NCBI RefSeq assembly: GCF_001904655.1
Contig: NZ_MRCC01000024.1
Location: forward strand, 1 to 59,282
DNA: 59,282 bases
Direction: 5' to 3'
DNA from: Chroogloeocystis siderophila 5.2 s.c.1
GTDB taxonomy: Bacteria > Cyanobacteriota > Cyanobacteriia > Cyanobacteriales > Chroococcidiopsidaceae
Part shown: positions 1 to 59,282 of the stretch, piece by piece
Numbering within the stretch: the first letter of the stretch is position 1
Layout: every line of letters begins with the position of its first letter
Position numbers and translations under genes: made by a program
Notes under the pieces: model-generated
Seen by the model: the letters and a program-made list of their open reading frames with translations, nothing else
What the model was told of the DNA's origin: nothing
Databases searched by the model: none

Positions 1-10
1 TCGTGTCTAC

Positions 11-697
11 TTAGCGGCTCCCCGTTTCGTTCTTAACCCAACTGCGTAACTCCTGTGCTAGTTGTCTCATCTCTAAACTTAAGGGAATAGATGCGAGTTG
101 AAACTCACTATTGTTATCTCTAACAGCATGTCCCGTTTCAACAGTAAGATGAAACTTGCCAAAGTAAATACATTCCTGTTGCGTGATGCTTTGTAACTCC
201 TGAGCGACTTGTGTAGTGTGGCTAAATAAAATATCTCCTGTGGCTTCAATAGCTTCAATAGCTGCCATTTTGACAATGGGATCGGCATTTAGGGTATATG
301 CAGAAAGTTGATAGGATAATTGTCGAGTGATGCAAGTGTCGTTGCCCCAGAGAAATCGTAAGGTATCCACAAAGCTTTTAGGACGGTCAAATCCTAACAC
401 CTGCAAATCTCGCAGGAACCAATGCCAATGATGGTCATCTTCATAGGTATGCTCGTTGATCGCGTTTTGAACTAGATCAAAGTTGCTAGTCTCGTCACGA
501 AATACGTATTTATTGAGATCCCCAAAACTCATGATGAAATGGGCGATACAAGGAGAAAATCCTAGTCGTTGTAACGGAGAGATACTGCTGTCTTGCATGA
601 ATTGAAATAGGGGAGCTTGAGCAAACTCTGCTTTTTTGGTTTCAATGAAATCCAAAACATCTTGAAAGGATGCGAATTCAATAGTAGGAGGAATCAT
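11..697 (-). CDS. Heme-oxygenase-like iron-containing redox enzyme
   Basis: The 228-residue protein is largely alpha-helical and carries a His/Glu/Asp-rich segment at residues 82-93 (E82, H83, E86, D87, D88, H89, H90, H92), then acidic residues E148/E151 and the spaced set H183, E187, H190. That layout fits the heme-oxygenase-like oxidase (TENA/HDO) fold, whose members use a labile di-iron centre to oxidise small substrates or scavenge metabolites. No signal peptide or membrane segment is seen, so it should be cytoplasmic. The substrate cannot be told from sequence. It reads towards the window edge and its downstream partner, if any, lies outside. The fold assignment is fairly sure; the di-iron oxidase role is inferred. 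Confidence 0.65.
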   Translation of the reverse strand: MIPPTIEFASFQDVLDFIETKKAEFAQAPLFQFMQDSSISPLQRLGFSPCIAHFIMSFGDLNKYVFRDETSNFDLVQNAINEHTYEDDHHWHWFLRDLQVLGFDRPKSFVDTLRFLWGNDTCITRQLSYQLSAYTLNADPIVKMAAIEAIEATGDILFSHTTQVAQELQSITQQECIYFGKFHLTVETGHAVRDNNSEFQLASIPLSLEMRQLAQELRSWVKNETGSR

Positions 698-829
698 ATT
701 TACTCTTAGTTTCAGGTGCTTGATTTACAAAATCTTCAATATTTGTTGAGTAGGGAATAAATAGATGTTATGCAACTTTCCTTTATGTCCCTGTGGTTGT
801 ACGTCAAAAGCAATTTGATATGAACACGC

Positions 830-1331
830 TCACTTGAAGAACGAGTAATAACTGTAAATCCCACTATGTGGCGCTAAACTGCAAAAAAGTCCATAAATAT
901 TTCTTTTGGCAATTCTTGCAGTACTCATCGATGACATTCCTTGAGTACTTGTGCCCGCACTCTGACTACTTGCACCATCGCTATCTGACCAGTAACCTGA
1001 AAGAGTGCAAGTCACTGTCTGATTGTTGTAATTTTTAAGTACATAAACAGTCGTATAAGGTCCAGTCCGTAGTACCTTCATCGTCTCCAGGGACTCCCCG
1101 AACAATGGGACAAGCTACATATGCATACGAAGTACTAGAGTTATATATGTAATTTGGCCCTCGAACAAGTTTTGGCAGATCAGTAGAAGTTGAGTGCTGA
1201 CACATACTACCTGGGAATGCTTTGTATGAATCAGCCCATGCTGGGCTAGTAGTAATTGCTGTCGCAGACATCAAAGTTGCTAGTGCAACGATCGCTTTTG
1301 TCTGTTTGGAGATTTTTTCTGAAATAATCAT
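830..1331 (-). pseudogene. Small exported cysteine-containing protein, frameshifted
   Basis: Two overlapping minus-strand frames together make one secreted protein. The first (from 1331) has a signal peptide ending near AWA-D at residues 31-34 and a cysteine-containing mature part running into VRGVPGDDEGTT. It then goes out of frame and stops at 1035. The second frame continues sensibly from about 1055 with TTVYVLKNYNNQTVTCTL and ends at 830 with a Cys and Tyr-rich tail. The join near position 1050 needs a single-base indel. Either the gene is broken or the base call is wrong. The spliced product would be about 165 residues, secreted and probably disulfide-bonded. Function unknown. Confidence 0.6.
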
Positions 1332-1741
1332 AGTTTTGTCGTTTTGTTAGTAGTGGGTTTAAATGTAATGTGCTAGTAGCCAGCGTTGTCAGCACAAAAC
1401 CATCCGCGACGTGCTTAATACAGCAGCCAGAATTAAGCTATTAAGCTGAAATAAATATCAAGTTGCAGTTCAGTAGAATTGAATAATGCAATTCTGTGAG
1501 TGTTGTTCTTGAGGCTAATCGCGATCGCCCAATGGATTGCTGATACCATCTAGCTTAGAGAAAACCATCACTATTGGCAGTAGGAAAAGATCGGATCAAA
1601 TGTCGGAAATGATCGGATCGTTGTTTAAATAACGTTTGGGAATGTGTAATAGGTAATAGTAGATTTTTTCCCATGACCGCCGTTCTGCTTGGGACACCAC
1701 AAGCAGCGTGCGGCGGCTTCGCCAATTACCAGTTACCAATT
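1332..1741. other. Intergenic region with a hairpin repeat
   Basis: No open frame here looks coding. The stretch holds HIP1-like GCGATCGC sequence, a GGTAATAGGTAATAG low-complexity run and the palindromic element listed at 1676-1732. The promoter of the frameshifted exported gene presumably lies just above 1332, but no clear -35/-10 pair was identified. Confidence 0.5.
1676..1732. repeat. Dispersed palindromic repeat, copy 1
   Basis: CCGCCG at 1677-1682 pairs with CGGCGG at 1711-1716, and an inner stem CTGCTTG (1685-1691) pairs with CAAGCAG (1700-1706). The 27 bases at 1706-1732 recur exactly at 26441-26467. In the second copy the outer stem is kept while the inner arm differs, which is what a mobile or selected hairpin family with a variable tip would give. 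Confidence 0.7.
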
Positions 1742-2494
1742 TTAGGGAAGAACATTGATGCGACCACAACACAGCAGTTGACCTGAAGTTAAAGTCAATG
1801 TCTCAATTGCAACTTCTGAGCCGAGATCGATCTGAAAATAGTCGATATCAAATAATTCTGTGTCGAATTGAATTTGTAGTTCTTTTAACGCTAACGTTTG
1901 ACCATCAATTAATTCTAATCGCGTGTTTAGCATGAGTGGCATTTGGCAATCGCTTGCTATTATGCCGTTGATTGTCAGGCGATCGCATCCTATATTAACT
2001 TGCTCCCAGTGAACTGCTTCATGTGTAATGCTATTTTCTGGAAGAAACGATTTAAGTAAGGTAGTCAGCGCCTCTGCAAGTAAGGGAGACTTTAAAGAAG
2101 TATTTAAGTCAGATTCATTCAAGCATACTTCGCCGAAAACTGGTATAGGTTCGAGTAATCGTAATGGTTGACCGCGCAACACTCCGCCCAGATTTGTTTT
2201 AATATTTTTGCCTGCGATTTCCAGTCGGGTGAGATAAAGTCCTTGATAAACTGCGTTTTGCGCCGAAATAGACACTTGGGGAATATAACCTGAGAGAATT
2301 TGGCGATCGCCTCCTGAAATTTGAACATCGAGATGCGCGACTTGCTGAACTTGCGATCGCAACCACAACCGTACCGCAGGCGATAGCACTTTGGCGATCA
2401 TGCGACTTTGTTTAGAATGGTTGTCTGAAGTCATGCCCTCGGTTATCGATGTACGGTTATGTTCCGCTTCTACTTCTGTCTTTTGACTCCCCAC
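1742..2494 (-). CDS. DUF2993 (LmeA-like) phospholipid-binding protein
   Basis: This 250-residue protein has the hallmarks of cyanobacterial DUF2993 proteins: a KVLSPAVRLWLRSQV segment near residue 35, a GDRQILSGYIPQV segment near residue 62, and an LGGVLRGQPLRLLEP segment near residue 103. The family is related to mycobacterial LmeA and has a lipid-binding fold tied to envelope lipids. There is no signal peptide, so cyanobacterial members may act at a membrane face. The ATG at 2434 (MTSDNHSK) is a plausible alternative start, because the first 20 residues are charged and unlike the family. It is transcribed away from the pseudouridine synthase gene. Confidence 0.75.
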   Translation of the reverse strand: MGSQKTEVEAEHNRTSITEGMTSDNHSKQSRMIAKVLSPAVRLWLRSQVQQVAHLDVQISGGDRQILSGYIPQVSISAQNAVYQGLYLTRLEIAGKNIKTNLGGVLRGQPLRLLEPIPVFGEVCLNESDLNTSLKSPLLAEALTTLLKSFLPENSITHEAVHWEQVNIGCDRLTINGIIASDCQMPLMLNTRLELIDGQTLALKELQIQFDTELFDIDYFQIDLGSEVAIETLTLTSGQLLCCGRINVLP

Positions 2495-2610
2495 GTTTTT
2501 GCCCCTAGCTCTTATGATTGAACTCGTAGTGATTCTTTAATATTTGTACACAATCTGCTACATACAATGACAAAATTTTGTATGGGCAGAACTCATTAAT
2601 TTTTTTTATC

Positions 2611-3384
2611 ATGGAGGAAAGAATTCAAAAAATTCTCTCCCAGTGGGGTGTTGCGTCACGGCGACAAGCAGAAGAGATGATTCGGCTGGGAAGGGTGCGG
2701 TGCAATGGAAAAGTCATTGAGTTAGGACAGAAAGCCGATCCCCAAGTTGATGCCATTACAGTTGACGGTAAACTGCTTCAACTGCGATCGCGTCCGCAAC
2801 CAGTTTATCTCTTACTCAACAAACCAGCTGGAGTTATATCTACTCGTCACGATCCCCAAGGACGCCGCACTGTTATGGATCTCCTGTCGCCAGAATTACG
2901 TGTCGGTCAAGGCATTCATCCTGTTGGACGCCTAGATGCAGATTCTACAGGAGCGTTACTGCTGACTAACGATGGCCACCTAACACTCGCACTAACACAC
3001 CCTAGGCACAGTATTACAAAAACTTATCAGGTGTGGGTAGAAGGTCATCCACCACCAGCGGTATTACAACAATGGCGTCGTGGTGTGATTTTGGATAACC
3101 GTAAAACTCGACCTGCGCGTGTCAGCATAGTCGATCAAAATCACACTCATACTTGCTTAGAGGTGATTTTACAAGAGGGGAGGAATCGACAAATACGACG
3201 TATTGCTCAGCAATTAGGGTATCCCGTACATCAGTTACAGCGTACGGCGATTGGCTTGATTCGATTACAACCGCCGCCTTTACCTGAGGGCTGCTATCGT
3301 CCGTTACAAGATTTTGAACTACGTTTTTTACGCGATCAAACAGACCGCGTACGTATTCAGGAATCAAGTGCAATCAAGGAGTGA
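2611..3384 (+). CDS. rRNA pseudouridine synthase, RsuA/RluB/E/F family
   Basis: It isomerises a specific uridine in rRNA to pseudouridine. Residues 2-48 form an S4 RNA-binding domain (EERIQKILSQWGVASRR) and the catalytic motif GRLDADSTG puts the active-site Asp at residue 109. An upstream in-frame ATG exists at 2578, but the family starts at the S4 domain and the ATG at 2611 gives the usual length of 257 residues. The RodZ-like gene begins 3 bases after the stop, so the two are probably cotranscribed. Which member of the family (RsuA, RluB, RluE or RluF) it matches cannot be settled without alignment. Confidence 0.9.
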   Translation: MEERIQKILSQWGVASRRQAEEMIRLGRVRCNGKVIELGQKADPQVDAITVDGKLLQLRSRPQPVYLLLNKPAGVISTRHDPQGRRTVMDLLSPELRVGQGIHPVGRLDADSTGALLLTNDGHLTLALTHPRHSITKTYQVWVEGHPPPAVLQQWRRGVILDNRKTRPARVSIVDQNHTHTCLEVILQEGRNRQIRRIAQQLGYPVHQLQRTAIGLIRLQPPPLPEGCYRPLQDFELRFLRDQTDRVRIQESSAIKE

Positions 3385-3387
3385 CAA

Positions 3388-4170
3388 ATGATCAAGTGGT
3401 GTAGGAAGCAGAAAGTTAAAATTGAACCGTCGCTAGAACAACAAAGCGCCGAGAAGTTGTTAGAAATAGGTGCGCAATTACGTCAAGCGCGCCAAGTTCA
3501 AGCTTTATCCTTAGAAAGAGTCGCGTTGAGAACAATGATTCCACGACATTTACTCAAGGCAATCGAAGCAGGAAATAGAGAAGAACTCCCCGAACCAATT
3601 TATATTCAAAGTTATATTAAGCAATACGCTGATGCTCTTGGTTTAGATGGAACTGAGTTGGCTCGCAACTTCCCTATAGAAGATCGGCGAATATTGCTTA
3701 AACCTACGCAGCGAATCTTACCCGCAGCACAATTACGACCGATTCATCTTTATTTGTTATATTTATTTGTTGTTTTTTGGGCTGTTAATGCTTTATCGTA
3801 CACTTTGAGTCGTAATCAACTGCAAGAAAGTAGTTTTCAACGCGTACAGCAGTTACTACCTACACAAACGCGATCGCAACAATCAGATATCCAATCTGTT
3901 AGTACTGCGAATCAAGATAGCAAACCAGTCAGAATTAGCGTAACGCTCAAAGCTCAATCATGGCTAAGGGTTACGGCTGATGGTCAAACAACGTTTGAAG
4001 GAACTCTTCCCCAAGGAACCCAACGCACTTGGGAAGCTGAGGAAGAACTCACCCTCAAAACAGAAAATGCTGGCGGCGTTTTAGTGCAGTTTAATCAAGA
4101 AAAAGCTAAACAAATTGGCAATCCAGGTCAAATGCAGGAAGTCACTTTTGCAGCAAATCAGCGACTCTGA
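3388..4170 (+). CDS. RodZ-like helix-turn-helix membrane protein (DUF4115)
   Basis: Residues 25-95 form a Cro/C1-type helix-turn-helix (LRQARQVQALSLERVALRT, with the typical EPIYIQSYIKQYA ending). A single membrane helix follows at about 118-138, and a DUF4115 beta domain at about 185-255 includes the segment SWLRVTADGQTTFEGTLPQG. RodZ couples the MreB cytoskeleton to cell-wall growth: the HTH faces the cytoplasm and DUF4115 the periplasm. The domain order is the same here, but the linker is short. Cyanobacterial proteins of this type are poorly characterised. It lies 3 bases after the pseudouridine synthase gene, and the shared operon does not itself point to a function. Confidence 0.8.
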   Translation: MIKWCRKQKVKIEPSLEQQSAEKLLEIGAQLRQARQVQALSLERVALRTMIPRHLLKAIEAGNREELPEPIYIQSYIKQYADALGLDGTELARNFPIEDRRILLKPTQRILPAAQLRPIHLYLLYLFVVFWAVNALSYTLSRNQLQESSFQRVQQLLPTQTRSQQSDIQSVSTANQDSKPVRISVTLKAQSWLRVTADGQTTFEGTLPQGTQRTWEAEEELTLKTENAGGVLVQFNQEKAKQIGNPGQMQEVTFAANQRL

Positions 4171-4258
4171 ATTGTTGAGAGGTCAGGGATCAGAGAAATT
4201 ATTAGTTATAAGACTTTCTCCAACTCAAAACTAATTACTCACCCCTCACCCCGCGCCC

Positions 4259-5770
4259 CTACTTCCTCTTCATAGGAGCGCGACCGTATAATTCTGTCAA
4301 AGATTTGAGGCGATCGCGCAACTCAGAAGTGAGATCGTCTGAAGGATAGCGCCATTCCCAGTTACCTTCGGGTTTACTGGGATAATTCATGCGTGCTTCT
4401 GTCGGTAAGCCCAATAAATCCTGGAGTGGAATCAGCGCTTGATTTGCTACCGAACTTAATGCTAAGCGAATCAGATCCCAGTGAATACCATCAGAACTTA
4501 AACAACCCAAGTAACGCTGTAATCTTTCTTTTTCGTACTCAGAAGCACTGTTAAACCAACCTACTGTTGTATCATTATCGTGCGTTCCTGTGTATACGAC
4601 GCAGTTACGTGGAAAGTTGAATGGTAAAAAAGGATTAGCGGCATCGGAACCAAAGGCAAACTGCAAAATCTTCATTCCAGGAAATTCAAAGCGATCGCGC
4701 AGCGCCTCAACTTCGGGCGTAATCACGCCTAAATCTTCGGCTAACACCGGAAGCTTACCCAACTGTTCATTAATAGCTTGAAATAACGCTTCGCCTGGGG
4801 CTTCAATCCACTCGCCATTTATCGCAGTCGTTTCTCCTTGTTCTACCGCCCAGTAAGCTTGAAACCCCCGAAAATGGTCAATCCGAATAATATCAACGTA
4901 ATCAAGGATCGCTTGAAACCGTTGCACCCACCACTTAAAATTGAGTTGCTGTAACTTCTCCCAGTTGTATACAGGATTGCCCCACAATTGACCTGTTTCA
5001 CTAAAGTAATCTGGGGGAACTCCCGCCATTAAGGCGACTTCGCCTGTTTCTTCGTCCAAACAAAAAATCTCTGGATTTGCCCAGACATCAGCACTATCAT
5101 GCGCTACATAAATCGGGATATCACCAATAATGACGATACCCTGCTGATTTGCGTAGTGTTTGAGTTCATTCCACTGGCGGAAAAACTCAAACTGTACAAA
5201 TTTGTGGTAGAAAATTTCTGCTTCTAGCTGTTGCTGCGATCGCGTTAAAGCCTCTGGATGACGACGCGCAATTTCTGTTTCCCACTGATACCAACTGACA
5301 CCTTCATTCGTATCTTTCAGCGCCATGAACAACGCATAATCATCTAACCAATAAGCTTTGGCTGTACAGAATTGCGCGAATTCTTGCTGTTGTTGCGGTG
5401 TTGCTTTTGCCCTAAAATTTTCGCAAGCTTTCTTGAGTAAAGGAAGCTTAATTGGTACAACTTGGTCAAAATCAACTTTGTTGCGCGGAAACTCTGGTAA
5501 ATTAACGAAGTCCTCGGCTGTCAACAACCCTTGTTTTTCTAAGCTTTCTGGGCTAATCAACAGAGGATTACCCGCCATTGCCGAGTATGAGGCGTAAGGA
5601 GAGTTACCATAACCTGTAGGTCCTAGTGGTAAAACCTGCCACAACTGTTGAGCGCTTTGTACTAAAAAATCAATAAAGGAATAAGCGGATTCGCCAAGAT
5701 CGCCGATGCCAAATTTACTTGGGAAGGAGGTGGGATGTAGCAGAATGCCACTAGCTCTGGGAAAAGGCAT
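4259..5770 (-). CDS. malQ: 4-alpha-glucanotransferase (GH77)
   Basis: It transfers alpha-1,4-glucan segments between maltooligosaccharides and glucose (disproportionating enzyme), a step in glycogen breakdown. The 503-residue length matches the bacterial family without N-terminal extensions. The GH77 residues are present: IIRIDHFRGF holds the nucleophile Asp, LAEDLGVITPEV the acid/base Glu, and GTHDNDT the third Asp. The N-terminus PRASGILLHPTSFPS is typical. It is transcribed alone, convergent with the RodZ-like gene. It is cytoplasmic. Confidence 0.95.
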   Translation of the reverse strand: MPFPRASGILLHPTSFPSKFGIGDLGESAYSFIDFLVQSAQQLWQVLPLGPTGYGNSPYASYSAMAGNPLLISPESLEKQGLLTAEDFVNLPEFPRNKVDFDQVVPIKLPLLKKACENFRAKATPQQQQEFAQFCTAKAYWLDDYALFMALKDTNEGVSWYQWETEIARRHPEALTRSQQQLEAEIFYHKFVQFEFFRQWNELKHYANQQGIVIIGDIPIYVAHDSADVWANPEIFCLDEETGEVALMAGVPPDYFSETGQLWGNPVYNWEKLQQLNFKWWVQRFQAILDYVDIIRIDHFRGFQAYWAVEQGETTAINGEWIEAPGEALFQAINEQLGKLPVLAEDLGVITPEVEALRDRFEFPGMKILQFAFGSDAANPFLPFNFPRNCVVYTGTHDNDTTVGWFNSASEYEKERLQRYLGCLSSDGIHWDLIRLALSSVANQALIPLQDLLGLPTEARMNYPSKPEGNWEWRYPSDDLTSELRDRLKSLTELYGRAPMKRK

Positions 5771-6035
5771 ATTTCATCTAAAGTGTTAGAAGCAGTCGCC
5801 ATGAATTTAACACGCTCGACTGTGTTTCAAACCTATCTGTAGTTAGGAAAAACAGTACATGGCTTAAATGCATAAAGTAATGCTAGTATCTCAGTAAGCA
5901 AATGTATTTTATAGCACAAAATATAACAGTAGTTTTATGGTAAAATACCAGTCACTTTTGTTGACGGAAATTTTGCCCTTCTGCTTAGAATACTATTTGT
6001 ACTCCAAAAACAAAATTAGTCGAAGGTGTTACTTT

Positions 6036-6908
6036 ATGTACTTACGGCAAACGATTAAAACGCTATTACCTAACAAGATAGCAAAAGAAATCAAAGAAAA
6101 CTACAAAAAAAATAAAGTATATAGTAATGAAATTAAGTTACTAAAAGGTAGGGAAATATCAACGAGTAACCAAACTAGTGTGTTATTTTTCACTACACGA
6201 AAATGCGCATCCACTTACATGAATAACTGCATAAGATATTTGAATGAAAAATACCTTCATTTAATGTCAGTAAATTTGGCTAGCTATGTTTGGCACTATT
6301 TGAATCAAGAAGTATATAAAGTACTAGAAGAAAAGCAAGCTGTAGCTTTTCGTCATAATGGAATTTTATATAGTCCACTACGGCAGTATGTTCCAATCAA
6401 TAACTTGGAGAAATATTGCATTGTTTTAATGCTGAGAGATCCTCGAGACGTCATTGTCTCAAACTACTACTCTATAAACTATAGTCATACTTTACCTATT
6501 AATGAAAATCAACAGAAAGAATTTTTACAGTATCGGCAGAGAGTTCAACAGCAAACAGTAGATGAATACGTGCGCGAGAGAGCAGAGCGTTTTCATAAAA
6601 TATATAGTGAATATTGTCATTTTCTGATTAAGGATAGAAACATTAAGTGGTTGCGATATGAAGACTTTATTCAGGATTTTGATTTATGGGTTAAACAATT
6701 AGGAGAATGCTTTAATATCGATATTGAAGAAAAAGATATTAATGCTTTATTTGAACTTAAGGGTGGAAATAAAAAAGTAGAAGAAAATAAGCTAAATCAT
6801 ATTAGAAAAGCGCTTCCAGGTGACCACAAAGAGAAGTTGAAAACAGAAACTCAAGATTTTCTTAATAAAAAATTCAAAGATATACTTTTAACATTAAACT
6901 ACGAATAA
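6036..6908 (+). CDS. Sulfotransferase-like P-loop protein
   Basis: Sulfotransferases move sulfate from PAPS to a hydroxyl or amine acceptor. Numbering from an in-frame ATG at 5937, the 5'-phosphosulfate loop is FTTRKCAST (residues 86-93) and the 3'-phosphate motif is LRDPRDVIVSNYYS (166-179). A GAAGGTG ribosome-binding sequence sits 8 bases before the ATG at 6036, so that start is preferred, giving 290 residues. The gene is markedly AT-rich and Lys/Asn/Ile-rich compared with malQ, and a second, divergent sulfotransferase gene follows. Acceptor unknown; a glycan or a small molecule is possible. Confidence 0.7.
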   Translation: MYLRQTIKTLLPNKIAKEIKENYKKNKVYSNEIKLLKGREISTSNQTSVLFFTTRKCASTYMNNCIRYLNEKYLHLMSVNLASYVWHYLNQEVYKVLEEKQAVAFRHNGILYSPLRQYVPINNLEKYCIVLMLRDPRDVIVSNYYSINYSHTLPINENQQKEFLQYRQRVQQQTVDEYVRERAERFHKIYSEYCHFLIKDRNIKWLRYEDFIQDFDLWVKQLGECFNIDIEEKDINALFELKGGNKKVEENKLNHIRKALPGDHKEKLKTETQDFLNKKFKDILLTLNYE

Positions 6909-7146
6909 ACTTCTCAGCTTTTAAAGGTTAAAATTTATGACTATAATTAAAATGTAATCTCTTGTTAACCATTGTTGGAAAACTAGCAAAATTAAAAAAT
7001 TGAATGACAAATGTAGCGTAATTATGAAAATCTCATGATTATGAGTAATACATAACGTTAAAATACATATAAGCAGTTGATATTATGTGTTAAATATACA
7101 AGACTTAAAATGTAAAATATCATAAGAAGTCATTTAGCAGAAAGCT

Positions 7147-7965
7147 ATGAACGCACACGGCTCTTTCTTAACGCCTGTCAGCGACTCACTGAGTAAGATG
7201 AAGCGTTTATTCTATGGGAAATACTACGATCATCCCTATCTTTTTCCACGAGTAACGAATGAGGAAACTTATTTAATATCTTTTCCCCGATCTGGAAATA
7301 CTTGGCTAAGACGCTTGCTCACTGCGCTGATCTGCAAGGAAGAAGCTGTTTGGCAGCTGATGGAGAGTATAGTTCCCGATATTCATATATATAAACCAGA
7401 GAATAAAAAAAAGCCAAATATAAAACCACTTATTGTAAAGAGCCATACTCCTTTTGTAGATATACCTGCAAAAGTAGTCTATGTCGTTAGAGATGGTAGA
7501 GACGCACTTTTATCATATTATTTTCTGCTTTTAAAAGAAGGAAAAATAAAACCAGATATATCGGTACTTGATATCTACTTTGATAATAATGTTTGGCCTT
7601 GTTCATGGCACACACACGTTGCAGGTTGGCTAGATGGGTTGGAAAAGCGAAACCCAGAGAGTTACAAAATTATTTATTATGAGGATTTGAAAAAATCGAC
7701 GGCTGAGCAACTGTTTTTAGTAGCCAAGTTTATTGGTTTACCTGTTACATTGAGTGATGCAGAACAAGCTGTAGCATTACATCCTGTTAGAAATCAATCT
7801 AAATCGAATGAAATTAGCAGTAATCAAGAGAATAGTGGTTCTGTCGTTAAAAACAGTAAGACTAAATGGCAAGATATTCTTGTGGGAGAAGATTTAGTAA
7901 GGTACGAAGCGATCGCTGGTACAGAACTACAACGTCTTGGCTATCCGTTAATGAGTGATAAATGA
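7147..7965 (+). CDS. Sulfotransferase domain protein
   Basis: This 272-residue protein shows a clear PF00685-type PAPS loop, FPRSGNTWLRRLL (about residues 46-58), and a 3'-phosphate motif YVVRDGRDALLSYY near residue 115. The C-terminal region has the family's RNQSKSNE-like substrate-loop segment. It follows the first sulfotransferase after a 238-base AT-rich gap but is not a close copy of it, so a recent tandem duplication is unlikely. The pair may be a transferred module for sulfating a surface glycan or metabolite; no acceptor gene lies beside it. Confidence 0.85.
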   Translation: MNAHGSFLTPVSDSLSKMKRLFYGKYYDHPYLFPRVTNEETYLISFPRSGNTWLRRLLTALICKEEAVWQLMESIVPDIHIYKPENKKKPNIKPLIVKSHTPFVDIPAKVVYVVRDGRDALLSYYFLLLKEGKIKPDISVLDIYFDNNVWPCSWHTHVAGWLDGLEKRNPESYKIIYYEDLKKSTAEQLFLVAKFIGLPVTLSDAEQAVALHPVRNQSKSNEISSNQENSGSVVKNSKTKWQDILVGEDLVRYEAIAGTELQRLGYPLMSDK

Positions 7966-8009
7966 AACAAGAAATAGAAACTTGTGGCTTTCGTTTAAAA
8001 ACTTTTTAG

Positions 8010-8441
8010 ATGAACTACCGAAATCCTGTTCCTACAGTTGATATCATTATCGAGTTAATCGATAGACCGCATCGACCTATTATCTTAATTGAACGCGATA
8101 ACCCGCCTTTAGGATGGGCAATTCCTGGTGGTTTTGTTGACTATGGCGAATCTGTAGAATCAGCCGCCCAACGCGAAGCGAAAGAAGAAATAGGCTTGCA
8201 AGTGGAACTGATAGAACAATTTCAGGTGTATTCTGACCCACAGCGCGATCCACGCCAGCACACGTTGAGTGTGGTTTTTTTAGCAACCGCAACAGGCGAA
8301 CCACAAGCTGGAGATGATGCGAAAAACTTGGGAATTTTTGAATCGTGGCGCATTCCTACAAATCTTTGCTTCGATCACGATCGCATTTTGCGCGATTATT
8401 GGCATTATCGCCATTACGGTATCCGACCTCGTTTGTCTTAA
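8010..8441 (+). CDS. Nudix hydrolase
   Basis: The Nudix box is complete: [21 protein letters not shown](IG) at about residues 36-60 gives the G-x5-E-x7-REUxEExGU pattern that binds metal and cleaves nucleoside diphosphate-X bonds. The rest ([12 protein letters not shown] before the box, [18 protein letters not shown] after it) resembles ADP-ribose or dNTP-type Nudix enzymes of 140-150 residues. The substrate cannot be assigned. It lies just upstream of the RidA gene; both could be housecleaning enzymes for damaged or reactive metabolites. Confidence 0.9.
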
Positions 8442-8477
8442 TTAGAACTAAATACACAATTAGAACTAAATACACAA
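8442..8477 (+). repeat. 18-bp tandem duplication before ridA
   Basis: The 18-mer TTAGAACTAAATACACAA occurs twice in direct tandem (8442-8459 and 8460-8477). It fills the space between the Nudix stop codon and the RidA start codon, whose first base is the last base of the second copy. This looks like a slippage duplication that lengthened the intergenic spacer. Confidence 0.85.
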
Positions 8478-8866
8478 TGACGCGAAAAGTTATTCGTACA
8501 AACTCTGCGCCTGCGCCCGTAGGACCCTATAATCAAGCGATCGCAGCAAGTGGTCAAATGATTTTTGTCGCTGGTCAAATTCCCCTCGATGCGTCAAGTG
8601 GGATCATTGGTGAAGATGTCGCACAACAAACTACACAAGTTATGGCAAATGTCAAGGCAATTTTAGAAGCTGCTGGCGCAACATTTCAAGATGTCGTAAA
8701 AACGACTGTATTTTTATCAGATATGAATAATTTTGCGGCAATGAATGCAGTGTATAGTCAATATTTTGACGAATCTACAGCGCCTGCGCGAGCGTGTGTC
8801 GAGGTGTCGCGTTTACCGAAAGATGTATTGGTAGAAATTGAGTGTATTGCGGTGATTGCAAATTGA
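8477..8866 (+). CDS. ridA: RidA family enamine/imine deaminase
   Basis: RidA hydrolyses reactive 2-aminoacrylate and related enamines made by PLP enzymes, releasing ammonia. The 129-residue product has the usual length and the motifs [21 protein letters not shown] (N-terminal half), FVAGQIPLD, and the active-site segment [15 protein letters not shown] with its conserved Arg. An upstream in-frame ATG at 8345 lies inside the Nudix gene and would add residues unlike the family, so the ATG at 8477 is chosen. It is cytoplasmic and probably trimeric, as in the family. Confidence 0.93.
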
Positions 8867-8867
8867 G

Positions 8868-8888
8868 GGGCAAGGCATTGCCTTGCCC
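8868..8888. terminator. Hairpin between convergent genes
   Basis: GGGCAAGGC (8868-8876) and GCCTTGCCC (8880-8888) form a perfect 9-bp stem with an ATT loop immediately after the ridA stop codon. No T-run follows on either strand, so it may be a weak or bidirectional terminator, or a copy of a common dispersed hairpin. Confidence 0.5.
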
Positions 8889-8946
8889 GCACTAACGAGA
8901 TAATTTATATTTAGTCCCTATCTGCGCCCAAAGCCCGTTTCCGATT

Positions 8947-10620
8947 TTAATGTACGGCTTCGGGAGGTAATTCTCCGGATGGCGATCGCAAGTCTTCTAC
9001 CATTTCTTGGACTGCGAGTGGTGGTGGTGGTGTCAGACGCGAAACAACTAGGGTGACAATAAAGTTAATGATCATCCCCAAAGTGCCAATTCCTTCAGCG
9101 GAAACGCCAAAGAACCACGGTGTCATTCCAGAGAATTTAACACCAACAATGTAGAAGATCGTAAAGAGTAAGCCAGCAATCATTCCCGCGATCGCGCCTT
9201 CGCGGTTTGTGCGCTTATCAAAAATACCCAGAATAATTACAGGGAAGAAGCTAGCAGCAGCTAGACCGAACGCAAAAGCAACAACCTGCGCAACAAAGCC
9301 AGGAGGATTGATACCAAAATAACCTGCTAGCGCGACAGCAAACCCTACCATAATTCGTCCAACAAACACGCGTTGTTTTTCTGTGGCATCGGGTTTAAGA
9401 ATGCGATAGTAAATATCGTGCGCGACTGAACTTGAAATCACCAAGAGTAATCCTGATGCGGTAGATAACGCTGCTGCTAATCCTCCTGCTGCAACAATAG
9501 CAATAACCCACGGCGCAAGTCGAGCAACTTCTGGGGTAGACAGCACAATAATATCAGGGTCAATCGTAATTTCGTTCGTTGCGGTATCGGGAGTTAATTC
9601 AAAACGCCCGTTGTTATTCTTATCGTCAAAAGCCAGTAGTTTTGTTCTTTCCCACTTGTTCGCCCAATCAAGCTGACGAACTTCCCCAATGGTTTGATTG
9701 TGTAAAGAGTTAATTAGGTTATACCGCGCAAAAGTTGCTAATGCTGGGGCGCTAGTATACAGCAAGGCGATAAACAGTAACGCCCAACCCGCCGAATAAC
9801 GCGCAGCGCGAACATCAGGAACTGTGTAAAAACGTACAATCACGTGCGGTAATCCCGCAGTTCCCACCATCAAGGCAATTGTAATGAAAAGAACATCCAA
9901 CTGCGTTTTATTCGCAAACGGCTGCGTGTATTCCTGAAAACCTAGATCGAGTTGAACTTGGTTCAAGTTTGCAACAATATCGCTAAACGTAAAAGCAAGT
10001 TGCGGAATCGGGTTTCCTGTGAGTAAAAGCGCGATCGCTGACGCTGGAATCAAAAATGCAACGATTAATATACAGTACTGTGCAACTTGCGTCCAGGTAA
10101 TGCCTTTCATTCCGCCTAATACCGAGAAAAAGGCGACAATCACCATTCCGATAATTACACCTGTGGCGATATCTACTTGTAAAAAGCGGCTGAAGACAAT
10201 ACCTACACCGCGCATTTGTCCTGCAACATAGGTAAGCGACACAAATAAAGCCGCAACCACCGCAACCAAACGCGCAACGTTGGAATAATAGCGATCGCCC
10301 ACAAAATCTGGCACAGTATATTTACCAAACTTGCGCAGGTATGGCGCTAAAAGTAACGCTAATAAAACATATCCCCCAGTCCAACCCATTAAATAAATAG
10401 AACCGTCGTAGCCCAAAAACGAAATTAGCCCCGCCATCGAAATAAACGAAGCCGCCGACATCCAATCTGCTGCTGTTGCTGCGCCGTTAGCAATCGGGGG
10501 AACACCTTGTCCAGCAACGTAAAAACCCGAACTATCTCGCACGCGTGACCACCAACCAATATACAGATACAATGCAAAAGTCAGGGCAACAAATCCAATT
10601 GTCCAAAGTTCAACTGACAT
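8947..10620 (-). CDS. Sodium:solute symporter, ActP-like (SSS family)
   Basis: A 557-residue polytopic membrane protein with about 13 helices. The N-terminal segment GFYVAGQGVPPIANGAATAADWMSAASF is typical of the VC_2705-type branch of the solute:sodium symporters, related to acetate permease ActP. A hydrophilic insert near residues 305-355 (DDKNNNGRFELTPDTAT) resembles an EF-hand-like acidic loop and also occurs in this branch. It lies 9 bases after the DUF4212 gene, the usual companion of this symporter type, so the two form one transport system. Acetate or another carboxylate is the likely cargo; this is inferred from the family. Confidence 0.88.
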   Translation of the reverse strand: MSVELWTIGFVALTFALYLYIGWWSRVRDSSGFYVAGQGVPPIANGAATAADWMSAASFISMAGLISFLGYDGSIYLMGWTGGYVLLALLLAPYLRKFGKYTVPDFVGDRYYSNVARLVAVVAALFVSLTYVAGQMRGVGIVFSRFLQVDIATGVIIGMVIVAFFSVLGGMKGITWTQVAQYCILIVAFLIPASAIALLLTGNPIPQLAFTFSDIVANLNQVQLDLGFQEYTQPFANKTQLDVLFITIALMVGTAGLPHVIVRFYTVPDVRAARYSAGWALLFIALLYTSAPALATFARYNLINSLHNQTIGEVRQLDWANKWERTKLLAFDDKNNNGRFELTPDTATNEITIDPDIIVLSTPEVARLAPWVIAIVAAGGLAAALSTASGLLLVISSSVAHDIYYRILKPDATEKQRVFVGRIMVGFAVALAGYFGINPPGFVAQVVAFAFGLAAASFFPVIILGIFDKRTNREGAIAGMIAGLLFTIFYIVGVKFSGMTPWFFGVSAEGIGTLGMIINFIVTLVVSRLTPPPPLAVQEMVEDLRSPSGELPPEAVH

Positions 10621-10629
10621 AAATTACCC

Positions 10630-10884
10630 TCACTTTCTGATTCCGTATTTGCGATCGAGGCGATCCATCTGAACCGCGTAGATAAAAATCAGCACAACAA
10701 AAGTTAAAATTGAGCCTTGCTGTGCCATCCAAAAACCGAGGGGAACTCGACCAAGTTGTATTGCGTTGAGTGGTTCAACGAGTAAAATGCTGAAAATGAG
10801 TGATACTAGCGCCCAGACAATCAAAAGATTTCGGATTAAAGCTATATTAGCCCGCCAGTAAGCTTGACTTCTATCTTTATCCAT
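10630..10884 (-). CDS. DUF4212 small subunit of the sodium:solute symporter
   Basis: An 84-residue protein with two membrane helices (about 18-40 and 50-75) and a charged C-terminus DRLDRKYGIRK. The N-terminal AYWRANIALIRNLL is the DUF4212 signature. Such proteins are encoded directly before SSS symporters and are thought to be accessory subunits. The ATG at 10884 (MDKDRSQAY) fits the family better than one at 10905, which would add seven residues. The short gap to the symporter gene implies cotranscription. Confidence 0.85.
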   Translation of the reverse strand: MDKDRSQAYWRANIALIRNLLIVWALVSLIFSILLVEPLNAIQLGRVPLGFWMAQQGSILTFVVLIFIYAVQMDRLDRKYGIRK

Positions 10885-11099
10885 TTTTCTCAAAAAAACA
10901 TTCAATATTTACATCCGAATACAACGTTGACATAGGTATCAACACTTTTATTGCCTTAAAGTCTGTTGTGAGCAAGACAAAATATTGTATCAGTTGGACT
11001 GAGAGAAAAGAATTTTGTTAAGTTAATAGGTTTTTTGTGTTACTAAACGCTTGGCAAAAAGTACACAGAGTGGCTCAGATTATATGCTAGGAGACAGGC

Positions 11100-11234
11100 G
11101 GTTAGCCATTTAACGTGTCCTAAACAAGACGTAGTGCTATACAAGCCTAAGGTGTGAGTCCGCGGAGGTGGACAGGGTTCGTTAAGCTGTGACTTCAGTC
11201 ACTAAGTGATCGCATTGACGTTATCTGGGAAACC
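11100..11234 (+). ncRNA. Structured RNA upstream of recQ, possible 6S RNA
   Basis: A long-range closing stem joins 11100-11116 and 11218-11234: GGTT with AACC, CCA with TGG and TAACGT with ACGTTA, separated by two symmetric 2x2 internal loops. Inside, AGC..TAA pairs with TTA..GCT and GTCC with GGAC (loop GCGGAGGT) to make a terminal arm, and GTGAC/GTCAC makes a small side hairpin. A closing stem, an open centre and a terminal arm is the general shape of 6S RNA, which binds RNA polymerase. A second pairing, TAGGA (11088-11092) with TCCTA (11257-11261), could lengthen it to about 174 nt, near the usual 6S length. A recQ leader structure is the alternative. Confidence 0.4.
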
Positions 11235-11272
11235 TTAAATGTAAATGCTGATGAGTTCCTACCAGGTTGCTG

Positions 11273-12694
11273 ATGAATGAGTTAAACGCGATTCCTACCA
11301 ATACATTGCGAGACACCTTAAAAAGAATTTGGGGATATCCAGAATTCCGCCAACCTCAAGAAGAAATTATCCGTAGTCTATTATCACAGCAAGACACGCT
11401 TATTATCATGCCTACAGGCGGTGGTAAATCGATTTGCTTTCAACTTCCTGCATTACTTCAGCCTGGGCTAACACTTGTTGTGTCGCCGTTAGTCGCTTTG
11501 ATGGAAAATCAAGTCAAAGAATTACGCGATCGCCACCTAGCAGCCGCACTATTACACAGCGAATTACCAACATATCAACGCAAACAAATCTTACAGCAAC
11601 TCGAACAACAGCAGCTAAAGTTACTATACCTTTCACCCGAAACACTTTTTAGCGCACCTGTATGGAAAAGGTTGTGTCAACCGCAACTGCAAATTAACAG
11701 CCTGATTCTTGATGAAGCGCATTGTTTAGTACAGTGGGGAGATACGTTTCGCCCTGCATACCGCCGTTTAGGGACAGTACGCCCCGCACTGCTACAATCA
11801 AAACCTAAAGGAACAAAAATTGCGATTGCCGCTTTTACCGCCACCGCCGATCCAACGGCACAAGCCACGATTCAACAAGTTTTACAACTCCAACAGCCCC
11901 AAGTTTTTCGCCAAAATCCCTATCGTCCAAATCTTCATCTCAAAGTACAAATGGTATGGACACCACGCGGACGCAAACAACAATTATTAAAATTTATTCA
12001 AACCAAACCCCAACAAGCTGGATTAGTCTATGTCCGCACGCGCAGAGATAGTGAAAGCCTTGCCGCATGGTTAAACCAACAAGTTTATCTTACTGCTGCT
12101 TATCATGCTGGATTAAGCCCAGAAGAACGCCGAGAAATTGAGACTGACTGGTTAAAAGGTAAAATCCCCTTTGTGATCTGCACCTCAGCCTTTGGTATGG
12201 GAATTAATAAGCCCGATGTCCGCTGGGTTATTCACTTTCATGCACCGTTGCTACTTTCAGAATATGTCCAAGAAATTGGACGCGCAGGGCGTGATGGTAA
12301 ACCAAGCATCGCGCTAACCCTTGTAAGTGAACCTACAGGATGGCTAAATCCTGAAGATAAACAACGTCAAGAATTTTTTACACAAAAACTGCGATCGCAA
12401 TACACCAAAGCCCAGCAGTTAGCTAAAAAATTACCTAAACAAGGCAAAGTTCCACGAGATGCTGAAAGTGTGATCGCCCTTGCGCTACTTCATAGTCATG
12501 GTCAAATTGAATGGCAAGATCCATTTCACTACATTATTCATCAAACAAGCTTAAGGTCTCCTAGACAAATTTACCTTGGTCATCAAATCAATGAATATCT
12601 CAATACTCATTCGTGTCGCTGGCAATTTCTTTTAGGTGCATTTGGTTTTAACACAGAATTTAAATGTGGGCACTGCGATCGCTGTTTAAAATAG
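11273..12694 (+). CDS. recQ: RecQ-family ATP-dependent DNA helicase (short form)
   Basis: A 3'-5' DNA helicase of superfamily 2 acting in recombination and fork repair. It carries Walker A PTGGGKS, the DEAH box followed by the RecQ aromatic-loop region (DEAHCLVQWGDTFRPAYRRLG), motif III ATADPT and motif VI QEIGRAGRDG. At 473 residues it stops after a zinc-type CGHCDRC cluster and lacks the winged-helix end and HRDC domain of full RecQ, as in the short cyanobacterial forms. The ATG at 11273 is chosen over a TTG six bases upstream. The candidate structured RNA lies just before it. Confidence 0.9.
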   Translation: MNELNAIPTNTLRDTLKRIWGYPEFRQPQEEIIRSLLSQQDTLIIMPTGGGKSICFQLPALLQPGLTLVVSPLVALMENQVKELRDRHLAAALLHSELPTYQRKQILQQLEQQQLKLLYLSPETLFSAPVWKRLCQPQLQINSLILDEAHCLVQWGDTFRPAYRRLGTVRPALLQSKPKGTKIAIAAFTATADPTAQATIQQVLQLQQPQVFRQNPYRPNLHLKVQMVWTPRGRKQQLLKFIQTKPQQAGLVYVRTRRDSESLAAWLNQQVYLTAAYHAGLSPEERREIETDWLKGKIPFVICTSAFGMGINKPDVRWVIHFHAPLLLSEYVQEIGRAGRDGKPSIALTLVSEPTGWLNPEDKQRQEFFTQKLRSQYTKAQQLAKKLPKQGKVPRDAESVIALALLHSHGQIEWQDPFHYIIHQTSLRSPRQIYLGHQINEYLNTHSCRWQFLLGAFGFNTEFKCGHCDRCLK

Positions 12695-12699
12695 ATCTA

Positions 12700-13212
12700 C
12701 TAAATTGGTACGCGTTTTTCTACAGAATGATCTCTTGCATTTTCACTCAACTTCTGATTGTTTTCTAATGAAATTGTATTAAAAATCTTCGCCATCCAAG
12801 CACGAGTTAATAGTAACAAAGCTAAAATTAATAAAAAAGCACAAACTGCTAAAATTTGTTGCCAAGGAATTTCTAAAACCTCTCGAATTATAACTTCTCG
12901 CAAGACAGATACAATTGAAACTTCTACTGCTACACCTACTGAAATCCGTTGTTCTTGCAAATAAATAATAAGCAAGCGAAATAGCTCGACTAATATCAAA
13001 ATGAATAAAATATCTGAAGTTATATCTTGAAATCTCAATGGTTGTAATAGTGAAATAAATATATCACCTAGCCGAATCAGCATAGTGCAAAACAATCCGA
13101 TGCACAACAAAACCACAATTAGGTTTTGTACAAGTTCTAGGCTATGAACTATACGTTCTCGATCAAACCAATTATAAAAAGATCTCGTGTTTTTTTCTGA
13201 AGTTTTCAGCAT
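12700..13212 (-). CDS. PsiE-family membrane protein
   Basis: A 170-residue protein with four predicted membrane helices (about 28-50, 60-82, 92-110 region and 118-138), including DILFILILVELFRLLIIYL and the conserved EVSIVSVLREVIIREVLE segment typical of PsiE (phosphate-starvation-inducible E). In enterobacteria psiE is induced on phosphate limitation, but its biochemical role is unknown. It is convergent with recQ, with only 5 bases between the stop codons. No Pho box was identified. Confidence 0.8.
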   Translation of the reverse strand: MLKTSEKNTRSFYNWFDRERIVHSLELVQNLIVVLLCIGLFCTMLIRLGDIFISLLQPLRFQDITSDILFILILVELFRLLIIYLQEQRISVGVAVEVSIVSVLREVIIREVLEIPWQQILAVCAFLLILALLLLTRAWMAKIFNTISLENNQKLSENARDHSVEKRVPI

Positions 13213-13334
13213 GAAGTTACCTCCTTGCTGCTTGTTTTTTTGATTTAATTAAAATCTACACAACAAGTAATATGTAGGAAAGACTAGCTGAGTATCTTAC
13301 TAAGCTAATAAAATAGCTATCAGTTAATCCTATT

Positions 13335-14351
13335 TTAGAATTGTTGCAAAAACCGCAAGTCGCTGTTGTAGAAACGCCGAATATCATCTATTTCGTGCAG
13401 TACCATCGCTAATCTTTCCACACCCATACCTGCCGCGAAGCCGGTATAAACTTCAGGGTCGTATCCTACCGCTTTCAGCACATTCGGGTCAACCATACCG
13501 CAGCCCATTACCTCTAACCAGCGACCTTTCCATTGCACGTCTACTTCGGCTGAAGGTTCGGTGAAAGGGAAATAACTTGCACGGAAGCGAATTGGTGAAT
13601 CGCCGAATAATTCTTGTAAAAATATTTTAACCGTTCCTTTGAGGTCAGTGAAAGTCAAGCCTTCATCGACTGCCAAAATTTCGATTTGGTGAAACACTGC
13701 GGCATGAGTAGCATCTACAGTATCGCGACGATAGCAACGTCCTGGAATTGCGACGCGTACTGGCGGATCGTTGTCTTCCATGTAGTGAATTTGCACGTTG
13801 GAAGTATGCGTCCGCAATAAATTTCCATCAGGAAGAAATAAAGTATCCTGCATATCACGTGCAGGGTGATCCGCTTGGAAATTGAGTGCTTCAAAGTTAT
13901 AGTAGTCAGTTTCCATCTCTGGTCCTTGAGCCACAGTGTAGCCTAGACCAACAAAGATATCCAGCACGCGATCTATTGTACTATGAAGCGGGTGAACGCG
14001 ACCAAGCGGGCGATAAACACCAGGCATTGTCACATCAATTGTTTCTGCTTCTAATTGTGCTTGAATCGCCACCGCTTGTAACTTGTGACGCTGCTTTTCG
14101 ATTTCTGCTTGTAGGGCTTCTTTAACAGTATTAGCGATCGCCCCGATTTGCGGACGTTCTTCAGCACTCAATTGCCCCATGCTGCGCAGCAATCCTGATA
14201 ACTGACCCTTCTTACCGAGGTAAACTACTCGAAGTTCCTCTAAACGATCCAAGGAATCAGCAGTAGCGATCGCGCTTATGCCTTCTTGTCGTAAAGTTTC
14301 CAGTTGAGCCTTTAAAGTGCTAGGCTGATTGCTCATGCTTGTCGTATTCAA
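13335..14351 (-). CDS. pheS: Phenylalanine--tRNA ligase alpha subunit
   Basis: It charges tRNA-Phe as part of the alpha2beta2 synthetase and is cytoplasmic. The 338-residue protein has the N-terminal coiled-coil arm (about 5-90), motif 2 ([18 protein letters not shown], about 205-222), the [11 protein letters not shown] segment ([15 protein letters not shown]) of the Phe-binding site, and motif 3 [13 protein letters not shown] near the end. The beta-subunit gene pheT is not adjacent, as is common in cyanobacteria. The start used gives [11 protein letters not shown]; an ATG five codons in (MSNQPS) is also possible. Confidence 0.97.
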
Positions 14352-14514
14352 CAGTAATTCTCTGAAAGCCAGCTGTTCAAATCAATATAAGTGTATCGTA
14401 TCAGTTTAAAAGAGAGTAGGGGCAAGGAGCGAGGGGGCGAGAGAAGAATGAGTTGTTAGTTGGTACTGACTACTAACTACTGACAATTAACCAATTATTG
14501 AGGATATCCTGATT

Positions 14515-14538
14515 CCTAACCTCCGACCTCTGACCTCT
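14515..14538 (+). repeat. STRR-like heptamer repeat before surE
   Basis: CCTAACCTCCGACCTCTGAC and the bases after it run as imperfect heptamers of the CCTCCGA/CCTCTGA type right up to the surE start codon. The same kind of tract lies at 15383-15414 (CCCTAACCTCCGTACTCTGA onward), just after surE. Such short tandemly repeated repetitive sequences are frequent between cyanobacterial genes. Their closeness to surE leaves no ordinary ribosome-binding site there. Confidence 0.6.
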
Positions 14539-15333
14539 ATGAAACTACTTATTTGCAACGACGATGGTATTTACGCGCTAGGAATTCGGACTCTAGCCGA
14601 TACTTTAGCAGCAGCCGGACACGAAGTCGCGGTTGTTTGTCCAGATCGCGAGCGATCGGCAACTGGACATGGATTAACATTACATCAACCGATTCGTGCA
14701 GAACTCGTCGAGTCGGTATTTCACCCTAGCATCAAAGCTTGGGCTTGTTCGGGAACGCCTGCTGACTGCGTTAAACTTGCATTGTGGGCATTGCTCGATA
14801 GTCCACCAGATTTCGTGCTTTCTGGTATCAATCAGGGAGCAAATTTAGGAACTGATATTCTTTATTCTGGTACTGTCTCGGCGGCTATGGAGGGGATCAT
14901 TGAGGGTATTCCTAGTGTGGCATTATCACTCACAAGTTTTACTTCTAAAGAGTTTCAACCTGCTGCGACATTTGCAATTCACTTACTCGAACAATTGAAA
15001 AGCCACCCTTTACCTGAGGTTATGTTACTCAACGTTAATATTCCGGCAGTCGAGTTAGCAGAAATTGCAGGAGTAAAAATCACGCGTCAGGGAATTCGTC
15101 GCTACGTTGATGTTTTTGAAAAGCGTGTCGATCCTCGCGGTAAAACTTATTACTGGTTAGCCGGAGAGTTGCTTGAAGATCTCGCGCCTGCTGAACAGGG
15201 TTTAAATTTACCTCAAGATATTCCAACGGATGTTGAAGTAATTCGCCATAACTTCATCACCATCACTCCTTTACATTACAACTTGACGTATCTCGACGCG
15301 TTACATCCCTTATCCGAATGGAAATTTGACTAA
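14539..15333 (+). CDS. surE: 5'/3'-nucleotidase SurE
   Basis: A metal-dependent survival-protein phosphatase removing phosphate from nucleoside monophosphates. The N-terminal [16 protein letters not shown] supplies the metal-binding Asp pair (D8, D9), [16 protein letters not shown] is the family loop, [12 protein letters not shown] follows, and [20 protein letters not shown] carries the metal-binding Asn. The 264-residue length is typical. It is flanked by heptamer repeats and followed by ribF, transcribed the same way 126 bases later. Confidence 0.95.
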
Positions 15334-15458
15334 AAGCAAGACTGGGGGTCAACAATTGAAGAACCAAATTAGCAAAAAACTTCCCTAACCTCCGTACTCT
15401 GACCTCCGACCCCTCATCAATCTGCTACCATTGACCTATTTATGTCAAAATGTAAAGC

Positions 15459-16469
15459 GTGTGGGTTACTTCATCTCTAACTAATGCTTTGACACCAACC
15501 GCGATCGCCCTAGGAAACTTTGATGGCATTCACTTAGGGCATCAAGAGGTTATTCGTCCAATTTTGCATCGTAGCAAAAATCAGGAAGAGGTTAGAAGCT
15601 TCCTGTCTTACCCCTTATCAGTTCCTGCGGACACGCAAACGCCAATATCTAGCGCGGATCGCCCTGAACATATTTATAGTACTGTCGTTACTTTTAATCC
15701 GCATCCGCAAGAGTTCTTTACAGGGAAAAAGCGATCGCTTCTGACACCTTTAGATGAAAAAGTTCAGCAACTTCAAGCTTTAGGTGTAGACCAACTCATA
15801 CGAATTCCATTTACATGGAATTTAGCTTCTTTAAGTCCGCAAGACTTTGTGGAAAAAATTCTCATTCAACAGTTGTGCTGTCAACAAATCAGTGTGGGTG
15901 AAAACTTTTGTTTCGGGAAGCAGCGCACAGGTACAGCAAAAGATTTAAAAGCGATCGCAGCAAGTTTTGATATTCCGGTAACGATTGTTCCCATTTATGC
16001 GCGAGGAGGCGATCGCATTAGTAGTTCAGCGATTCGTCAAGCCCTGGAAAACGGCGATTTACAACGCGCCCAAGAGTTATTAGGACGTCCCTACACCCTC
16101 ACAGGAACCGTTGTAAAAGGACAGCAGTTGGGTAGAACAATTGGTTTTCCGACTGCTAATGTCGCTGTACCAGCCGAAAAATTTCTACCAGCTAATGGCG
16201 TCTACGCTGTTCGGGTTTTTGTTCAAGGCGTGGATAATCACCTAGGCGTGATGAATATTGGTGTTCGTCCCACAGTTAGCGGTACACATCCATCTGTAGA
16301 GGTATATTTATTTGACTGGTCGGGAGATTTATACGGTGAAACGTTAACTGTACAGCTAGAAAAATTCCTACGCCCCGAAAAGAAATTCGCTTCATTAGAT
16401 GAATTAAAAGCACAAATTCAACTTGACTGCACTGCTGCAAAAGAGGAATTACAAGGGAACACTAAGTGA
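15459..16469 (+). CDS. ribF: Bifunctional riboflavin kinase/FAD synthetase
   Basis: It phosphorylates riboflavin to FMN and adenylylates FMN to FAD. The N-terminal adenylyltransferase half has LGNFDGIHLGHQEVI (about 18-32) and SSSAIRQALENGDL near 190. The C-terminal kinase half begins at RPYTLTGTVVKGQQLGRTIG with the family PTANV motif. The start is GTG at 15459; no nearer ATG keeps the GNFDG motif intact. Residues about 38-60 (NQEEVRSFLSYPLSVPADTQ) look like an insertion between the first strand and the VVTFNPHP segment, a feature variable in cyanobacteria. Confidence 0.95.
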   Translation: MWVTSSLTNALTPTAIALGNFDGIHLGHQEVIRPILHRSKNQEEVRSFLSYPLSVPADTQTPISSADRPEHIYSTVVTFNPHPQEFFTGKKRSLLTPLDEKVQQLQALGVDQLIRIPFTWNLASLSPQDFVEKILIQQLCCQQISVGENFCFGKQRTGTAKDLKAIAASFDIPVTIVPIYARGGDRISSSAIRQALENGDLQRAQELLGRPYTLTGTVVKGQQLGRTIGFPTANVAVPAEKFLPANGVYAVRVFVQGVDNHLGVMNIGVRPTVSGTHPSVEVYLFDWSGDLYGETLTVQLEKFLRPEKKFASLDELKAQIQLDCTAAKEELQGNTK

Positions 16470-16487
16470 TGAACTTGCCAAGTGTTC
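16457..16487 (+). terminator. Possible weak terminator after ribF
   Basis: GAACACT (16457-16463) pairs with AGTGTTC (16481-16487) across a 17-base loop that contains the ribF stop codon. There is no clear T-run, so this is at most an attenuator before the MoxR gene. Confidence 0.3.
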
Positions 16488-16536
16488 TCAATCTGTAACA
16501 CTTCATGGCTTATTTAAAAAAAAACGACAGTAGTGC

Positions 16537-17442
16537 ATGAAAAAAATTGAGATTCTGACGCAAAACCTGAGTCGTACGATTGTTGGTAAAGCTGAACCCA
16601 TCCGCTTAGTGTTAGTTTCCCTACTTGCTGGAGGTCATGTACTGCTAGAAGATGTTCCTGGCGTAGGCAAAACGTTACTCGCAAAATCATTAGCGCGTTC
16701 GGTTGCGGGTAAATTTCAACGCTTACAATGTACTCCCGACTTGCTACCAACAGATATTACCGGAACGAACATTTGGAATCCCAAAACAGGCGAGTTTGAA
16801 TATCTTCCAGGTCCCGTATTTACAAATGTACTGCTAGCAGACGAAATCAATCGCGCGACACCCCGTACGCAATCGGCGCTATTAGAAGTCATGGAAGAGG
16901 AACAAGTCACCGTTGATGGCGTTTCGCGACCTGTTCCGAGTCCTTTTTTTGTGATTGCGACACAAAACCCGATTGAATATCAAGGAACTTTTCCCTTACC
17001 CGAAGCGCAAATGGATCGCTTTATGTTGTCGTTGAGTTTGGGTTATCCAAGCGAAACCGAAGAATTAGCGATGCTGCAACGATTACAAGAAGGCATTACC
17101 GTAGCTGATTTACAACCTTGTATCACACTTGCAGAAGTTGCCGAATTACGCCGCAGTTGTGCAGCTGTTAAGGTAGACAAAACGTTACAACGCTACATTC
17201 TCGATCTTGTTCGCGCGACACGCGATTCGGAAGAAGTTATGCTGGGTGTGAGTCCGCGCGGTACGGTAGCATTACACAAAGCAACGCAAGCACTCGCGTT
17301 TTTGTGCGATCGCACTTATGCAATTCCCGATGATGTCAAGTATCTAGCACCTCATGTTTTGTGTCATCGTCTGATTCCGGTTGGCGGACACAAAGCTAAA
17401 TCTGTTGTAGAAAGGCTATTGCGATCGGTTCCCATTCCCTAA
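16537..17442 (+). CDS. MoxR-family AAA+ ATPase
   Basis: MoxR ATPases act as chaperones that mature or activate partner proteins, often with DUF58 and von Willebrand-domain proteins. This 301-residue protein has Walker A GVGKTLLAKSLA (about 43-54), Walker B LLADEINRATPRTQSALLEVMEE (about 105-127), sensor 1 VIATQNPIEYQGTFPLPEAQ and sensor 2 GVSPRGTVALHKA. No DUF58 or vWA gene is adjacent; the next gene is a methyltransferase remnant. The target is therefore unknown. Confidence 0.92.
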   Translation: MKKIEILTQNLSRTIVGKAEPIRLVLVSLLAGGHVLLEDVPGVGKTLLAKSLARSVAGKFQRLQCTPDLLPTDITGTNIWNPKTGEFEYLPGPVFTNVLLADEINRATPRTQSALLEVMEEEQVTVDGVSRPVPSPFFVIATQNPIEYQGTFPLPEAQMDRFMLSLSLGYPSETEELAMLQRLQEGITVADLQPCITLAEVAELRRSCAAVKVDKTLQRYILDLVRATRDSEEVMLGVSPRGTVALHKATQALAFLCDRTYAIPDDVKYLAPHVLCHRLIPVGGHKAKSVVERLLRSVPIP

Positions 17443-17451
17443 ACTTGCGTG

Positions 17452-18140
17452 ATGTCTGAATTTGATTTTGCTGCTTTATTTAGCGAAGACTATTTGTACT
17501 TCTATGAACCGCATTTAACACCAGAACGCAACGAGCGTGAAGTCAATTTAATCTGGCATTTGTTGCAACTGCAAGCCAAAAAACGGTACTTGATTTAGCT
17601 TGTGGACACGGAAGGATTGCGAATTTACTTGCACAGCATTGTTTTTAGAAAAAGCGCGTCAAGATGCTCAAGCAGCTAAAGTTGAATATGTTCAAGGCGA
17701 TATGCGATCGCTTCCTTGGACAGAACACTTTGATTGCATTATTGACTGGTTCGCCGCCTTTGGCTACTTTGACAATCAAGACAATCGTCAAGTGCTGGCT
17801 GAGGCTTACCGCGCACTCAAACCAGATGGTAAGTTGTTAATAGAATTGCAAAGCTTGTACCGAATCTTAAAAGAATTTCGCGCTTGTTCTGTTACAGAGT
17901 GCAACAATAACTGTTGATCGCACTCGATTTGATTTATTTACTAATCGAACATACACTGAGCGTACTGTAATTCGTGATGGACAAGTGCGCCGAATGAGTT
18001 ACTTTGTACGTCACTTTACTTTTACTGAATTACGCGATTGGTTATGACAAATAGGTTTTCAAGAAGTACAAGGCTATGGAAATGACAGTGCGCCACTGAC
18101 ACTCGATAGCCGTCGCATGATTGTACTAGCAATTAAGTAA
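17452..18140 (+). pseudogene. Decayed SAM-dependent methyltransferase
   Basis: The ATG at 17452 opens MSEFDFAALFSEDYLYFYEP, the usual start of a class I methyltransferase, but the frame stops at about 17598. One frame over, the SAM-binding motif VLDLACGHGRIANLL is readable, then stops at about 17648. A third stretch resumes with LFLEKARQDAQ and runs through YVQGDMRSLPW and LKPDGKLLIELQ before shifting again near 17895 into TVDRTRFDLFTNRTYTERTV. A TGA interrupts the end (RDWL-stop-QIGFQEV). About 15 residues after motif I are missing. At least three lesions make it non-functional. Confidence 0.85.
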
Positions 18141-18285
18141 GCTCCTCAAAAGTTATAAAGATATTACACTTTTTGAGGTTAGGTAATAGGTAATCAAATG
18201 CAGTAAGCCTTTAGCCATTACTTAATCTCAAAGTGTTTTAACCCTAATTCTGACTACATACGTGTTGAGGAAGTGAGCGAAAGAT

Positions 18286-18825
18286 ATGATGCAACCACAC
18301 GCTAAAACTCGGAGGCGATCGCAATTCATTTTTTTACTAATCATTTTACTGTGGAGTATAACGATGGGTTGGGGACTAGCACTCGCGACCAACGCCCAAC
18401 CTTCTTCTGAACAAGAGGCAACAGAAATTGGCACTGTTGATATTGTGCCGTCACGCTATCAATTAGGACAAGAACTTTATCTAGAAAATTGCGCGACTTG
18501 CCATATTGCCTTACCACCCGCAGTAATGCCAACACAAACCTGGCAAAAGCTATTGCAAGATCCGCAGCACTACGGCGTGACGCTTCCTCAACTAGTCGAT
18601 CCATCGCGCTTGCTGATCTGGAACTATCTGCGCAATTTTTCGCGCCCTTTACTCAAAGAAGAAACGACACCCTATCGCCTTGGCGAATCGCGTTACTTTA
18701 AAGCGTTACATCCTAATGTGAAACTACCCCGCCCTGTTGATGTAGGTAGTTGCGTAAGTTGCCATCCTGGTGCAACAGAATATAATTTTCGCCGTCTATC
18801 ACCTGAGTGGGAAGCAACGCAGTAA
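18286..18825 (+). CDS. Diheme cytochrome c
   Basis: An exported electron carrier of 179 residues. An N-terminal hydrophobic segment (about 13-35) acts as signal or anchor. Two heme c attachment sites follow: CATCH at 69-73 and CVSCH at 156-160, with Met/His-containing stretches between them. The spacing and the C-terminal CVSCHPGATEYNFRRLSPEWE match the cyanobacterial diheme cytochrome c (DHC) family. It should lie in the periplasm or thylakoid lumen. The redox partner is unknown; neither neighbour is an electron-transfer gene. Confidence 0.85.
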   Translation: MMQPHAKTRRRSQFIFLLIILLWSITMGWGLALATNAQPSSEQEATEIGTVDIVPSRYQLGQELYLENCATCHIALPPAVMPTQTWQKLLQDPQHYGVTLPQLVDPSRLLIWNYLRNFSRPLLKEETTPYRLGESRYFKALHPNVKLPRPVDVGSCVSCHPGATEYNFRRLSPEWEATQ

Positions 18826-18882
18826 GCCGTCGTGTAAATATTTGCCCCCAAAATCTAAAATAGCTACGAGGAGTGTCAGAAC

Positions 18883-19263
18883 GTGAAACGAATTAAAGAA
18901 ATTTTAGCAGCTTCCGCTTTAGTAGTATTAGCTGCACCCCCTCCCGTCAACGCGCAACTTATACCCCAACCGTGGGTTTCTGTCGGAGGTAGGGAAGGCG
19001 ATGTTACCTTTTCTGTAGGAGCAAGAGCCTTTGATTTGGGTGTGGAATTAGGAAGAGGACCAGATGGCGCTTCTGGCGTGGATGTCCTTAAATTTTTGAG
19101 TTTGCCGGTGATATCTCCTTACGTTGGAATTGGGCTATATTCTGAAGATCAGGGTATCGCATTATCGGGTGGTTTACAGGTGAATACAGCAAGTAACCTT
19201 GTTGTTGGTGTAGGCTATAACTCAGTGCGAGGAGTGAATGGTCAAGTAGGAATCCGATTCTAG
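18883..19263 (+). CDS. Small exported glycine-rich beta protein
   Basis: A 126-residue protein of unknown function. Residues 1-24 form a signal peptide (hydrophobic AASALVVLAAPP, ending VNA-Q). The mature part alternates glycine and hydrophobic residues (VSVGGREGDVTFSVGARAF and LVVGVGYNSVRGVNGQVGIRF) and ends in Phe, suggesting a small beta-barrel or beta-sheet outer-membrane or periplasmic protein. The start is GTG at 18883, 10 bases after an ACGAGGAG ribosome-binding site. It follows the cytochrome gene after 57 bases and could share its transcript. Confidence 0.6.
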   Translation: MKRIKEILAASALVVLAAPPPVNAQLIPQPWVSVGGREGDVTFSVGARAFDLGVELGRGPDGASGVDVLKFLSLPVISPYVGIGLYSEDQGIALSGGLQVNTASNLVVGVGYNSVRGVNGQVGIRF

Positions 19264-19269
19264 TTGCAG

Positions 19270-19311
19270 GGCGATCCACACTCTTGATCGCCGCCCTTGC
19301 TTTAAGCAAGG
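19270..19311 (+). terminator. Two hairpins after the exported-protein gene
   Basis: GGCGATC (19270-19276) pairs with GATCGCC (19286-19292), and CCTTGC (19295-19300) pairs with GCAAGG (19306-19311) with a TTTAA loop. No long T-run follows. They sit right after the stop codon and probably end or stabilise the upstream transcript. Confidence 0.4.
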
Positions 19312-19530
19312 TGATACGATGGATATAGTCTAAACTTGGAGCGTCTAGCCAAGAGCGACTGCAATTATGTTTGAGTTTCTAGGAATGCTTCACTTGTAGA
19401 CGTGTATTCAATTTTGATAGAAGGTGTGCGATTGCGCTCATTCAATCAGAAATCAAGTGATTGCAGCAAACTAAACTCAATATTTAAGCTCAAAAATAAG
19501 AATAATTTTTAAAGTTTCCCGAACCCTACC

Positions 19531-22326
19531 ATGCTGAAAAACTTGCTGGGCGATCCTAACGCTCGTAAGCTCAAAAAATTCCAGCCTTACGTTACAGACG
19601 TCAATCTTCTTGAGGAAGAAATTCAAGCGCTTTCCGATCAGCAACTTAGTAGCAAAACAGCGGAGTTTAAGCAGCGGTTGGATAAAGGCGAAACCTTGGA
19701 CGATCTACTTCCAGAAGCATTCGCGGTTGTGCGAGAAGCTGGAAGACGCGTATTAGGAATGCGCCACTTTGATGTTCAACTTCTCGGTGGGGCGATCCTG
19801 CATCATGGACAAATCGCCGAAATGAAAACCGGTGAAGGTAAAACGCTGGTATCAACTCTTCCTGCTTATCTCAACGCGCTTTCTGGTAAGGGAGTACATA
19901 TCGTTACGGTCAATGACTACCTAGCACGCCGCGACGCGGAATGGATGGGGCAAATCCATCGCTTTTTAGGGCTGAGTGTCGGACTAATTCAGCAAGGCAT
20001 GGGACCATCAGAGCGTAAGAAAAACTATGATTGTGACATCACGTATGTTACGAATAGCGAGGTGGGCTTTGACTACTTACGTGATAACATGGCTTCCTCG
20101 ATTCAGGAAGTTGTACAGCGTCCCTTCAATTACTGCGTGATCGACGAAGTTGATTCGATTTTGATTGACGAAGCGCGAACACCACTGATTATCTCAGGAC
20201 AAGTCGAACGACCTACAGAAAAATATTTACAAGCTGCACAAATTGCCGCCGCGTTAAAGAAAGAAGAACATTACGAAGTTGACGAGAAAGCGCATAACGT
20301 CATTTTAACGGATGAAGGTTTCGCGGCAGCAGAAGAAATGCTGCAAGTTAAGGATTTGTATGATCCTAACGATCCTTGGGCGCACTACATCTTTAACGCA
20401 CTCAAAGCAAAAGAACTTTTCACCAAAGACGTTAAATATATCGTCCGTAATGATGAAGTCATAATTGTGGATGAGTTCACAGGACGCGTTCTTCCAGGAA
20501 GGCGGTGGAGTGACGGTCTACACCAAGCAATCGAAGCAAAAGAAAGAGTTGAAATTCAGCCAGAAACGCAAACTCTAGCAACGATTACGTATCAAAACTT
20601 GTTTTTGCTGTACCCTAAACTCGCAGGAATGACCGGAACAGCTAAAACCGAAGAAGCAGAGTTTGAGCGAATTTACAAGCTAGAAGTCACAATTGTTCCT
20701 ACAAACCGTCCTACCAAACGTCAAGACTTGTCTGATATGGTGTATAAGACGGAGGAAGGAAAATGGCGGGCGATCGCCGAAGAATGTGCGGAAATGCACG
20801 AACTTGGTCGCCCTGTCTTAGTGGGAACCACGAGTGTCGAAAAATCTGAATATCTTAGTGCTTTACTCAGTCAACGTAACGTACCGCACAACCTCCTTAA
20901 TGCCCGTCCTGAGAACGTTGAACGCGAGTCAGAAATTATCGCCCAAGCCGGACGTAAAGGCGCGGTGACAATCGCCACAAACATGGCAGGTCGCGGAACC
21001 GATATTATTCTTGGTGGTAATGCGGATTATATGGCGCGACTCAAACTGCGCGAATACTTTATGCCCCGCATTGTCCAACCGGAAGATGAAGACGTTTTTG
21101 CGATAGAAAAAGCATCAGGATTACCCGCATCGAGTAGCAGTAGCGGTCAAGGTTTTGTTCCTGGCAAAAAAGTAAAAACGTGGAAAGCTTCACCGCAAAT
21201 TTTCCCCACGCAGCTATCGCGCGAGTTAGAACAACAACTTAAAGCAGCCGTAGAATTTGCTGTACGCGAATACGGCGAACGGAGTTTACCCGAACTTGAA
21301 GCGGAAGATAAGGTTGCAGTTGCCGCAGAAAAAGCACCGACAAACGATCCTGTGATTCAAAAGCTGCGGGATGTTTATAACGCCTTGCTACGCGAATACG
21401 AAAAATTTACTTCGCGCGAACACGATGAAGTTGTCCAACTAGGTGGTTTGCATGTCATTGGCACTGAACGCCATGAATCACGGCGCATTGATAACCAATT
21501 ACGCGGACGTGCCGGAAGACAAGGCGACCCTGGCTCAACGCGCTTTTTCTTGAGTTTGCAAGACAACTTGTTGCGGATTTTTGGCGGCGATCGCGTTGCG
21601 GGATTGATGACGGCGTTCCAAGTCGAAGAAGATATGCCGATTGAGTCTAAGATGCTGACTCGCAGTTTAGAAGGCGCACAAAAGAAAGTCGAAACCTACT
21701 ATTACGACATCCGTAAGCAGGTGTTTGAGTACGACGAGGTAATGAATAACCAGCGTCGGGCAATTTATGCCGAACGTCGCCGCGTCCTCGAAGGTCTAGA
21801 CTTAAAAGAATTGGTGATTAAGTACGCCGAAAAAACGATGGATGAAATCGTGGATTACTACATTAATCCCGATTTGCCATCAGAAGAGTGGGATTTACCA
21901 AATTTGGTAAGCAAGGTTAAAGAATTTGTTTATCTCTTAGCAGATTTAGAACCGAATCAGATGGAAGATCTTTCGGTGGGCGAAATTAAAACCTTTCTCC
22001 ACGAGCAAGTGCGGATCGCGTACGATGTCAAAGAAGCGCAAGTCGATCAGATCCAGCCAGGATTGATGCGCCAAGCTGAGCGATTCTTTATCTTGCAGCA
22101 AATTGATACGCTATGGCGCGAACACTTACAACAAATGGATGCATTGCGCGAATCGGTAGGATTGCGCGGCTACGGACAAAAAGATCCATTGATTGAGTAC
22201 AAGAGCGAAGGATACGAGTTGTTCTTGGATATGATGACTAATATTCGTCGTAATGTGGTATACTCTCTATTCCAATTTCAGCCGCAAGTTCAACCAGCAG
22301 TGCAAGCACCATCAGGAATGGTTTAA
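19531..22326 (+). CDS. secA: Preprotein translocase ATPase SecA
   Basis: The motor that drives unfolded proteins through SecYEG in plasma and thylakoid membranes. The 931-residue protein has Walker A in [15 protein letters not shown] (about 96-110), DEAD-type motif [16 protein letters not shown], the preprotein cross-linking domain, motif [15 protein letters not shown], and the helical wing and scaffold ([16 protein letters not shown] near the end). It ends without the CxCx8CH/CC zinc cluster, which is normal for cyanobacterial SecA. The residue 530-560 region ([19 protein letters not shown]) is a low-complexity insert found in cyanobacterial forms. Confidence 0.98.
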
Positions 22327-22356
22327 AGTAATGCCTGTAATTATGTAGCTTCAGTT

Positions 22357-22382
22357 AGACCGCTTCGGCGGTCTTCTTTTGT
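22357..22382 (+). terminator. Rho-independent terminator of secA
   Basis: AGACCGC (22357-22363) and GCGGTCT (22368-22374) form a perfect stem capped by a stable TTCG tetraloop, followed by CTTTTGT. It lies 31 bases after the secA stop codon. Confidence 0.85.
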
Positions 22383-22494
22383 CTATGTGTGGCTTTAGTG
22401 ATTAATCCCATTTCGCAAAATGACAACTACAAATAGTTCTTTCTCTGTTCTCCTGTAGCAACTTTAAAGTGAAACGATAAAGGTATGCTAAGCA

Positions 22495-23238
22495 ATGAAG
22501 ATCAAAGTCATCAATCCTAACACCACTGCGAGCATAACGCAAAAGATTGCAGAGGCGGCGATCGCAGTGGCAAATTCTGGAACTGAAATTATTGCGTGTA
22601 ATCCAGATAAGGGTCCGGTTTCGATTGAAGGACACTATGATGAAGCGCTGAGTGTTGTTGGCATTCTTGAAGAAATTAAAAAAGGAGAAGCCGCAGGTGT
22701 TGATGGTTATGTAATTGCTTGCTTTGGCGATCCTGGATTACTCGCTGCGCGGGAATTAGCAAAGGGTCCTGTTTTAGGAATTGCAGAAGCCGCGATGCAT
22801 GCTGCGAGTTTGATCGCGACTGGGTTTTCGATTGTGACGACGTTGAGTCGTACGCGGGTGATTGCCCAACATTTGGTTGCTAACTACGGTATGACGCATT
22901 TTTGTCGCAAAATTCGCGCGATTGATTTACCTGTACTTGAACTTGAGGATGAAAACTCTAACGCACGAAAAACGATTTTAGCCGAATGTCGTCAAGCTTT
23001 GATAGAAGATGGGGCTGGTGCGATCGTTTTGGGATGTGGCGGGATGGCTGATTTATCAGCGCAACTAAGTCAAGAATTAGGAGTTCCGGTTATTGATGGC
23101 GTGAGTGTCGCGGTTAAGTTTGTTGAAGCTTTGGTAAGCCTGGGCTTGAATACGAGTAAGAAGGGCGATTTAGCTTATCCGATCGCAAAGCCGTATACTG
23201 GAATGCTTTATGCTTTTGCTTTTGAGAACCGAGAATGA
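22495..23238 (+). CDS. Asp/Glu/hydantoin racemase
   Basis: A cofactor-independent racemase with two catalytic cysteines. The protein begins IKVINPNTTASITQKI, as hydantoin and allantoin racemases do, and the paired cysteines are C76 (VIACFGDPG) and C181 (IVLGCGGMADL). The 247-residue length fits. It probably racemises hydantoins or allantoin so that an enantiospecific hydrolase can use both forms. The nearby GntR regulator, amidohydrolase and transporter support a ureide or hydantoin pathway. The substrate is inferred from neighbours and family only. Confidence 0.85.
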   Translation: MKIKVINPNTTASITQKIAEAAIAVANSGTEIIACNPDKGPVSIEGHYDEALSVVGILEEIKKGEAAGVDGYVIACFGDPGLLAARELAKGPVLGIAEAAMHAASLIATGFSIVTTLSRTRVIAQHLVANYGMTHFCRKIRAIDLPVLELEDENSNARKTILAECRQALIEDGAGAIVLGCGGMADLSAQLSQELGVPVIDGVSVAVKFVEALVSLGLNTSKKGDLAYPIAKPYTGMLYAFAFENRE

Positions 23239-23385
23239 ATTGTGGATGCCTTATGGCAGAAGTTGTAGCTATGCACACTTTTAGATAAAATTTTGGAATT
23301 CAGTCTACAGAAGTAGACTTTGTTTGTTTAGCTGCGAATTTATTCCGCTCAGCATTTATACAGGCGGTTTATGTAAATAATGACA

Positions 23386-23833
23386 TTACCGCAAATCAAA
23401 ACACATTTCATTGCTTGGGGTAAAGCCTAAGCTAGAATACACATGTTGACCAAGAGGAGAAGCATGAAGAAGTGCTCTTGTACAACCAAGCGATTTGAGG
23501 TAGTTGAGTGATTCTAGCGTGAGTTTTTTGGCAATACCTTGACGGCGATAAGCTGGCTCAACGTAGACACCCCAAATGTAGCCACTTTTACGATACTGCT
23601 CGGTCAAAACATTAGGGTAAAGTCCAGTAAATAGCTGACACCCCATAGAACCAACAACCTTAGAATCAACTTCGGCGACAAAAGCTTGGTAAGATAAATC
23701 TTGACGTACGCGTTCGATAAACTCTAGCGTGATGTTTCGCTAGTCAGACTTAACTGCATCAACAGAAATGCTCCGCAATGATTGAATCCTCGTGCAAAGT
23801 TGCTACGCGAATTGTGTAGGCAAGTGATCGCAT
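23386..23833 (-). pseudogene. GNAT acetyltransferase, frameshifted
   Basis: The 3' half reads cleanly as a GNAT acyl-CoA-binding core: VYVEPAYRRQGIAKKLTLESL supplies the R/QxxGxG/A motif, then LGCTRALLHAS and YSSLGFTPSNEM. Upstream the frame changes twice. The start ATG at 23833 gives MRSLAYTIRVATLHEDSIIAEHF, which stops; a second frame gives LMQLSLTSE; the third resumes with TLEFIERVRQDLSYQAFVAEV. So about 150 residues of a GNAT protein are present with two frameshifts, and it is probably inactive. Confidence 0.7.
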
Positions 23834-23840
23834 TGCTACC

Positions 23841-24263
23841 CTAACTCGCAGCCTTATAAGCCGCCCAGCCACCGTGATGCGAAATATCAGGCCAATTATG
23901 TTTTTGTACTAACTCTTGCGGATAAAGAAACGCAGTCAGAACTTCGCCATCTTCTAAAACAATATCACTCGGATACATATTCGGTGGTTCATTGGCGGAT
24001 AAGTAGTCAAACTCGGCTTGAGTTAATTCGTATACTTCGCCAGGAATCGAAATTCCGCCTTGTTCTACTTCGTAAATTGCAGGATGCCAACCATCACCTG
24101 CTGCATGAAGTCGATAGCAAGGTTGGGTTTTTGCTTCTTTGATAAACTTCGCCGATTGTAGGTTTTGATGATCGGGTTGTCCGCGCAATGCTGAACCACA
24201 GATAAATATCCGCTTTGTACTTGTGTTTGAGTTGGAATTAGTTTCGGTCATGTTTGTTCTCAA
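23841..24263 (-). CDS. Gamma-glutamylcyclotransferase-fold protein (allophanate hydrolase-related)
   Basis: A 140-residue protein with the AIG2/GGCT-like small beta-barrel fold. The segment IFICGSALRGQPDHQNLQSAKF corresponds to the YGSL-type substrate loop, ISIPGEVYELTQAEFDYLSANEPPNMYP contains the conserved Glu/Pro segment, and FLYPQELVQKH closes the fold. Proteins of this pattern are annotated as allophanate hydrolase-related because the C-terminal domain of AtzF has the same fold. Beside a racemase, GntR regulator and amidohydrolase it probably handles a ureide or cyclic amide. Reaction unproven. Confidence 0.65.
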   Translation of the reverse strand: MRTNMTETNSNSNTSTKRIFICGSALRGQPDHQNLQSAKFIKEAKTQPCYRLHAAGDGWHPAIYEVEQGGISIPGEVYELTQAEFDYLSANEPPNMYPSDIVLEDGEVLTAFLYPQELVQKHNWPDISHHGGWAAYKAAS

Positions 24264-24368
24264 TAATCGCCAAATGCAAGTTGAACTAGTTTAAAAAATG
24301 AATGCAATGTATGGATCGTCAAATTTGTAACAAATTCAATATTTAAGTTATCCAAAATCTAAAATATA

Positions 24369-25124
24369 TTAACCTTCTTGAACAATACTGCTGGTTTGTT
24401 GCAAATTCTGCATTTCACGTGCGACTCGCTCTTTACTCGCCACAAGATGCGCTTTAATCGCTTGAGTTGCCGCATCGGGATTTCGCGCTTGTACGGCCTC
24501 ATAAATCTGGCGATGCTCCGTCCGAATTTCTAGCACATCGCGATTATTTTGAATCGTATGAATTCTCAAAAGCATCATTTTATCAAAAACTTGATCGAGA
24601 AGTGATCGCAGCCATAAATTTCCTGAACTCTCAGCGAGTAGCCGATGAAAACGGTAATCTAAATCAAGCAGTTGAAAGTTAGTGAGTTGAGATGGTTTAC
24701 TATTGATGAGCTTCTCGGCTTGCATCACCATCAAGTTTAAGTTTTGAATTTGGGACTCGGTGGCGTGTTCGCACGCTTCGACTACGGATAATTGCTCTAG
24801 TGCGAGTCGGCAATCGTATAACTGTATCGCATCGGTCATGGAAATTGTCGCGACACGTAAAATATTATTCGGTTCAGCGATGACTAATTCCTCGCGTTGC
24901 AGCTGCCGGACTGCTTCTCGAATGGGAGTTCTGCTCACCTGTAGCTTTTTGGCAAGATGAGTTTCGATTAACCGCTGCCCTGGCATTAGTTCACCTGAGA
25001 GGATAGCTGTGCGCAATGCTTGATAAGTTTGCTCCTGTAGCGATTGACTTCGCTGGAGCGATCGCGGTGACAGGGGCAATGTATAACTCCTTAATTTTTT
25101 ACAGGATAAATTGCAGCCGCTCAT
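24369..25124 (-). CDS. GntR-family regulator (FCD/FadR subfamily)
   Basis: A 251-residue ligand-responsive repressor. The winged helix occupies about residues 28-90 (AILSGELMPGQRLIETHLAKK, then VSRTPIREAVRQLQ), and the all-helical FCD domain (about 100-235) carries metal-site residues in DYRFHRLLAESSGN and EHRQIYEAVQARNPDAA. A TTG start at 25169 is also open, but the ATG at 25124 fits family length and leaves the predicted operator (25172-25189) about 48 bases upstream. Diverges from the eamA gene. Its ligand is probably a ureide or carboxylate intermediate of the local pathway. Confidence 0.9.
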   Translation of the reverse strand: MSGCNLSCKKLRSYTLPLSPRSLQRSQSLQEQTYQALRTAILSGELMPGQRLIETHLAKKLQVSRTPIREAVRQLQREELVIAEPNNILRVATISMTDAIQLYDCRLALEQLSVVEACEHATESQIQNLNLMVMQAEKLINSKPSQLTNFQLLDLDYRFHRLLAESSGNLWLRSLLDQVFDKMMLLRIHTIQNNRDVLEIRTEHRQIYEAVQARNPDAATQAIKAHLVASKERVAREMQNLQQTSSIVQEG

Positions 25125-25171
25125 TATTTTAAGTCGAGAAGGTTCGGCAAAAAATGAGAATTCCGGCAACC

Positions 25172-25189
25172 GTATACAGAATACAGTAC
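25172..25189 (+). promoter_or_regulatory. Predicted GntR operator, copy 1
   Basis: GTATACAGAATACAGTAC lies between the divergent gntR and eamA genes and matches 17 of 18 bases with the site at 26537-26554. Its core is an imperfect palindrome (xGTAT-N5-ATACA), and GTATAC-centred palindromes are common operators of FCD-type GntR regulators. The position suits control of both divergent promoters. Confidence 0.6.
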
Positions 25190-25408
25190 ATCGCTTCTTT
25201 GATAAATACTACATAAGATAAGACTTTAGACCTGATTATTGATACCTATAATATTTAATCTCTTCGCTACTGTGTAGCTAATTGAAAAAGTACTAGGGAT
25301 GTTTAACGTTTTAATCGCAGCGTCTATTCATATACTGTTTTAGGGCTACTAAGCAGTGTATATGTAAAGTCTCTGCAAATACATTTCTATTTGGCTAGCG
25401 ATCGCACT

Positions 25409-26350
25409 ATGGAGCAGTTCAAACTCGGCTCAGTTAGTAACACGCCTCAAAATCTAATCTCAAATGGATTTGCTGCGATCGTGCTGGGAATGGCTTTACT
25501 CGGAATTGCGTTTGCTTCGATTTTAACGGTTGTTACTCAGGATGAAATTGGACCAAATGCAACAACTTTTAATCGTTTGGGCATCGCGGCGATCACATTT
25601 GCAGGATGGAATGGATTCAGGTTTCTTGGTCAAATTCACGCACATTCTGTATCGGCGCTGGTTTATACCTGGCGTGATCGCAGTTTACTCGCAATAGCGG
25701 GAACGAGTTTCGCCGCTTCACTCACGTTATGGGCATGGTCATTAACGCAAACGAGTATTGCTAACTCTACATTACTGAATAATATGATGCCAATCTTTAC
25801 AACTTTAGGTGCGTGGCTCGTACTTGGTCAAAAATTTTCAGCTAGATTCGTCTTAGGAATGGCGATCGCTGTGTGTGGCGCGATCGCGATTGGAATTGAA
25901 GATTTTCAAGGCGCAAATAGTAACCTTTTCGGAGATAGTGCGGCGTTAGGCGCAGCGATGTTAGCAGCAGTGTGTCTTTTGAGTTTAGAGCAACTCCGCC
26001 TTAAATTTGCAACACCGACAATTATGCAATGGACGTGTTTAATCGGGAGTTTGGGTGTATTTCCCGTTATCTTACTGACGCAAGAGCCATTGTTTCCTAC
26101 GTCTGGGGTTGGTTGGTGTACAGTTATTTCTTTAGCGATTGTCTGCCAAGTTGTCGGTCAAGGATTACTAACGTATAGCTTGGCAAAATTTTCCTCTGGG
26201 TTAGTTGCTGTTTCGATGCTGGCGATTCCGGCGATCGCTGCTGTACTCGCGCTGATTATTTTTGCCGAAAAGTTGAGTATTTTGAATTTATGCGCGTTTG
26301 CGGTTGTTCTGGCAGGCGTTTACTTAGCCATATCCGCACGGAGCAATTAG
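25409..26350 (+). CDS. DMT-superfamily transporter (EamA domains)
   Basis: A ten-helix inner-membrane transporter with two EamA repeats (about 20-150 and 165-305). Typical segments are ITFAGWNGFRFLGQ, TQTSIANSTLLNNMMPIFTTL in the first repeat and GVYLAISARSN at the C-terminus. The ATG at 25409 is preferred to a TTG at 25391. Such transporters move small polar metabolites, often as exporters. Its divergence from gntR and closeness to the amidohydrolase suggest a ureide or amino-acid derivative as cargo, but that is inference. Confidence 0.88.
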   Translation: MEQFKLGSVSNTPQNLISNGFAAIVLGMALLGIAFASILTVVTQDEIGPNATTFNRLGIAAITFAGWNGFRFLGQIHAHSVSALVYTWRDRSLLAIAGTSFAASLTLWAWSLTQTSIANSTLLNNMMPIFTTLGAWLVLGQKFSARFVLGMAIAVCGAIAIGIEDFQGANSNLFGDSAALGAAMLAAVCLLSLEQLRLKFATPTIMQWTCLIGSLGVFPVILLTQEPLFPTSGVGWCTVISLAIVCQVVGQGLLTYSLAKFSSGLVAVSMLAIPAIAAVLALIIFAEKLSILNLCAFAVVLAGVYLAISARSN

Positions 26351-26410
26351 CATTGGTGTTGCCTGAGTCATGGGGAATAGAGACTCTTTCCAATGACCAA
26401 AGACCAGTTA

Positions 26411-26467
26411 CCGCCGTTCCTTCTTTAGAGACCTCTTTAGGCGTGCGGCGGCTTCGCCAATTACCAG
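26411..26467. repeat. Dispersed palindromic repeat, copy 2
   Basis: The second copy of the element at 1676-1732. CCGCCG (26411-26416) pairs with CGGCGG (26446-26451), and bases 26441-26467 are identical to 1706-1732. The inner arm differs: it contains CTTTAGAGACCTCTTTAGG, a partial internal duplication. Confidence 0.7.
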
Positions 26468-26536
26468 CCCTTAAGTTTATGTTTATTTTTACCCACTTAC
26501 TTAGCGATAACAAGTGCTAGAGTATTCAGCTTTACT

Positions 26537-26554
26537 GTATACAGAATACAATAC
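26537..26554 (+). promoter_or_regulatory. Predicted GntR operator, copy 2
   Basis: GTATACAGAATACAATAC differs by one base from the site before gntR and contains the perfect palindrome CTGTATACAG at 26535-26544. It lies 214 bases before the amidohydrolase start, after the eamA gene, so it could give that gene its own GntR-controlled promoter. Confidence 0.6.
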
Positions 26555-26767
26555 GTGCAATGCTAGGAAATAGGACGTTACCTTTAGAAATTTTGGCATG
26601 ACGACAAACGTAACTAATGGTGTTATGTGCATTAGGAACACTGACAACAGAGTTTGCTGTTTTGCTGAATAGGATTGCGATCGCTTCGTTTCAATTTTTC
26701 TCGCGCCTTCTTGAAGGCGAGAAACTATCTTTTACTCGACACAATAAGTAATTTCAAAGAGGGTTTT

Positions 26768-28006
26768 ATGACTGTTGCATTAATACCTGTCGTGAATGGC
26801 GATCGCTTGAATCGAAATATTTCGCAGTTAGCTGAAATTGGCAAACTCCCAGGAGGAGGCGTAAGCCGCGTAGCGTTTACAGCTGAAGATATACTCGCGC
26901 GACAACTTGTACAATCGTGGATGATTGAAGCTGGAATGACGGTACAGATTGATGCCGCAGGAAATATTATCGGTACTTATGCAGGAAGACAAGAAAATGC
27001 AGGGACGCTCGCTACGGGTTCGCATATTGATACTGTTCCTGTAGCGGGGAAGTTTGATGGCGTTCTTGGCGTTTTAGCAGGAATTGAAGTTGTACACGTC
27101 CTTCAAGAAAATAATATTCGCCTGCGACACCCAATCGAGGTGATAGTGTTTACTGACGAAGAAAACAGCGTTCTTGGTTGCAAAGCAATGGCGGGGACTG
27201 CGGTTCTCGATCCTGAATGTTATCGTCGCAATGATGGTACGCCAATTGAAGCTTGTTTAGCACGAATTGGTGGTGATTGGTCGCAATTGGCAACTGCAAA
27301 GCGCCAGCCAGGTGAAATTGCGGCGTTTGTAGAATTACACGTCGAGCAAGGTGGTGTTTTAGAAAGTACAGGAGATGATGTTGGGGTTGTCATTGGCATT
27401 GTCGGACAGTATCGTCACCATGTCACTGTTACCGGGCGTCCGAACCATGCGGGAACAACGCCGATGAATATGCGTAAAGATGCTTTAGTTGCTGCATCGC
27501 AAATTGTCTTAGCTGTCAACAAGTTAGCAACCGCAACTCCAGGAGAACAGGTAGCAACAGTAGGTTACTTTAGTGTTTCTCCAAACGCAGCTAATATTGT
27601 ACCGGCGAGGGTAGACTTGAAAATTGACTTGCGCGATATGTCCCAGACTCATTTAGAAGATATGGTAGCGCAGATCAAAAATCAGCTTGTAGACATTGCG
27701 GCTGCAACGCAAACAGAAATCGAAATGACGCAGATGCTGCACGTTTTACCAACATTAGCTGCACCAGATATTCAAGCGGCGATCGCGCAAATTTGTCAGC
27801 ATTTGGGCTTAAGCTATACCTACTTACCAAGTCGCGCGGGACACGATGCGCAAGAAATTGGTCGATTTGCGGATATGGGAATGATTTTTGTCCCTAGTCG
27901 CGCTGGAATTAGCCACGCTGAGGATGAATATACTTCGCCAGAACACTGCACGCAAGGCGCGAATGTCCTTTTGCAAACTTTCTTAAAGCTGGATGAAATT
28001 TATTGA
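26768..28006 (+). CDS. M20-family amidohydrolase (allantoate amidohydrolase/N-carbamoyl-amino-acid hydrolase type)
   Basis: A zinc-dependent hydrolase releasing ammonia or carbamoyl groups from allantoate, ureidoglycine or N-carbamoyl amino acids. Family motifs are in order: TGSHIDTVPVAGKFDGVLGV (metal His/Asp), TDEENSVLGC (metal Glu), VELHVEQGGVLE, GRPNHAGTTPM in the dimerisation domain, and SRAGHDAQEI near the C-terminus. The ATG at 26768, after an AAAGAGGG ribosome-binding site, gives the normal 412 residues; an upstream in-frame ATG at 26675 would add 31 unrelated residues. The racemase and GntR neighbours point to the ureide or hydantoin pathway. Confidence 0.9.
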   Translation: MTVALIPVVNGDRLNRNISQLAEIGKLPGGGVSRVAFTAEDILARQLVQSWMIEAGMTVQIDAAGNIIGTYAGRQENAGTLATGSHIDTVPVAGKFDGVLGVLAGIEVVHVLQENNIRLRHPIEVIVFTDEENSVLGCKAMAGTAVLDPECYRRNDGTPIEACLARIGGDWSQLATAKRQPGEIAAFVELHVEQGGVLESTGDDVGVVIGIVGQYRHHVTVTGRPNHAGTTPMNMRKDALVAASQIVLAVNKLATATPGEQVATVGYFSVSPNAANIVPARVDLKIDLRDMSQTHLEDMVAQIKNQLVDIAAATQTEIEMTQMLHVLPTLAAPDIQAAIAQICQHLGLSYTYLPSRAGHDAQEIGRFADMGMIFVPSRAGISHAEDEYTSPEHCTQGANVLLQTFLKLDEIY

Positions 28007-28838
28007 GAAGTTAGCAGGCGTTTTGCCTAGTGATATTACATCCAGTTAAAAACCATCCTGAAGGTAGCAGGTATTTAATGGTGGTATAAGTAGCACTCCT
28101 GATTCATAATTAAGTGCTACTTTATAAAAGTATCAATGCATAGCGCAAAGCTGCACAACTTAACTTCTAAGCTAATATGCTTAGTTGAAACAAAAGCGAT
28201 ACACCCCTACAAATTGTCTTCTTTTTTAGAAGATTAACAAATAATGTTTGAATAAGTGTATTATTACTCTATGGTCATTAAGCTACTTAATACTTGATGA
28301 CTATTTAAATAAACTAGTTTTTATTATTGGGATTTCCTCCTGAATGAAATTGCTTGTTTAACTATAGCTTGTAAGTTTTGACTCTATGTTCTGTGTTCTG
28401 TAAGATTTGCAAGTAACATCATTTTCCTTGAAGAGTCAAGTTTTTGATTGCTGATTTCCTGAAGAAAACATAATTTTTCAGTAACAACAATCCAGAATAC
28501 AAAGAACGTCTGCGATAGCGATTAGCTCTGTAACAAAACGTCATGTATCGCGCGATTTGTAAACTTAATTACATACAATTTATTCTGTAGCCAAAAGTTC
28601 ATTGTATAAGTTTACACATAATCAAGGCTTGAGTTATGTAAATCAGCAAGCAAGCCGATTTGCGTAAACTTGCTTGTAGTGGAGAGTTTGCAGTTAATTG
28701 CTGTCCTTGATAACAAGAAGCGCAAGAATCAGCAACTCGCTACTAACTTCTAGTCAAGGAAGTCTTGTAAATTATTAAGAGTATTGGCAACAGCTAGCGA
28801 GCTAAAGCCGATCGCAGGTTGAAGCGAAGGTGGGAAAT
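28007..28838. other. Gene-free stretch with one hairpin
   Basis: About 830 bases with no plausible coding frame. The only clear structure is the 10-bp inverted repeat AAGTAGCACT (28088-28097) with AGTGCTACTT (28113-28122), 82 bases after the amidohydrolase stop codon. It has a 15-base loop and no T-run; it may end that transcript. The rest is AT-rich, with no obvious RNA gene or repeat. Confidence 0.5.
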
Positions 28839-30326
28839 ATGTCGATAACCTCTGAAACTTCTATAGTCGGGCTGATTGTATTAGCAGCTTTTATGATATT
28901 GGGCTGGGGCTTTTATCGCGCTAGACCGTATGGCAAGCTAGGAATCATTGCCTGGTTACAGTCAGTGGTGTTAATGGCTCCGTGGTTACTGTTTTTTGGT
29001 TCATTCGCAGCGGGAATTTATATAAATATAGTGGGAATATTGTTTTTGTTAGTCGCTTCAGCCGCAGTGTATATTTTTCTGGGAAGACAACTGCGGGCGG
29101 CTGGTCAAGATGCGATTTTGCGATCGCGCGCAACCGAACGCCTTGCGAATGCAACTCAAGCCAACACCCAAACTGAAGAAACGACTTTACCCGCACAGCT
29201 ACAACCCGAAGTCGTACCGATCGCTGATGCCGACTTAACGGCAATTCGCAGCATTTTTGGCGTTGATACTTTTTTTGCTACCGAAACAATTCCTTATCAA
29301 GAGGGAATTATCTTTAGGGGTAATCTGCGCGGAGAACCCGAAGCGGTTTTCCAAAAACTAAATAGCAATCTCCAACAACAATTGGGTGATCGCTATCGTC
29401 TGTTTTTAGTCGAAAACTTGGATGGTAAGCCGGTTGTGATTGTACTGCCTAGCCGTAACGATCCTCAGCCGACGACTGTACCACAAACAATCCTGGCAAT
29501 TGCCTTGCTCGTCGCCACGATTGCTACGTGTCTTGAAGCTGGGGGCATCTTGCTAGGGTTTGATTTCTTTACAAACTGGCAACGATTTTCAGAACCTTTA
29601 CCAATTGCAGCGGGTATTTTAGCCGTTTTACTAACGCATGAACTCGGTCATCGCTTGATCGCACGGCGTTATCAAGTACGTCTTAGCCCACCCTTTTTTC
29701 TGCCAACTTTACAAATTGGTGCTTTCGGTGCGATTACTCGTTTTCAGTCAATATTACCCAACCGGAAAGTTTTATTCGATGTCGCTTTCGCCGGACCTGC
29801 ATTTGGCGGTGTTTTATCTTTCGTTATCTTGATCCTTGGCTTATTACTTTCTCGCCCTGAAAGCTTATTTCAAGTACCAACCGAGTTTTTTCAAGGGTCG
29901 ATTTTAGTAGGAACAATTGCTCGTGTCATTTTAGGTTCGGCGCTGCAACAAAACATTGTTGCGGTTCACCCACTCACGGTGATTGGTTGGTTAGGTTTAG
30001 TCATTACAGCACTAAATTTAATGCCAGCAGGACAATTAGATGGCGGGCGGATTGTGCAAGCAATCTACGGGCGCAAAACCGCTGGACGTGCCACAATCGC
30101 AACCTTAATTGTGCTGGCGATCGCCTCATTTGCTAATCCGCTAGCTTTATATTGGGCAGTTGTGATTGTCTTTTTGCAACGCGACTTAGAACGCCCCAGC
30201 CAAAATGAACTCAGCGAACCCGACGACGCCCGCGCGGCTTTGGGATTACTCGCTTTATTTTTAATGGTTGCAACCCTCTTACCACTTACTCCTGCGTTAG
30301 CAGGACGTTTGGGGATCGGTGGATGA
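28839..30326 (+). CDS. Site-2 protease-type membrane metalloprotease (M50)
   Basis: An intramembrane zinc protease of 495 residues. The zinc motif is HELGH at 267-271, and the second motif AGQLDGGR supplies a metal-binding Asp at 401. Helices precede and surround both motifs. A soluble stretch of about 170 residues (roughly 95-215) between the first helices and the core is typical of the EGY/ethylene-dependent gravitropism-deficient-like plant and cyanobacterial branch. Members of this branch act in thylakoid or plasma membranes, but substrates are unknown. The ATG at 28839 is used rather than GTG at 28830. Confidence 0.9.
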   Translation: MSITSETSIVGLIVLAAFMILGWGFYRARPYGKLGIIAWLQSVVLMAPWLLFFGSFAAGIYINIVGILFLLVASAAVYIFLGRQLRAAGQDAILRSRATERLANATQANTQTEETTLPAQLQPEVVPIADADLTAIRSIFGVDTFFATETIPYQEGIIFRGNLRGEPEAVFQKLNSNLQQQLGDRYRLFLVENLDGKPVVIVLPSRNDPQPTTVPQTILAIALLVATIATCLEAGGILLGFDFFTNWQRFSEPLPIAAGILAVLLTHELGHRLIARRYQVRLSPPFFLPTLQIGAFGAITRFQSILPNRKVLFDVAFAGPAFGGVLSFVILILGLLLSRPESLFQVPTEFFQGSILVGTIARVILGSALQQNIVAVHPLTVIGWLGLVITALNLMPAGQLDGGRIVQAIYGRKTAGRATIATLIVLAIASFANPLALYWAVVIVFLQRDLERPSQNELSEPDDARAALGLLALFLMVATLLPLTPALAGRLGIGG

Positions 30327-30383
30327 GAGAATGAACAGAGCAAAGCAAGCAGAGGGAAAATCAATTAAAACTAATCACTGTTA

Positions 30384-31598
30384 CTAGCCACTCTTCCACC
30401 CTTTGTAAATATTTGGTCGCGCTGCTGCTGCTGAAAAAATTCTTTGAAAGACGGATTGGCGATCGCTTGACTTCTCCTGCGAAAGGTTCCACAAAGTTTC
30501 GTAGAAGAAAAAGGAAACTCCTGCAAATTTGCGCTGGCGGACTGCTGCTACTTGTTCTTGAATCTGTTGAATTGGCACATGGCGGTTTTTTAGCCCGCTT
30601 AAAATTCCAATACTGACTGGAATATGACGTTTTGCTGCAACAACTTCAGGATACTGCAATTCGCTGATGAATACGTTGATGTCGTTGCGATAGACTTGCA
30701 AAATTAATTCTTCGACGAAGCCTTTACGCTCCCACTTTTCCCAATCGGCTAAAAATAAGTCGTAGGAAAAGCGTTGCGGATTTGGCGAGACAGATATTAA
30801 GCAATTTGGCTTTCTAGCTTTGACAGCATGAAAAACTTGTTGCATATACGCTGTAATCTTATCAGCACGCCAGCGTACCCATGCTGCATCTTGGGGATCG
30901 CTTGGTGGACGTTGACCCTGGTGTTCTTTTTGATAAAGCGCTATGGTGTAGGCATCGTACCCGAACTCGGACGGTAAGCCGAAGTGATCGTCAAATTGAA
31001 TACCGTTTACATCATAATTGCTAACAATTTCGACAATGAGATCTAATATAAATCGCTGTACATCAGGACGGAAGGGATTTAGCCATACACGTTCGTGCGT
31101 TCCCTCTTGCCAAATTTTGCTACCGTCACGGCGAGTTGTCAGCCATTGCGGATAACGTTGAGCAAGCAGTGAATCCGCCGGTGCCATAAAGCCAAACTCA
31201 AACCAAGGAATGACTGCCATTTTTTTCTGATGTGCTTGTCGCACAATTTCGTTTAAGATATCGCGCTGTCGTAGCCCTGGGGTGGGATCGAGCGATCGCC
31301 CAATTACGCGTTGTGCGACTCGGCTAGGGTAAAGCGTATAGCCCCAATTCCAAACTGTCGGATAAATTGTATTGAAGTTGAGTTGATGTAAGCGGGCGAT
31401 CGCTTGCGTAAGGCGATCGCGATTAAATAAAACATCACTATCTATATTTGTTAACCATACACCCCTTAACTCTGGTGCTGAAGTGCGAGCGCTAGCAATG
31501 GTTGTTTGGTGCGATAGTGGCGTAAGTACTAAAGTTATAGCCAGGCTCACCGCACAGATTAAGAGCAGTAGATACTGCGATCGGTGCAATTTAAGCAT
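30384..31598 (-). CDS. Glycoside hydrolase-like GHL10 protein (PF02638)
   Basis: A 404-residue secreted or lipid-facing protein with an N-terminal hydrophobic segment (about 9-28) and a TIM-barrel GHL10 domain. Family segments include ELRGVWLTNIDSDVLFNRD, IYPTVWNWGYTLYPS, MAVIPWFEFGF and GIQFDDHFGLP, which carries paired Asp residues of the likely active site. GHL10 proteins act on glycans, in some bacteria on peptidoglycan-linked sugars. It is convergent with the protease gene. The substrate is unknown. Confidence 0.85.
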   Translation of the reverse strand: MLKLHRSQYLLLLICAVSLAITLVLTPLSHQTTIASARTSAPELRGVWLTNIDSDVLFNRDRLTQAIARLHQLNFNTIYPTVWNWGYTLYPSRVAQRVIGRSLDPTPGLRQRDILNEIVRQAHQKKMAVIPWFEFGFMAPADSLLAQRYPQWLTTRRDGSKIWQEGTHERVWLNPFRPDVQRFILDLIVEIVSNYDVNGIQFDDHFGLPSEFGYDAYTIALYQKEHQGQRPPSDPQDAAWVRWRADKITAYMQQVFHAVKARKPNCLISVSPNPQRFSYDLFLADWEKWERKGFVEELILQVYRNDINVFISELQYPEVVAAKRHIPVSIGILSGLKNRHVPIQQIQEQVAAVRQRKFAGVSFFFYETLWNLSQEKSSDRQSVFQRIFSAAAARPNIYKGWKSG

Positions 31599-32252
31599 TT
31601 TAAATCAGTACCAATGATAGGCTAATCTGTTCAAACTCTGAAGTATACAGGGATTAGCTCCTCAAAAATATTAAGTTCGCGTGCTGGTTATTTGCGAGGC
31701 AGGCTAGTTCGCCAAAATTTAACAAACATAATGCGTCTTCACTAAGTTTTGTTAAGGCTTAAATTTGCTAAGTACAGAATTATCTTTTTACAAACTTAAT
31801 TCTTCTACTTTTTCTAACTCTGCTTTATATTTCTTAATACTAAAGTTTTAGCAGTATTTGTTTCACACGAAGAACTGAACATAGTAAATTAGCCAAAAGT
31901 CATAAATACAGCAATCATCTCCAACGCTGTGTTGTTTGTCGAGCCTCTTAACCACAAGCACATTATCTCGATAGTAGTACGACTCAAAAGTAATTCTCTA
32001 TACACTAAAGTAGAGTAAATCTTTTAAATTTTATTTTTTTATAACCTAAGTTCAGCAAAATTAGGTAGTATAGTTTTGTAGCTTTAGTTGAACATTTTTT
32101 TCTATCAGCAGATTAATCTTATATTTTTCTTTACGAAAAGTATTACTTAGCTTCATCAAATCTTTAACAACAACTTCATCAAAAATTTAAGTACCGTCCG
32201 AGAACTTGCCGCATAAATACATACACTAGTGCTGAGAGGTTCATAGACCTTT

Positions 32253-32287
32253 TAAAATTAAGTTGTATGATAAAAAACTTAATTTTA
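32253..32287. repeat. 12-bp inverted repeat upstream of small ORF
   Basis: TAAAATTAAGTT (32253-32264) and AACTTAATTTTA (32276-32287) pair perfectly around an 11-base loop. It lies 22 bases before the ATG of the 48-codon frame, where it could be an operator or an AT-rich leader hairpin. Confidence 0.55.
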
Positions 32288-32309
32288 GAGTCGAGCTAAT
32301 CAGGAAAAT

Positions 32310-32456
32310 ATGATGAAAACCGTAGCTAATATGCAAACAGAAGCAATTGCTGATACGAAGCAATGGATGACTTTGAGCAAGGATAAAGCGCGACATTTTG
32401 TTCCGTATAAGTGCTGTTATTTGACCAGAATTGAGGCAAATTTCGTACTCGGATAA
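32310..32456 (+). CDS. Putative 48-residue protein, possible CopG-like fragment
   Basis: A short open frame with an AGGA ribosome-binding sequence 6 bases before the ATG. The product begins MMKTVANMQTEAIADTKQWM, and KQWMTL resembles KQWITF at the start of the ribbon-helix-helix protein encoded at 35665. After that point the resemblance stops, so it may be an independent small protein, the broken head of a paralogue, or chance. The 12-bp palindrome upstream would suit autoregulation. Confidence is low because the frame is so short. Confidence 0.3.
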   Translation: MMKTVANMQTEAIADTKQWMTLSKDKARHFVPYKCCYLTRIEANFVLG

Positions 32457-32629
32457 AAAAAAGATTTTGCAATTCTTTTAATTTTGTATAAGAGAATACA
32501 GTTTTTTTTGAGTTGGTATGTACATACTGTAATTGCACCTGAAGAACACCGAACATTTCAGTATATTTCCTGCCTACAGAAAAGCTAAGCGCTAAATAAT
32601 AACTACTTTCTCCAGTGTTTTACGCTGCG

Positions 32630-32670
32630 GGTTGTTCAAGAAGACACCATATGAGTGCACTTAAGCAACC
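32630..32670 (+). ncRNA. Covarying hairpin motif, copy A
   Basis: GGTTGTTCAAG (32630-32640) pairs with CTTAAGCAACC (32660-32670) with one mismatch and one G-U pair. Inside, CAC (32645-32647) can pair with GTG (32655-32657). The loop side keeps AAGACACC and GAGTGCACTT, exactly as in the copy at 35368-35402, while the stem bases change together between copies. This points to an RNA element rather than a DNA repeat. Confidence 0.5.
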
Positions 32671-33230
32671 TAAGTTAAGAGGATAGATCTGTATTAATTC
32701 AAAGCGTTCTATACCTCGTTATAACAGTGCTTGACGCGTTGCAAGTTATTGAAAATAATGCAAAAGTTGATTCAGTACTGACTCAACTAATTAGTAAGAG
32801 CGATCGCTAGTAGAATTTACAACAGCGTATTTGGAAGAGGAATTAAGAATACGCGTTTAATAAAAACAACTTTATAGTTGGATTATTATTTTTGTGCCTA
32901 TTTGAATTAAGCGCGTACGTTTTATTTCTTCGCTTGAGGATTATATATGTTTTTAATATAGAAATAATTTGTAATGTTTCGATAAACGTAGAACTCTATT
33001 TTTGGTTACCAAAGTTCGTACTTAGGATATGACAATCAAGCAACTAATTAAAGAGATTAATTTATTTAGTTTCTGGAAAATCTTTACCTAGTTTTGAAGT
33101 ATTCTAAAGCACAAGTTAATTAAAAACGTGCGTTATCGCGGAGTGTCTATAAGGTGGTGTGAATTTCGTGTTTAACTTGCAGTGTAAGGATCAATTCTTC
33201 TAGAGCAGTAATTTTTGTGAGAGGTTTCTA

Positions 33231-33644
33231 ATGCCTGGCAAACGTAGTAGTCGTAAAAATGTAACACGCTTTTTTTGCCCTTATTGCGAGCAGCGATTGT
33301 GGCGTAGAGGTGGAGAGAAATATCACTTATTTTATACAGGAGCATTAGAGATCCAACAAAATGTAAGTATGCCCCGCCAGAGCGCAGTGATGTTAGCAGC
33401 AAAAGGCGTGTATGTTGATAATAATGTTTGGATTGAAGAGTTTACGTGTGGTCAACACGGTAAAATGTGGTTGAAAGTTTGTCGGAAAGAAGATGGAAGA
33501 ACGGTGACTTCGCTAGCAACTCATAAAGACTGGAAAAGAACAAGTCGTACAATTCATCCTGAAACTCCTAACCCCTCGGTAAGCGAGTTTACTTACCGCA
33601 TGAGTCGTCAGACTTCGACAAAACTTATCTACCATAAAGAATAA
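33231..33644 (+). CDS. Conserved zinc-ribbon-like hypothetical protein
   Basis: A 137-residue basic protein of unknown function. The N-terminus has VTRFFCPYCEQRLWRRGGEK, a CPYC pair of zinc-ribbon type, and a further Cys is in EFTCGQHGKMWLKVC, so four Cys may bind one zinc. The segment NPSVSEFTYRMSR near the C-terminus looks like a conserved family signature. No signal peptide or membrane segment is present. It stands alone between two structured intergenic regions at the front of the EPS locus. A nucleic-acid-binding or regulatory role is a guess. Confidence 0.6.
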   Translation: MPGKRSSRKNVTRFFCPYCEQRLWRRGGEKYHLFYTGALEIQQNVSMPRQSAVMLAAKGVYVDNNVWIEEFTCGQHGKMWLKVCRKEDGRTVTSLATHKDWKRTSRTIHPETPNPSVSEFTYRMSRQTSTKLIYHKE

Positions 33645-33708
33645 TTTGGCACTTTGCAAAAAATATCTACTACTACAGAGCTTAGCTAAATCTTCTGATT
33701 TTTTCTGC

Positions 33709-34620
33709 CTATAGCTTTGGTGAATGATGTAATTGATACATTTTATGCGCGTTGTGAAACCATTCATAAAGCGAAGTCAAGCGATTTTGATGTAATGCCA
33801 AGCTTGCACTACTAAGATTGTAGTTATATGCTATCTCATCTAAAAAAGCCTGTGTGGCATGTAAACAAAGATGCGCAGTATCTCGTAAACGGGTAAAATT
33901 AATACTTAATTCTGGACTACTAGGATGCGAATGAGAAAAGTAAGAATAATTAAGTTGCAGATCTAACCAGCTTGCTGGTATGACTCTCAAGCTGAGTTGC
34001 CTGGCAGGACTACATATAAAGTTAAGCCCTAACACAGCTGCGCGCTTAGAAGTGGTATCCGCCTCAGGAGAACCCCATTTTATTTTGGGTTTTGAACTTG
34101 AAGAATATCGAGTAGGATACTCTTTATGCGTAGCAATAAACACCTCTAATTTTTCTTTTAGCTTTATTAACTCTAGACTTTTAGGAGACTCTTTCAGTTC
34201 CTCATTAATGTTAACCAGTAAACTGCAAGCTTGCTCAATCGAAGTAGAAATGTATTCATAGAAAAGAGCAGGTTCTGCTTCCTCGAGCAAATACATTAAC
34301 GTAATAGTAGCATCACATAACTGCTCTACTAAAAAATTAACTCCTACCTGATCTTGTTGGTATATTTCTAATAAAACGTAGGAATAATAGTGGCTACACA
34401 TTTTGGTATACAAGCCTAGAATAGCCAAGTTGAAAGGCTCATCCGCAAATTCTTTAATAGCTTTAACCGCTGATTTGATTTGTTCCAAATACTGATGTAG
34501 GGTTTGTGCAGTTTTGAGAAAGGCATCAGCAAAGGCTTGCTCAGAACTTTCAAGCGAGTCTAAGTTCGGCAAATAAAATTGAACTTGATTAGACGGCAGT
34601 TTTGTATTCATCAAAGCCAC
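33709..34620 (-). CDS. Helical protein of unknown function (DUF5677-like)
   Basis: A 303-residue, mainly helical, soluble protein. Segments such as GLYTKMCSHYYSYVLL, LVEQLCDATITLMYLLEE and ARQLSLRVIPASWLDLQLNY suggest a two-domain alpha bundle of the type seen in DUF5677 proteins, but this resemblance is weak. No catalytic motif or signal peptide was found. It lies on the opposite strand to the EPS genes and is flanked by long non-coding stretches. Reported as a genuine gene because of its length and compositional bias. Confidence 0.55.
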   Translation of the reverse strand: MALMNTKLPSNQVQFYLPNLDSLESSEQAFADAFLKTAQTLHQYLEQIKSAVKAIKEFADEPFNLAILGLYTKMCSHYYSYVLLEIYQQDQVGVNFLVEQLCDATITLMYLLEEAEPALFYEYISTSIEQACSLLVNINEELKESPKSLELIKLKEKLEVFIATHKEYPTRYSSSSKPKIKWGSPEADTTSKRAAVLGLNFICSPARQLSLRVIPASWLDLQLNYSYFSHSHPSSPELSINFTRLRDTAHLCLHATQAFLDEIAYNYNLSSASLALHQNRLTSLYEWFHNAHKMYQLHHSPKL

Positions 34621-35664
34621 AGATCAGCTACTTTACATTTTGTGTAGCACACGTCAAAGATGATAGAGTCGAGAGAATGTCCCGCCTTTGACCAAAATCA
34701 CACCTTATAGCTAACAAACATCACATTAAGCACAAATCTTAGAGATTTAATTGGTCAAAGTGTAGCTTACAGATGTGAAATTTGAGATGTACAACACTCA
34801 CCAGAGATATGGTTCTCTAAAAAAAATCTACTTGTATTTACATCTTACCTAAGATAGGAACGAAAATAGAACTCAGCCCGTCCTACCTTCTACGATCAAT
34901 CACTCCTGCCCTCCCCAACGTCTACCAAAAGATAGGAATTACATTGAGTTACAACCTTTTTGAAATCCAAAGGTTTAGATACCAAGTTTTTCATTACAAT
35001 ATACCAATAATAATCATTCCTAATCTGAAGCATAATTTCACTAAGTATTGAAACCTAACCTAAGTAGGTAGAAATTCAACAGAATACAATTACCGTAGAT
35101 TTGCCTATTAATTCGTTTCCGTGTTTTCTTTCTTAATAAATAAGATAGGCAATTTAAATGTCCAAGAGCTTATCACTAGACGAAATCTTCGTCAAACGGA
35201 AATATAATGACTTATTTCTGGAAATTTAGGTAAAAGTCAGGATTTTGTAGCGTAGAATACAGCATAAACGTTTTTATTTATATATAATTATGTCTCATAA
35301 ATTAAGTTTTCAAGGTAACACACATTAACATAACTTAAAATTGCCAGCGGAGTACCTTCGCTGTAGTCTGCTAAAGAAGACACCGAGAGTGCACTTGAGC
35401 AGCCTAAGGAGAGGGGAAGAGTATGCCTTTTTGAGGTGAAGCTTGTGTTTGCGAAATAATACTTTCTCTGGACAACTGCAAGCTTTTTAGCAGTAATGCA
35501 GAGAATAAAAAATTAAATTAGACAACTATAGCTCTTTATCAACAGCTCATATTCTCTAGTATTAGAGGTTATGGGTTGCTTTTTTTTTACATAAGTTGCC
35601 GCGTTGATTTCTGGCGGCTTCCCGCTGGTGTATTAACAAAGACAACGATAGGAACCCTTTTTTC
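34621..35664. other. Gene-poor region before the RHH gene
   Basis: About 1 kb without a plausible coding frame. It contains an 8-bp inverted repeat, TTGCCTAT (35101-35108) with ATAGGCAA (35145-35152), and the second hairpin motif at 35368-35408. A GAGAGGGGAAGAGTAT stretch (35409-35424) can pair loosely with ATACTTTCTC (35459-35468). Promoters for the RHH gene and possibly the EPS operon should lie here. Confidence 0.45.
35368..35408 (+). ncRNA. Covarying hairpin motif, copy B
   Basis: CTGCT-A-AAG (35368-35376) pairs with CTT-G-AGCAG (35394-35402) around a loop keeping AAGACACC and GAGTGCACTT. Relative to copy A the outer stem changes TTG to CTG on one side and CAA to CAG on the other, preserving pairing. 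It lies 257 bases before the ribbon-helix-helix gene and 623 bases before the first EPS glycosyltransferase gene. Confidence 0.5.
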
Positions 35665-35856
35665 ATGTATATAGATGTGTCAAACAAACAGAAGCAGTGG
35701 ATTACGTTCAAAGTTTCAGAAATGGAAATGAGCGCACTTGAAGCTTATTGCCAGCGAACCGAAAGAACCAAGACCGATGTTTTGCGAGAATTAATCCGTA
35801 AGTTGCCAACTTATACAAATTCATCTAATCCTCGCAATTCTTTTAATAGTCAGTAA
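35665..35856 (+). CDS. CopG/ribbon-helix-helix DNA-binding protein
   Basis: A 63-residue protein with one RHH domain: beta strand KQWITFKVSEM (about 10-20), helix A SALEAYCQRT, then the turn and helix B TKTDVLRELIRKL. RHH proteins dimerise and bind operator DNA with the paired strands. No toxin gene is next to it, so it is more likely a regulator than an antitoxin. It begins after long non-coding DNA carrying hairpin copy B and lies directly before the EPS locus, which it may regulate. Confidence 0.7.
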   Translation: MYIDVSNKQKQWITFKVSEMEMSALEAYCQRTERTKTDVLRELIRKLPTYTNSSNPRNSFNSQ

Positions 35857-36030
35857 GTAGTTTCTTAATGGCATTGCGGTACTAGCGCAGCAAGATTTGT
35901 CATTACTTATTGCTTTAACACATCAATCCACAAACTCATTTTCCACAGGATTGCGCGAAGCGATGTTTGCATTCGCTTACCGCCTGATCAAAACAGCCTG
36001 CTTCAACTTTCGCTAATTGCGGGTAAGACA

Positions 36031-37050
36031 ATGACTCAAGTACTTCAACAGCAATCAACACCTTCTAGCATTGAAAAGACACCACTAGTTAGTGTCATTA
36101 TTAATAATTACAACTACGGTCGGTTCTTGACTCAAGCCATTGAAAGTGTTTTAAACCAGAGTTACTCAAACTGGGAATTGATCGTTGTTGATGATGGGTC
36201 AACAGACAATTCTCGCGAAATTATTGAAGCTTACAAAGAGAAACTGATACCGATCTTGCAAAAGAATGCAGGACAAGGAGAGGCTATTAATACAGGAATT
36301 GCACACGCTCAAGGCGAAATTATCAGTTTTTTAGATGCAGACGACTACTTTGCGCGCGACAAACTAGAAAAAATCGTAGCAGGGTTTTGCGAGCATCCGG
36401 AATGGGTACAAATTTCTCATTGCTGGATTTCAGTCAACAGTGAAGGTCAAACTGTTGGTCGAGGCTCGACGATCTTGAGTCAAGGAGATGTACGCAATCT
36501 ACTATTACGCTGGGGCAGATATGCAATGGGAATTACATCAGGACTTGCATATCGTCGTGCAGTTTTACAAAAAGTTTTGCCTATTCCCACGAGAAAAGCG
36601 GCTGCTGCTGATACATATTTAACAGTAGCTGTTCCTTTTTATGGTGAAGTAGGGTGCATTAATGAACCGCTAATGTTTTATCGCATTCATGGTAGTAACA
36701 AACAAGCGCATAACGACAACGTACCCTATCTAATTCAAGAGCGCGAGGATACCGCAACTTTTATCAATCAAGCCTCTGCCAAGGTGGGATTAGCCGAGCG
36801 ATTTGATCTTCTCAAAGACGTCGATTATCGCAGTCTCACAGCACTACAACAGGGTGGCGTACCTTTAACAGAAGCGATAGAAATTCTTTGGTTGTCATTG
36901 AGAGAAAGCATTGCAATTGGCAGAAGTGCAAGAGATACTCTCGAAAGGGTATTGCGGCGTGGAATTTGCACACTGTTTCCTTCCGAAGGTAGGGCTGTTC
37001 TTCGTTTAGGACTGCGTGGCTACTTGCGTTTCAAGTTATTCGGTCAATAG
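36031..37050 (+). CDS. Family 2 glycosyltransferase
   Basis: A GT-A inverting glycosyltransferase adding a sugar to the EPS repeat unit. The N-terminal VSVIINNYNYGRFLTQAIESVL and VVDDGSTDNS bind the nucleotide sugar, and SFLDADDYF (about 103-111) supplies the metal-binding DxD. The 339-residue length fits. It starts the EPS operon and is separated by 12 bases from the Wzc-like gene, so they should share a transcript. Donor and acceptor are unknown. Confidence 0.9.
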   Translation: MTQVLQQQSTPSSIEKTPLVSVIINNYNYGRFLTQAIESVLNQSYSNWELIVVDDGSTDNSREIIEAYKEKLIPILQKNAGQGEAINTGIAHAQGEIISFLDADDYFARDKLEKIVAGFCEHPEWVQISHCWISVNSEGQTVGRGSTILSQGDVRNLLLRWGRYAMGITSGLAYRRAVLQKVLPIPTRKAAAADTYLTVAVPFYGEVGCINEPLMFYRIHGSNKQAHNDNVPYLIQEREDTATFINQASAKVGLAERFDLLKDVDYRSLTALQQGGVPLTEAIEILWLSLRESIAIGRSARDTLERVLRRGICTLFPSEGRAVLRLGLRGYLRFKLFGQ

Positions 37051-37062
37051 CTGAGAAAGAAT

Positions 37063-39129
37063 ATGAACCACTTAGTCAATATTATCCGCAGACACTGGTT
37101 ACCTTTGTTGCTGTTGAACGGTGTCGTAGTTGCCGCCACACTCTATGCAATTATTCACACTAAAACAACTGTTTCTCCAGTGTGGAAGGCTAATGCGGAA
37201 TTAAATCTTCCTCAACCGTCTAATAGATTAGATGCTAGTTTAGGAACTTTAGGTCAATTGCAGAATACAGGTTTTGGTTTCTCTAGAGAAGTTAATCCTT
37301 TGCAAATTCAGCTGTCTATTCTAACTAGCGACACGGTAATGGAGCGAGTATTGGCAGTTGATCCAGAAAAAAATGCGTATTTAAGGTTAAGTGACTACAA
37401 AGCCTTATTTACTGCGACTCCCCAGCAGCAGTCAACAATTATTGCAGTAGAAGCTCGAGCTTCTAGTCCAGACATAGCGTACAAACGCTTAAATAATTTA
37501 ATCAACATCTATCAGCTACGTCTGAATGAATTACGCCGTCAGGACACGAATGTTCGCGAGGAGTTTTCTCAAGAGGATTTAAAAAGAGCGCAGCAGCAGT
37601 TAGCTGAGTCTCAGGTTGCTTTAGCCAACTTTCAACAGCAGACAGGGCTAACCGATATTGTGGAACAAACGCGATCGCTCATCGGACAGATCAGCAATCT
37701 CAGAACAACTTATGCAACGGTTTTAGCGCAAGCTGGGGCAAATCAAACGCAAGCGAATGTAGCGTCGCAACGTTTGGGTATGTCCCCACAACAAGCAATG
37801 AATTCGCTGCGCTTAGGTGAAAATAAAGAGTATCAAGCGACTCGTCAGAAATTATCTGAGGTTGAAACGGCTTTAGCGGAAGCTCGCAGCCGATATACTG
37901 ACGAGAGTCCACAAGTACAATCGCTGCTATCGAGCCGCCAAGAGCTACAGCAGATCATGAATCAACAGATCGCGACAGCTGTACCAGGAGCAAGTGCGAA
38001 TGACATCGATTTGACGTTAGGTGGCAATGGCGGCAGAGACAGTCGCATCGAGATGATTTCACAGCTAATCACTGCGCAGAACTCAGCTTCTGGCTTGCAG
38101 CAACAAGCGAACTTGATTGCGAATGAAATCAATAGACTCAATACAGAGTTGAATAATATTACGAGAAATCGCGGTCAATTGTTAGATCTACAGCGTCGGT
38201 ATGAAATAGCTGAGGGAATTTACAAAAGTATCACGGCTCAAATTGAGCAAGCCAAAACGAATCCTTTCAATGTTTATCCCAATATTCAAACACTAGATGC
38301 ACCAAGTGTCGATCCCAAACCGGAAGAACCTAGCAGCAGACTCGCTGCACTAGGTGGTATCCTTGCCGCGCTGTTTGGCAGCATAAGCTTAATCCTCTTT
38401 TTAGAAAATCGCAATCCAATGCTCAAGCCAGAAGATCTACAGCAGGTGGAATTTCCCATCCTGGGTCGCATTTCGCGTCTCAGACCTCTAGACATGGAAA
38501 GATCTTTGTCAGCAGAGGTGCCTATCGAGTTGCAGAGGCTGGCTTCAGCTGTATTGATGCTAGAACACCAACGCTTACTGATCACTAGCTCTACTGCTGG
38601 AGAAGGTAAAACAACTGTTACCTTAGGACTTGCATTAGCATTGGTTAACTGTGGCTTCCGAGTACTGATTGTTGATGGCGACCTTAAGCAAGCAGAACTC
38701 AGTCGGCGGTTAGGTCATCCTAAGGCAAACACAGAGGATAGACACGCTCCAGTTTCTATATCTTTGGGGCTTGATTTACTACCTGCACCCGCAGTGCCAA
38801 GCGAAAAAATTGCTGAATTCTTCGCCCGTGGCAGCTTTGCACAGAATCTAAATCACATTCAAACCTCCGGTGGTTACGATTACGTGTTAGTTGATAGTCC
38901 ACCGCTTGGGTTAGCTAGCGAGACTAATTTGATGAGTGCAGTGGTTCAAAATGTTTTGTTTGTTGTGCGTGCTGGGAAGAGCGATCGCTATTCGGTTCTG
39001 GATAGCTTTGAACAACTTTCGCGCCACAATGCTCACATTATGGGACTAGTCGTTAACTGTGTCGAGTCATCAGCAACAGGATACCGCTACGGACGTCAAC
39101 GCGAATTAATAATGGAAACTGAGGCGTAA
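37063..39129 (+). CDS. EPS chain-length regulator with BY-kinase domain (Wzc/GumC type)
   Basis: This 688-residue inner-membrane protein controls polysaccharide chain length and export. An N-terminal helix (about 13-32) and one near 425-445 flank a large periplasmic coiled-coil region (Wzz and GNVR domains, residues about 40-420). The cytoplasmic BY-kinase domain has Walker A (STAGEGKTT, 510-518), A' (VLIVDGDLK) and B (YVLVDSPPLG). The C-terminal tail has only two tyrosines (YRYG), unlike the Tyr-rich cluster of Wzc, so autophosphorylation there may be limited. It is followed by the polymerase gene. Confidence 0.92.
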   Translation: MNHLVNIIRRHWLPLLLLNGVVVAATLYAIIHTKTTVSPVWKANAELNLPQPSNRLDASLGTLGQLQNTGFGFSREVNPLQIQLSILTSDTVMERVLAVDPEKNAYLRLSDYKALFTATPQQQSTIIAVEARASSPDIAYKRLNNLINIYQLRLNELRRQDTNVREEFSQEDLKRAQQQLAESQVALANFQQQTGLTDIVEQTRSLIGQISNLRTTYATVLAQAGANQTQANVASQRLGMSPQQAMNSLRLGENKEYQATRQKLSEVETALAEARSRYTDESPQVQSLLSSRQELQQIMNQQIATAVPGASANDIDLTLGGNGGRDSRIEMISQLITAQNSASGLQQQANLIANEINRLNTELNNITRNRGQLLDLQRRYEIAEGIYKSITAQIEQAKTNPFNVYPNIQTLDAPSVDPKPEEPSSRLAALGGILAALFGSISLILFLENRNPMLKPEDLQQVEFPILGRISRLRPLDMERSLSAEVPIELQRLASAVLMLEHQRLLITSSTAGEGKTTVTLGLALALVNCGFRVLIVDGDLKQAELSRRLGHPKANTEDRHAPVSISLGLDLLPAPAVPSEKIAEFFARGSFAQNLNHIQTSGGYDYVLVDSPPLGLASETNLMSAVVQNVLFVVRAGKSDRYSVLDSFEQLSRHNAHIMGLVVNCVESSATGYRYGRQRELIMETEA

Positions 39130-39146
39130 ATGTTTGTGGTGAATTT

Positions 39147-40502
39147 GTGGTGAAATATATGGCTCAGATGTATCACACTAAATCTTTACGCCGAAGAAGC
39201 AATAAACTATTTGCCAACGGATTCTGGCTCCGTTGGCAAGCTTTAACTGTAGGTGAGCGTTTTGTCTGCGCTAACATCATTTTAATTCCTGTTTGGTGGG
39301 TTGCTGGTCTTTACGATTACTTACCAATACTTTTATTGTTGAGTGTTGGACTATACGAATGGCGACAACAGGGAAAAATACAATTAACACGCCCTAGTTT
39401 GCCCGTTATTGCGGCGATCGCCTTTGGTATTTATCAACTCGCAAGAGTCGCGATTTTCTACCACGAACCTAGAACTATCAAATTTTTTGACGTTGTTAGT
39501 GTCGTTTTTTGCCCGACGATTTGGCTTTGGTATATCCAAAGTAAAAATATTCGGCTACGCATGGAACCAATTGCTTGGGCTTGTACGATTAATGTTCTAC
39601 AAATGCTTGGGTTATGGTTCTTAATTCAATTTGTTTTGCCAGCATCGCTTTTTCCCTTACCTACGATCTATGCACTCGTTACAGGTGTTACGAGTAAAGC
39701 TTTAGCAAGCATCTTGTCGCCTTTTCGCACGATTGACGGAAATGTTGCTGGATTTTGCCGTTGCCAATTGTTCTTCATCTTTCCATCCTTTTTTGCTTTA
39801 TTTGCTGGGTTTCTAGGCTTAGTTGCTTTAGAAATTAAAAGTCGTCTTTGGTCATGGCTAGTCTTCGGAGCCTCTGTCTTCTTGATCGTGCTGAGTGCAA
39901 CGCGAGCCGTTTGGGTGGCATTTCCACTTGTTTTGGGTTTGCGTTATCTATTTAGTAACTATGGAAGACGCTGGGTTCCTGCGGTTGTGTTTGGTTTAAT
40001 CGCAGCCGGAAGTTTCCTGATATTTTCGCTTCCGGTCTTTACTGAGCTAGTTTTGAATAACTTCACTGATTTAGCAGACACAGTTAATAAAGTGCGAGAA
40101 GGTTCAACGGATACTCGCTTGGAAATCTACAGACAAACTTGGCTGGGAATTCAAGAAAATCCTTTGTGGGGACACTTGACAACAGGACCAACAATCAACG
40201 CTTATGCTCAAGATTATGAGGTAGTAGGCTCCCACAGCGTTATCTTGGGAAATCTACTTTATCTCAATGGCATGGTAGGTACTGGACTGTTTCTGACTTT
40301 TTGGTTTTCGCTACTTTATTGGATGTATAAAACGCGTGCCGGAAGACCTTTACTCTGTTTTGGTTTGTGGTTTTTGTACACTTTTGTTGCCTTTACTATG
40401 GATACAGCATATGGAATGTCCATATCATCGCTGCCTATTTTGGTGAGCATCGCTATACGTAATCCTCATCCAAAGTTCGCGCAAGGAGTACGTCATGCGT
40501 AA
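39147..40502 (+). CDS. O-antigen ligase/polymerase-like membrane protein (Wzy type)
   Basis: A 451-residue protein with about 11 membrane helices and a large loop in the C-terminal half (about 300-360) that includes TDTRLEIYRQTWLGIQENPLWGH and GSHSVILGNLLYLNGMVG. These are typical of the O-antigen ligase/polymerase family, which joins lipid-linked repeat units. The reading frame opens with GTG codons at 39147 and 39150; ATG at 39159 is a good alternative. Its last 8 bases overlap the next glycosyltransferase gene, which implies translational coupling. Confidence 0.8.
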   Translation: MVKYMAQMYHTKSLRRRSNKLFANGFWLRWQALTVGERFVCANIILIPVWWVAGLYDYLPILLLLSVGLYEWRQQGKIQLTRPSLPVIAAIAFGIYQLARVAIFYHEPRTIKFFDVVSVVFCPTIWLWYIQSKNIRLRMEPIAWACTINVLQMLGLWFLIQFVLPASLFPLPTIYALVTGVTSKALASILSPFRTIDGNVAGFCRCQLFFIFPSFFALFAGFLGLVALEIKSRLWSWLVFGASVFLIVLSATRAVWVAFPLVLGLRYLFSNYGRRWVPAVVFGLIAAGSFLIFSLPVFTELVLNNFTDLADTVNKVREGSTDTRLEIYRQTWLGIQENPLWGHLTTGPTINAYAQDYEVVGSHSVILGNLLYLNGMVGTGLFLTFWFSLLYWMYKTRAGRPLLCFGLWFLYTFVAFTMDTAYGMSISSLPILVSIAIRNPHPKFAQGVRHA

Positions 40503-41679
40503 GCTCCTCATTGTGCCAGTATTTCATCATGCTTTGGGAGGAGCGACAGTTTCTCTGTCAATGACACTTAAAGGATTTCAGCAATGCGGTGCATTAAATC
40601 AATTGTGCGTCCTACTGAGAGCCGATTCTTTAATGGAGCAGTATCTTTGTCAAGCAGGTTATGAGTCGTGTTTGCATCTTATCCCTGAGCGCAGTCTTGG
40701 TCAGTTCATGAAGCAAGCACTGCACTGGGTAAATCAACAACCTCCAGATTGGCCAGTCCTGCTAGAAAACTGTGTTGCTCGTCAGTTGTTACCGGCGATG
40801 GCGCTGGCTGCACCTAGACTTCGTTGGAGTCGTCGTCCCATCTACCTCATCTTTCGTGACTTAGCCTACTCGCCGCATCCTTTAGGAAGTTTATTGCGAA
40901 AGTTTACTTTAGCAAGTCTTGCTCCCCGTGCTATTTGCAATTCTCAATTCACTGCTAAGCACATCCGCAAGCTCGTTCCGTATATCGAGGAAGTACTTTA
41001 TCCTCCGGTTGATCTAGAGCGGTTTAATGATCGCCCTTCGGTTAAACCTCCACCAGCAAATTTACAACCGATTCTCAACTCTGGAGCACGAATCATTTTA
41101 ACGCCTTCACGAATAAGTAAATCCGAAGACAATATTAATGATAAAAACTTGCGATCGCTTTTGCTTGTTTTAGCTCAACTGAAATCTAGGGGTCAAAATT
41201 ATCATGGAGTTGTGATTGGACAAGACACGTCTTCCGATCAACAGAACATCCGAGCTTTACTTGCGCAAGCTAAAGACTTAGGAGTAACAGATCGATTCAC
41301 AATTTTACCTCCTGTGTTTGCGATCGAGGATTACTACAAATATGCCGACGTCGTGATGACGCTTGCTCCTCGCGAACCTTTTGGTCGTACCATTGTCGAA
41401 GCGATCGCTTGTGGTGTACCAGTTGTTGGTAGCCAAACTGGCGGTATTGGGGAAATTCTAGGTAATTTTGCTCCTGAATGGACGGTAAACCCATATAATC
41501 CAGCGGCTGCAGCTGAAATAATTATACAGATTGCTCATAGTCCTAATAGCTCAAAACTTCTTGCCCAAGGTCAACGTTGGGTTGAAACACATTGCAGTGT
41601 TGCTAGTTACGCGCACCGAATCATGGAAATTACAGGTTTGGATTCCACCAAATTACCTGAAACTGAATTAGTTTACTAA
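40495..41679 (+). CDS. Family 4 (GT-B) glycosyltransferase
   Basis: A 394-residue retaining glycosyltransferase of the GT-B fold. The C-terminal half holds ILTPSRISKSEDN and the donor-binding motif APREPFGRTIVEAIACGVPVVGS, with the E-x7-E pair of GT4 enzymes. The N-terminal half is family-typical but has no fixed motif. It overlaps the Wzy-like gene by 8 bases (ATGCGTAA), and the next glycosyltransferase gene follows after about 21 bases. It should act on the lipid-linked repeat unit at the cytoplasmic membrane face. Confidence 0.88.
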   Translation: MRKLLIVPVFHHALGGATVSLSMTLKGFQQCGALNQLCVLLRADSLMEQYLCQAGYESCLHLIPERSLGQFMKQALHWVNQQPPDWPVLLENCVARQLLPAMALAAPRLRWSRRPIYLIFRDLAYSPHPLGSLLRKFTLASLAPRAICNSQFTAKHIRKLVPYIEEVLYPPVDLERFNDRPSVKPPPANLQPILNSGARIILTPSRISKSEDNINDKNLRSLLLVLAQLKSRGQNYHGVVIGQDTSSDQQNIRALLAQAKDLGVTDRFTILPPVFAIEDYYKYADVVMTLAPREPFGRTIVEAIACGVPVVGSQTGGIGEILGNFAPEWTVNPYNPAAAAEIIIQIAHSPNSSKLLAQGQRWVETHCSVASYAHRIMEITGLDSTKLPETELVY

Positions 41680-41700
41680 AGCTTGAGGTGAGTGTTAGCT

Positions 41701-42813
41701 ATGAAAAATATTGGCATCTATCGAAGAGTTTTTCCTCTCACTTCAGAAGCTTTCATCCAAGAGCAGTCTCACAACATGATGCGGTATCAACCGACGTTCA
41801 TTTCTAACACCCTTCTGCAAGAAGTTCCGTTCAACAGTATTGCGGTGAGTCAAAATGACTTACTAGGTATTAAACAAGCTACTTTTCTACTGACGCGATC
41901 GCCAAAGTTATTTAATCGTCTTGATACCAGCACCTTAGCTTTAATTCACGCTCATTTTGGTCCTGATGGTGTTTATGCTATACCTATCGCTGAAAAGTTA
42001 AAAATTCCTTTATTAGTCACTTTTCATGGCTATGATATTACTATCTCTCGCACAGCTTTGTGGCGTAAAGGTAAGTTCTTGTACTATCAATTAATCTTTC
42101 ATGAAGAAGAACTAAAAAGAAAGGCTGCAAAATTTATTGCTGTATCCAATTTTATAAAGAATAAACTCCTCGAAAAAAAATATCCGAACGAAAAAATTAT
42201 TCAGCATTATATAGGTGTCGATACAGAAAAATTTACTCCCGGTAAGAAAGCAAGTGAACGATACATTTTATGTGTTGGTAGGCATACACAAAAAAAAGGT
42301 ATAGACACCTTGTTACACGCCTTTGCAAAAATTACTCATAAACATCCTGAAGTTTCGCTGATTCAGGTAGGAACAGGTAATTTAACGAATACACTATATA
42401 ACCTAACAAAAACTCTAGATATCGCGCATCGCGTCCGATTTCTAGGTGCACAGCCACATGAAGTCGTACTAAATTTGATGCGTGGTGCAGAGGTTTTTGC
42501 CTTAGCAAGTCAAACCGCAGAAAATGGAGATTGTGAAGGCTTACCTATAGTGATTAATGAAGCTTCTGCGTGTGGTATACCAGTTGTCTCTACTTGGCAT
42601 AGTGGTATTCCTGAAGCAATTTTAGACGGCGAGACAGGTTTTCTTGTAGCAGAACAAGACGATATAAATTTAGCAGAAAAGCTAGATTTACTGCTATCTG
42701 ACCGTGCCCTGGGTGAAAAGATGGGACAGCGTGGACGCGAATTTATGTGTGAGATGTTTGATATTCGGAAGCAAACTTCTAAGTTAGAAGCTATTTATGA
42801 TTCGCTTAGTTGA
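41701..42813 (+). CDS. Family 4 (GT-B) glycosyltransferase
   Basis: A 370-residue GT4-type enzyme beginning MKNIGIYRRVFPLTSEAFIQ, with HAHFGPDGVYAIPIAEKL in the acceptor half and the donor motif CEGLPIVINEASACGIPVVST in the C-terminal half. The ATG at 41701 follows a TTGAGGTGAG ribosome-binding sequence and is preferred to GTG at 41692. The gene is more AT- and Lys-rich than the preceding one, so the two were probably acquired separately. Confidence 0.88.
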   Translation: MKNIGIYRRVFPLTSEAFIQEQSHNMMRYQPTFISNTLLQEVPFNSIAVSQNDLLGIKQATFLLTRSPKLFNRLDTSTLALIHAHFGPDGVYAIPIAEKLKIPLLVTFHGYDITISRTALWRKGKFLYYQLIFHEEELKRKAAKFIAVSNFIKNKLLEKKYPNEKIIQHYIGVDTEKFTPGKKASERYILCVGRHTQKKGIDTLLHAFAKITHKHPEVSLIQVGTGNLTNTLYNLTKTLDIAHRVRFLGAQPHEVVLNLMRGAEVFALASQTAENGDCEGLPIVINEASACGIPVVSTWHSGIPEAILDGETGFLVAEQDDINLAEKLDLLLSDRALGEKMGQRGREFMCEMFDIRKQTSKLEAIYDSLS

Positions 42814-42897
42814 TAATTTAAAAATCTCATCTCATACTATTTACCTTTTATTGATTATCTAACAGCTAAGTTTCGCGAAGACTTGCTTTTATACTAT

Positions 42898-43047
42898 ATG
42901 TGTCAACCAAGCATTAAGTATATTGCAGAACACTTTGCTTTTAGCAACGCAGCTTGTCAAGATGAAGTTCTTTATGGTGTACTCATATCTAATTTAATGA
43001 ATGGCGATCGCTATTATCAAAAGAAGTTAGTTGTCATGATGTCATGA
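42898..43047 (+). CDS. Short open frame overlapping the lyase start (ATGA)
   Basis: A 49-codon frame, MCQPSIKYIAEHFAFSNAA at the N-terminus, whose stop overlaps the start of the polysaccharide lyase gene in the string ATGA at 43044-43047. The same frame stays open upstream to a stop at 42822, reading a coherent-looking peptide without a start codon, so this may be the 3' end of a truncated gene rather than a small gene. The overlap would couple its translation to the lyase. Function unknown. Confidence 0.35.
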   Translation: MCQPSIKYIAEHFAFSNAACQDEVLYGVLISNLMNGDRYYQKKLVVMMS

Positions 43048-43904
43048 AATTAAAGTTTTGGTTCAGCTTGGTTTTCAGTACGACTGTTTTGTTGTCTTTA
43101 GCGGGACATACATCACGAGCAAATGTTATTGACTCAGTAACAGAAGATATTAGCCAAGCTAGAGCTCGTGAGTACTCTAACTCCAAAGGAGGGGATGTTT
43201 GCAATAGACTAAAAAATGTTACAGATAAGACTATTGCTGGACGACAAGCTTTTTTCCATTGGGTAGCTCGTTGTGGAGAACGTTCCGAATTAGCAATGAG
43301 ACGCACTGCGATTGGCAATACCTATTGGTATGGTTGGTCAATTTATATTCCCTCTGACTGGCAAGATGCTCGGGAAGGATATGATATTGTCAATCAATGG
43401 GCTATATTCCCAACTAAAATAAATATGAAAAAAGCGTGTGGAGCAGCAGGCTCTTACATTGCTATCAGCAAAAATACGCTCACCTTTGCTTTACAACGTC
43501 AGGGAGATACAGAAGAAGTAACTTGCACTAAGTACCCTTTGATGGAAGTTGCCGAGATGAGGGGAAAGTGGGTAGACTTTGTGATGCACGTGAAATGGAC
43601 AGGCGACACAAATGGATTTTTGAAGCTTTGGATGAAGAGTAAAAACGAACCTTACCAATTGAAGATAAATTATACTGGTTCCACATATTGGAATCATGCC
43701 AAAACCGGACCATATTTTAAGATGGGATTGTATAAAGGCGACCCAGATTTTGCAGGACCAGCACCACGGTATTTGTATACCGCACAGTATCGTCTAGGCA
43801 ATGCTGACTCTAACTTCCAAGCAGTTTCTCCGATTCAGGAATCAATCGCTTGTCGATACGTTCCTAACATGGCGCAACTTTTTGGTAATAAGTGCATTAA
43901 TTAA
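43044..43904 (+). CDS. Secreted polysaccharide lyase-like protein
   Basis: A 286-residue protein with a signal peptide (cleavage after SRA near 26), then a heparin-lyase-like jelly-roll domain (PF14099 type). Diagnostic stretches are AFFHWVARCGERSELAMRR, GNTYWYGWSIYIPSDW, KWVDFVMHVKWTGDTNGFLKLW and GPYFKMGLYKGDPDF. Such enzymes cleave uronic-acid-containing polysaccharides by beta-elimination; here it probably trims or remodels the EPS in the periplasm or outside. It is a close homologue of the protein encoded on the opposite strand at 46984-48402 but lacks its extra C-terminal domain. Confidence 0.8.
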   Translation: MKLKFWFSLVFSTTVLLSLAGHTSRANVIDSVTEDISQARAREYSNSKGGDVCNRLKNVTDKTIAGRQAFFHWVARCGERSELAMRRTAIGNTYWYGWSIYIPSDWQDAREGYDIVNQWAIFPTKINMKKACGAAGSYIAISKNTLTFALQRQGDTEEVTCTKYPLMEVAEMRGKWVDFVMHVKWTGDTNGFLKLWMKSKNEPYQLKINYTGSTYWNHAKTGPYFKMGLYKGDPDFAGPAPRYLYTAQYRLGNADSNFQAVSPIQESIACRYVPNMAQLFGNKCIN

Positions 43905-43969
43905 TTTGATTTAAAACCCACTTGTATCTAGTAGCGTATACTTTGCAGAAGTTTCAATGAGTTCATAGG

Positions 43970-43999
43970 AAAGAGGCACTATAGTTGCCTCTTTTTTTT
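43970..43999 (+). terminator. Rho-independent terminator after the lyase gene
   Basis: AAAGAGGC (43970-43977) pairs with GCCTCTTT (43987-43994) and a run of eight T begins within the stem end. It lies 66 bases after the stop codon and separates this transcript from the PssD/PssE genes. Confidence 0.88.
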
Positions 44000-44053
44000 A
44001 GAAATAATGTTGTGCGCTTAATTTACATTACGTATCTTTTCGGAGTTAAATAC

Positions 44054-44503
44054 ATGAAGCTACTATTGGTCTGCAATCCAGGAGGACACTTCGCTACTAT
44101 GATGGGTCTAAAAAGTTTTTGGTCTGCCTACGCAAGAGAATGGGTCACTTATCCGAAATGGGATACACAAAGCTTGTGTGATAAAGAGATAGTGAATTGG
44201 GTAGAAATGCAAGAAGCACGTATGTTAGGCAAAGCATGTATTAATTTTACTAAAGCTTTAACTATTTTAGATAAAAGTAAGCCGGATTTAGTTATATCTA
44301 CTGGAGCAAGTCTGGCTGTGCCTTTTATCTTAGCTAGCAAGGGTTTTGGCATTAAAACAATGTTTATTGAAAGCATTACTCGTGCTCATGAATTAAGTTT
44401 GAGTGGAAAACTTGTCTACAATCTAGTAGACGAGTTTTATGTACAATGGCCTGAGTGTGTACAGCGATATCCCAAAGCTCAATACAAAGGTGTTATTGCT
44501 TAA
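44054..44503 (+). CDS. Alg14-like glycosyltransferase subunit (PssD/Cps14F type)
   Basis: The membrane-anchoring partner of a two-part GT1-type glycosyltransferase. The protein starts MKLLLVCNPGGHFATMMGLK, with the GGH motif of Alg14-like proteins, and has KPDLVISTGASLAVPFILA and MFIESITR in the usual order. An upstream in-frame ATG at 43985 lies inside the terminator, so the ATG at 44054 (149 residues) is chosen. Its partner gene follows 120 bases later. Together they probably add the second sugar of the repeat unit. Confidence 0.88.
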   Translation: MKLLLVCNPGGHFATMMGLKSFWSAYAREWVTYPKWDTQSLCDKEIVNWVEMQEARMLGKACINFTKALTILDKSKPDLVISTGASLAVPFILASKGFGIKTMFIESITRAHELSLSGKLVYNLVDEFYVQWPECVQRYPKAQYKGVIA

Positions 44504-44623
44504 GCTGCTAGCAATCAAGTGCTTTTCTCGGTATTAAACTTCTACTACCAGACTACTTATTGCAATGATGATTGTAGTTATTTTCTTGGTAGTTACAGGA
44601 GGGTTTCGGCAAAGGTTTATTCC

Positions 44624-45118
44624 ATGATTATCTTCACACTTGGAACTATATTCTTTCCTTTTGACCGCGCAGCTAATTGGTTACAGATTCTTTTGCAGGA
44701 AGAAATTATTATTGAGCCAGTGTTATTTCAGCATGGTGCTACATCGGTAACTCGACTAAATCATCCTTTACTTACGAATGTAGCTTCACTAACAACTGAT
44801 GAAATGCACGCAGCTGTAAAACAAGCATCTTTGGTAGTTTCTCATGCAGGACAAGGTTCGACACGAATGTTAGCAGGGATGGGAGCAGGTTTCGTACTTA
44901 TTCCTAGACTAAAACGCTACGGAGAACATGTTGACGATCACCAGCTGCTTTTTGCGCGTGCTGTCGAGAGATTTGGCGTACATTACTGCACTGAACTTGA
45001 GCAATTAATTCAATACATCAAACAACCTCCATCCCCTTTGCGCAAAAAATTGTTTGATGCTCCTTTACTAGCAGAACACTTGATGACACGCTATCGAGTC
45101 TTGAACCTGCAAAAGTAA
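44624..45118 (+). CDS. Alg13-like glycosyltransferase subunit (PssE/Cps14G type)
   Basis: The catalytic partner of the Alg14-like protein. The 164-residue product starts MIIFTLGTIFFPFDR, the family's N-terminus, and holds ASLVVSHAGQGSTRMLAGMGAGFVLIPR, the nucleotide-sugar-binding HAGxGS motif of Alg13/GT28 enzymes, followed by HVDDHQLLFARAV. The ATG at 44624 is chosen because upstream in-frame residues from 44519 do not match the family. The pair order Alg14 then Alg13 is the same as in rhizobial and streptococcal capsule loci. Confidence 0.88.
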   Translation: MIIFTLGTIFFPFDRAANWLQILLQEEIIIEPVLFQHGATSVTRLNHPLLTNVASLTTDEMHAAVKQASLVVSHAGQGSTRMLAGMGAGFVLIPRLKRYGEHVDDHQLLFARAVERFGVHYCTELEQLIQYIKQPPSPLRKKLFDAPLLAEHLMTRYRVLNLQK

Positions 45119-45166
45119 CTCCACAATTGAAAATTCATTGTGTAACATTCTTGATTTAAAAGAATA

Positions 45167-46111
45167 ATGAACAATACTCAACCACGAGTCAGTATTGGTA
45201 TGCCTGTGTACAATGGTGCAATCTATCTTAAATCAGCATTAGATTCACTATTAAATCAGACATTCGCAGATTTTGAAATTATTATTTCTGATAACGGTTC
45301 TACTGACCAAACCGAAGAAATTTGTCGAGCGTATGCTGAGCAAGACTCGCGGATTCGCTATTATCGTAACGAGCAAAATCTTGGCGCTGGCTGGAATTTC
45401 AACCGGGTGTTAGAGCTTGCACATAGCGAGTATTTTAGATGGGCTTGTCATGACGATATATGCGCTCCAGAACTCTTAGAGCAATGTGTTAAAGTACTAG
45501 ACTCTTATCCTTCGATTGTTCTGTGCTACCCAAAAACGATCGTCATTAATGAACATGGGCAGCAAGTAGAAAAATACGTTGATGGTTTTGATCTGCGATC
45601 GCCAAAGCCCCACGAAAGGTTTGCCCAATATCTTAAACTTGTTCGTTTTGGTCATGGCTGTCACCCAATCTTTGGCTTGATTAGGATCGAGACATTGAAA
45701 CGCACAGCGCGCATGGGAATTTATCCTTCCTCGGATCTCGTTCTACTAGGTGAACTAACGCTTCATGGAGAGTTTTATGAAGTGCCTGAATATCTTTTTT
45801 TCAAGCGAGATCATTCTAAGAACTCGGTACGAGCACATCGCGCATTCAAAGATCGTATTGCTTGGTACGATCCAGCAAAAAAAGGAAAATTGCACTTAAC
45901 AAGATGGAAGTGGTTTCTTGAGTATCTTACAGCAATTCAACGCGCTCAACTGAGTTGGAATGAAAAAGCACGTTGCTATCTCCAAATGACAAAATGGGTA
46001 AGTTGGAATTCAATCTTTCTGACAAAAGATTTGATAAAAGCTACACTTTGGCCTTTTCTAAAACCCTTTATTAACCTTGAAGTAGGTCAGAAGGTTAGTA
46101 GAAATGCTTAG
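45167..46111 (+). CDS. Family 2 glycosyltransferase
   Basis: A 314-residue GT-A enzyme. VSIGMPVYNGAIYLKSALDSLL and ISDNGSTDQTEEICRAY form the donor site, and ACHDDICAPE contains the HDD metal motif used in place of DxD. The C-terminal domain has several basic and aromatic stretches and one hydrophobic patch that may sit at the membrane. It lies 48 bases after the Alg13-like gene and probably adds a further repeat-unit sugar. Confidence 0.88.
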   Translation: MNNTQPRVSIGMPVYNGAIYLKSALDSLLNQTFADFEIIISDNGSTDQTEEICRAYAEQDSRIRYYRNEQNLGAGWNFNRVLELAHSEYFRWACHDDICAPELLEQCVKVLDSYPSIVLCYPKTIVINEHGQQVEKYVDGFDLRSPKPHERFAQYLKLVRFGHGCHPIFGLIRIETLKRTARMGIYPSSDLVLLGELTLHGEFYEVPEYLFFKRDHSKNSVRAHRAFKDRIAWYDPAKKGKLHLTRWKWFLEYLTAIQRAQLSWNEKARCYLQMTKWVSWNSIFLTKDLIKATLWPFLKPFINLEVGQKVSRNA

Positions 46112-46157
46112 CTATTAGTAATGCTCCCGTGTAAATCAATTTCAAAGGGAAGTAGAT

Positions 46158-46877
46158 ATGGCATTTAAACTGAGCCTCAAGTCAGCACCACTTTTAAAAA
46201 CACTTGCTGATGACAGAAAGCCTAACTCTCTATCTAGTAAATTAAGACAAAAAAGATTTGCTGTATTTACAAAACTTGTAAAAAATCATTGCGAAAAGAC
46301 AAAGGGTTTAGTAAGAATTATTGATGTAGGTGGCACACCTACAGTTTGGGAAAGGAATTTACCTTTGCTAAAACAGCTATGTCCAGTAACTCAGGTTAAA
46401 GTCGTAGTTGCTAATATCAAAGACTATCGAACTAGTTGTATAGATATTAACTGTGTTATTGCTAATGCCACAAAAATGAACCAGTTTAAAGACAAAGAAT
46501 TTGATATTGTTTTTTCAAATTCTGTCATTGAGCATGTTGGTGATTTTGAAGCACAAAAAGCAATGGCTAACGAAATTCTAAGAATAGGTAAAGTATATTT
46601 TGTACAAACACCAAACTTCTATTTTCCTATAGAACCACATTTCCTTTTTCCTTTTTTTCAATTTTTCCCTCTTCCATTAAAAGTTTGGTTAATTCGTAAT
46701 TTCGATTTAGGATGGCGGAGGAAAGCACCTACCTTGGATACTGCACTTGTACTTATTAATTCTGTAAAGCTCTTGACCAAGAAACAGCTAATCAGTCTCT
46801 TTCCCCAAGCTAATCTTTTTGAAGAAAAGATTTTTAGTTTAACTAAATCTTTTATTCTGTATGGCGAATCTCCCTAG
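46158..46877 (+). CDS. Class I SAM-dependent methyltransferase
   Basis: A 239-residue methyltransferase. The SAM motif is RIIDVGGTPTVWERN (about 54-68), with an acidic ribose-binding region and the post-motif segment EFDIVFSNSVIEHVGDFE near 115-132. It then has QTPNFYFPIEPHFLFPFFQF, typical of glycan-locus methyltransferases of the type-11/23 class. Probably it O-methylates a sugar of the EPS. The gene is AT-rich like its neighbours and is convergent with the lyase on the opposite strand. Confidence 0.82.
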   Translation: MAFKLSLKSAPLLKTLADDRKPNSLSSKLRQKRFAVFTKLVKNHCEKTKGLVRIIDVGGTPTVWERNLPLLKQLCPVTQVKVVVANIKDYRTSCIDINCVIANATKMNQFKDKEFDIVFSNSVIEHVGDFEAQKAMANEILRIGKVYFVQTPNFYFPIEPHFLFPFFQFFPLPLKVWLIRNFDLGWRRKAPTLDTALVLINSVKLLTKKQLISLFPQANLFEEKIFSLTKSFILYGESP

Positions 46878-46983
46878 AATCTAGGGCAAAACTTAAACAA
46901 TAACAAATTTGCAAGATTTGGCTGTCTTGAACACTGAAATAGTCCACATAAAATAAGCATGTTGAGGAGAGGCTTGATAAAAA

Positions 46984-48402
46984 CTATTCAATACTAAAGT
47001 TATCAAAAGTTGCTGAGTTATTATAACTCCCCAAGCCTGCACGCCCTCCAGTAAATGTTGTATCTTTAGCTGTTGCTTGCAAACTTCCATTGCGATACAC
47101 CTCAATTGTATCTTTTGTTTTTTCGATTCTGATGTTATATGTAGTTCCTCCTTGGATCGTGGAATTAAAGTTCGCAAGTTGTGTAGAAACTCCTCCTACC
47201 ACTCTAAAAATTCCATTAGTGTGCCTGTTGTCACTTTCGTTAAAGCTAGCATAGTAATAATTATTACCATCTTGGTAATTAAAGATAATTGAAAAGTCAT
47301 CCCAACTACTTGATGTTGCTGTTGAGCTTGCATCTGCCTTTAGTACAAAGCTTTCAGGCAGAATGTTTTTGTGAACAGATATATTTCTGTTGTGCGCTTG
47401 CGACAAGCCACCGTTAGCATATGTTAGTAAGTACTTCCCGTTACTGACACTCCAAGCTCCACCGGATTGAACACTAAAATTGCTAGCTGAGGAGGAAAAG
47501 TCTTCAAATGTGCTTTGTGGAGCTTCCGGTTGTGGCTTTGGTTCACTATAAGAGCCAGGAGGTGCAACATCTTCAAACTTAGCATTGGCATCGCCTAAGC
47601 GATATTCGTCTGTATAAAGATATCGAGGCGCAGCACCGCTAAAATTTGGATCGCCTTTGTACAATCCCATCTTGAAGTATGGTCCACTGCGTTCGCCATT
47701 CCAATAAGTACGCCCAGAGTAGTTTACCTTTTGAACGTATGCTTCATTACCAATTTTCATCCAAAGTTTAACGAAGCCATCAGTATTTCCCGTCCATTTT
47801 GCTTGCATGACAAAATCTACCCATTTTCCGCGTACTTCAGAGAGATTTGCCAAGGTATATCTTGTACATTCAGTCTCAGAAGTTGTGCCTTGTCTTTGCA
47901 GTCTGAAACTGATCGAATCACCACTTCTAATCATATATGAACCAGCTGCACCGCAAGCTAATTTGCGGACACTAGGGTATATAGGCCATTGTGCAAGAAT
48001 ATCATAATCATCTGATGGGTTGTCCCAGTTAGAAGGAATAAACATTGACCAGCCATACCAATAAGTTTCTCCAATAACAGAGCGCCTCATTGATAATTCA
48101 GAACGTTCTCCACAACGATTTACCCAGTGTAAGAAAGCTTGTTTTCCTGCTCGAATAGGATGAGCATTATTGTTGGTGAAAGTAGTTACGTTTTCCAGTT
48201 TGTTACATGTAGAGCCACCCTTTGAGGTCGAATGTTCACGCGATCGCGCATCTGCAATGTCTTCTGTTACTGATTCTATAACTGCTGCGTGCGAACTATT
48301 TGCTCCTATTAATAGAAGTAAAGTTGTACTTAGAAGCAAACTGGATAAGCGCAAAGACGTGTTTTTCTGAGGTCTTGTACGTAAAAAATTACAACACTTC
48401 AT
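46984..48402 (-). CDS. Secreted polysaccharide lyase with C-terminal ConA-like domain
   Basis: A 472-residue protein. After a signal peptide (cleavage after SHA near 39), residues 40-290 match the lyase at 43044-43904 closely (VIESVTEDIADARSREHS against VIDSVTEDISQARAREYS). The linker PKPQPEAPQ leads to a second beta-rich domain (about 300-472) ending DTTFTGGRAGLGSYNNSATFDNFSIE, a concanavalin-like glucan-binding fold (family 16-type/LamG-like). The C-terminal domain probably tethers the enzyme to glycan. It is transcribed against the EPS genes, so it has its own promoter. Confidence 0.82.
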   Translation of the reverse strand: MKCCNFLRTRPQKNTSLRLSSLLLSTTLLLLIGANSSHAAVIESVTEDIADARSREHSTSKGGSTCNKLENVTTFTNNNAHPIRAGKQAFLHWVNRCGERSELSMRRSVIGETYWYGWSMFIPSNWDNPSDDYDILAQWPIYPSVRKLACGAAGSYMIRSGDSISFRLQRQGTTSETECTRYTLANLSEVRGKWVDFVMQAKWTGNTDGFVKLWMKIGNEAYVQKVNYSGRTYWNGERSGPYFKMGLYKGDPNFSGAAPRYLYTDEYRLGDANAKFEDVAPPGSYSEPKPQPEAPQSTFEDFSSSASNFSVQSGGAWSVSNGKYLLTYANGGLSQAHNRNISVHKNILPESFVLKADASSTATSSSWDDFSIIFNYQDGNNYYYASFNESDNRHTNGIFRVVGGVSTQLANFNSTIQGGTTYNIRIEKTKDTIEVYRNGSLQATAKDTTFTGGRAGLGSYNNSATFDNFSIE

Positions 48403-49062
48403 TTTTGAATTATTCCTTTGAGAAACTGATTGTTTTAGTTTTAACTACGCGATCCTTTTAAAAAGTTTGAGTAAGCAAATCAACTAATAACTTTTGTGAA
48501 AAATCGCAATTCTTTAATGTAGTTTCATAAAAATAAACTACAACTTAGAGTAGGTTTTAAAAAACAAGGAAGCCAAGGGGGAAATTACTGAATTTACACT
48601 TCAGTAATCACACTTTAGAAATATTTGCTTGTGACAAAATGATTCGGTGTAATTACTACAGTAAATCTACGGATGAAAATCAATGTATGTGACATTTATT
48701 TTCTAGGAGAAAGATAGATGCTGGTAAAAGAACATAGCAAAAGCACTAATTTAATGATTTTGCACGTATGTTCTTCTAAAAAAAAACTACCGTCAACACA
48801 TATAAATTCAGTAAAATCCAGATAATTTTGTAGCTTACAAAGAAAAATATAGAAGTAGTACTCGTAGGTAAGTTTTTGTTTTGATTTATTCAATTAATCA
48901 AAGCTTTCAATATGAAGCATTCTTCTCCAATTAAAATATTTGACGAGATTACTAAATTGAGATTTTTTTATTTGAGAGAATAGCTACTTCGAGGCTAGTT
49001 CTTGTTAGCTCAATAGCGCATGTAAATGGACACAAACACTAATTTAAAAACGAGGAGAGCTT
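48403..49062. other. Intergenic region between divergent EPS genes
   Basis: About 660 AT-rich bases between the lyase (minus) and the rfbF gene (plus). The clearest structure is a 9-bp inverted repeat, ATTACTGAA (48584-48592) with TTCAGTAAT (48600-48608), 182 bases upstream of the lyase gene, possibly an operator. A minus-strand frame at 48696-48893 is open but has no coding signal. Divergent promoters should lie here. Confidence 0.45.
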
Positions 49063-49836
49063 ATGAAAGCAGTAATCTTGGCGGGAGGATTGGGAACACG
49101 GATTAGTGAAGAAACCGCAATTAAGCCAAAGCCAATGGTTGAAATTGGAGGTAAACCGATTTTATGGCATATCATGAAAATTTATGCCACCCACGGTATT
49201 AACGATTTCATTATCTGTTGCGGTTACAAAGGATATGTGATTAAGGAGTACTTTGCAAACTACTTCTTACATATGTCTGATGTCACGTTTGATATGCGGT
49301 TTAATCAGATGAATGTGCATTGTGGTTATGCTGAACCGTGGCGCGTGACTTTAGTGGATACAGGAGAGTCTACAATGACCGGAGGGCGGTTGAAGCGTGT
49401 CAGAGAACATGTAGGCAATAGTACATTTTGTTTTACCTATGGTGATGGAGTGAGCAACGTCAACATCACGAAACTCTTAGAGTTTCATAAACAACAAAAA
49501 ACCCAAGCGACCCTAACAGCAGTCCAACCACCTGGGCGTTTTGGTGCAATTTGTTTAGCAGAAGAGCAAACAAAGATTACTTCTTTTAAAGAAAAACCAG
49601 GTGGTGATGGTGCTTGGATTAATGGTGGTTACTTTGTCCTCGAACCAGAGGTCATCGACTATATTGCTGGTGACAGTACAGTGTGGGAACAAGAGCCGTT
49701 AGAAAAATTAGCTCACTTAGAGCAGTTATCGGCATACAAGCACGATGGTTTTTGGCAGCCAATGGATACTTTACGGGATAAAAACTATCTAGAAAACTTA
49801 TGGCAGAAAGGGCAAGCGCCTTGGAAGGTGTGGTAA
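49063..49836 (+). CDS. rfbF: Glucose-1-phosphate cytidylyltransferase
   Basis: It makes CDP-glucose from CTP and glucose-1-phosphate, the first step towards CDP-linked deoxy sugars. The N-terminal [20 protein letters not shown] binds the nucleotide and phosphate, followed by the cytidylyltransferase-specific [27 protein letters not shown] and [10 protein letters not shown]. The 257-residue length matches RfbF. An AGGAG sequence lies 6-9 bases before the ATG. The usual partner CDP-glucose 4,6-dehydratase (RfbG) is not in view; the SDR at 53313 is another epimerase or dehydratase. Confidence 0.92.
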
Positions 49837-49903
49837 AGATTCCCTTGAGGGTTCACAGCTATCATCACAATGCAATTTAACTTCCAAAGGCAAAAACATT
49901 CTT

Positions 49904-51118
49904 ATGTACGATTATGCAGTTATCGGTGGTGGGATTGTTGGTCTGGCTGCGGCGATCGCAGTGAGCAAACGTTATCCTGCGGCTCGGATTGTCGTCTTAG
50001 AAAAAGAACAAACTTGGGCAAGTCACCAAACCGGAAACAATAGCGGTGTCATTCACTCAGGAATTTACTACAAACCAGGTAGTTACAAAGCTCAGTTCTG
50101 CCGTGAGGGTAACCGCTCGATGGTAGAGTTTTGTCAACAGCATAATATTGCGCATGAAGTTTGTGGCAAGGTAATTGTCGCAACTGAACACCACGAATTA
50201 CTAATGTTGGAGAACTTGTATCAACGCGGTTTGGCAAATGGATTACAAGTAAAGCAGTTGCATGCAGAACAAGTGAAAGAAATTGAGCCACACGTTCAGT
50301 GCTTAGCGGGCTTACGAGTACCTTCGACAGGAATTGTTGATTACAAGCAAGTTTGTCAAAAATACGTCGAAATTTTTCAAGCCCAGTCAGGTGAACTGCG
50401 TTTGAATACCCAGGTCAAGAAAATCTCGACTCGTAGCGATACTACAATCCTAGAAACGAACAATGGCATCTTTGAAACTCGGTTTGTGATTAATTGTGCC
50501 GGATTGCATAGCGATCGCATTGCGCAATTAACCAACATAAATCCTGAAGCAAAAATAGTTCCTTTTAGAGGGGAGTACTACGAACTCAAGCCAGAAAAAC
50601 GCTATTTGGTAAAAAGCTTAATTTATCCTGTACCTAATCCAGCATTTCCGTTTCTAGGCGTACACTTTACACGAATGATTGATGGTACAGTTCACGCTGG
50701 CCCTAATGCCGTTCTGAGTTTCAAGCGAGAAGGTTATCACAAAACAGATTTTAATTTGCGCGATTTTGCAGAAGTCATGACTTATTTTGGTTTCTGGAAA
50801 TTAGCAGCAAAACACGCCGCAGAAGGGCTGCAAGAAATAGTTCGCTCCTACTCAAAGACAGCATTCGTGCGCAGTTTGCAACGGTTAATTCCAGAAGTAA
50901 CAGAAGACGATGTAATACCTACTCACGCAGGTGTCAGAGCGCAAGCTTTGCGTTCTGATGGACAACTCGTCGATGATTTTCTACTGGTATCTTCGCAAAA
51001 TGCGCTTCATGTATGCAATGCCCCTTCTCCAGCAGCAACTTCCTCGCTAGAGATTGGTAAAGAAATTGCGTCGCAGGTTCCTGAGCGCTCGCGTTTGCAA
51101 GTAGCACTTACAGTTTAG
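49904..51118 (+). CDS. lhgO: FAD-dependent oxidoreductase, L-2-hydroxyglutarate oxidase type
   Basis: A 404-residue DAO-fold flavoenzyme. The N-terminal GGGIVGLAAAIAVSKRYP binds FAD, then QTGNNSGVIHSGIYYKPGSYK is the LhgO signature and CAGLHSDRIA follows in the middle. In enterobacteria LhgO oxidises L-2-hydroxyglutarate. In a sugar locus such enzymes may instead act on a sugar acid or alcohol, so the exact substrate is uncertain. It lies 67 bases after rfbF in the same direction. Confidence 0.82.
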   Translation: MYDYAVIGGGIVGLAAAIAVSKRYPAARIVVLEKEQTWASHQTGNNSGVIHSGIYYKPGSYKAQFCREGNRSMVEFCQQHNIAHEVCGKVIVATEHHELLMLENLYQRGLANGLQVKQLHAEQVKEIEPHVQCLAGLRVPSTGIVDYKQVCQKYVEIFQAQSGELRLNTQVKKISTRSDTTILETNNGIFETRFVINCAGLHSDRIAQLTNINPEAKIVPFRGEYYELKPEKRYLVKSLIYPVPNPAFPFLGVHFTRMIDGTVHAGPNAVLSFKREGYHKTDFNLRDFAEVMTYFGFWKLAAKHAAEGLQEIVRSYSKTAFVRSLQRLIPEVTEDDVIPTHAGVRAQALRSDGQLVDDFLLVSSQNALHVCNAPSPAATSSLEIGKEIASQVPERSRLQVALTV

Positions 51119-51438
51119 TCACTAGTTACCTCTTATTCGTATAAGTTTTAAACTGCCGTAAGTCAGAAATATTGGTATCAGCTTCCTCGATATTTTGTCG
51201 GAAGCTGATAGCTTATATATTGCTGGAAAAATTGAAATAATGATAAATGCTTGCAATGAATTCGTTGACTATAGTGACTCTCCTTAGGAACATTAGTGCT
51301 TTTATTCACCAGTACTCTTAAGAAGAAAATTCTGGTCGTCTAAGAGCAATTACTGGTGAAAGTAAGTTTGCGCTGCGTCAAAAGATTGTTAGCTTAAATA
51401 TTTGCTGATTCATCTACCTCCAACTCATAGTGAAAGAA

Positions 51439-51810
51439 AATTTGCTTCGAGAATTTATATCTCAAGACCGAAAGCCGTAGGGGGAAAGCAACAAATGAAG
51501 ATGAAGTCATCGCAGCTTCGACTCTTTATGGATTTAAAGCTTACACCATAGAAAACTTAAGCTTTGCTAAACAGGTGAGATTATTTTCACAAGCGGAAAC
51601 TGTTGTACCAACTCATGGTACTGGTTTAACCAATATAATATTTGCACAAAATCTAACTGTAGTTGCTCGATTCACTCGATTCATTTGTTACTCCTAAGTT
51701 TTTTATTAGCAAAAGCTTTTAGTTTTTGCCACGAATGCTTAACATCAGGTAGGCAAGTGCAGTTACAATACAGTCAAAAGTTCAATGAAGTATAAGTTCA
51801 GTCGATATAC
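51439..51810 (+). pseudogene. Remnant of a GT61 glycosyltransferase
   Basis: Broken sequence homologous to the C-terminal third of the neighbouring GT61 gene. It reads FASRIYIS, then after a shift NEDEVIAASTLYGFKAY, NLSFAKQVRLFSQAE and THGTGLTNIIF, then LLAKAF and QYSQKFN in later frames with stops in between. The matching intact stretches at about 52770-53120 read NEDEVLAALTPYGFKAY and THGAGLTNMIF. The catalytic end is not contiguous, so it is not functional. A tandem duplication followed by decay is the simplest origin. Confidence 0.85.
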
Positions 51811-51854
51811 CCCAACTACAGAACCTTATTGTTAAGTTATTTAGCGGCAATTTG

Positions 51855-51877
51855 CTCTTTTTAAGAGTCTTTTTTTT
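51855..51877 (+). terminator. Terminator after the GT61 remnant
   Basis: CTCTT (51855-51859) pairs with AAGAG (51863-51867), then TCTTTTTTTT follows. The stem is short but the T-run is good. It separates lhgO and the remnant from the intact GT61 gene. Confidence 0.6.
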
Positions 51878-51965
51878 GGGGTTTCTAGTGGTACTTATTA
51901 TCCATAATTTTGCTATGTGTAAAATCACTATTTTACAGAACTAGAGTCATTATATTAAGAACATC

Positions 51966-53222
51966 ATGCAGGCAATTATCTACGCTATCAAAAAGAAGAT
52001 TTTAGTGGGTCGATTGAAAGCAATTTCTATAGTGGCTAAGTACACGCTACGCCAATGGTTGTTTAAGCCCCTGACAAAAATAGTCGGCTTAAAAATTCTT
52101 GCTCAAGAAGATGTTTTAGCAGAAAAAGACAAATATCAAGTTTGGGAATTTGGTTTTCCAGAAACAGTTATCGCTGATGAAATACGTGAAAGTACAGATG
52201 AGATTCCTCAACTCATCCACAGTCATACTGGCGTTATTAATTTTGGCAAACCCTTCGTCTTTACAGTAACGAACGCTCAGCTTGTAGGTCCAGCAGTAGT
52301 TGGGTTTGATGAACCAGGAAATCTGATTGCAGAGACATTTCCTGGTATTGGTAACATCAAAAAATATTTACCAACGCGAACTTTGTTATTCAAAAGCTTA
52401 CCTCGAATCAAAGTTCCGCAGTTAGAAACAGCATATTCGTTGGTTAATTGGAGGTCTCAAAACTACTATCATTGGGTAACCGATTGTTTGATTCGTTTAA
52501 AGGGACTAGAACACTACCGCGAACAAACCGGAAACAAACCGTTACTCATTATTCAAGCAAATCCACTGAAATGGCAAGTAGAATCACTGAGACTTTTAGG
52601 GTATGAGCCAGAGAATTGTATTCAATGGAAAGTACCAAGAGTAGAAGTCAAGCACTTAGTCGTTGCATCTGCGCAACGCGAACGGCGAACACCTTCTCCC
52701 GCAGCGTGTGTATGGCTGCGCGAACAGATGCTAAGTCATCTACCTGCGATTGATAGCGAACAAAATTTTGCCTCAAGAATCTACATTTCAAGAGCCAACG
52801 CAGTCGGTAGAAAAGTCGCTAATGAAGATGAGGTTTTAGCAGCTTTGACTCCTTATGGTTTTAAAGCCTACATACTGGAAAACTTGAGCTTCGCCGATCA
52901 AGTGAGGCTATTTTCACAAGCAGAAATCGTTGTAGCGACTCACGGTGCTGGTTTAACCAATATGATATTTGGCAAGAACTTGACCGTAATCGAGCTTTTT
53001 GATTCATTTTTGACGCCAGATTATTTTCTACTTGCAAAAGCGTTAGGTTTTAACTACAAATTCCTAACATCTGGGAAAAAAACGCAGTTTCAGTACAGTA
53101 AGAAGTTTAATGCAGTATCAGTTGATATCGCGAAATTGCAGGCACTACTTACCAAGCTTCTTGATACTTCTGATTTCTGGAATGTTACTCAAGATCGCCA
53201 ACCTGTGAATACGATTTCTTGA
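51966..53222 (+). CDS. Family 61-like glycosyltransferase (DUF563)
   Basis: A 418-residue protein with the GT61/DUF563 architecture. The middle has the segment YHWVTDCLIRLKGLEHYREQ, and the C-terminal part has the conserved SRIYISRANAVGRKVANEDEV, LFSQAEIVVATHGAGLTNMIF and ELFDSFLTPDYFLLAK. GT61 enzymes add xylose, arabinose or other sugars to glycans. It probably transfers a repeat-unit or side-chain sugar. A decayed copy of its C-terminal third lies just upstream. Good ATG start; no membrane segment is evident. Confidence 0.85.
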   Translation: MQAIIYAIKKKILVGRLKAISIVAKYTLRQWLFKPLTKIVGLKILAQEDVLAEKDKYQVWEFGFPETVIADEIRESTDEIPQLIHSHTGVINFGKPFVFTVTNAQLVGPAVVGFDEPGNLIAETFPGIGNIKKYLPTRTLLFKSLPRIKVPQLETAYSLVNWRSQNYYHWVTDCLIRLKGLEHYREQTGNKPLLIIQANPLKWQVESLRLLGYEPENCIQWKVPRVEVKHLVVASAQRERRTPSPAACVWLREQMLSHLPAIDSEQNFASRIYISRANAVGRKVANEDEVLAALTPYGFKAYILENLSFADQVRLFSQAEIVVATHGAGLTNMIFGKNLTVIELFDSFLTPDYFLLAKALGFNYKFLTSGKKTQFQYSKKFNAVSVDIAKLQALLTKLLDTSDFWNVTQDRQPVNTIS

Positions 53223-53312
53223 ACAAAATGCGATCGCCTACGCAAAGCGCAGTACCAGCAGCGATCGCGGATGTCACATCTAAAAATACCCATTAGCGTG
53301 TAAATCAAACTT

Positions 53313-54338
53313 ATGAACGTACTTGTTACCGGAACAGAAGGCTACATCGGCTCGTTACTTGCTCCTATGCTGATTCAACGCGGACATAAAGTATTAGGGG
53401 TAGACACTGGTTTTTACAAAGTTGGTTGGCTATACAACGGTACTGAATACACTGCCAAAACCTACAACAAAGATATTCGACGCATTACCCCAGAAGATCT
53501 TCAAGATGTTGATGCTGTGGTACATATGGCAGAACTCTCAAACGATCCCACCGGACAACTTGCTCCCAATATTACCTACGACATCAATCACAAAGGTTCG
53601 GTACGCTTGGCAGAACTCGCAAAAGCCGCAGGTGTACGCCGCTTTGTCTATATGTCTTCTTGCAGTGTATACGGTGTCGCCACTGGCAATGATGTCACTG
53701 AAGAATCTGCCGTAAATCCGCAAACAGCTTACGCCGAATGTAAAACGCTAGTCGAGCGTGACGTTCAGGCAATGGCAGATGATAGTTTTTCTCCTACTTT
53801 CATGCGTAATGCTACCGCGTTTGGCGCTTCTCCTAGAATGCGTTTTGATATTGTGTTGAATAACTTGGCAGGTCTTGCTTGGACAACCAAAGAAATAAAA
53901 ATGACGAGCGATGGTACTCCTTGGCGTCCATTGGTTCATGTCCTCGATATTTGCAAAGCGATCGCCTGTGTGTTAGAAGCACCGCGCGATATTATTCACA
54001 ATCAAATCTTTAACGTAGGAGATAGCGCGAATAACTATCGAGTCCGCGAAATTGCTGAAATTGTTGCTGATGTCTTTCCAGGTTGCCAATTGAGTTTTGG
54101 TGATAACGGTTCAGATAACCGCAGCTATCGCGTTTCGTTTGAGAAGATTAACAAAACACTGCCAGGATTTAAATGCGACTGGAATGCTTTATCCGGCGCA
54201 CAGCAGTTGTTTAACTATTTCACGCTGATTGATATGTCAACAGAAACCTTCTTATTTAGAGGATTCACGCGTCTCAAACAACTTGAGCATCTCATCAACA
54301 CGCAGCAAATTGACGAAAACTTCTTCTGGACTTACTAA
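53313..54338 (+). CDS. NAD-dependent epimerase/dehydratase (extended SDR)
   Basis: A nucleotide-sugar modifying enzyme of 341 residues. The Rossmann motif VTGTEGYIGSLLAPML opens the protein, the catalytic tyrosine motif is Y140-x3-K144 (NPQTAYAECK), and SSCSVYGVATGND supplies the conserved Ser. It ends with a substrate-domain segment FDIVLNNLAGLAWTT that is common to GDP/dTDP/CDP-sugar epimerases. The exact sugar is uncertain; with RfbF nearby a CDP-sugar is possible. It starts 90 bases after the GT61 gene. Confidence 0.88.
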   Translation: MNVLVTGTEGYIGSLLAPMLIQRGHKVLGVDTGFYKVGWLYNGTEYTAKTYNKDIRRITPEDLQDVDAVVHMAELSNDPTGQLAPNITYDINHKGSVRLAELAKAAGVRRFVYMSSCSVYGVATGNDVTEESAVNPQTAYAECKTLVERDVQAMADDSFSPTFMRNATAFGASPRMRFDIVLNNLAGLAWTTKEIKMTSDGTPWRPLVHVLDICKAIACVLEAPRDIIHNQIFNVGDSANNYRVREIAEIVADVFPGCQLSFGDNGSDNRSYRVSFEKINKTLPGFKCDWNALSGAQQLFNYFTLIDMSTETFLFRGFTRLKQLEHLINTQQIDENFFWTY

Positions 54339-54382
54339 AACATCGTCCAAACGGTTCTCAAGATAGCAAGAGGTCATTACAT

Positions 54383-56107
54383 GTGTCGGAAATAAGAGTC
54401 GAAGCTGAAAATATGACTCTGACAGGGTTTCGTTTAGAAACGAATACTGCTGCTTCAGGGGGACAAATTATTAGTTTAGTGGGAGGTGAACTTTCAGAAG
54501 TTGGTAGCGCCAGATTTACATTTGACGGTCCTTCTGGTTCGTACAACATTGTCGTGCGTTACTTTGATGAAACTGACGGAGTGAGTCATCTCGAAGTTGG
54601 CAAATCAGGGTTAACAATCGATGGTTGGTATTTCAACCAAAATCTCGGTAGCGCTTTGGCCAATACCCGAACACAAGTACGGCGTGCGATCGCGAGTGGG
54701 TTGACAGTCAAAACTGGAGACATCTTTAGGCTTTACGCAACTGAGAACAATGGCGAACCTGCTAGGATAGATTACATCGAATTCACACCTGTTGTAGCAC
54801 CTGCGACTACGTCAACAATTATCAATGGGACAAACGCAAACGACCGATTAGTAGGCAATGCCAGAAACAACACGCTCAACGGGTTTGCTGGTAACGACAT
54901 TCTCGATGGTCGAGGAGGTCATAATAAACTCAATGGTGGTAGCGGGATAGATACCGCGGATTACAGCCAAGCCACCAATGGAATTATTGCCAACTTCAAT
55001 ACAGGAACTGTGCTAAAACCTGTATTTGGCACAACGACACCGAAGGTCATGCCTTTAGGTGACTCAATTACCGCAGGACAGCACGCGGTTCAGCCAACTC
55101 CAGGAACTTATCGGATTCAGCTATGGAAAAACCTGCGTGCAGATAACTTAAGCGTAGATTTTGTTGGTTCGCAGTTCAATGGCCCTCCTAGCCTAGGAGA
55201 CAAAAACCATGAGGGACACGGCGGCTGGACAATCAATCAAATCGCTGGCTTAGTGGATCAGGGAAGTATCAAGACATATCAGCCGCAAATAGTCTTGCTA
55301 ATGATTGGCACCAATGATGTACTTCGTGGTCATTCGCTGAACACGATAACTGGTGATTTGAGCAATCTTATTGACCGCATTAGTCAAGATTCGAGTAATA
55401 CGCGCATTTTTGTTTCCTCGATCGCTCCGATCGACCCTGCAATCAGAGGAACAACAAGAGCAAATTTAGCGAAAAGCTTCAACGCCTTGCTGTCTGATTT
55501 TGTCAGCGAGAAAGTTGCCCAAGGTAAAAAGGTAACGTATGTGAATGCGGGAGGCAGTCTCGACCTGACAGAGCTAGTACCGGATGGCGTTCACCCTAAT
55601 GTTAGTGGATATAACAAAATAGGAAATGCATGGTATGACACGCTTGTCAAGCGCGACACGCTAACAGGTATTGAAAATGTTATTGGTTCTAGATTTGCCG
55701 ACAAATTAATCGGAAATTCAGAGCACAATACGCTCAAAGGTGGTCTTGGAAGTGACACACTAACTGGTGGTGGTGGGGCAGATAATTTCTTTTATAAAGC
55801 GCCAAATGAGGGTGGTGATATTATCACCGATTTTGGTTTTGACGATCGCTTTACATTTTCGGCTGACGGCTTTGGTGGGGGGTTAGTTCGCGGTATCAAG
55901 CTAAGTACAATAGCTGCTGATACGGGAGTGTTTGTCAATGGTGCTAATCCTACTCCTCTTGGAAGTAGTGCTAACTTCTTGTACAACACTAACACCGGCG
56001 TCCTCAGGTTCGACCGCGATGGTGTTGGTGTTGAAAGTTCAGCCGTAACAATTGCAACTCTTCTAGGGACACCCTCGCTGAGTGCCAGCCAATTCTATAT
56101 TTCCTAA
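54383..56107 (+). CDS. SGNH esterase embedded in RTX repeats, with carbohydrate-binding N-terminus
   Basis: A 574-residue protein with a GTG start. Residues 1-135 form a beta-sandwich carbohydrate-binding-like domain (EAENMTLTGFRLETNTAASGG). RTX calcium-binding nonapeptides follow at 150-210, then a SGNH hydrolase domain at about 221-425 with GDSIT (S228), GHGGWT (G280), GTND (N311) and DGVHP (D401, H404). RTX repeats resume at about 429-465. No signal peptide is present, which suits secretion through a type I system, as for RTX proteins. It probably deacetylates or esterifies the extracellular polysaccharide. Confidence 0.8.
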   Translation: MSEIRVEAENMTLTGFRLETNTAASGGQIISLVGGELSEVGSARFTFDGPSGSYNIVVRYFDETDGVSHLEVGKSGLTIDGWYFNQNLGSALANTRTQVRRAIASGLTVKTGDIFRLYATENNGEPARIDYIEFTPVVAPATTSTIINGTNANDRLVGNARNNTLNGFAGNDILDGRGGHNKLNGGSGIDTADYSQATNGIIANFNTGTVLKPVFGTTTPKVMPLGDSITAGQHAVQPTPGTYRIQLWKNLRADNLSVDFVGSQFNGPPSLGDKNHEGHGGWTINQIAGLVDQGSIKTYQPQIVLLMIGTNDVLRGHSLNTITGDLSNLIDRISQDSSNTRIFVSSIAPIDPAIRGTTRANLAKSFNALLSDFVSEKVAQGKKVTYVNAGGSLDLTELVPDGVHPNVSGYNKIGNAWYDTLVKRDTLTGIENVIGSRFADKLIGNSEHNTLKGGLGSDTLTGGGGADNFFYKAPNEGGDIITDFGFDDRFTFSADGFGGGLVRGIKLSTIAADTGVFVNGANPTPLGSSANFLYNTNTGVLRFDRDGVGVESSAVTIATLLGTPSLSASQFYIS

Positions 56108-56165
56108 TTAAATGCGATCGCGCCAGTGCATCTTTTTTACAACCGTCATCGAGACGTACAATATC

Positions 56166-57854
56166 ATGATCATCGACGCCCGCACATTACCAGAAAATAC
56201 AATCATCGAGACCGAAGTTTGCATCATCGGTGCTGGTCCAGCAGGACTGACACTAGCACACGAATTGAGCGGACAGAACTTTCGAGTTTGCCTGCTAGAA
56301 AGTGGGGGGACCGAGCCTAATCAAGAAATTCAATCGTTTTGCGAGGGCAATATTACACAAGAACTCTCACAAGATTTGAGTGAGGCACGTTGTCGTCAGC
56401 TAGGTGGAGCCGCAAACTTATGGAACGATCGCACGGGGCAAAACCATGTTTGTGCAAGGCTTTTGCCTCTCGATGCAATCGATTTTGAAAAACGCGATTG
56501 GTTACCTTATAGTGGCTGGCCTTTTAGCAAGTCACACCTCGATCCATTTTACGAACGCGCGCAACATCTTTATCGGCTGCGACCGTTTGCTTATGATGCT
56601 GAGGACTGGGAATCGAACCAAACTCCTCGGCTACCTTTGGCGAGCGATCGCATCAAGTCTACTGTATATCAGTTTGGAGCACGCAACGTTTTTACGCACG
56701 AAATTCGTCATGAAATTAAACAGTCAAAAAACCTCACTACTTACCTCAATGCCAATGTCTTAGAAATCGAAACTAATGATGCTAAGACTATAAACTCCGT
56801 TCGCGTAGGCTGCTTGCACGGTCATCAATTTCGGGTAGGTGCCAAAATATTTATTTTAGCTATGGGTGGTATTGAAAATGCCCGTCTATTACTGTTATCA
56901 AACAAAACCCAAAACGTTGGTCTAGGTAATCACAACGATCTCGTTGGTAGATTTTTTATGGAACATCCATATCTACGTTTGGGCATGTTTACTCCTACCA
57001 ATAGACAACTTTTCAAATCAGCAGCTTTATATGATATACACTGGAAAAACAACTTATTGATAATGGGAAAGCTTACGCTTAGTGAAGAATTGAAGCGGCG
57101 TCAACAGTTACTAAACAGTTGTTTGCTGCTTTTCCCAAAACCAAAAGCTTATGAATCAAAAGCTGTAAATTCATTAAAGAGTTTGCTCGCATCAAGCCGT
57201 AAGGCAAAAATCTCAAAAGATACTTTGGGACATTTAAGTAATGTGATAAGTGGGATGAATGACGCTATATCTTTTGTTTACGGAAATGTATTTAAATTAC
57301 CAGAATTCAGTTACAATCCTGCTCAGGGAGGTTGGTCGCGTTTAAAAGGAAATTACAAAAAATTTAGCTCGTTTGAGGTAAGAATCAGTGCTGAACAAGC
57401 TCCAAATCCAAATGTTCGAGTTACTCTAAGTCAAGAGCGTGATCGCTTTGGGTTAAGAAAAATTAATCCAATTTCCTGGCATTGGAGTGATATCGATATC
57501 CACAGCATTGTGCAAACAGAAAAGATTTTTCAAGAAGAAATTGTTCGCGCTAACTTAGGTCAATATCGCTCGCTAACCGAACTGGATAAAGGTACGAGGC
57601 CTGAATGTGTTGGTGGCAATCATCACATGGGGACAACGCGTATGCATCCCAACCCTAAACAAGGTGTTGTCGATGAAAATTGTCGCATTCATGGTACCTC
57701 AAATTTATTTGTAGCAGGTAGTTCTGTTTTTCCTACAGGAGGTTGCGCTAATCCGACACTGACAATTATTGCTCTAGCTATTCGTTTAGCAGAGCAAGTG
57801 AAGAAAATGATGGCATCAAATGCAGTGACAACCTTACAGCGGCAACTAAACTAA
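56166..57854 (+). CDS. GMC-family flavin oxidoreductase
   Basis: A 562-residue FAD enzyme. The ATG at 56166 gives MIIDARTLPENTIIETEVCI, followed by the dinucleotide motif IGAGPAGLTLAHEL. The middle holds LGGAANLWNDRTGQ near the FAD flap, and the C-terminal GMC segment is GGNHHMGTTRMHPNPKQGVV, with RIHGTSNLFVAGSSVFPTGG ending the FAD site. GMC enzymes oxidise alcohols, including sugars. Within an EPS locus it probably oxidises a sugar hydroxyl of the precursor or polymer. An in-frame ATG at 56112 would add 18 extra residues. Confidence 0.85.
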   Translation: MIIDARTLPENTIIETEVCIIGAGPAGLTLAHELSGQNFRVCLLESGGTEPNQEIQSFCEGNITQELSQDLSEARCRQLGGAANLWNDRTGQNHVCARLLPLDAIDFEKRDWLPYSGWPFSKSHLDPFYERAQHLYRLRPFAYDAEDWESNQTPRLPLASDRIKSTVYQFGARNVFTHEIRHEIKQSKNLTTYLNANVLEIETNDAKTINSVRVGCLHGHQFRVGAKIFILAMGGIENARLLLLSNKTQNVGLGNHNDLVGRFFMEHPYLRLGMFTPTNRQLFKSAALYDIHWKNNLLIMGKLTLSEELKRRQQLLNSCLLLFPKPKAYESKAVNSLKSLLASSRKAKISKDTLGHLSNVISGMNDAISFVYGNVFKLPEFSYNPAQGGWSRLKGNYKKFSSFEVRISAEQAPNPNVRVTLSQERDRFGLRKINPISWHWSDIDIHSIVQTEKIFQEEIVRANLGQYRSLTELDKGTRPECVGGNHHMGTTRMHPNPKQGVVDENCRIHGTSNLFVAGSSVFPTGGCANPTLTIIALAIRLAEQVKKMMASNAVTTLQRQLN

Positions 57855-57902
57855 ATCCTTGCATGCAACTATTACCCTGCTACGCATTACCCTGTTCATC
57901 AT

Positions 57903-59135
57903 ATGAGAATCGAAAATCTCCGTTCAGAAACGAACGGAAACCTATCCAAAGTCGCAGCGACCGTCATCTGGGAAGATAGCGATCGCCTAACTCAAGAAAT
58001 CTACTTTCAAACAACTGAACCATTTGCCAATGATCTATCGTGCAATCCTCATGCATTTCTCATTGCTTGTATAATGCCAGCTATGCGTCAGGGCGAAGCA
58101 AGGGTGTCTATAAATGCACCAATTTGCCCCGATTTACACAATGGACTTATAACTGCAATGAGTTGGATTCGCCAGTGGTACAAGCCAGAGCGTCAGCTTG
58201 TTCAAATTGAAGCAAAAGTCCTTGCTACACCAAAGCCACGTACCGCTGAGAGGGCAGGTTTTTTTTTCTCAGGAGGTATAGATTCTTTAACTACTTTGCG
58301 TGCTAACCGTCTTGACTTTCTCTTGGAACACCCAAGATCAATTAAGGATGGTTTACTAATTCATGGACTGGAAGTCGAAGACTCGCAATTGTTTGAGCAA
58401 ATCGTGGGATCAATGTTGAACATAGCACAAGATGCTGGTGTGACACTGATTCCTGTTTACACAAATATCAGGCAGTTAAATCCTGATTGGGAGTTTTGGG
58501 GAAAAGAATTTCAAGGTTCAGTGCTTGCAGCCGTTGCGCATGTCTTCGCACAGCGGTTGAGCTTAGTTACTATACCTTCGAGCTTTGACATCTTCAATTT
58601 GTATCCCTACGGTTCACACCCGCTACTAGACCCAAACTACAGCAGTAGTGATTTACAAATTCGGCACGACAGCATTTTGTTGTCAAGGTTAAACAAAACA
58701 AAGTTAGTAGCCGATTGGGATGTAGCGCTTCAGAATCTGCGAGTGTGTAATAAAACTCGATTTATTCAATCTGGCTGGCTCAATTGTGGTCAATGCGAGA
58801 AATGCCTGCGCACAATGACAGCTCTTTTGGCGCTGGGAGTGTTAGATAAAACACGGGCTTTTCCTCAAGACAATGTTTCGGAAGCGCTACTGGTAGCGAA
58901 AAGTTACATCAAAAATCCTCCCTATGCTGAATCTTGTTATCGTGAGTTGATCGCGCCCTTAGCGGCACAAGGTCGTCACGATTTGGTGCGCGCAATTAAG
59001 TGGATTATCACCCGATACCACTTGGTTGAAGGGCTGAAGCAAATGGATCGCACATTGCTCAATGGCAACATACATAACCTTTACAAAGTGGCACAAGATA
59101 AAACCAAACAGAGTGATAGCAAACTATCTGCATAA
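57903..59135 (+). CDS. PP-loop ATPase-like protein in the EPS locus
   Basis: A 410-residue protein. The middle has FFFSGGIDSLTT, an SGGxDS PP-loop (S123, G124, G125, D127, S128) that binds ATP and forms an adenylate, as in N-type ATP pyrophosphatases, amidotransferase-type and QueC-like enzymes. C296, C299 and C302 (NCGQCEKC) with C283 could bind zinc or an iron-sulfur cluster. Residues 1-110 are unlike known PP-loop partners. It follows the GMC gene after 48 bases, so it belongs to the same operon. It may activate a carboxyl group for amide formation on a sugar; this is inference. Confidence 0.65.
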   Translation: MRIENLRSETNGNLSKVAATVIWEDSDRLTQEIYFQTTEPFANDLSCNPHAFLIACIMPAMRQGEARVSINAPICPDLHNGLITAMSWIRQWYKPERQLVQIEAKVLATPKPRTAERAGFFFSGGIDSLTTLRANRLDFLLEHPRSIKDGLLIHGLEVEDSQLFEQIVGSMLNIAQDAGVTLIPVYTNIRQLNPDWEFWGKEFQGSVLAAVAHVFAQRLSLVTIPSSFDIFNLYPYGSHPLLDPNYSSSDLQIRHDSILLSRLNKTKLVADWDVALQNLRVCNKTRFIQSGWLNCGQCEKCLRTMTALLALGVLDKTRAFPQDNVSEALLVAKSYIKNPPYAESCYRELIAPLAAQGRHDLVRAIKWIITRYHLVEGLKQMDRTLLNGNIHNLYKVAQDKTKQSDSKLSA

Positions 59136-59170
59136 ATGCAGTAACGCTCAAAGTTGTTCGGAATATAGAA

Positions 59171-59282
59171 ATGATAATCATAGATAAAGCACTCAAAGAA
59201 CGCGCAGCAGCAGGAAATCCAATTCGCGTGGGGATGATTGGGTCAGGATTCATGGGACGCGGAATTGCCAACCAAATCATCA
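59171..59282 (+). CDS. NAD-binding oxidoreductase, 5' end only (SAF/homoserine dehydrogenase-like)
   Basis: The first 37 codons of a gene running off the window: MIIIDKALKERAAAGNPIRV, then GMIGSGFMGRGIANQII, a Rossmann NAD(P)-binding start. The N-terminus resembles SAF-domain, homoserine-dehydrogenase-like proteins seen in sugar loci. It begins 36 bases after the PP-loop gene, so the operon continues. The catalytic part is not visible, so the family call is tentative. Confidence 0.55.
   Translation, partial: MIIIDKALKERAAAGNPIRVGMIGSGFMGRGIANQII

Follow-up and report, generated by a model that had tools for sequence, protein, structure and literature searches.

The polysaccharides of cyanobacterial capsules and sheaths matter for desiccation tolerance, biofilms and colony form. 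The EAR element and the epsC RNA of Rfam are the same element, and the HK022 put RNA is a two-hairpin RNA that acts in cis on RNA polymerase and is not known to need a protein partner. Antitermination of intrinsic terminators has been reported for EAR (RF01735) in the eps operons of Bacillus (PMC7858274). The genes of LoaP factors, which occur in Firmicutes, Actinobacteria and Spirochaetes, adjoin their target operons; a 5' leader is required and intrinsic terminators are acted on, and such NusG paralogues often have polysaccharide genes next to theirs (PMC7858274, PMC7819879). The ops sequence is a pause element of 12 nt, and the action of RfaH is mainly against Rho (PMC7819879). The wcaG RNA motif (RF01761) of marine metagenomes and cyanophages is a candidate leader of exopolysaccharide genes (PMC2864571). 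In cyanobacteria PipX, which carries a NusG-like KOW domain, suppresses polarity in cis and acts on pipY (PMC7344720), and the term antitermination in PMC9769825 refers to nusG. Cyanobacteria are without Rho and Gre factors (PMC5100998).

Two copies of an RNA element of about 85 nt, composed of two hairpins (P1, then P2), were identified in a 59,282-nt stretch of Chroogloeocystis siderophila DNA, the window of this analysis. Copy 1 (32611..32696, + strand) lies upstream of a gene for a small zinc-ribbon-like protein and comprises P1 (32613-32627), P2 (about 32629-32671) and a weak 3' element. Copy 2 (35343..35430, + strand) lies upstream of a polysaccharide gene run and comprises P1 (35345-35363) and P2 (about 35364-35406). 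The copies are 2.7 kb apart. The P2 core reads GAGAAGACACC..GAGUGCRCUY, with an internal loop that is highly conserved in a hand-picked set of 31 copies, and a 3' AGGAUAAGUGUGUCU is often present; T-runs follow the 3' element in several copies. The covariance models R2 and R3 gave 77.2 bits (E 1.9e-16) and 77.8 bits for copy 1, and 74.3 bits (E 1.1e-15) and 76.9 bits for copy 2, respectively. Both hairpins of the initial annotation are present, with the loop strings AAGACACC and GAGTGCACTT identical in the two copies and the stems changed in step, as it had stated (GGTTG/CAACC at 32630-32634 / 32666-32670 vs CTG/CAG at 35368-35370 / 35400-35402). The element is longer than the hairpin noted there, a second hairpin sitting on its 5' side. 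Within the element the two copies are identical at 52 of 75 aligned positions, compared with 68 of 134 on the upstream side and 60 of 146 on the downstream side; 30 random window pairs have a mean identity of 0.44 (0.35-0.59). A plain DNA duplication is thus ruled out.

The claim of a selected RNA with covarying stems is strongly supported with the wider family in hand. In A7, a MAFFT alignment of the 31 copies (P1 is cut off in some because its length varies), both members have changed in 18 of the 23 pairs, compared with 7.9 +/- 1.9 in shuffles; the cell count is 50 (14 +/- 4 in shuffles), and 86.8% of cells pair, against 44.4% or less in slid controls. In A15, which contains 81 copies fitted to the covariance model, both sides change in 16 of 17 pairs, with 225 cells vs 66 +/- 11 in shuffles. 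When the alignment is limited to the nine closest distinct copies, covariation is no more than suggestive, with two-sided changes in 3 of 14 pairs and a value as high in 145 of 500 shuffles. The loop AGACAC and a 3' GUGUCU could pair as an H-type pseudoknot, with 75.3% of cells paired and 3 of 6 pairs changing on both sides. None of 100 shuffled tails paired as well with the loop, and 226 of 300 tails swapped between copies did; the complementarity is conserved, covariation support is absent, and the pseudoknot is a tentative candidate.

Other parts of the initial annotation fared less well. The AAATAATA...ACTTTCTC box that it described beside each copy exists at both, but on the upstream side of copy 1 (32594) and on the downstream side of copy 2 (35454), and it is not conserved. 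It is variable even within the genus, the two next-genus genomes examined (G004 and G014) lack it at the matching places, and it was rejected as part of the element, being a genus-level feature only. The GTGCAC contact suggested for kissing or dimer formation is unsupported, since many relatives have GTGAAC or GTGCGC and the palindrome is not kept.

No Rfam 15 family (4227, including epsC, JUMPstart and wcaG) matched the window at its gathering score, in keeping with the earlier statement that the motif was not recognised as a known one. At E <= 10, two weak matches were obtained between 32200 and 36000, neither over an element. The search of cyanobacterial genomes with a covariance model, which had been proposed as a check, returned many matches with compensatory changes and a shared context; there are more than two copies, their flanks are not alike and Rfam assigns no family to them. 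Four copies were detected in the own genome by the covariance models and 2 to 14 in each positive family genome, two of those counted in G008 being one copy at overlapping contig ends. A strict sequence pattern has three sites in the own genome and occurs in 6 of 100 relatives, whereas a reversed control pattern had no match in the own genome or the 100 relatives (own genome counted in both cases). The RNA was also found (9.4e-11) upstream of an annotated polysaccharide operon in Gloeothece verrucosa PCC 7822, a record outside the training set. Phage records had no match. An R1 match in G372 (E 4.4e-4), the sole one from a genome that is not among the protein-bearing ones, was rejected as chance: it lies inside an open reading frame, has no 3' element and is not reported by R2 or R3.

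The position of the element was analyzed for 69 copies, kept from 87 listed places after near-identical ones were dropped. Absent from the 87 are same-genome duplicates, both G010 copies, the first of three L210 hairpins, L093 and copies at contig ends (L051 3925, L052, L053, L056 4238, L157, L161 and L162); open reading frames that overlap an element over more than half its length (four copies) were set aside. The next downstream gene is co-directional with the element in all 67 copies with a gene in view (two have none), whereas the upstream genes are divided between the same (35) and the opposite (34) strand. This fixed downstream strand identifies the element as a leader and not a free small RNA, and almost certainly as a cis leader RNA. 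The distance to the first gene has a median of 327 nt and reaches 1.2 kb. Copies are also present between genes inside same-strand runs, namely in G075 (five copies) and on contig 31 of the own genome. Lying at the start of, or inside, long gene runs, the element has the position and strand that an antitermination element would take.

Downstream genes encode glycosyltransferases and proteins with Bac_transf, Poly_export, GNVR, AAA_31, Wzz and Wzy_C domains. Many belong to polysaccharide synthesis, and some runs are NRPS/PKS or other biosynthetic clusters. The first downstream gene is the zinc-ribbon-like gene itself (about 137 aa) in 10 of 56 cases; these 10 were omitted, leaving 46 first genes. 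Among the next genes, 78 of 94 were analyzed (three zinc-ribbon-like genes and 13 others, chosen by hand without a fixed rule, were omitted), so that the counts are illustrative. The upstream control comprised 37 of 56 genes, without zinc-ribbon-like genes, genes of the downstream set, the 303-aa gene of the window and one doubtful open reading frame; AAA_31 (4 of 37) and Wzz (2 of 37) occur here as well.

In the window, copy 2 is followed on the + strand by a 63-aa ribbon-helix-helix-like open reading frame (35665..35856; Pfam RHH_1, E 5e-4, 20.4 bits, just under the cut-off of 20.5), located between the leader and the operon. Of the large genes in the polysaccharide run, the first (36031..37050, +) encodes a glycosyltransferase of family 2 (Pfam Glycos_transf_2, 2.6e-35). 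The next gene (37063..39129, +) encodes a Wzc/Wzz-type polysaccharide co-polymerase or tyrosine-kinase-like protein, assigned through a 76% identical relative in G004 that matches AAA_31 and GNVR. The rest of the same-strand run in the list of open reading frames (39147..46877, +) probably encodes a polymerase/ligase membrane protein, glycosyltransferases and others, as read off the sequences along the gene run.

A hairpin resembling an intrinsic terminator (-17.5 kcal/mol) and followed by nine T was found between copy 2 and the operon (35542..35588, +) by the scan of this analysis; a simpler scan did not report it. The hairpin is 110 nt past copy 2. Four relatives have the hairpin at the corresponding position, but the two next-genus genomes have only a poor T-run behind it, and its covariation is not above that of shuffles. 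With the simple scan, neither window leader showed a + strand terminator, nor did the PCC 7822 leader, and the present scan detected none in the copy 1 leader. After near-duplicates were dropped from 60 leaders of 60-1000 nt, 16 of the remaining 51 contained terminator-like sites, vs 10 of 134 control strands (Fisher p 9e-5). The antisense strands of the same leaders contained such sites in 11 of 51 (p 0.37 against the sense strands), and the sense and antisense counts at other thresholds were 19 and 17 (-8), 11 and 8 (-12) and 7 and 6 (-15 kcal/mol).

The putative partner of the RNA is a zinc-ribbon-like protein of 137 aa (33231..33644, +) with the pattern MPGKRS..CPYC..C..H..NPSVSEFTYRMSR. 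No Pfam or NCBIfam family matches it above cut-off, its AlphaFold model (pLDDT 77.8) has no match at E <= 0.001 in the PDB and viral fold collections, a PDB sequence search gave three weak matches (best E 0.42), and all its PHROGs matches were weak and to families without a known function. Among 388 genomes, all 18 R3-positive and all 16 R2-positive genomes lie among the 19 that contain the protein (RNA at E <= 0.01, protein at 100 bits or more), with p values, kinship ignored, of 5e-30 and 1e-25, respectively. At the family level, RNA and protein are present in the same 12 of 19 genomes; five of the seven without the RNA and the full-length protein are less than 90% complete. The protein is present and the RNA was not found in G119. 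No RNA is in view at 12 of 31 protein loci with R2, and the same with R3, nor at any of the three loci of remote relatives (L215-L217). A divergent orientation of the protein gene relative to the RNA and its target operon is common (G188, G206, G112, G131, G144, G167, G178 and G338); with the genome-by-genome match to the RNA, this fits a partner better than a target. The RNA and the protein very probably constitute a functional pair. A 303-aa protein encoded tail-to-tail with the zinc-ribbon-like gene (33709..34620, -) is weakly DUF5677-like (Pfam 2.4e-5, under cut-off). Its relatives were detected in 15 of 80 genomes chosen by hand, all among the 29 with the zinc-ribbon-like protein, and a 37% identical one lies near the zinc-ribbon-like gene of G131. 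It is a possible third component.

The leader and its co-occurrence with the protein suggest an RNA-protein switch for reading long operons. We give an even chance to an antitermination system for such operons, analogous to LoaP, EAR and RfaH with unrelated parts; the leader and the partnership are well supported, and antitermination is what we infer. The leader RNA would be made where long polysaccharide, some NRPS/PKS and other biosynthetic runs begin, and at times within them, the partner gene being itself also placed behind it. The nascent RNA would fold into P1 and P2, and the conserved P2 core would be bound by the zinc-ribbon-like protein. The complex would then modify RNA polymerase, its presumed target, which could pass the intrinsic terminators in leader and operon by processive antitermination.

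A leader that responds to the protein at a single site, where the bound protein controls one attenuator, mRNA stability or translation and does not travel with polymerase, is an unlikely but serious alternative that includes autoregulation of the zinc-ribbon-like gene. Co-occurrence of RNA and protein across genomes, the protein gene as first downstream gene in 10 of 56 cases and terminator-like sites between RNA and first gene in some leaders agree with it, whereas the median distance of 327 nt, and up to 1.2 kb, is far for translation control, and some copies sit between the genes of a same-strand run. The attenuator of the initial annotation comes nearest among its functional guesses. A riboswitch, in which the P2 core binds a small ligand (a sugar nucleotide or a second messenger, for instance) with the protein gene as merely one of the regulated targets, is improbable and is kept as a rival. 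The highly conserved internal loop, the related operons behind the leaders and the terminator-like hairpins of some leaders would suit it, but the protein gene is often divergent and yet matches the RNA in presence and absence genome by genome. The small RNA of the initial annotation is disfavoured by the strand test: a free-standing multi-copy family is very improbable despite the 2 to 14 copies in each positive family genome, the T-runs behind the 3' element of several copies and the terminator-like hairpin 110 nt past copy 2, for a free gene has no reason to follow the next downstream gene in 67 of 67 copies, and a free trans-acting RNA was rejected as its orientation is not free of its neighbours. 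Chance similarity or a plain DNA repeat, to which the presence in a single window of two copies separated by 2.7 kb might point, is practically negligible in view of the covariation in A7 and A15, the confinement of R2 and R3 matches to protein-bearing genomes and the dissimilar flanks.

The antitermination reading is directly testable in culturable strains, given a conserved RNA, one small protein and a terminator-like hairpin in some leaders. The RNA and the small protein, each of a family that is absent from Rfam, Pfam and NCBIfam, would bear on the expression of very long polysaccharide operons in cells without Rho and Gre. No such cyanobacterial system is described among the literature matches listed, as judged from titles and abstract starts with most subscription journals outside the scope of the search.

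The element is, like put, two-hairpin, and differs by description from put and lambdoid antitermination in that put is not known to need a protein partner. To our knowledge, EAR has no dedicated zinc-ribbon protein. EAR is likewise a cis RNA of exopolysaccharide operons, but it belongs to another phylum, is located after the second gene of the operon (PMC7858274), and has no Rfam match in the window; the wcaG motif is set apart by the same lack of a match. LoaP is a NusG paralogue, unlike the zinc-ribbon-like protein, and a NusG-paralogue system (RfaH, LoaP, UpxY) was rejected, as the protein has no NusG match and NusG occupies one place in 17 of 19 family genomes (G011 has two pieces of one gene and G018 none, both being incomplete). 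RfaH and ops (JUMPstart, RF01707) share a short leader element before long operons and one specialised factor (PMC7819879), whereas the present element is an 85-nt folded RNA and a Rho domain was detected in none of the 19 family genomes. PipX is also an operon-polarity factor described in cyanobacteria; it is set apart by its description, with cis action on pipY, a KOW domain and no mention of a leader RNA of this kind in the available text (PMC7344720). Somewhat more tentatively, we propose a two- or three-part cyanobacterial antitermination system unrelated to NusG, N, Q or put, in which a zinc-ribbon-like protein of no recognised fold would load onto RNA polymerase at a leader RNA of about 85 nt, joined in some lineages by a DUF5677-like accessory protein. 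Such a system would control surface-polysaccharide and other biosynthetic operons of Rho-less cells and would extend from bins of Gloeobacterales to Chroococcidiopsidaceae and records named as Pleurocapsales.

An RNA element of about 85 nt that contains two hairpins (P1, then P2), together with a proposed partner, a zinc-ribbon-like protein, was identified in Chroogloeocystis siderophila 5.2 s.c.1. The two hairpins reported in the initial annotation were confirmed at 32630-32670 and 35368-35408. A strict-pattern search detected relatives in 6 of 100 genomes, the own genome counted, and a reversed control pattern detected none; because these relatives show the longer form, both hairpins are assigned to P2 of elements at 32611-32696 (copy 1) and 35343-35430 (copy 2). 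Most copies have P1, of the CAGCG...CGCTG type, directly 5' of P2. Many have a 3' element, AGGAUAAGUGUGUCU, 10-25 nt past P2; this element is weak in both window copies. Conservation is strong in the P2 core, about GAGAAGACACC-NN-GAGUGCRCUY, which includes a three-pair CAC/GUG helix that is 98.9% paired and in which two-sided changes were never seen. An Rfam search gave no match, in agreement with the earlier remark that the motif was not recognised as a known one. Two further copies are present on contig 31 of the own genome, within a same-strand gene run, 5' of an alpha/beta-hydrolase-like gene and a DAHP-synthase gene, respectively. The block AGTATATTTCCTGCCTACA at 32560-32578, about 50 nt 5' of copy 1, is near-identical in four relatives and is possibly a promoter. 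Doubled elements about 80 nt apart occur in Chroococcus FPU101 and Aphanothece hegewaldii (loci L209 and L210), and five copies lie in 6 kb between small genes at one locus (L160) of genome G075.

The stems had also been described as covarying. When 31 diverse copies were aligned with MAFFT, standard pairs filled 86.8% of the pair cells, compared with no more than 44.4% in slid controls. Two-sided changes occur in 18 of 23 pairs, against 7.9 +/- 1.9 in shuffles; six of these 23 pairs belong to a proposed pseudoknot, three of which show such changes. In 81 copies aligned on the model, and hence biased towards the structure, two-sided changes occur in 16 of 17 pairs and in 225 cells (66 +/- 11 expected from shuffles). 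Support is weaker in the nine closest copies alone (3 of 14 pairs, a count reached in 145 of 500 shuffles), so the covariation between the two window copies amounted to a hint, which the wider family of copies turned into proof. The pseudoknot pairing, between the loop AGACAC and a 3' GUGUCU, was matched by none of 100 shuffled tails and by 226 of 300 tails swapped between copies.

Three successive covariance models of the element (R1, R2 and R3) were used to search other genomes. In the family Chroococcidiopsidaceae, R3 matches (E <= 0.001) were found in 12 of 19 genomes with 2 to 14 copies each, and R1 had picked the identical 12. Among 388 genomes drawn across the class, R1 detected 6 (E <= 0.001), R2 16 and R3 18 (both E <= 0.01). 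Carriers are judged to include Gloeocapsopsis crepidinum, Aliterella atlantica and Aphanocapsa lilacina, as well as two Gloeobacterales bins, one Acaryochloridaceae bin and one Snowella bin. The Chloroflexaceae and Gracilibacteria bins among the carriers look like mis-binned cyanobacterial contigs.

Genes (ORFs of at least 120 aa) neighbouring 69 non-redundant copies, out of 87 listed, were compared by strand. The next downstream ORF shares the strand of the element in all 67 cases where one is in view (two copies have none) and lies at a median distance of 327 nt, and the upstream ORFs divide into 35 on the same and 34 on the opposite strand; the element is therefore a leader. Copy 1 precedes the zinc-ribbon-like gene (start, 33231), and copy 2 precedes a polysaccharide gene run from 36031, a small RHH-like ORF lying between the two at 35665. 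This long run extends over 36031-59135; within it, the gene at 46984-48402 is on the opposite strand and resembles, by eye, that at 43044-43904. The first same-strand gene downstream is the zinc-ribbon-like gene itself in 10 of 56 cases. The other 46 first genes encode, with overlapping Pfam counts, Glycos_transf_2 (nine), Glycos_transf_1 (five), Bac_transf (four), Poly_export (three) and NTP_transferase (three), and others encode enzymes, e.g., aromatic amino acid lyase, DAHP synthase, and AMP-binding and PP-binding proteins. In the next set of 78 genes, AAA_31, a domain of Wzc-type proteins, was found in 15, GNVR in 10, Wzz in 6 and Wzy_C in 5. In 37 upstream control genes, no glycosyltransferase family occurs among the best 25 of 56 matches listed, and AAA_31 and Wzz occur in 4 and 2, respectively, among the matches listed; the genes for this comparison were partly picked by hand.

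The zinc-ribbon-like protein (33231-33644, 137 aa) is basic at its start and carries a CPxC knuckle, a C..H further on and a conserved tail, NPSVSEFTYRMSR. Its matches in Pfam and NCBIfam all fall below cut-off, and several of them are zinc ribbons. Its AlphaFold model has a mean pLDDT of 77.8 with a confident middle, and in a fold search neither solved nor viral structures matched this model at E <= 0.001. The protein is present at 100 bits or more in 19 of 388 genomes, the next best genome reaching 72 bits; some relative (E <= 0.001) occurs in 142, of which 123 are below 100 bits. Remote relatives scoring 72 bits or less occur widely among cyanobacteria, Synechococcus/Cyanobium records included; the element was not found at the three such loci checked (L215-L217), and these relatives may serve another RNA or function. 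A second, shorter homologue is encoded in the own genome (contig C9, 34664-34972; 129.5 bits), and a search of the surrounding 12 kb gave no RNA element.

The 19 protein-bearing genomes of the 388 searched include every R2-positive genome (16 of 16) and every R3-positive one (18 of 18; hypergeometric p 1e-25 and 5e-30, respectively, kinship ignored). Counted by genus, 14 of 160 are RNA-positive, all inside 15 hand-counted protein-positive genera (p 3e-19). The R3 training copies came from 16 of its 18 genomes, the exceptions being G131 and G375, the latter with a weak match (E 0.0023). Training of R2 used the family and genomes G030, G188 and G218, so that 11 of the 16 R2-positive genomes are independent. 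Within the family, RNA and full-length protein occur in the identical 12 of 19 genomes; genome G005 has a 97-bit relative only and no RNA, and of the seven genomes lacking both, only G007 and G015 are more than 90% complete. In the converse search, the RNA was detected in the flanks of 19 of 31 protein loci and not in the other 12, some of which are on short contigs; these 12 loci and one genome (G119) that has the protein and in which the RNA was not found run counter to the co-occurrence. Gloeothece verrucosa PCC 7822, unseen data brought in via the protein alone (WP_013334326.1, 47.8% identity), has an R3 match at 14213-14300 (+) of locus L225 (E 9.4e-11), 757 nt 5' of the first gene of an operon publicly annotated for polysaccharide functions (glycosyltransferase, tyrosine autokinase, ABC export). 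A second match at 11663-11759 (-) (E 1.1e-5) precedes a divergent gene annotated as N,N-dimethylformamidase-subunit-like.

A 303-aa, weakly DUF5677-like protein is encoded at 33709-34620 (-), tail-to-tail with the zinc-ribbon-like gene, and is a possible third component of the system. Its relatives occur in 15 of 80 hand-chosen genomes, all within the 29 that have the zinc-ribbon-like protein and in none of the 51 without it (p 1e-8, kinship ignored); they were not found in 14 of the 29. By gene coordinates, the tail-to-tail arrangement also occurs in genomes G112, G131 (37% identity), G167 and G218.

NusG was found at one place in 17 of 19 family genomes, and a Rho domain in none of the 19, whereas the Rho control search detected it in 9 of 14 named genomes. 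Neither Rho-dependent polarity nor a NusG paralogue thus seems available in the family. Our own scan identified an intrinsic-terminator-like hairpin followed by nine T at 35542-35588, in the leader of copy 2 about 110 nt past the element, which a simpler terminator scan did not report. A hairpin occurs at the matching position in four relatives, with a poorer T-run in the two more distant of these, and its covariation is not above shuffles. Terminator-like sites (-10 kcal/mol or better) are present in 16 of 51 leaders versus 10 of 134 divergent intergenic control strands (p 9e-5); six sets of shuffled leaders gave 1 to 5, and the antisense strands of the leaders gave 11 of 51 (p 0.37 against sense). 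Past the terminator-like hairpin of the copy 2 leader, at 35596-35630, lies a block, TTGCCGCGTTGATT.CTGGCGGCTTCCCGCTGG, that includes a GCCGC/GCGGC hairpin and is conserved in four relatives.

In the proposed mechanism, which is the simplest reading, transcription would tend to halt in the leader or operon by default, the zinc-ribbon-like protein would bind the leader RNA, and the RNA with its bound protein would contact RNA polymerase and render it termination-resistant, allowing read-through. Judged from sequence, this candidate antitermination by RNA and protein has about an even chance of being correct as a whole. A processive effect is favoured over a local one because copies lie inside gene runs and at large distances from the first gene. 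A literature search found no description of this cyanobacterial RNA-protein system among the titles and abstracts listed. EAR, the LoaP leader and RfaH-ops are described as serving polysaccharide and antibiotic operons (PMC7819879, PMC7858274). The cyanobacterial system differs from them in having neither an Rfam match nor a NusG domain, which places it outside the EAR, LoaP and RfaH kinds, whereas the working proposed for its element and protein would, by analogy, be similar to theirs.
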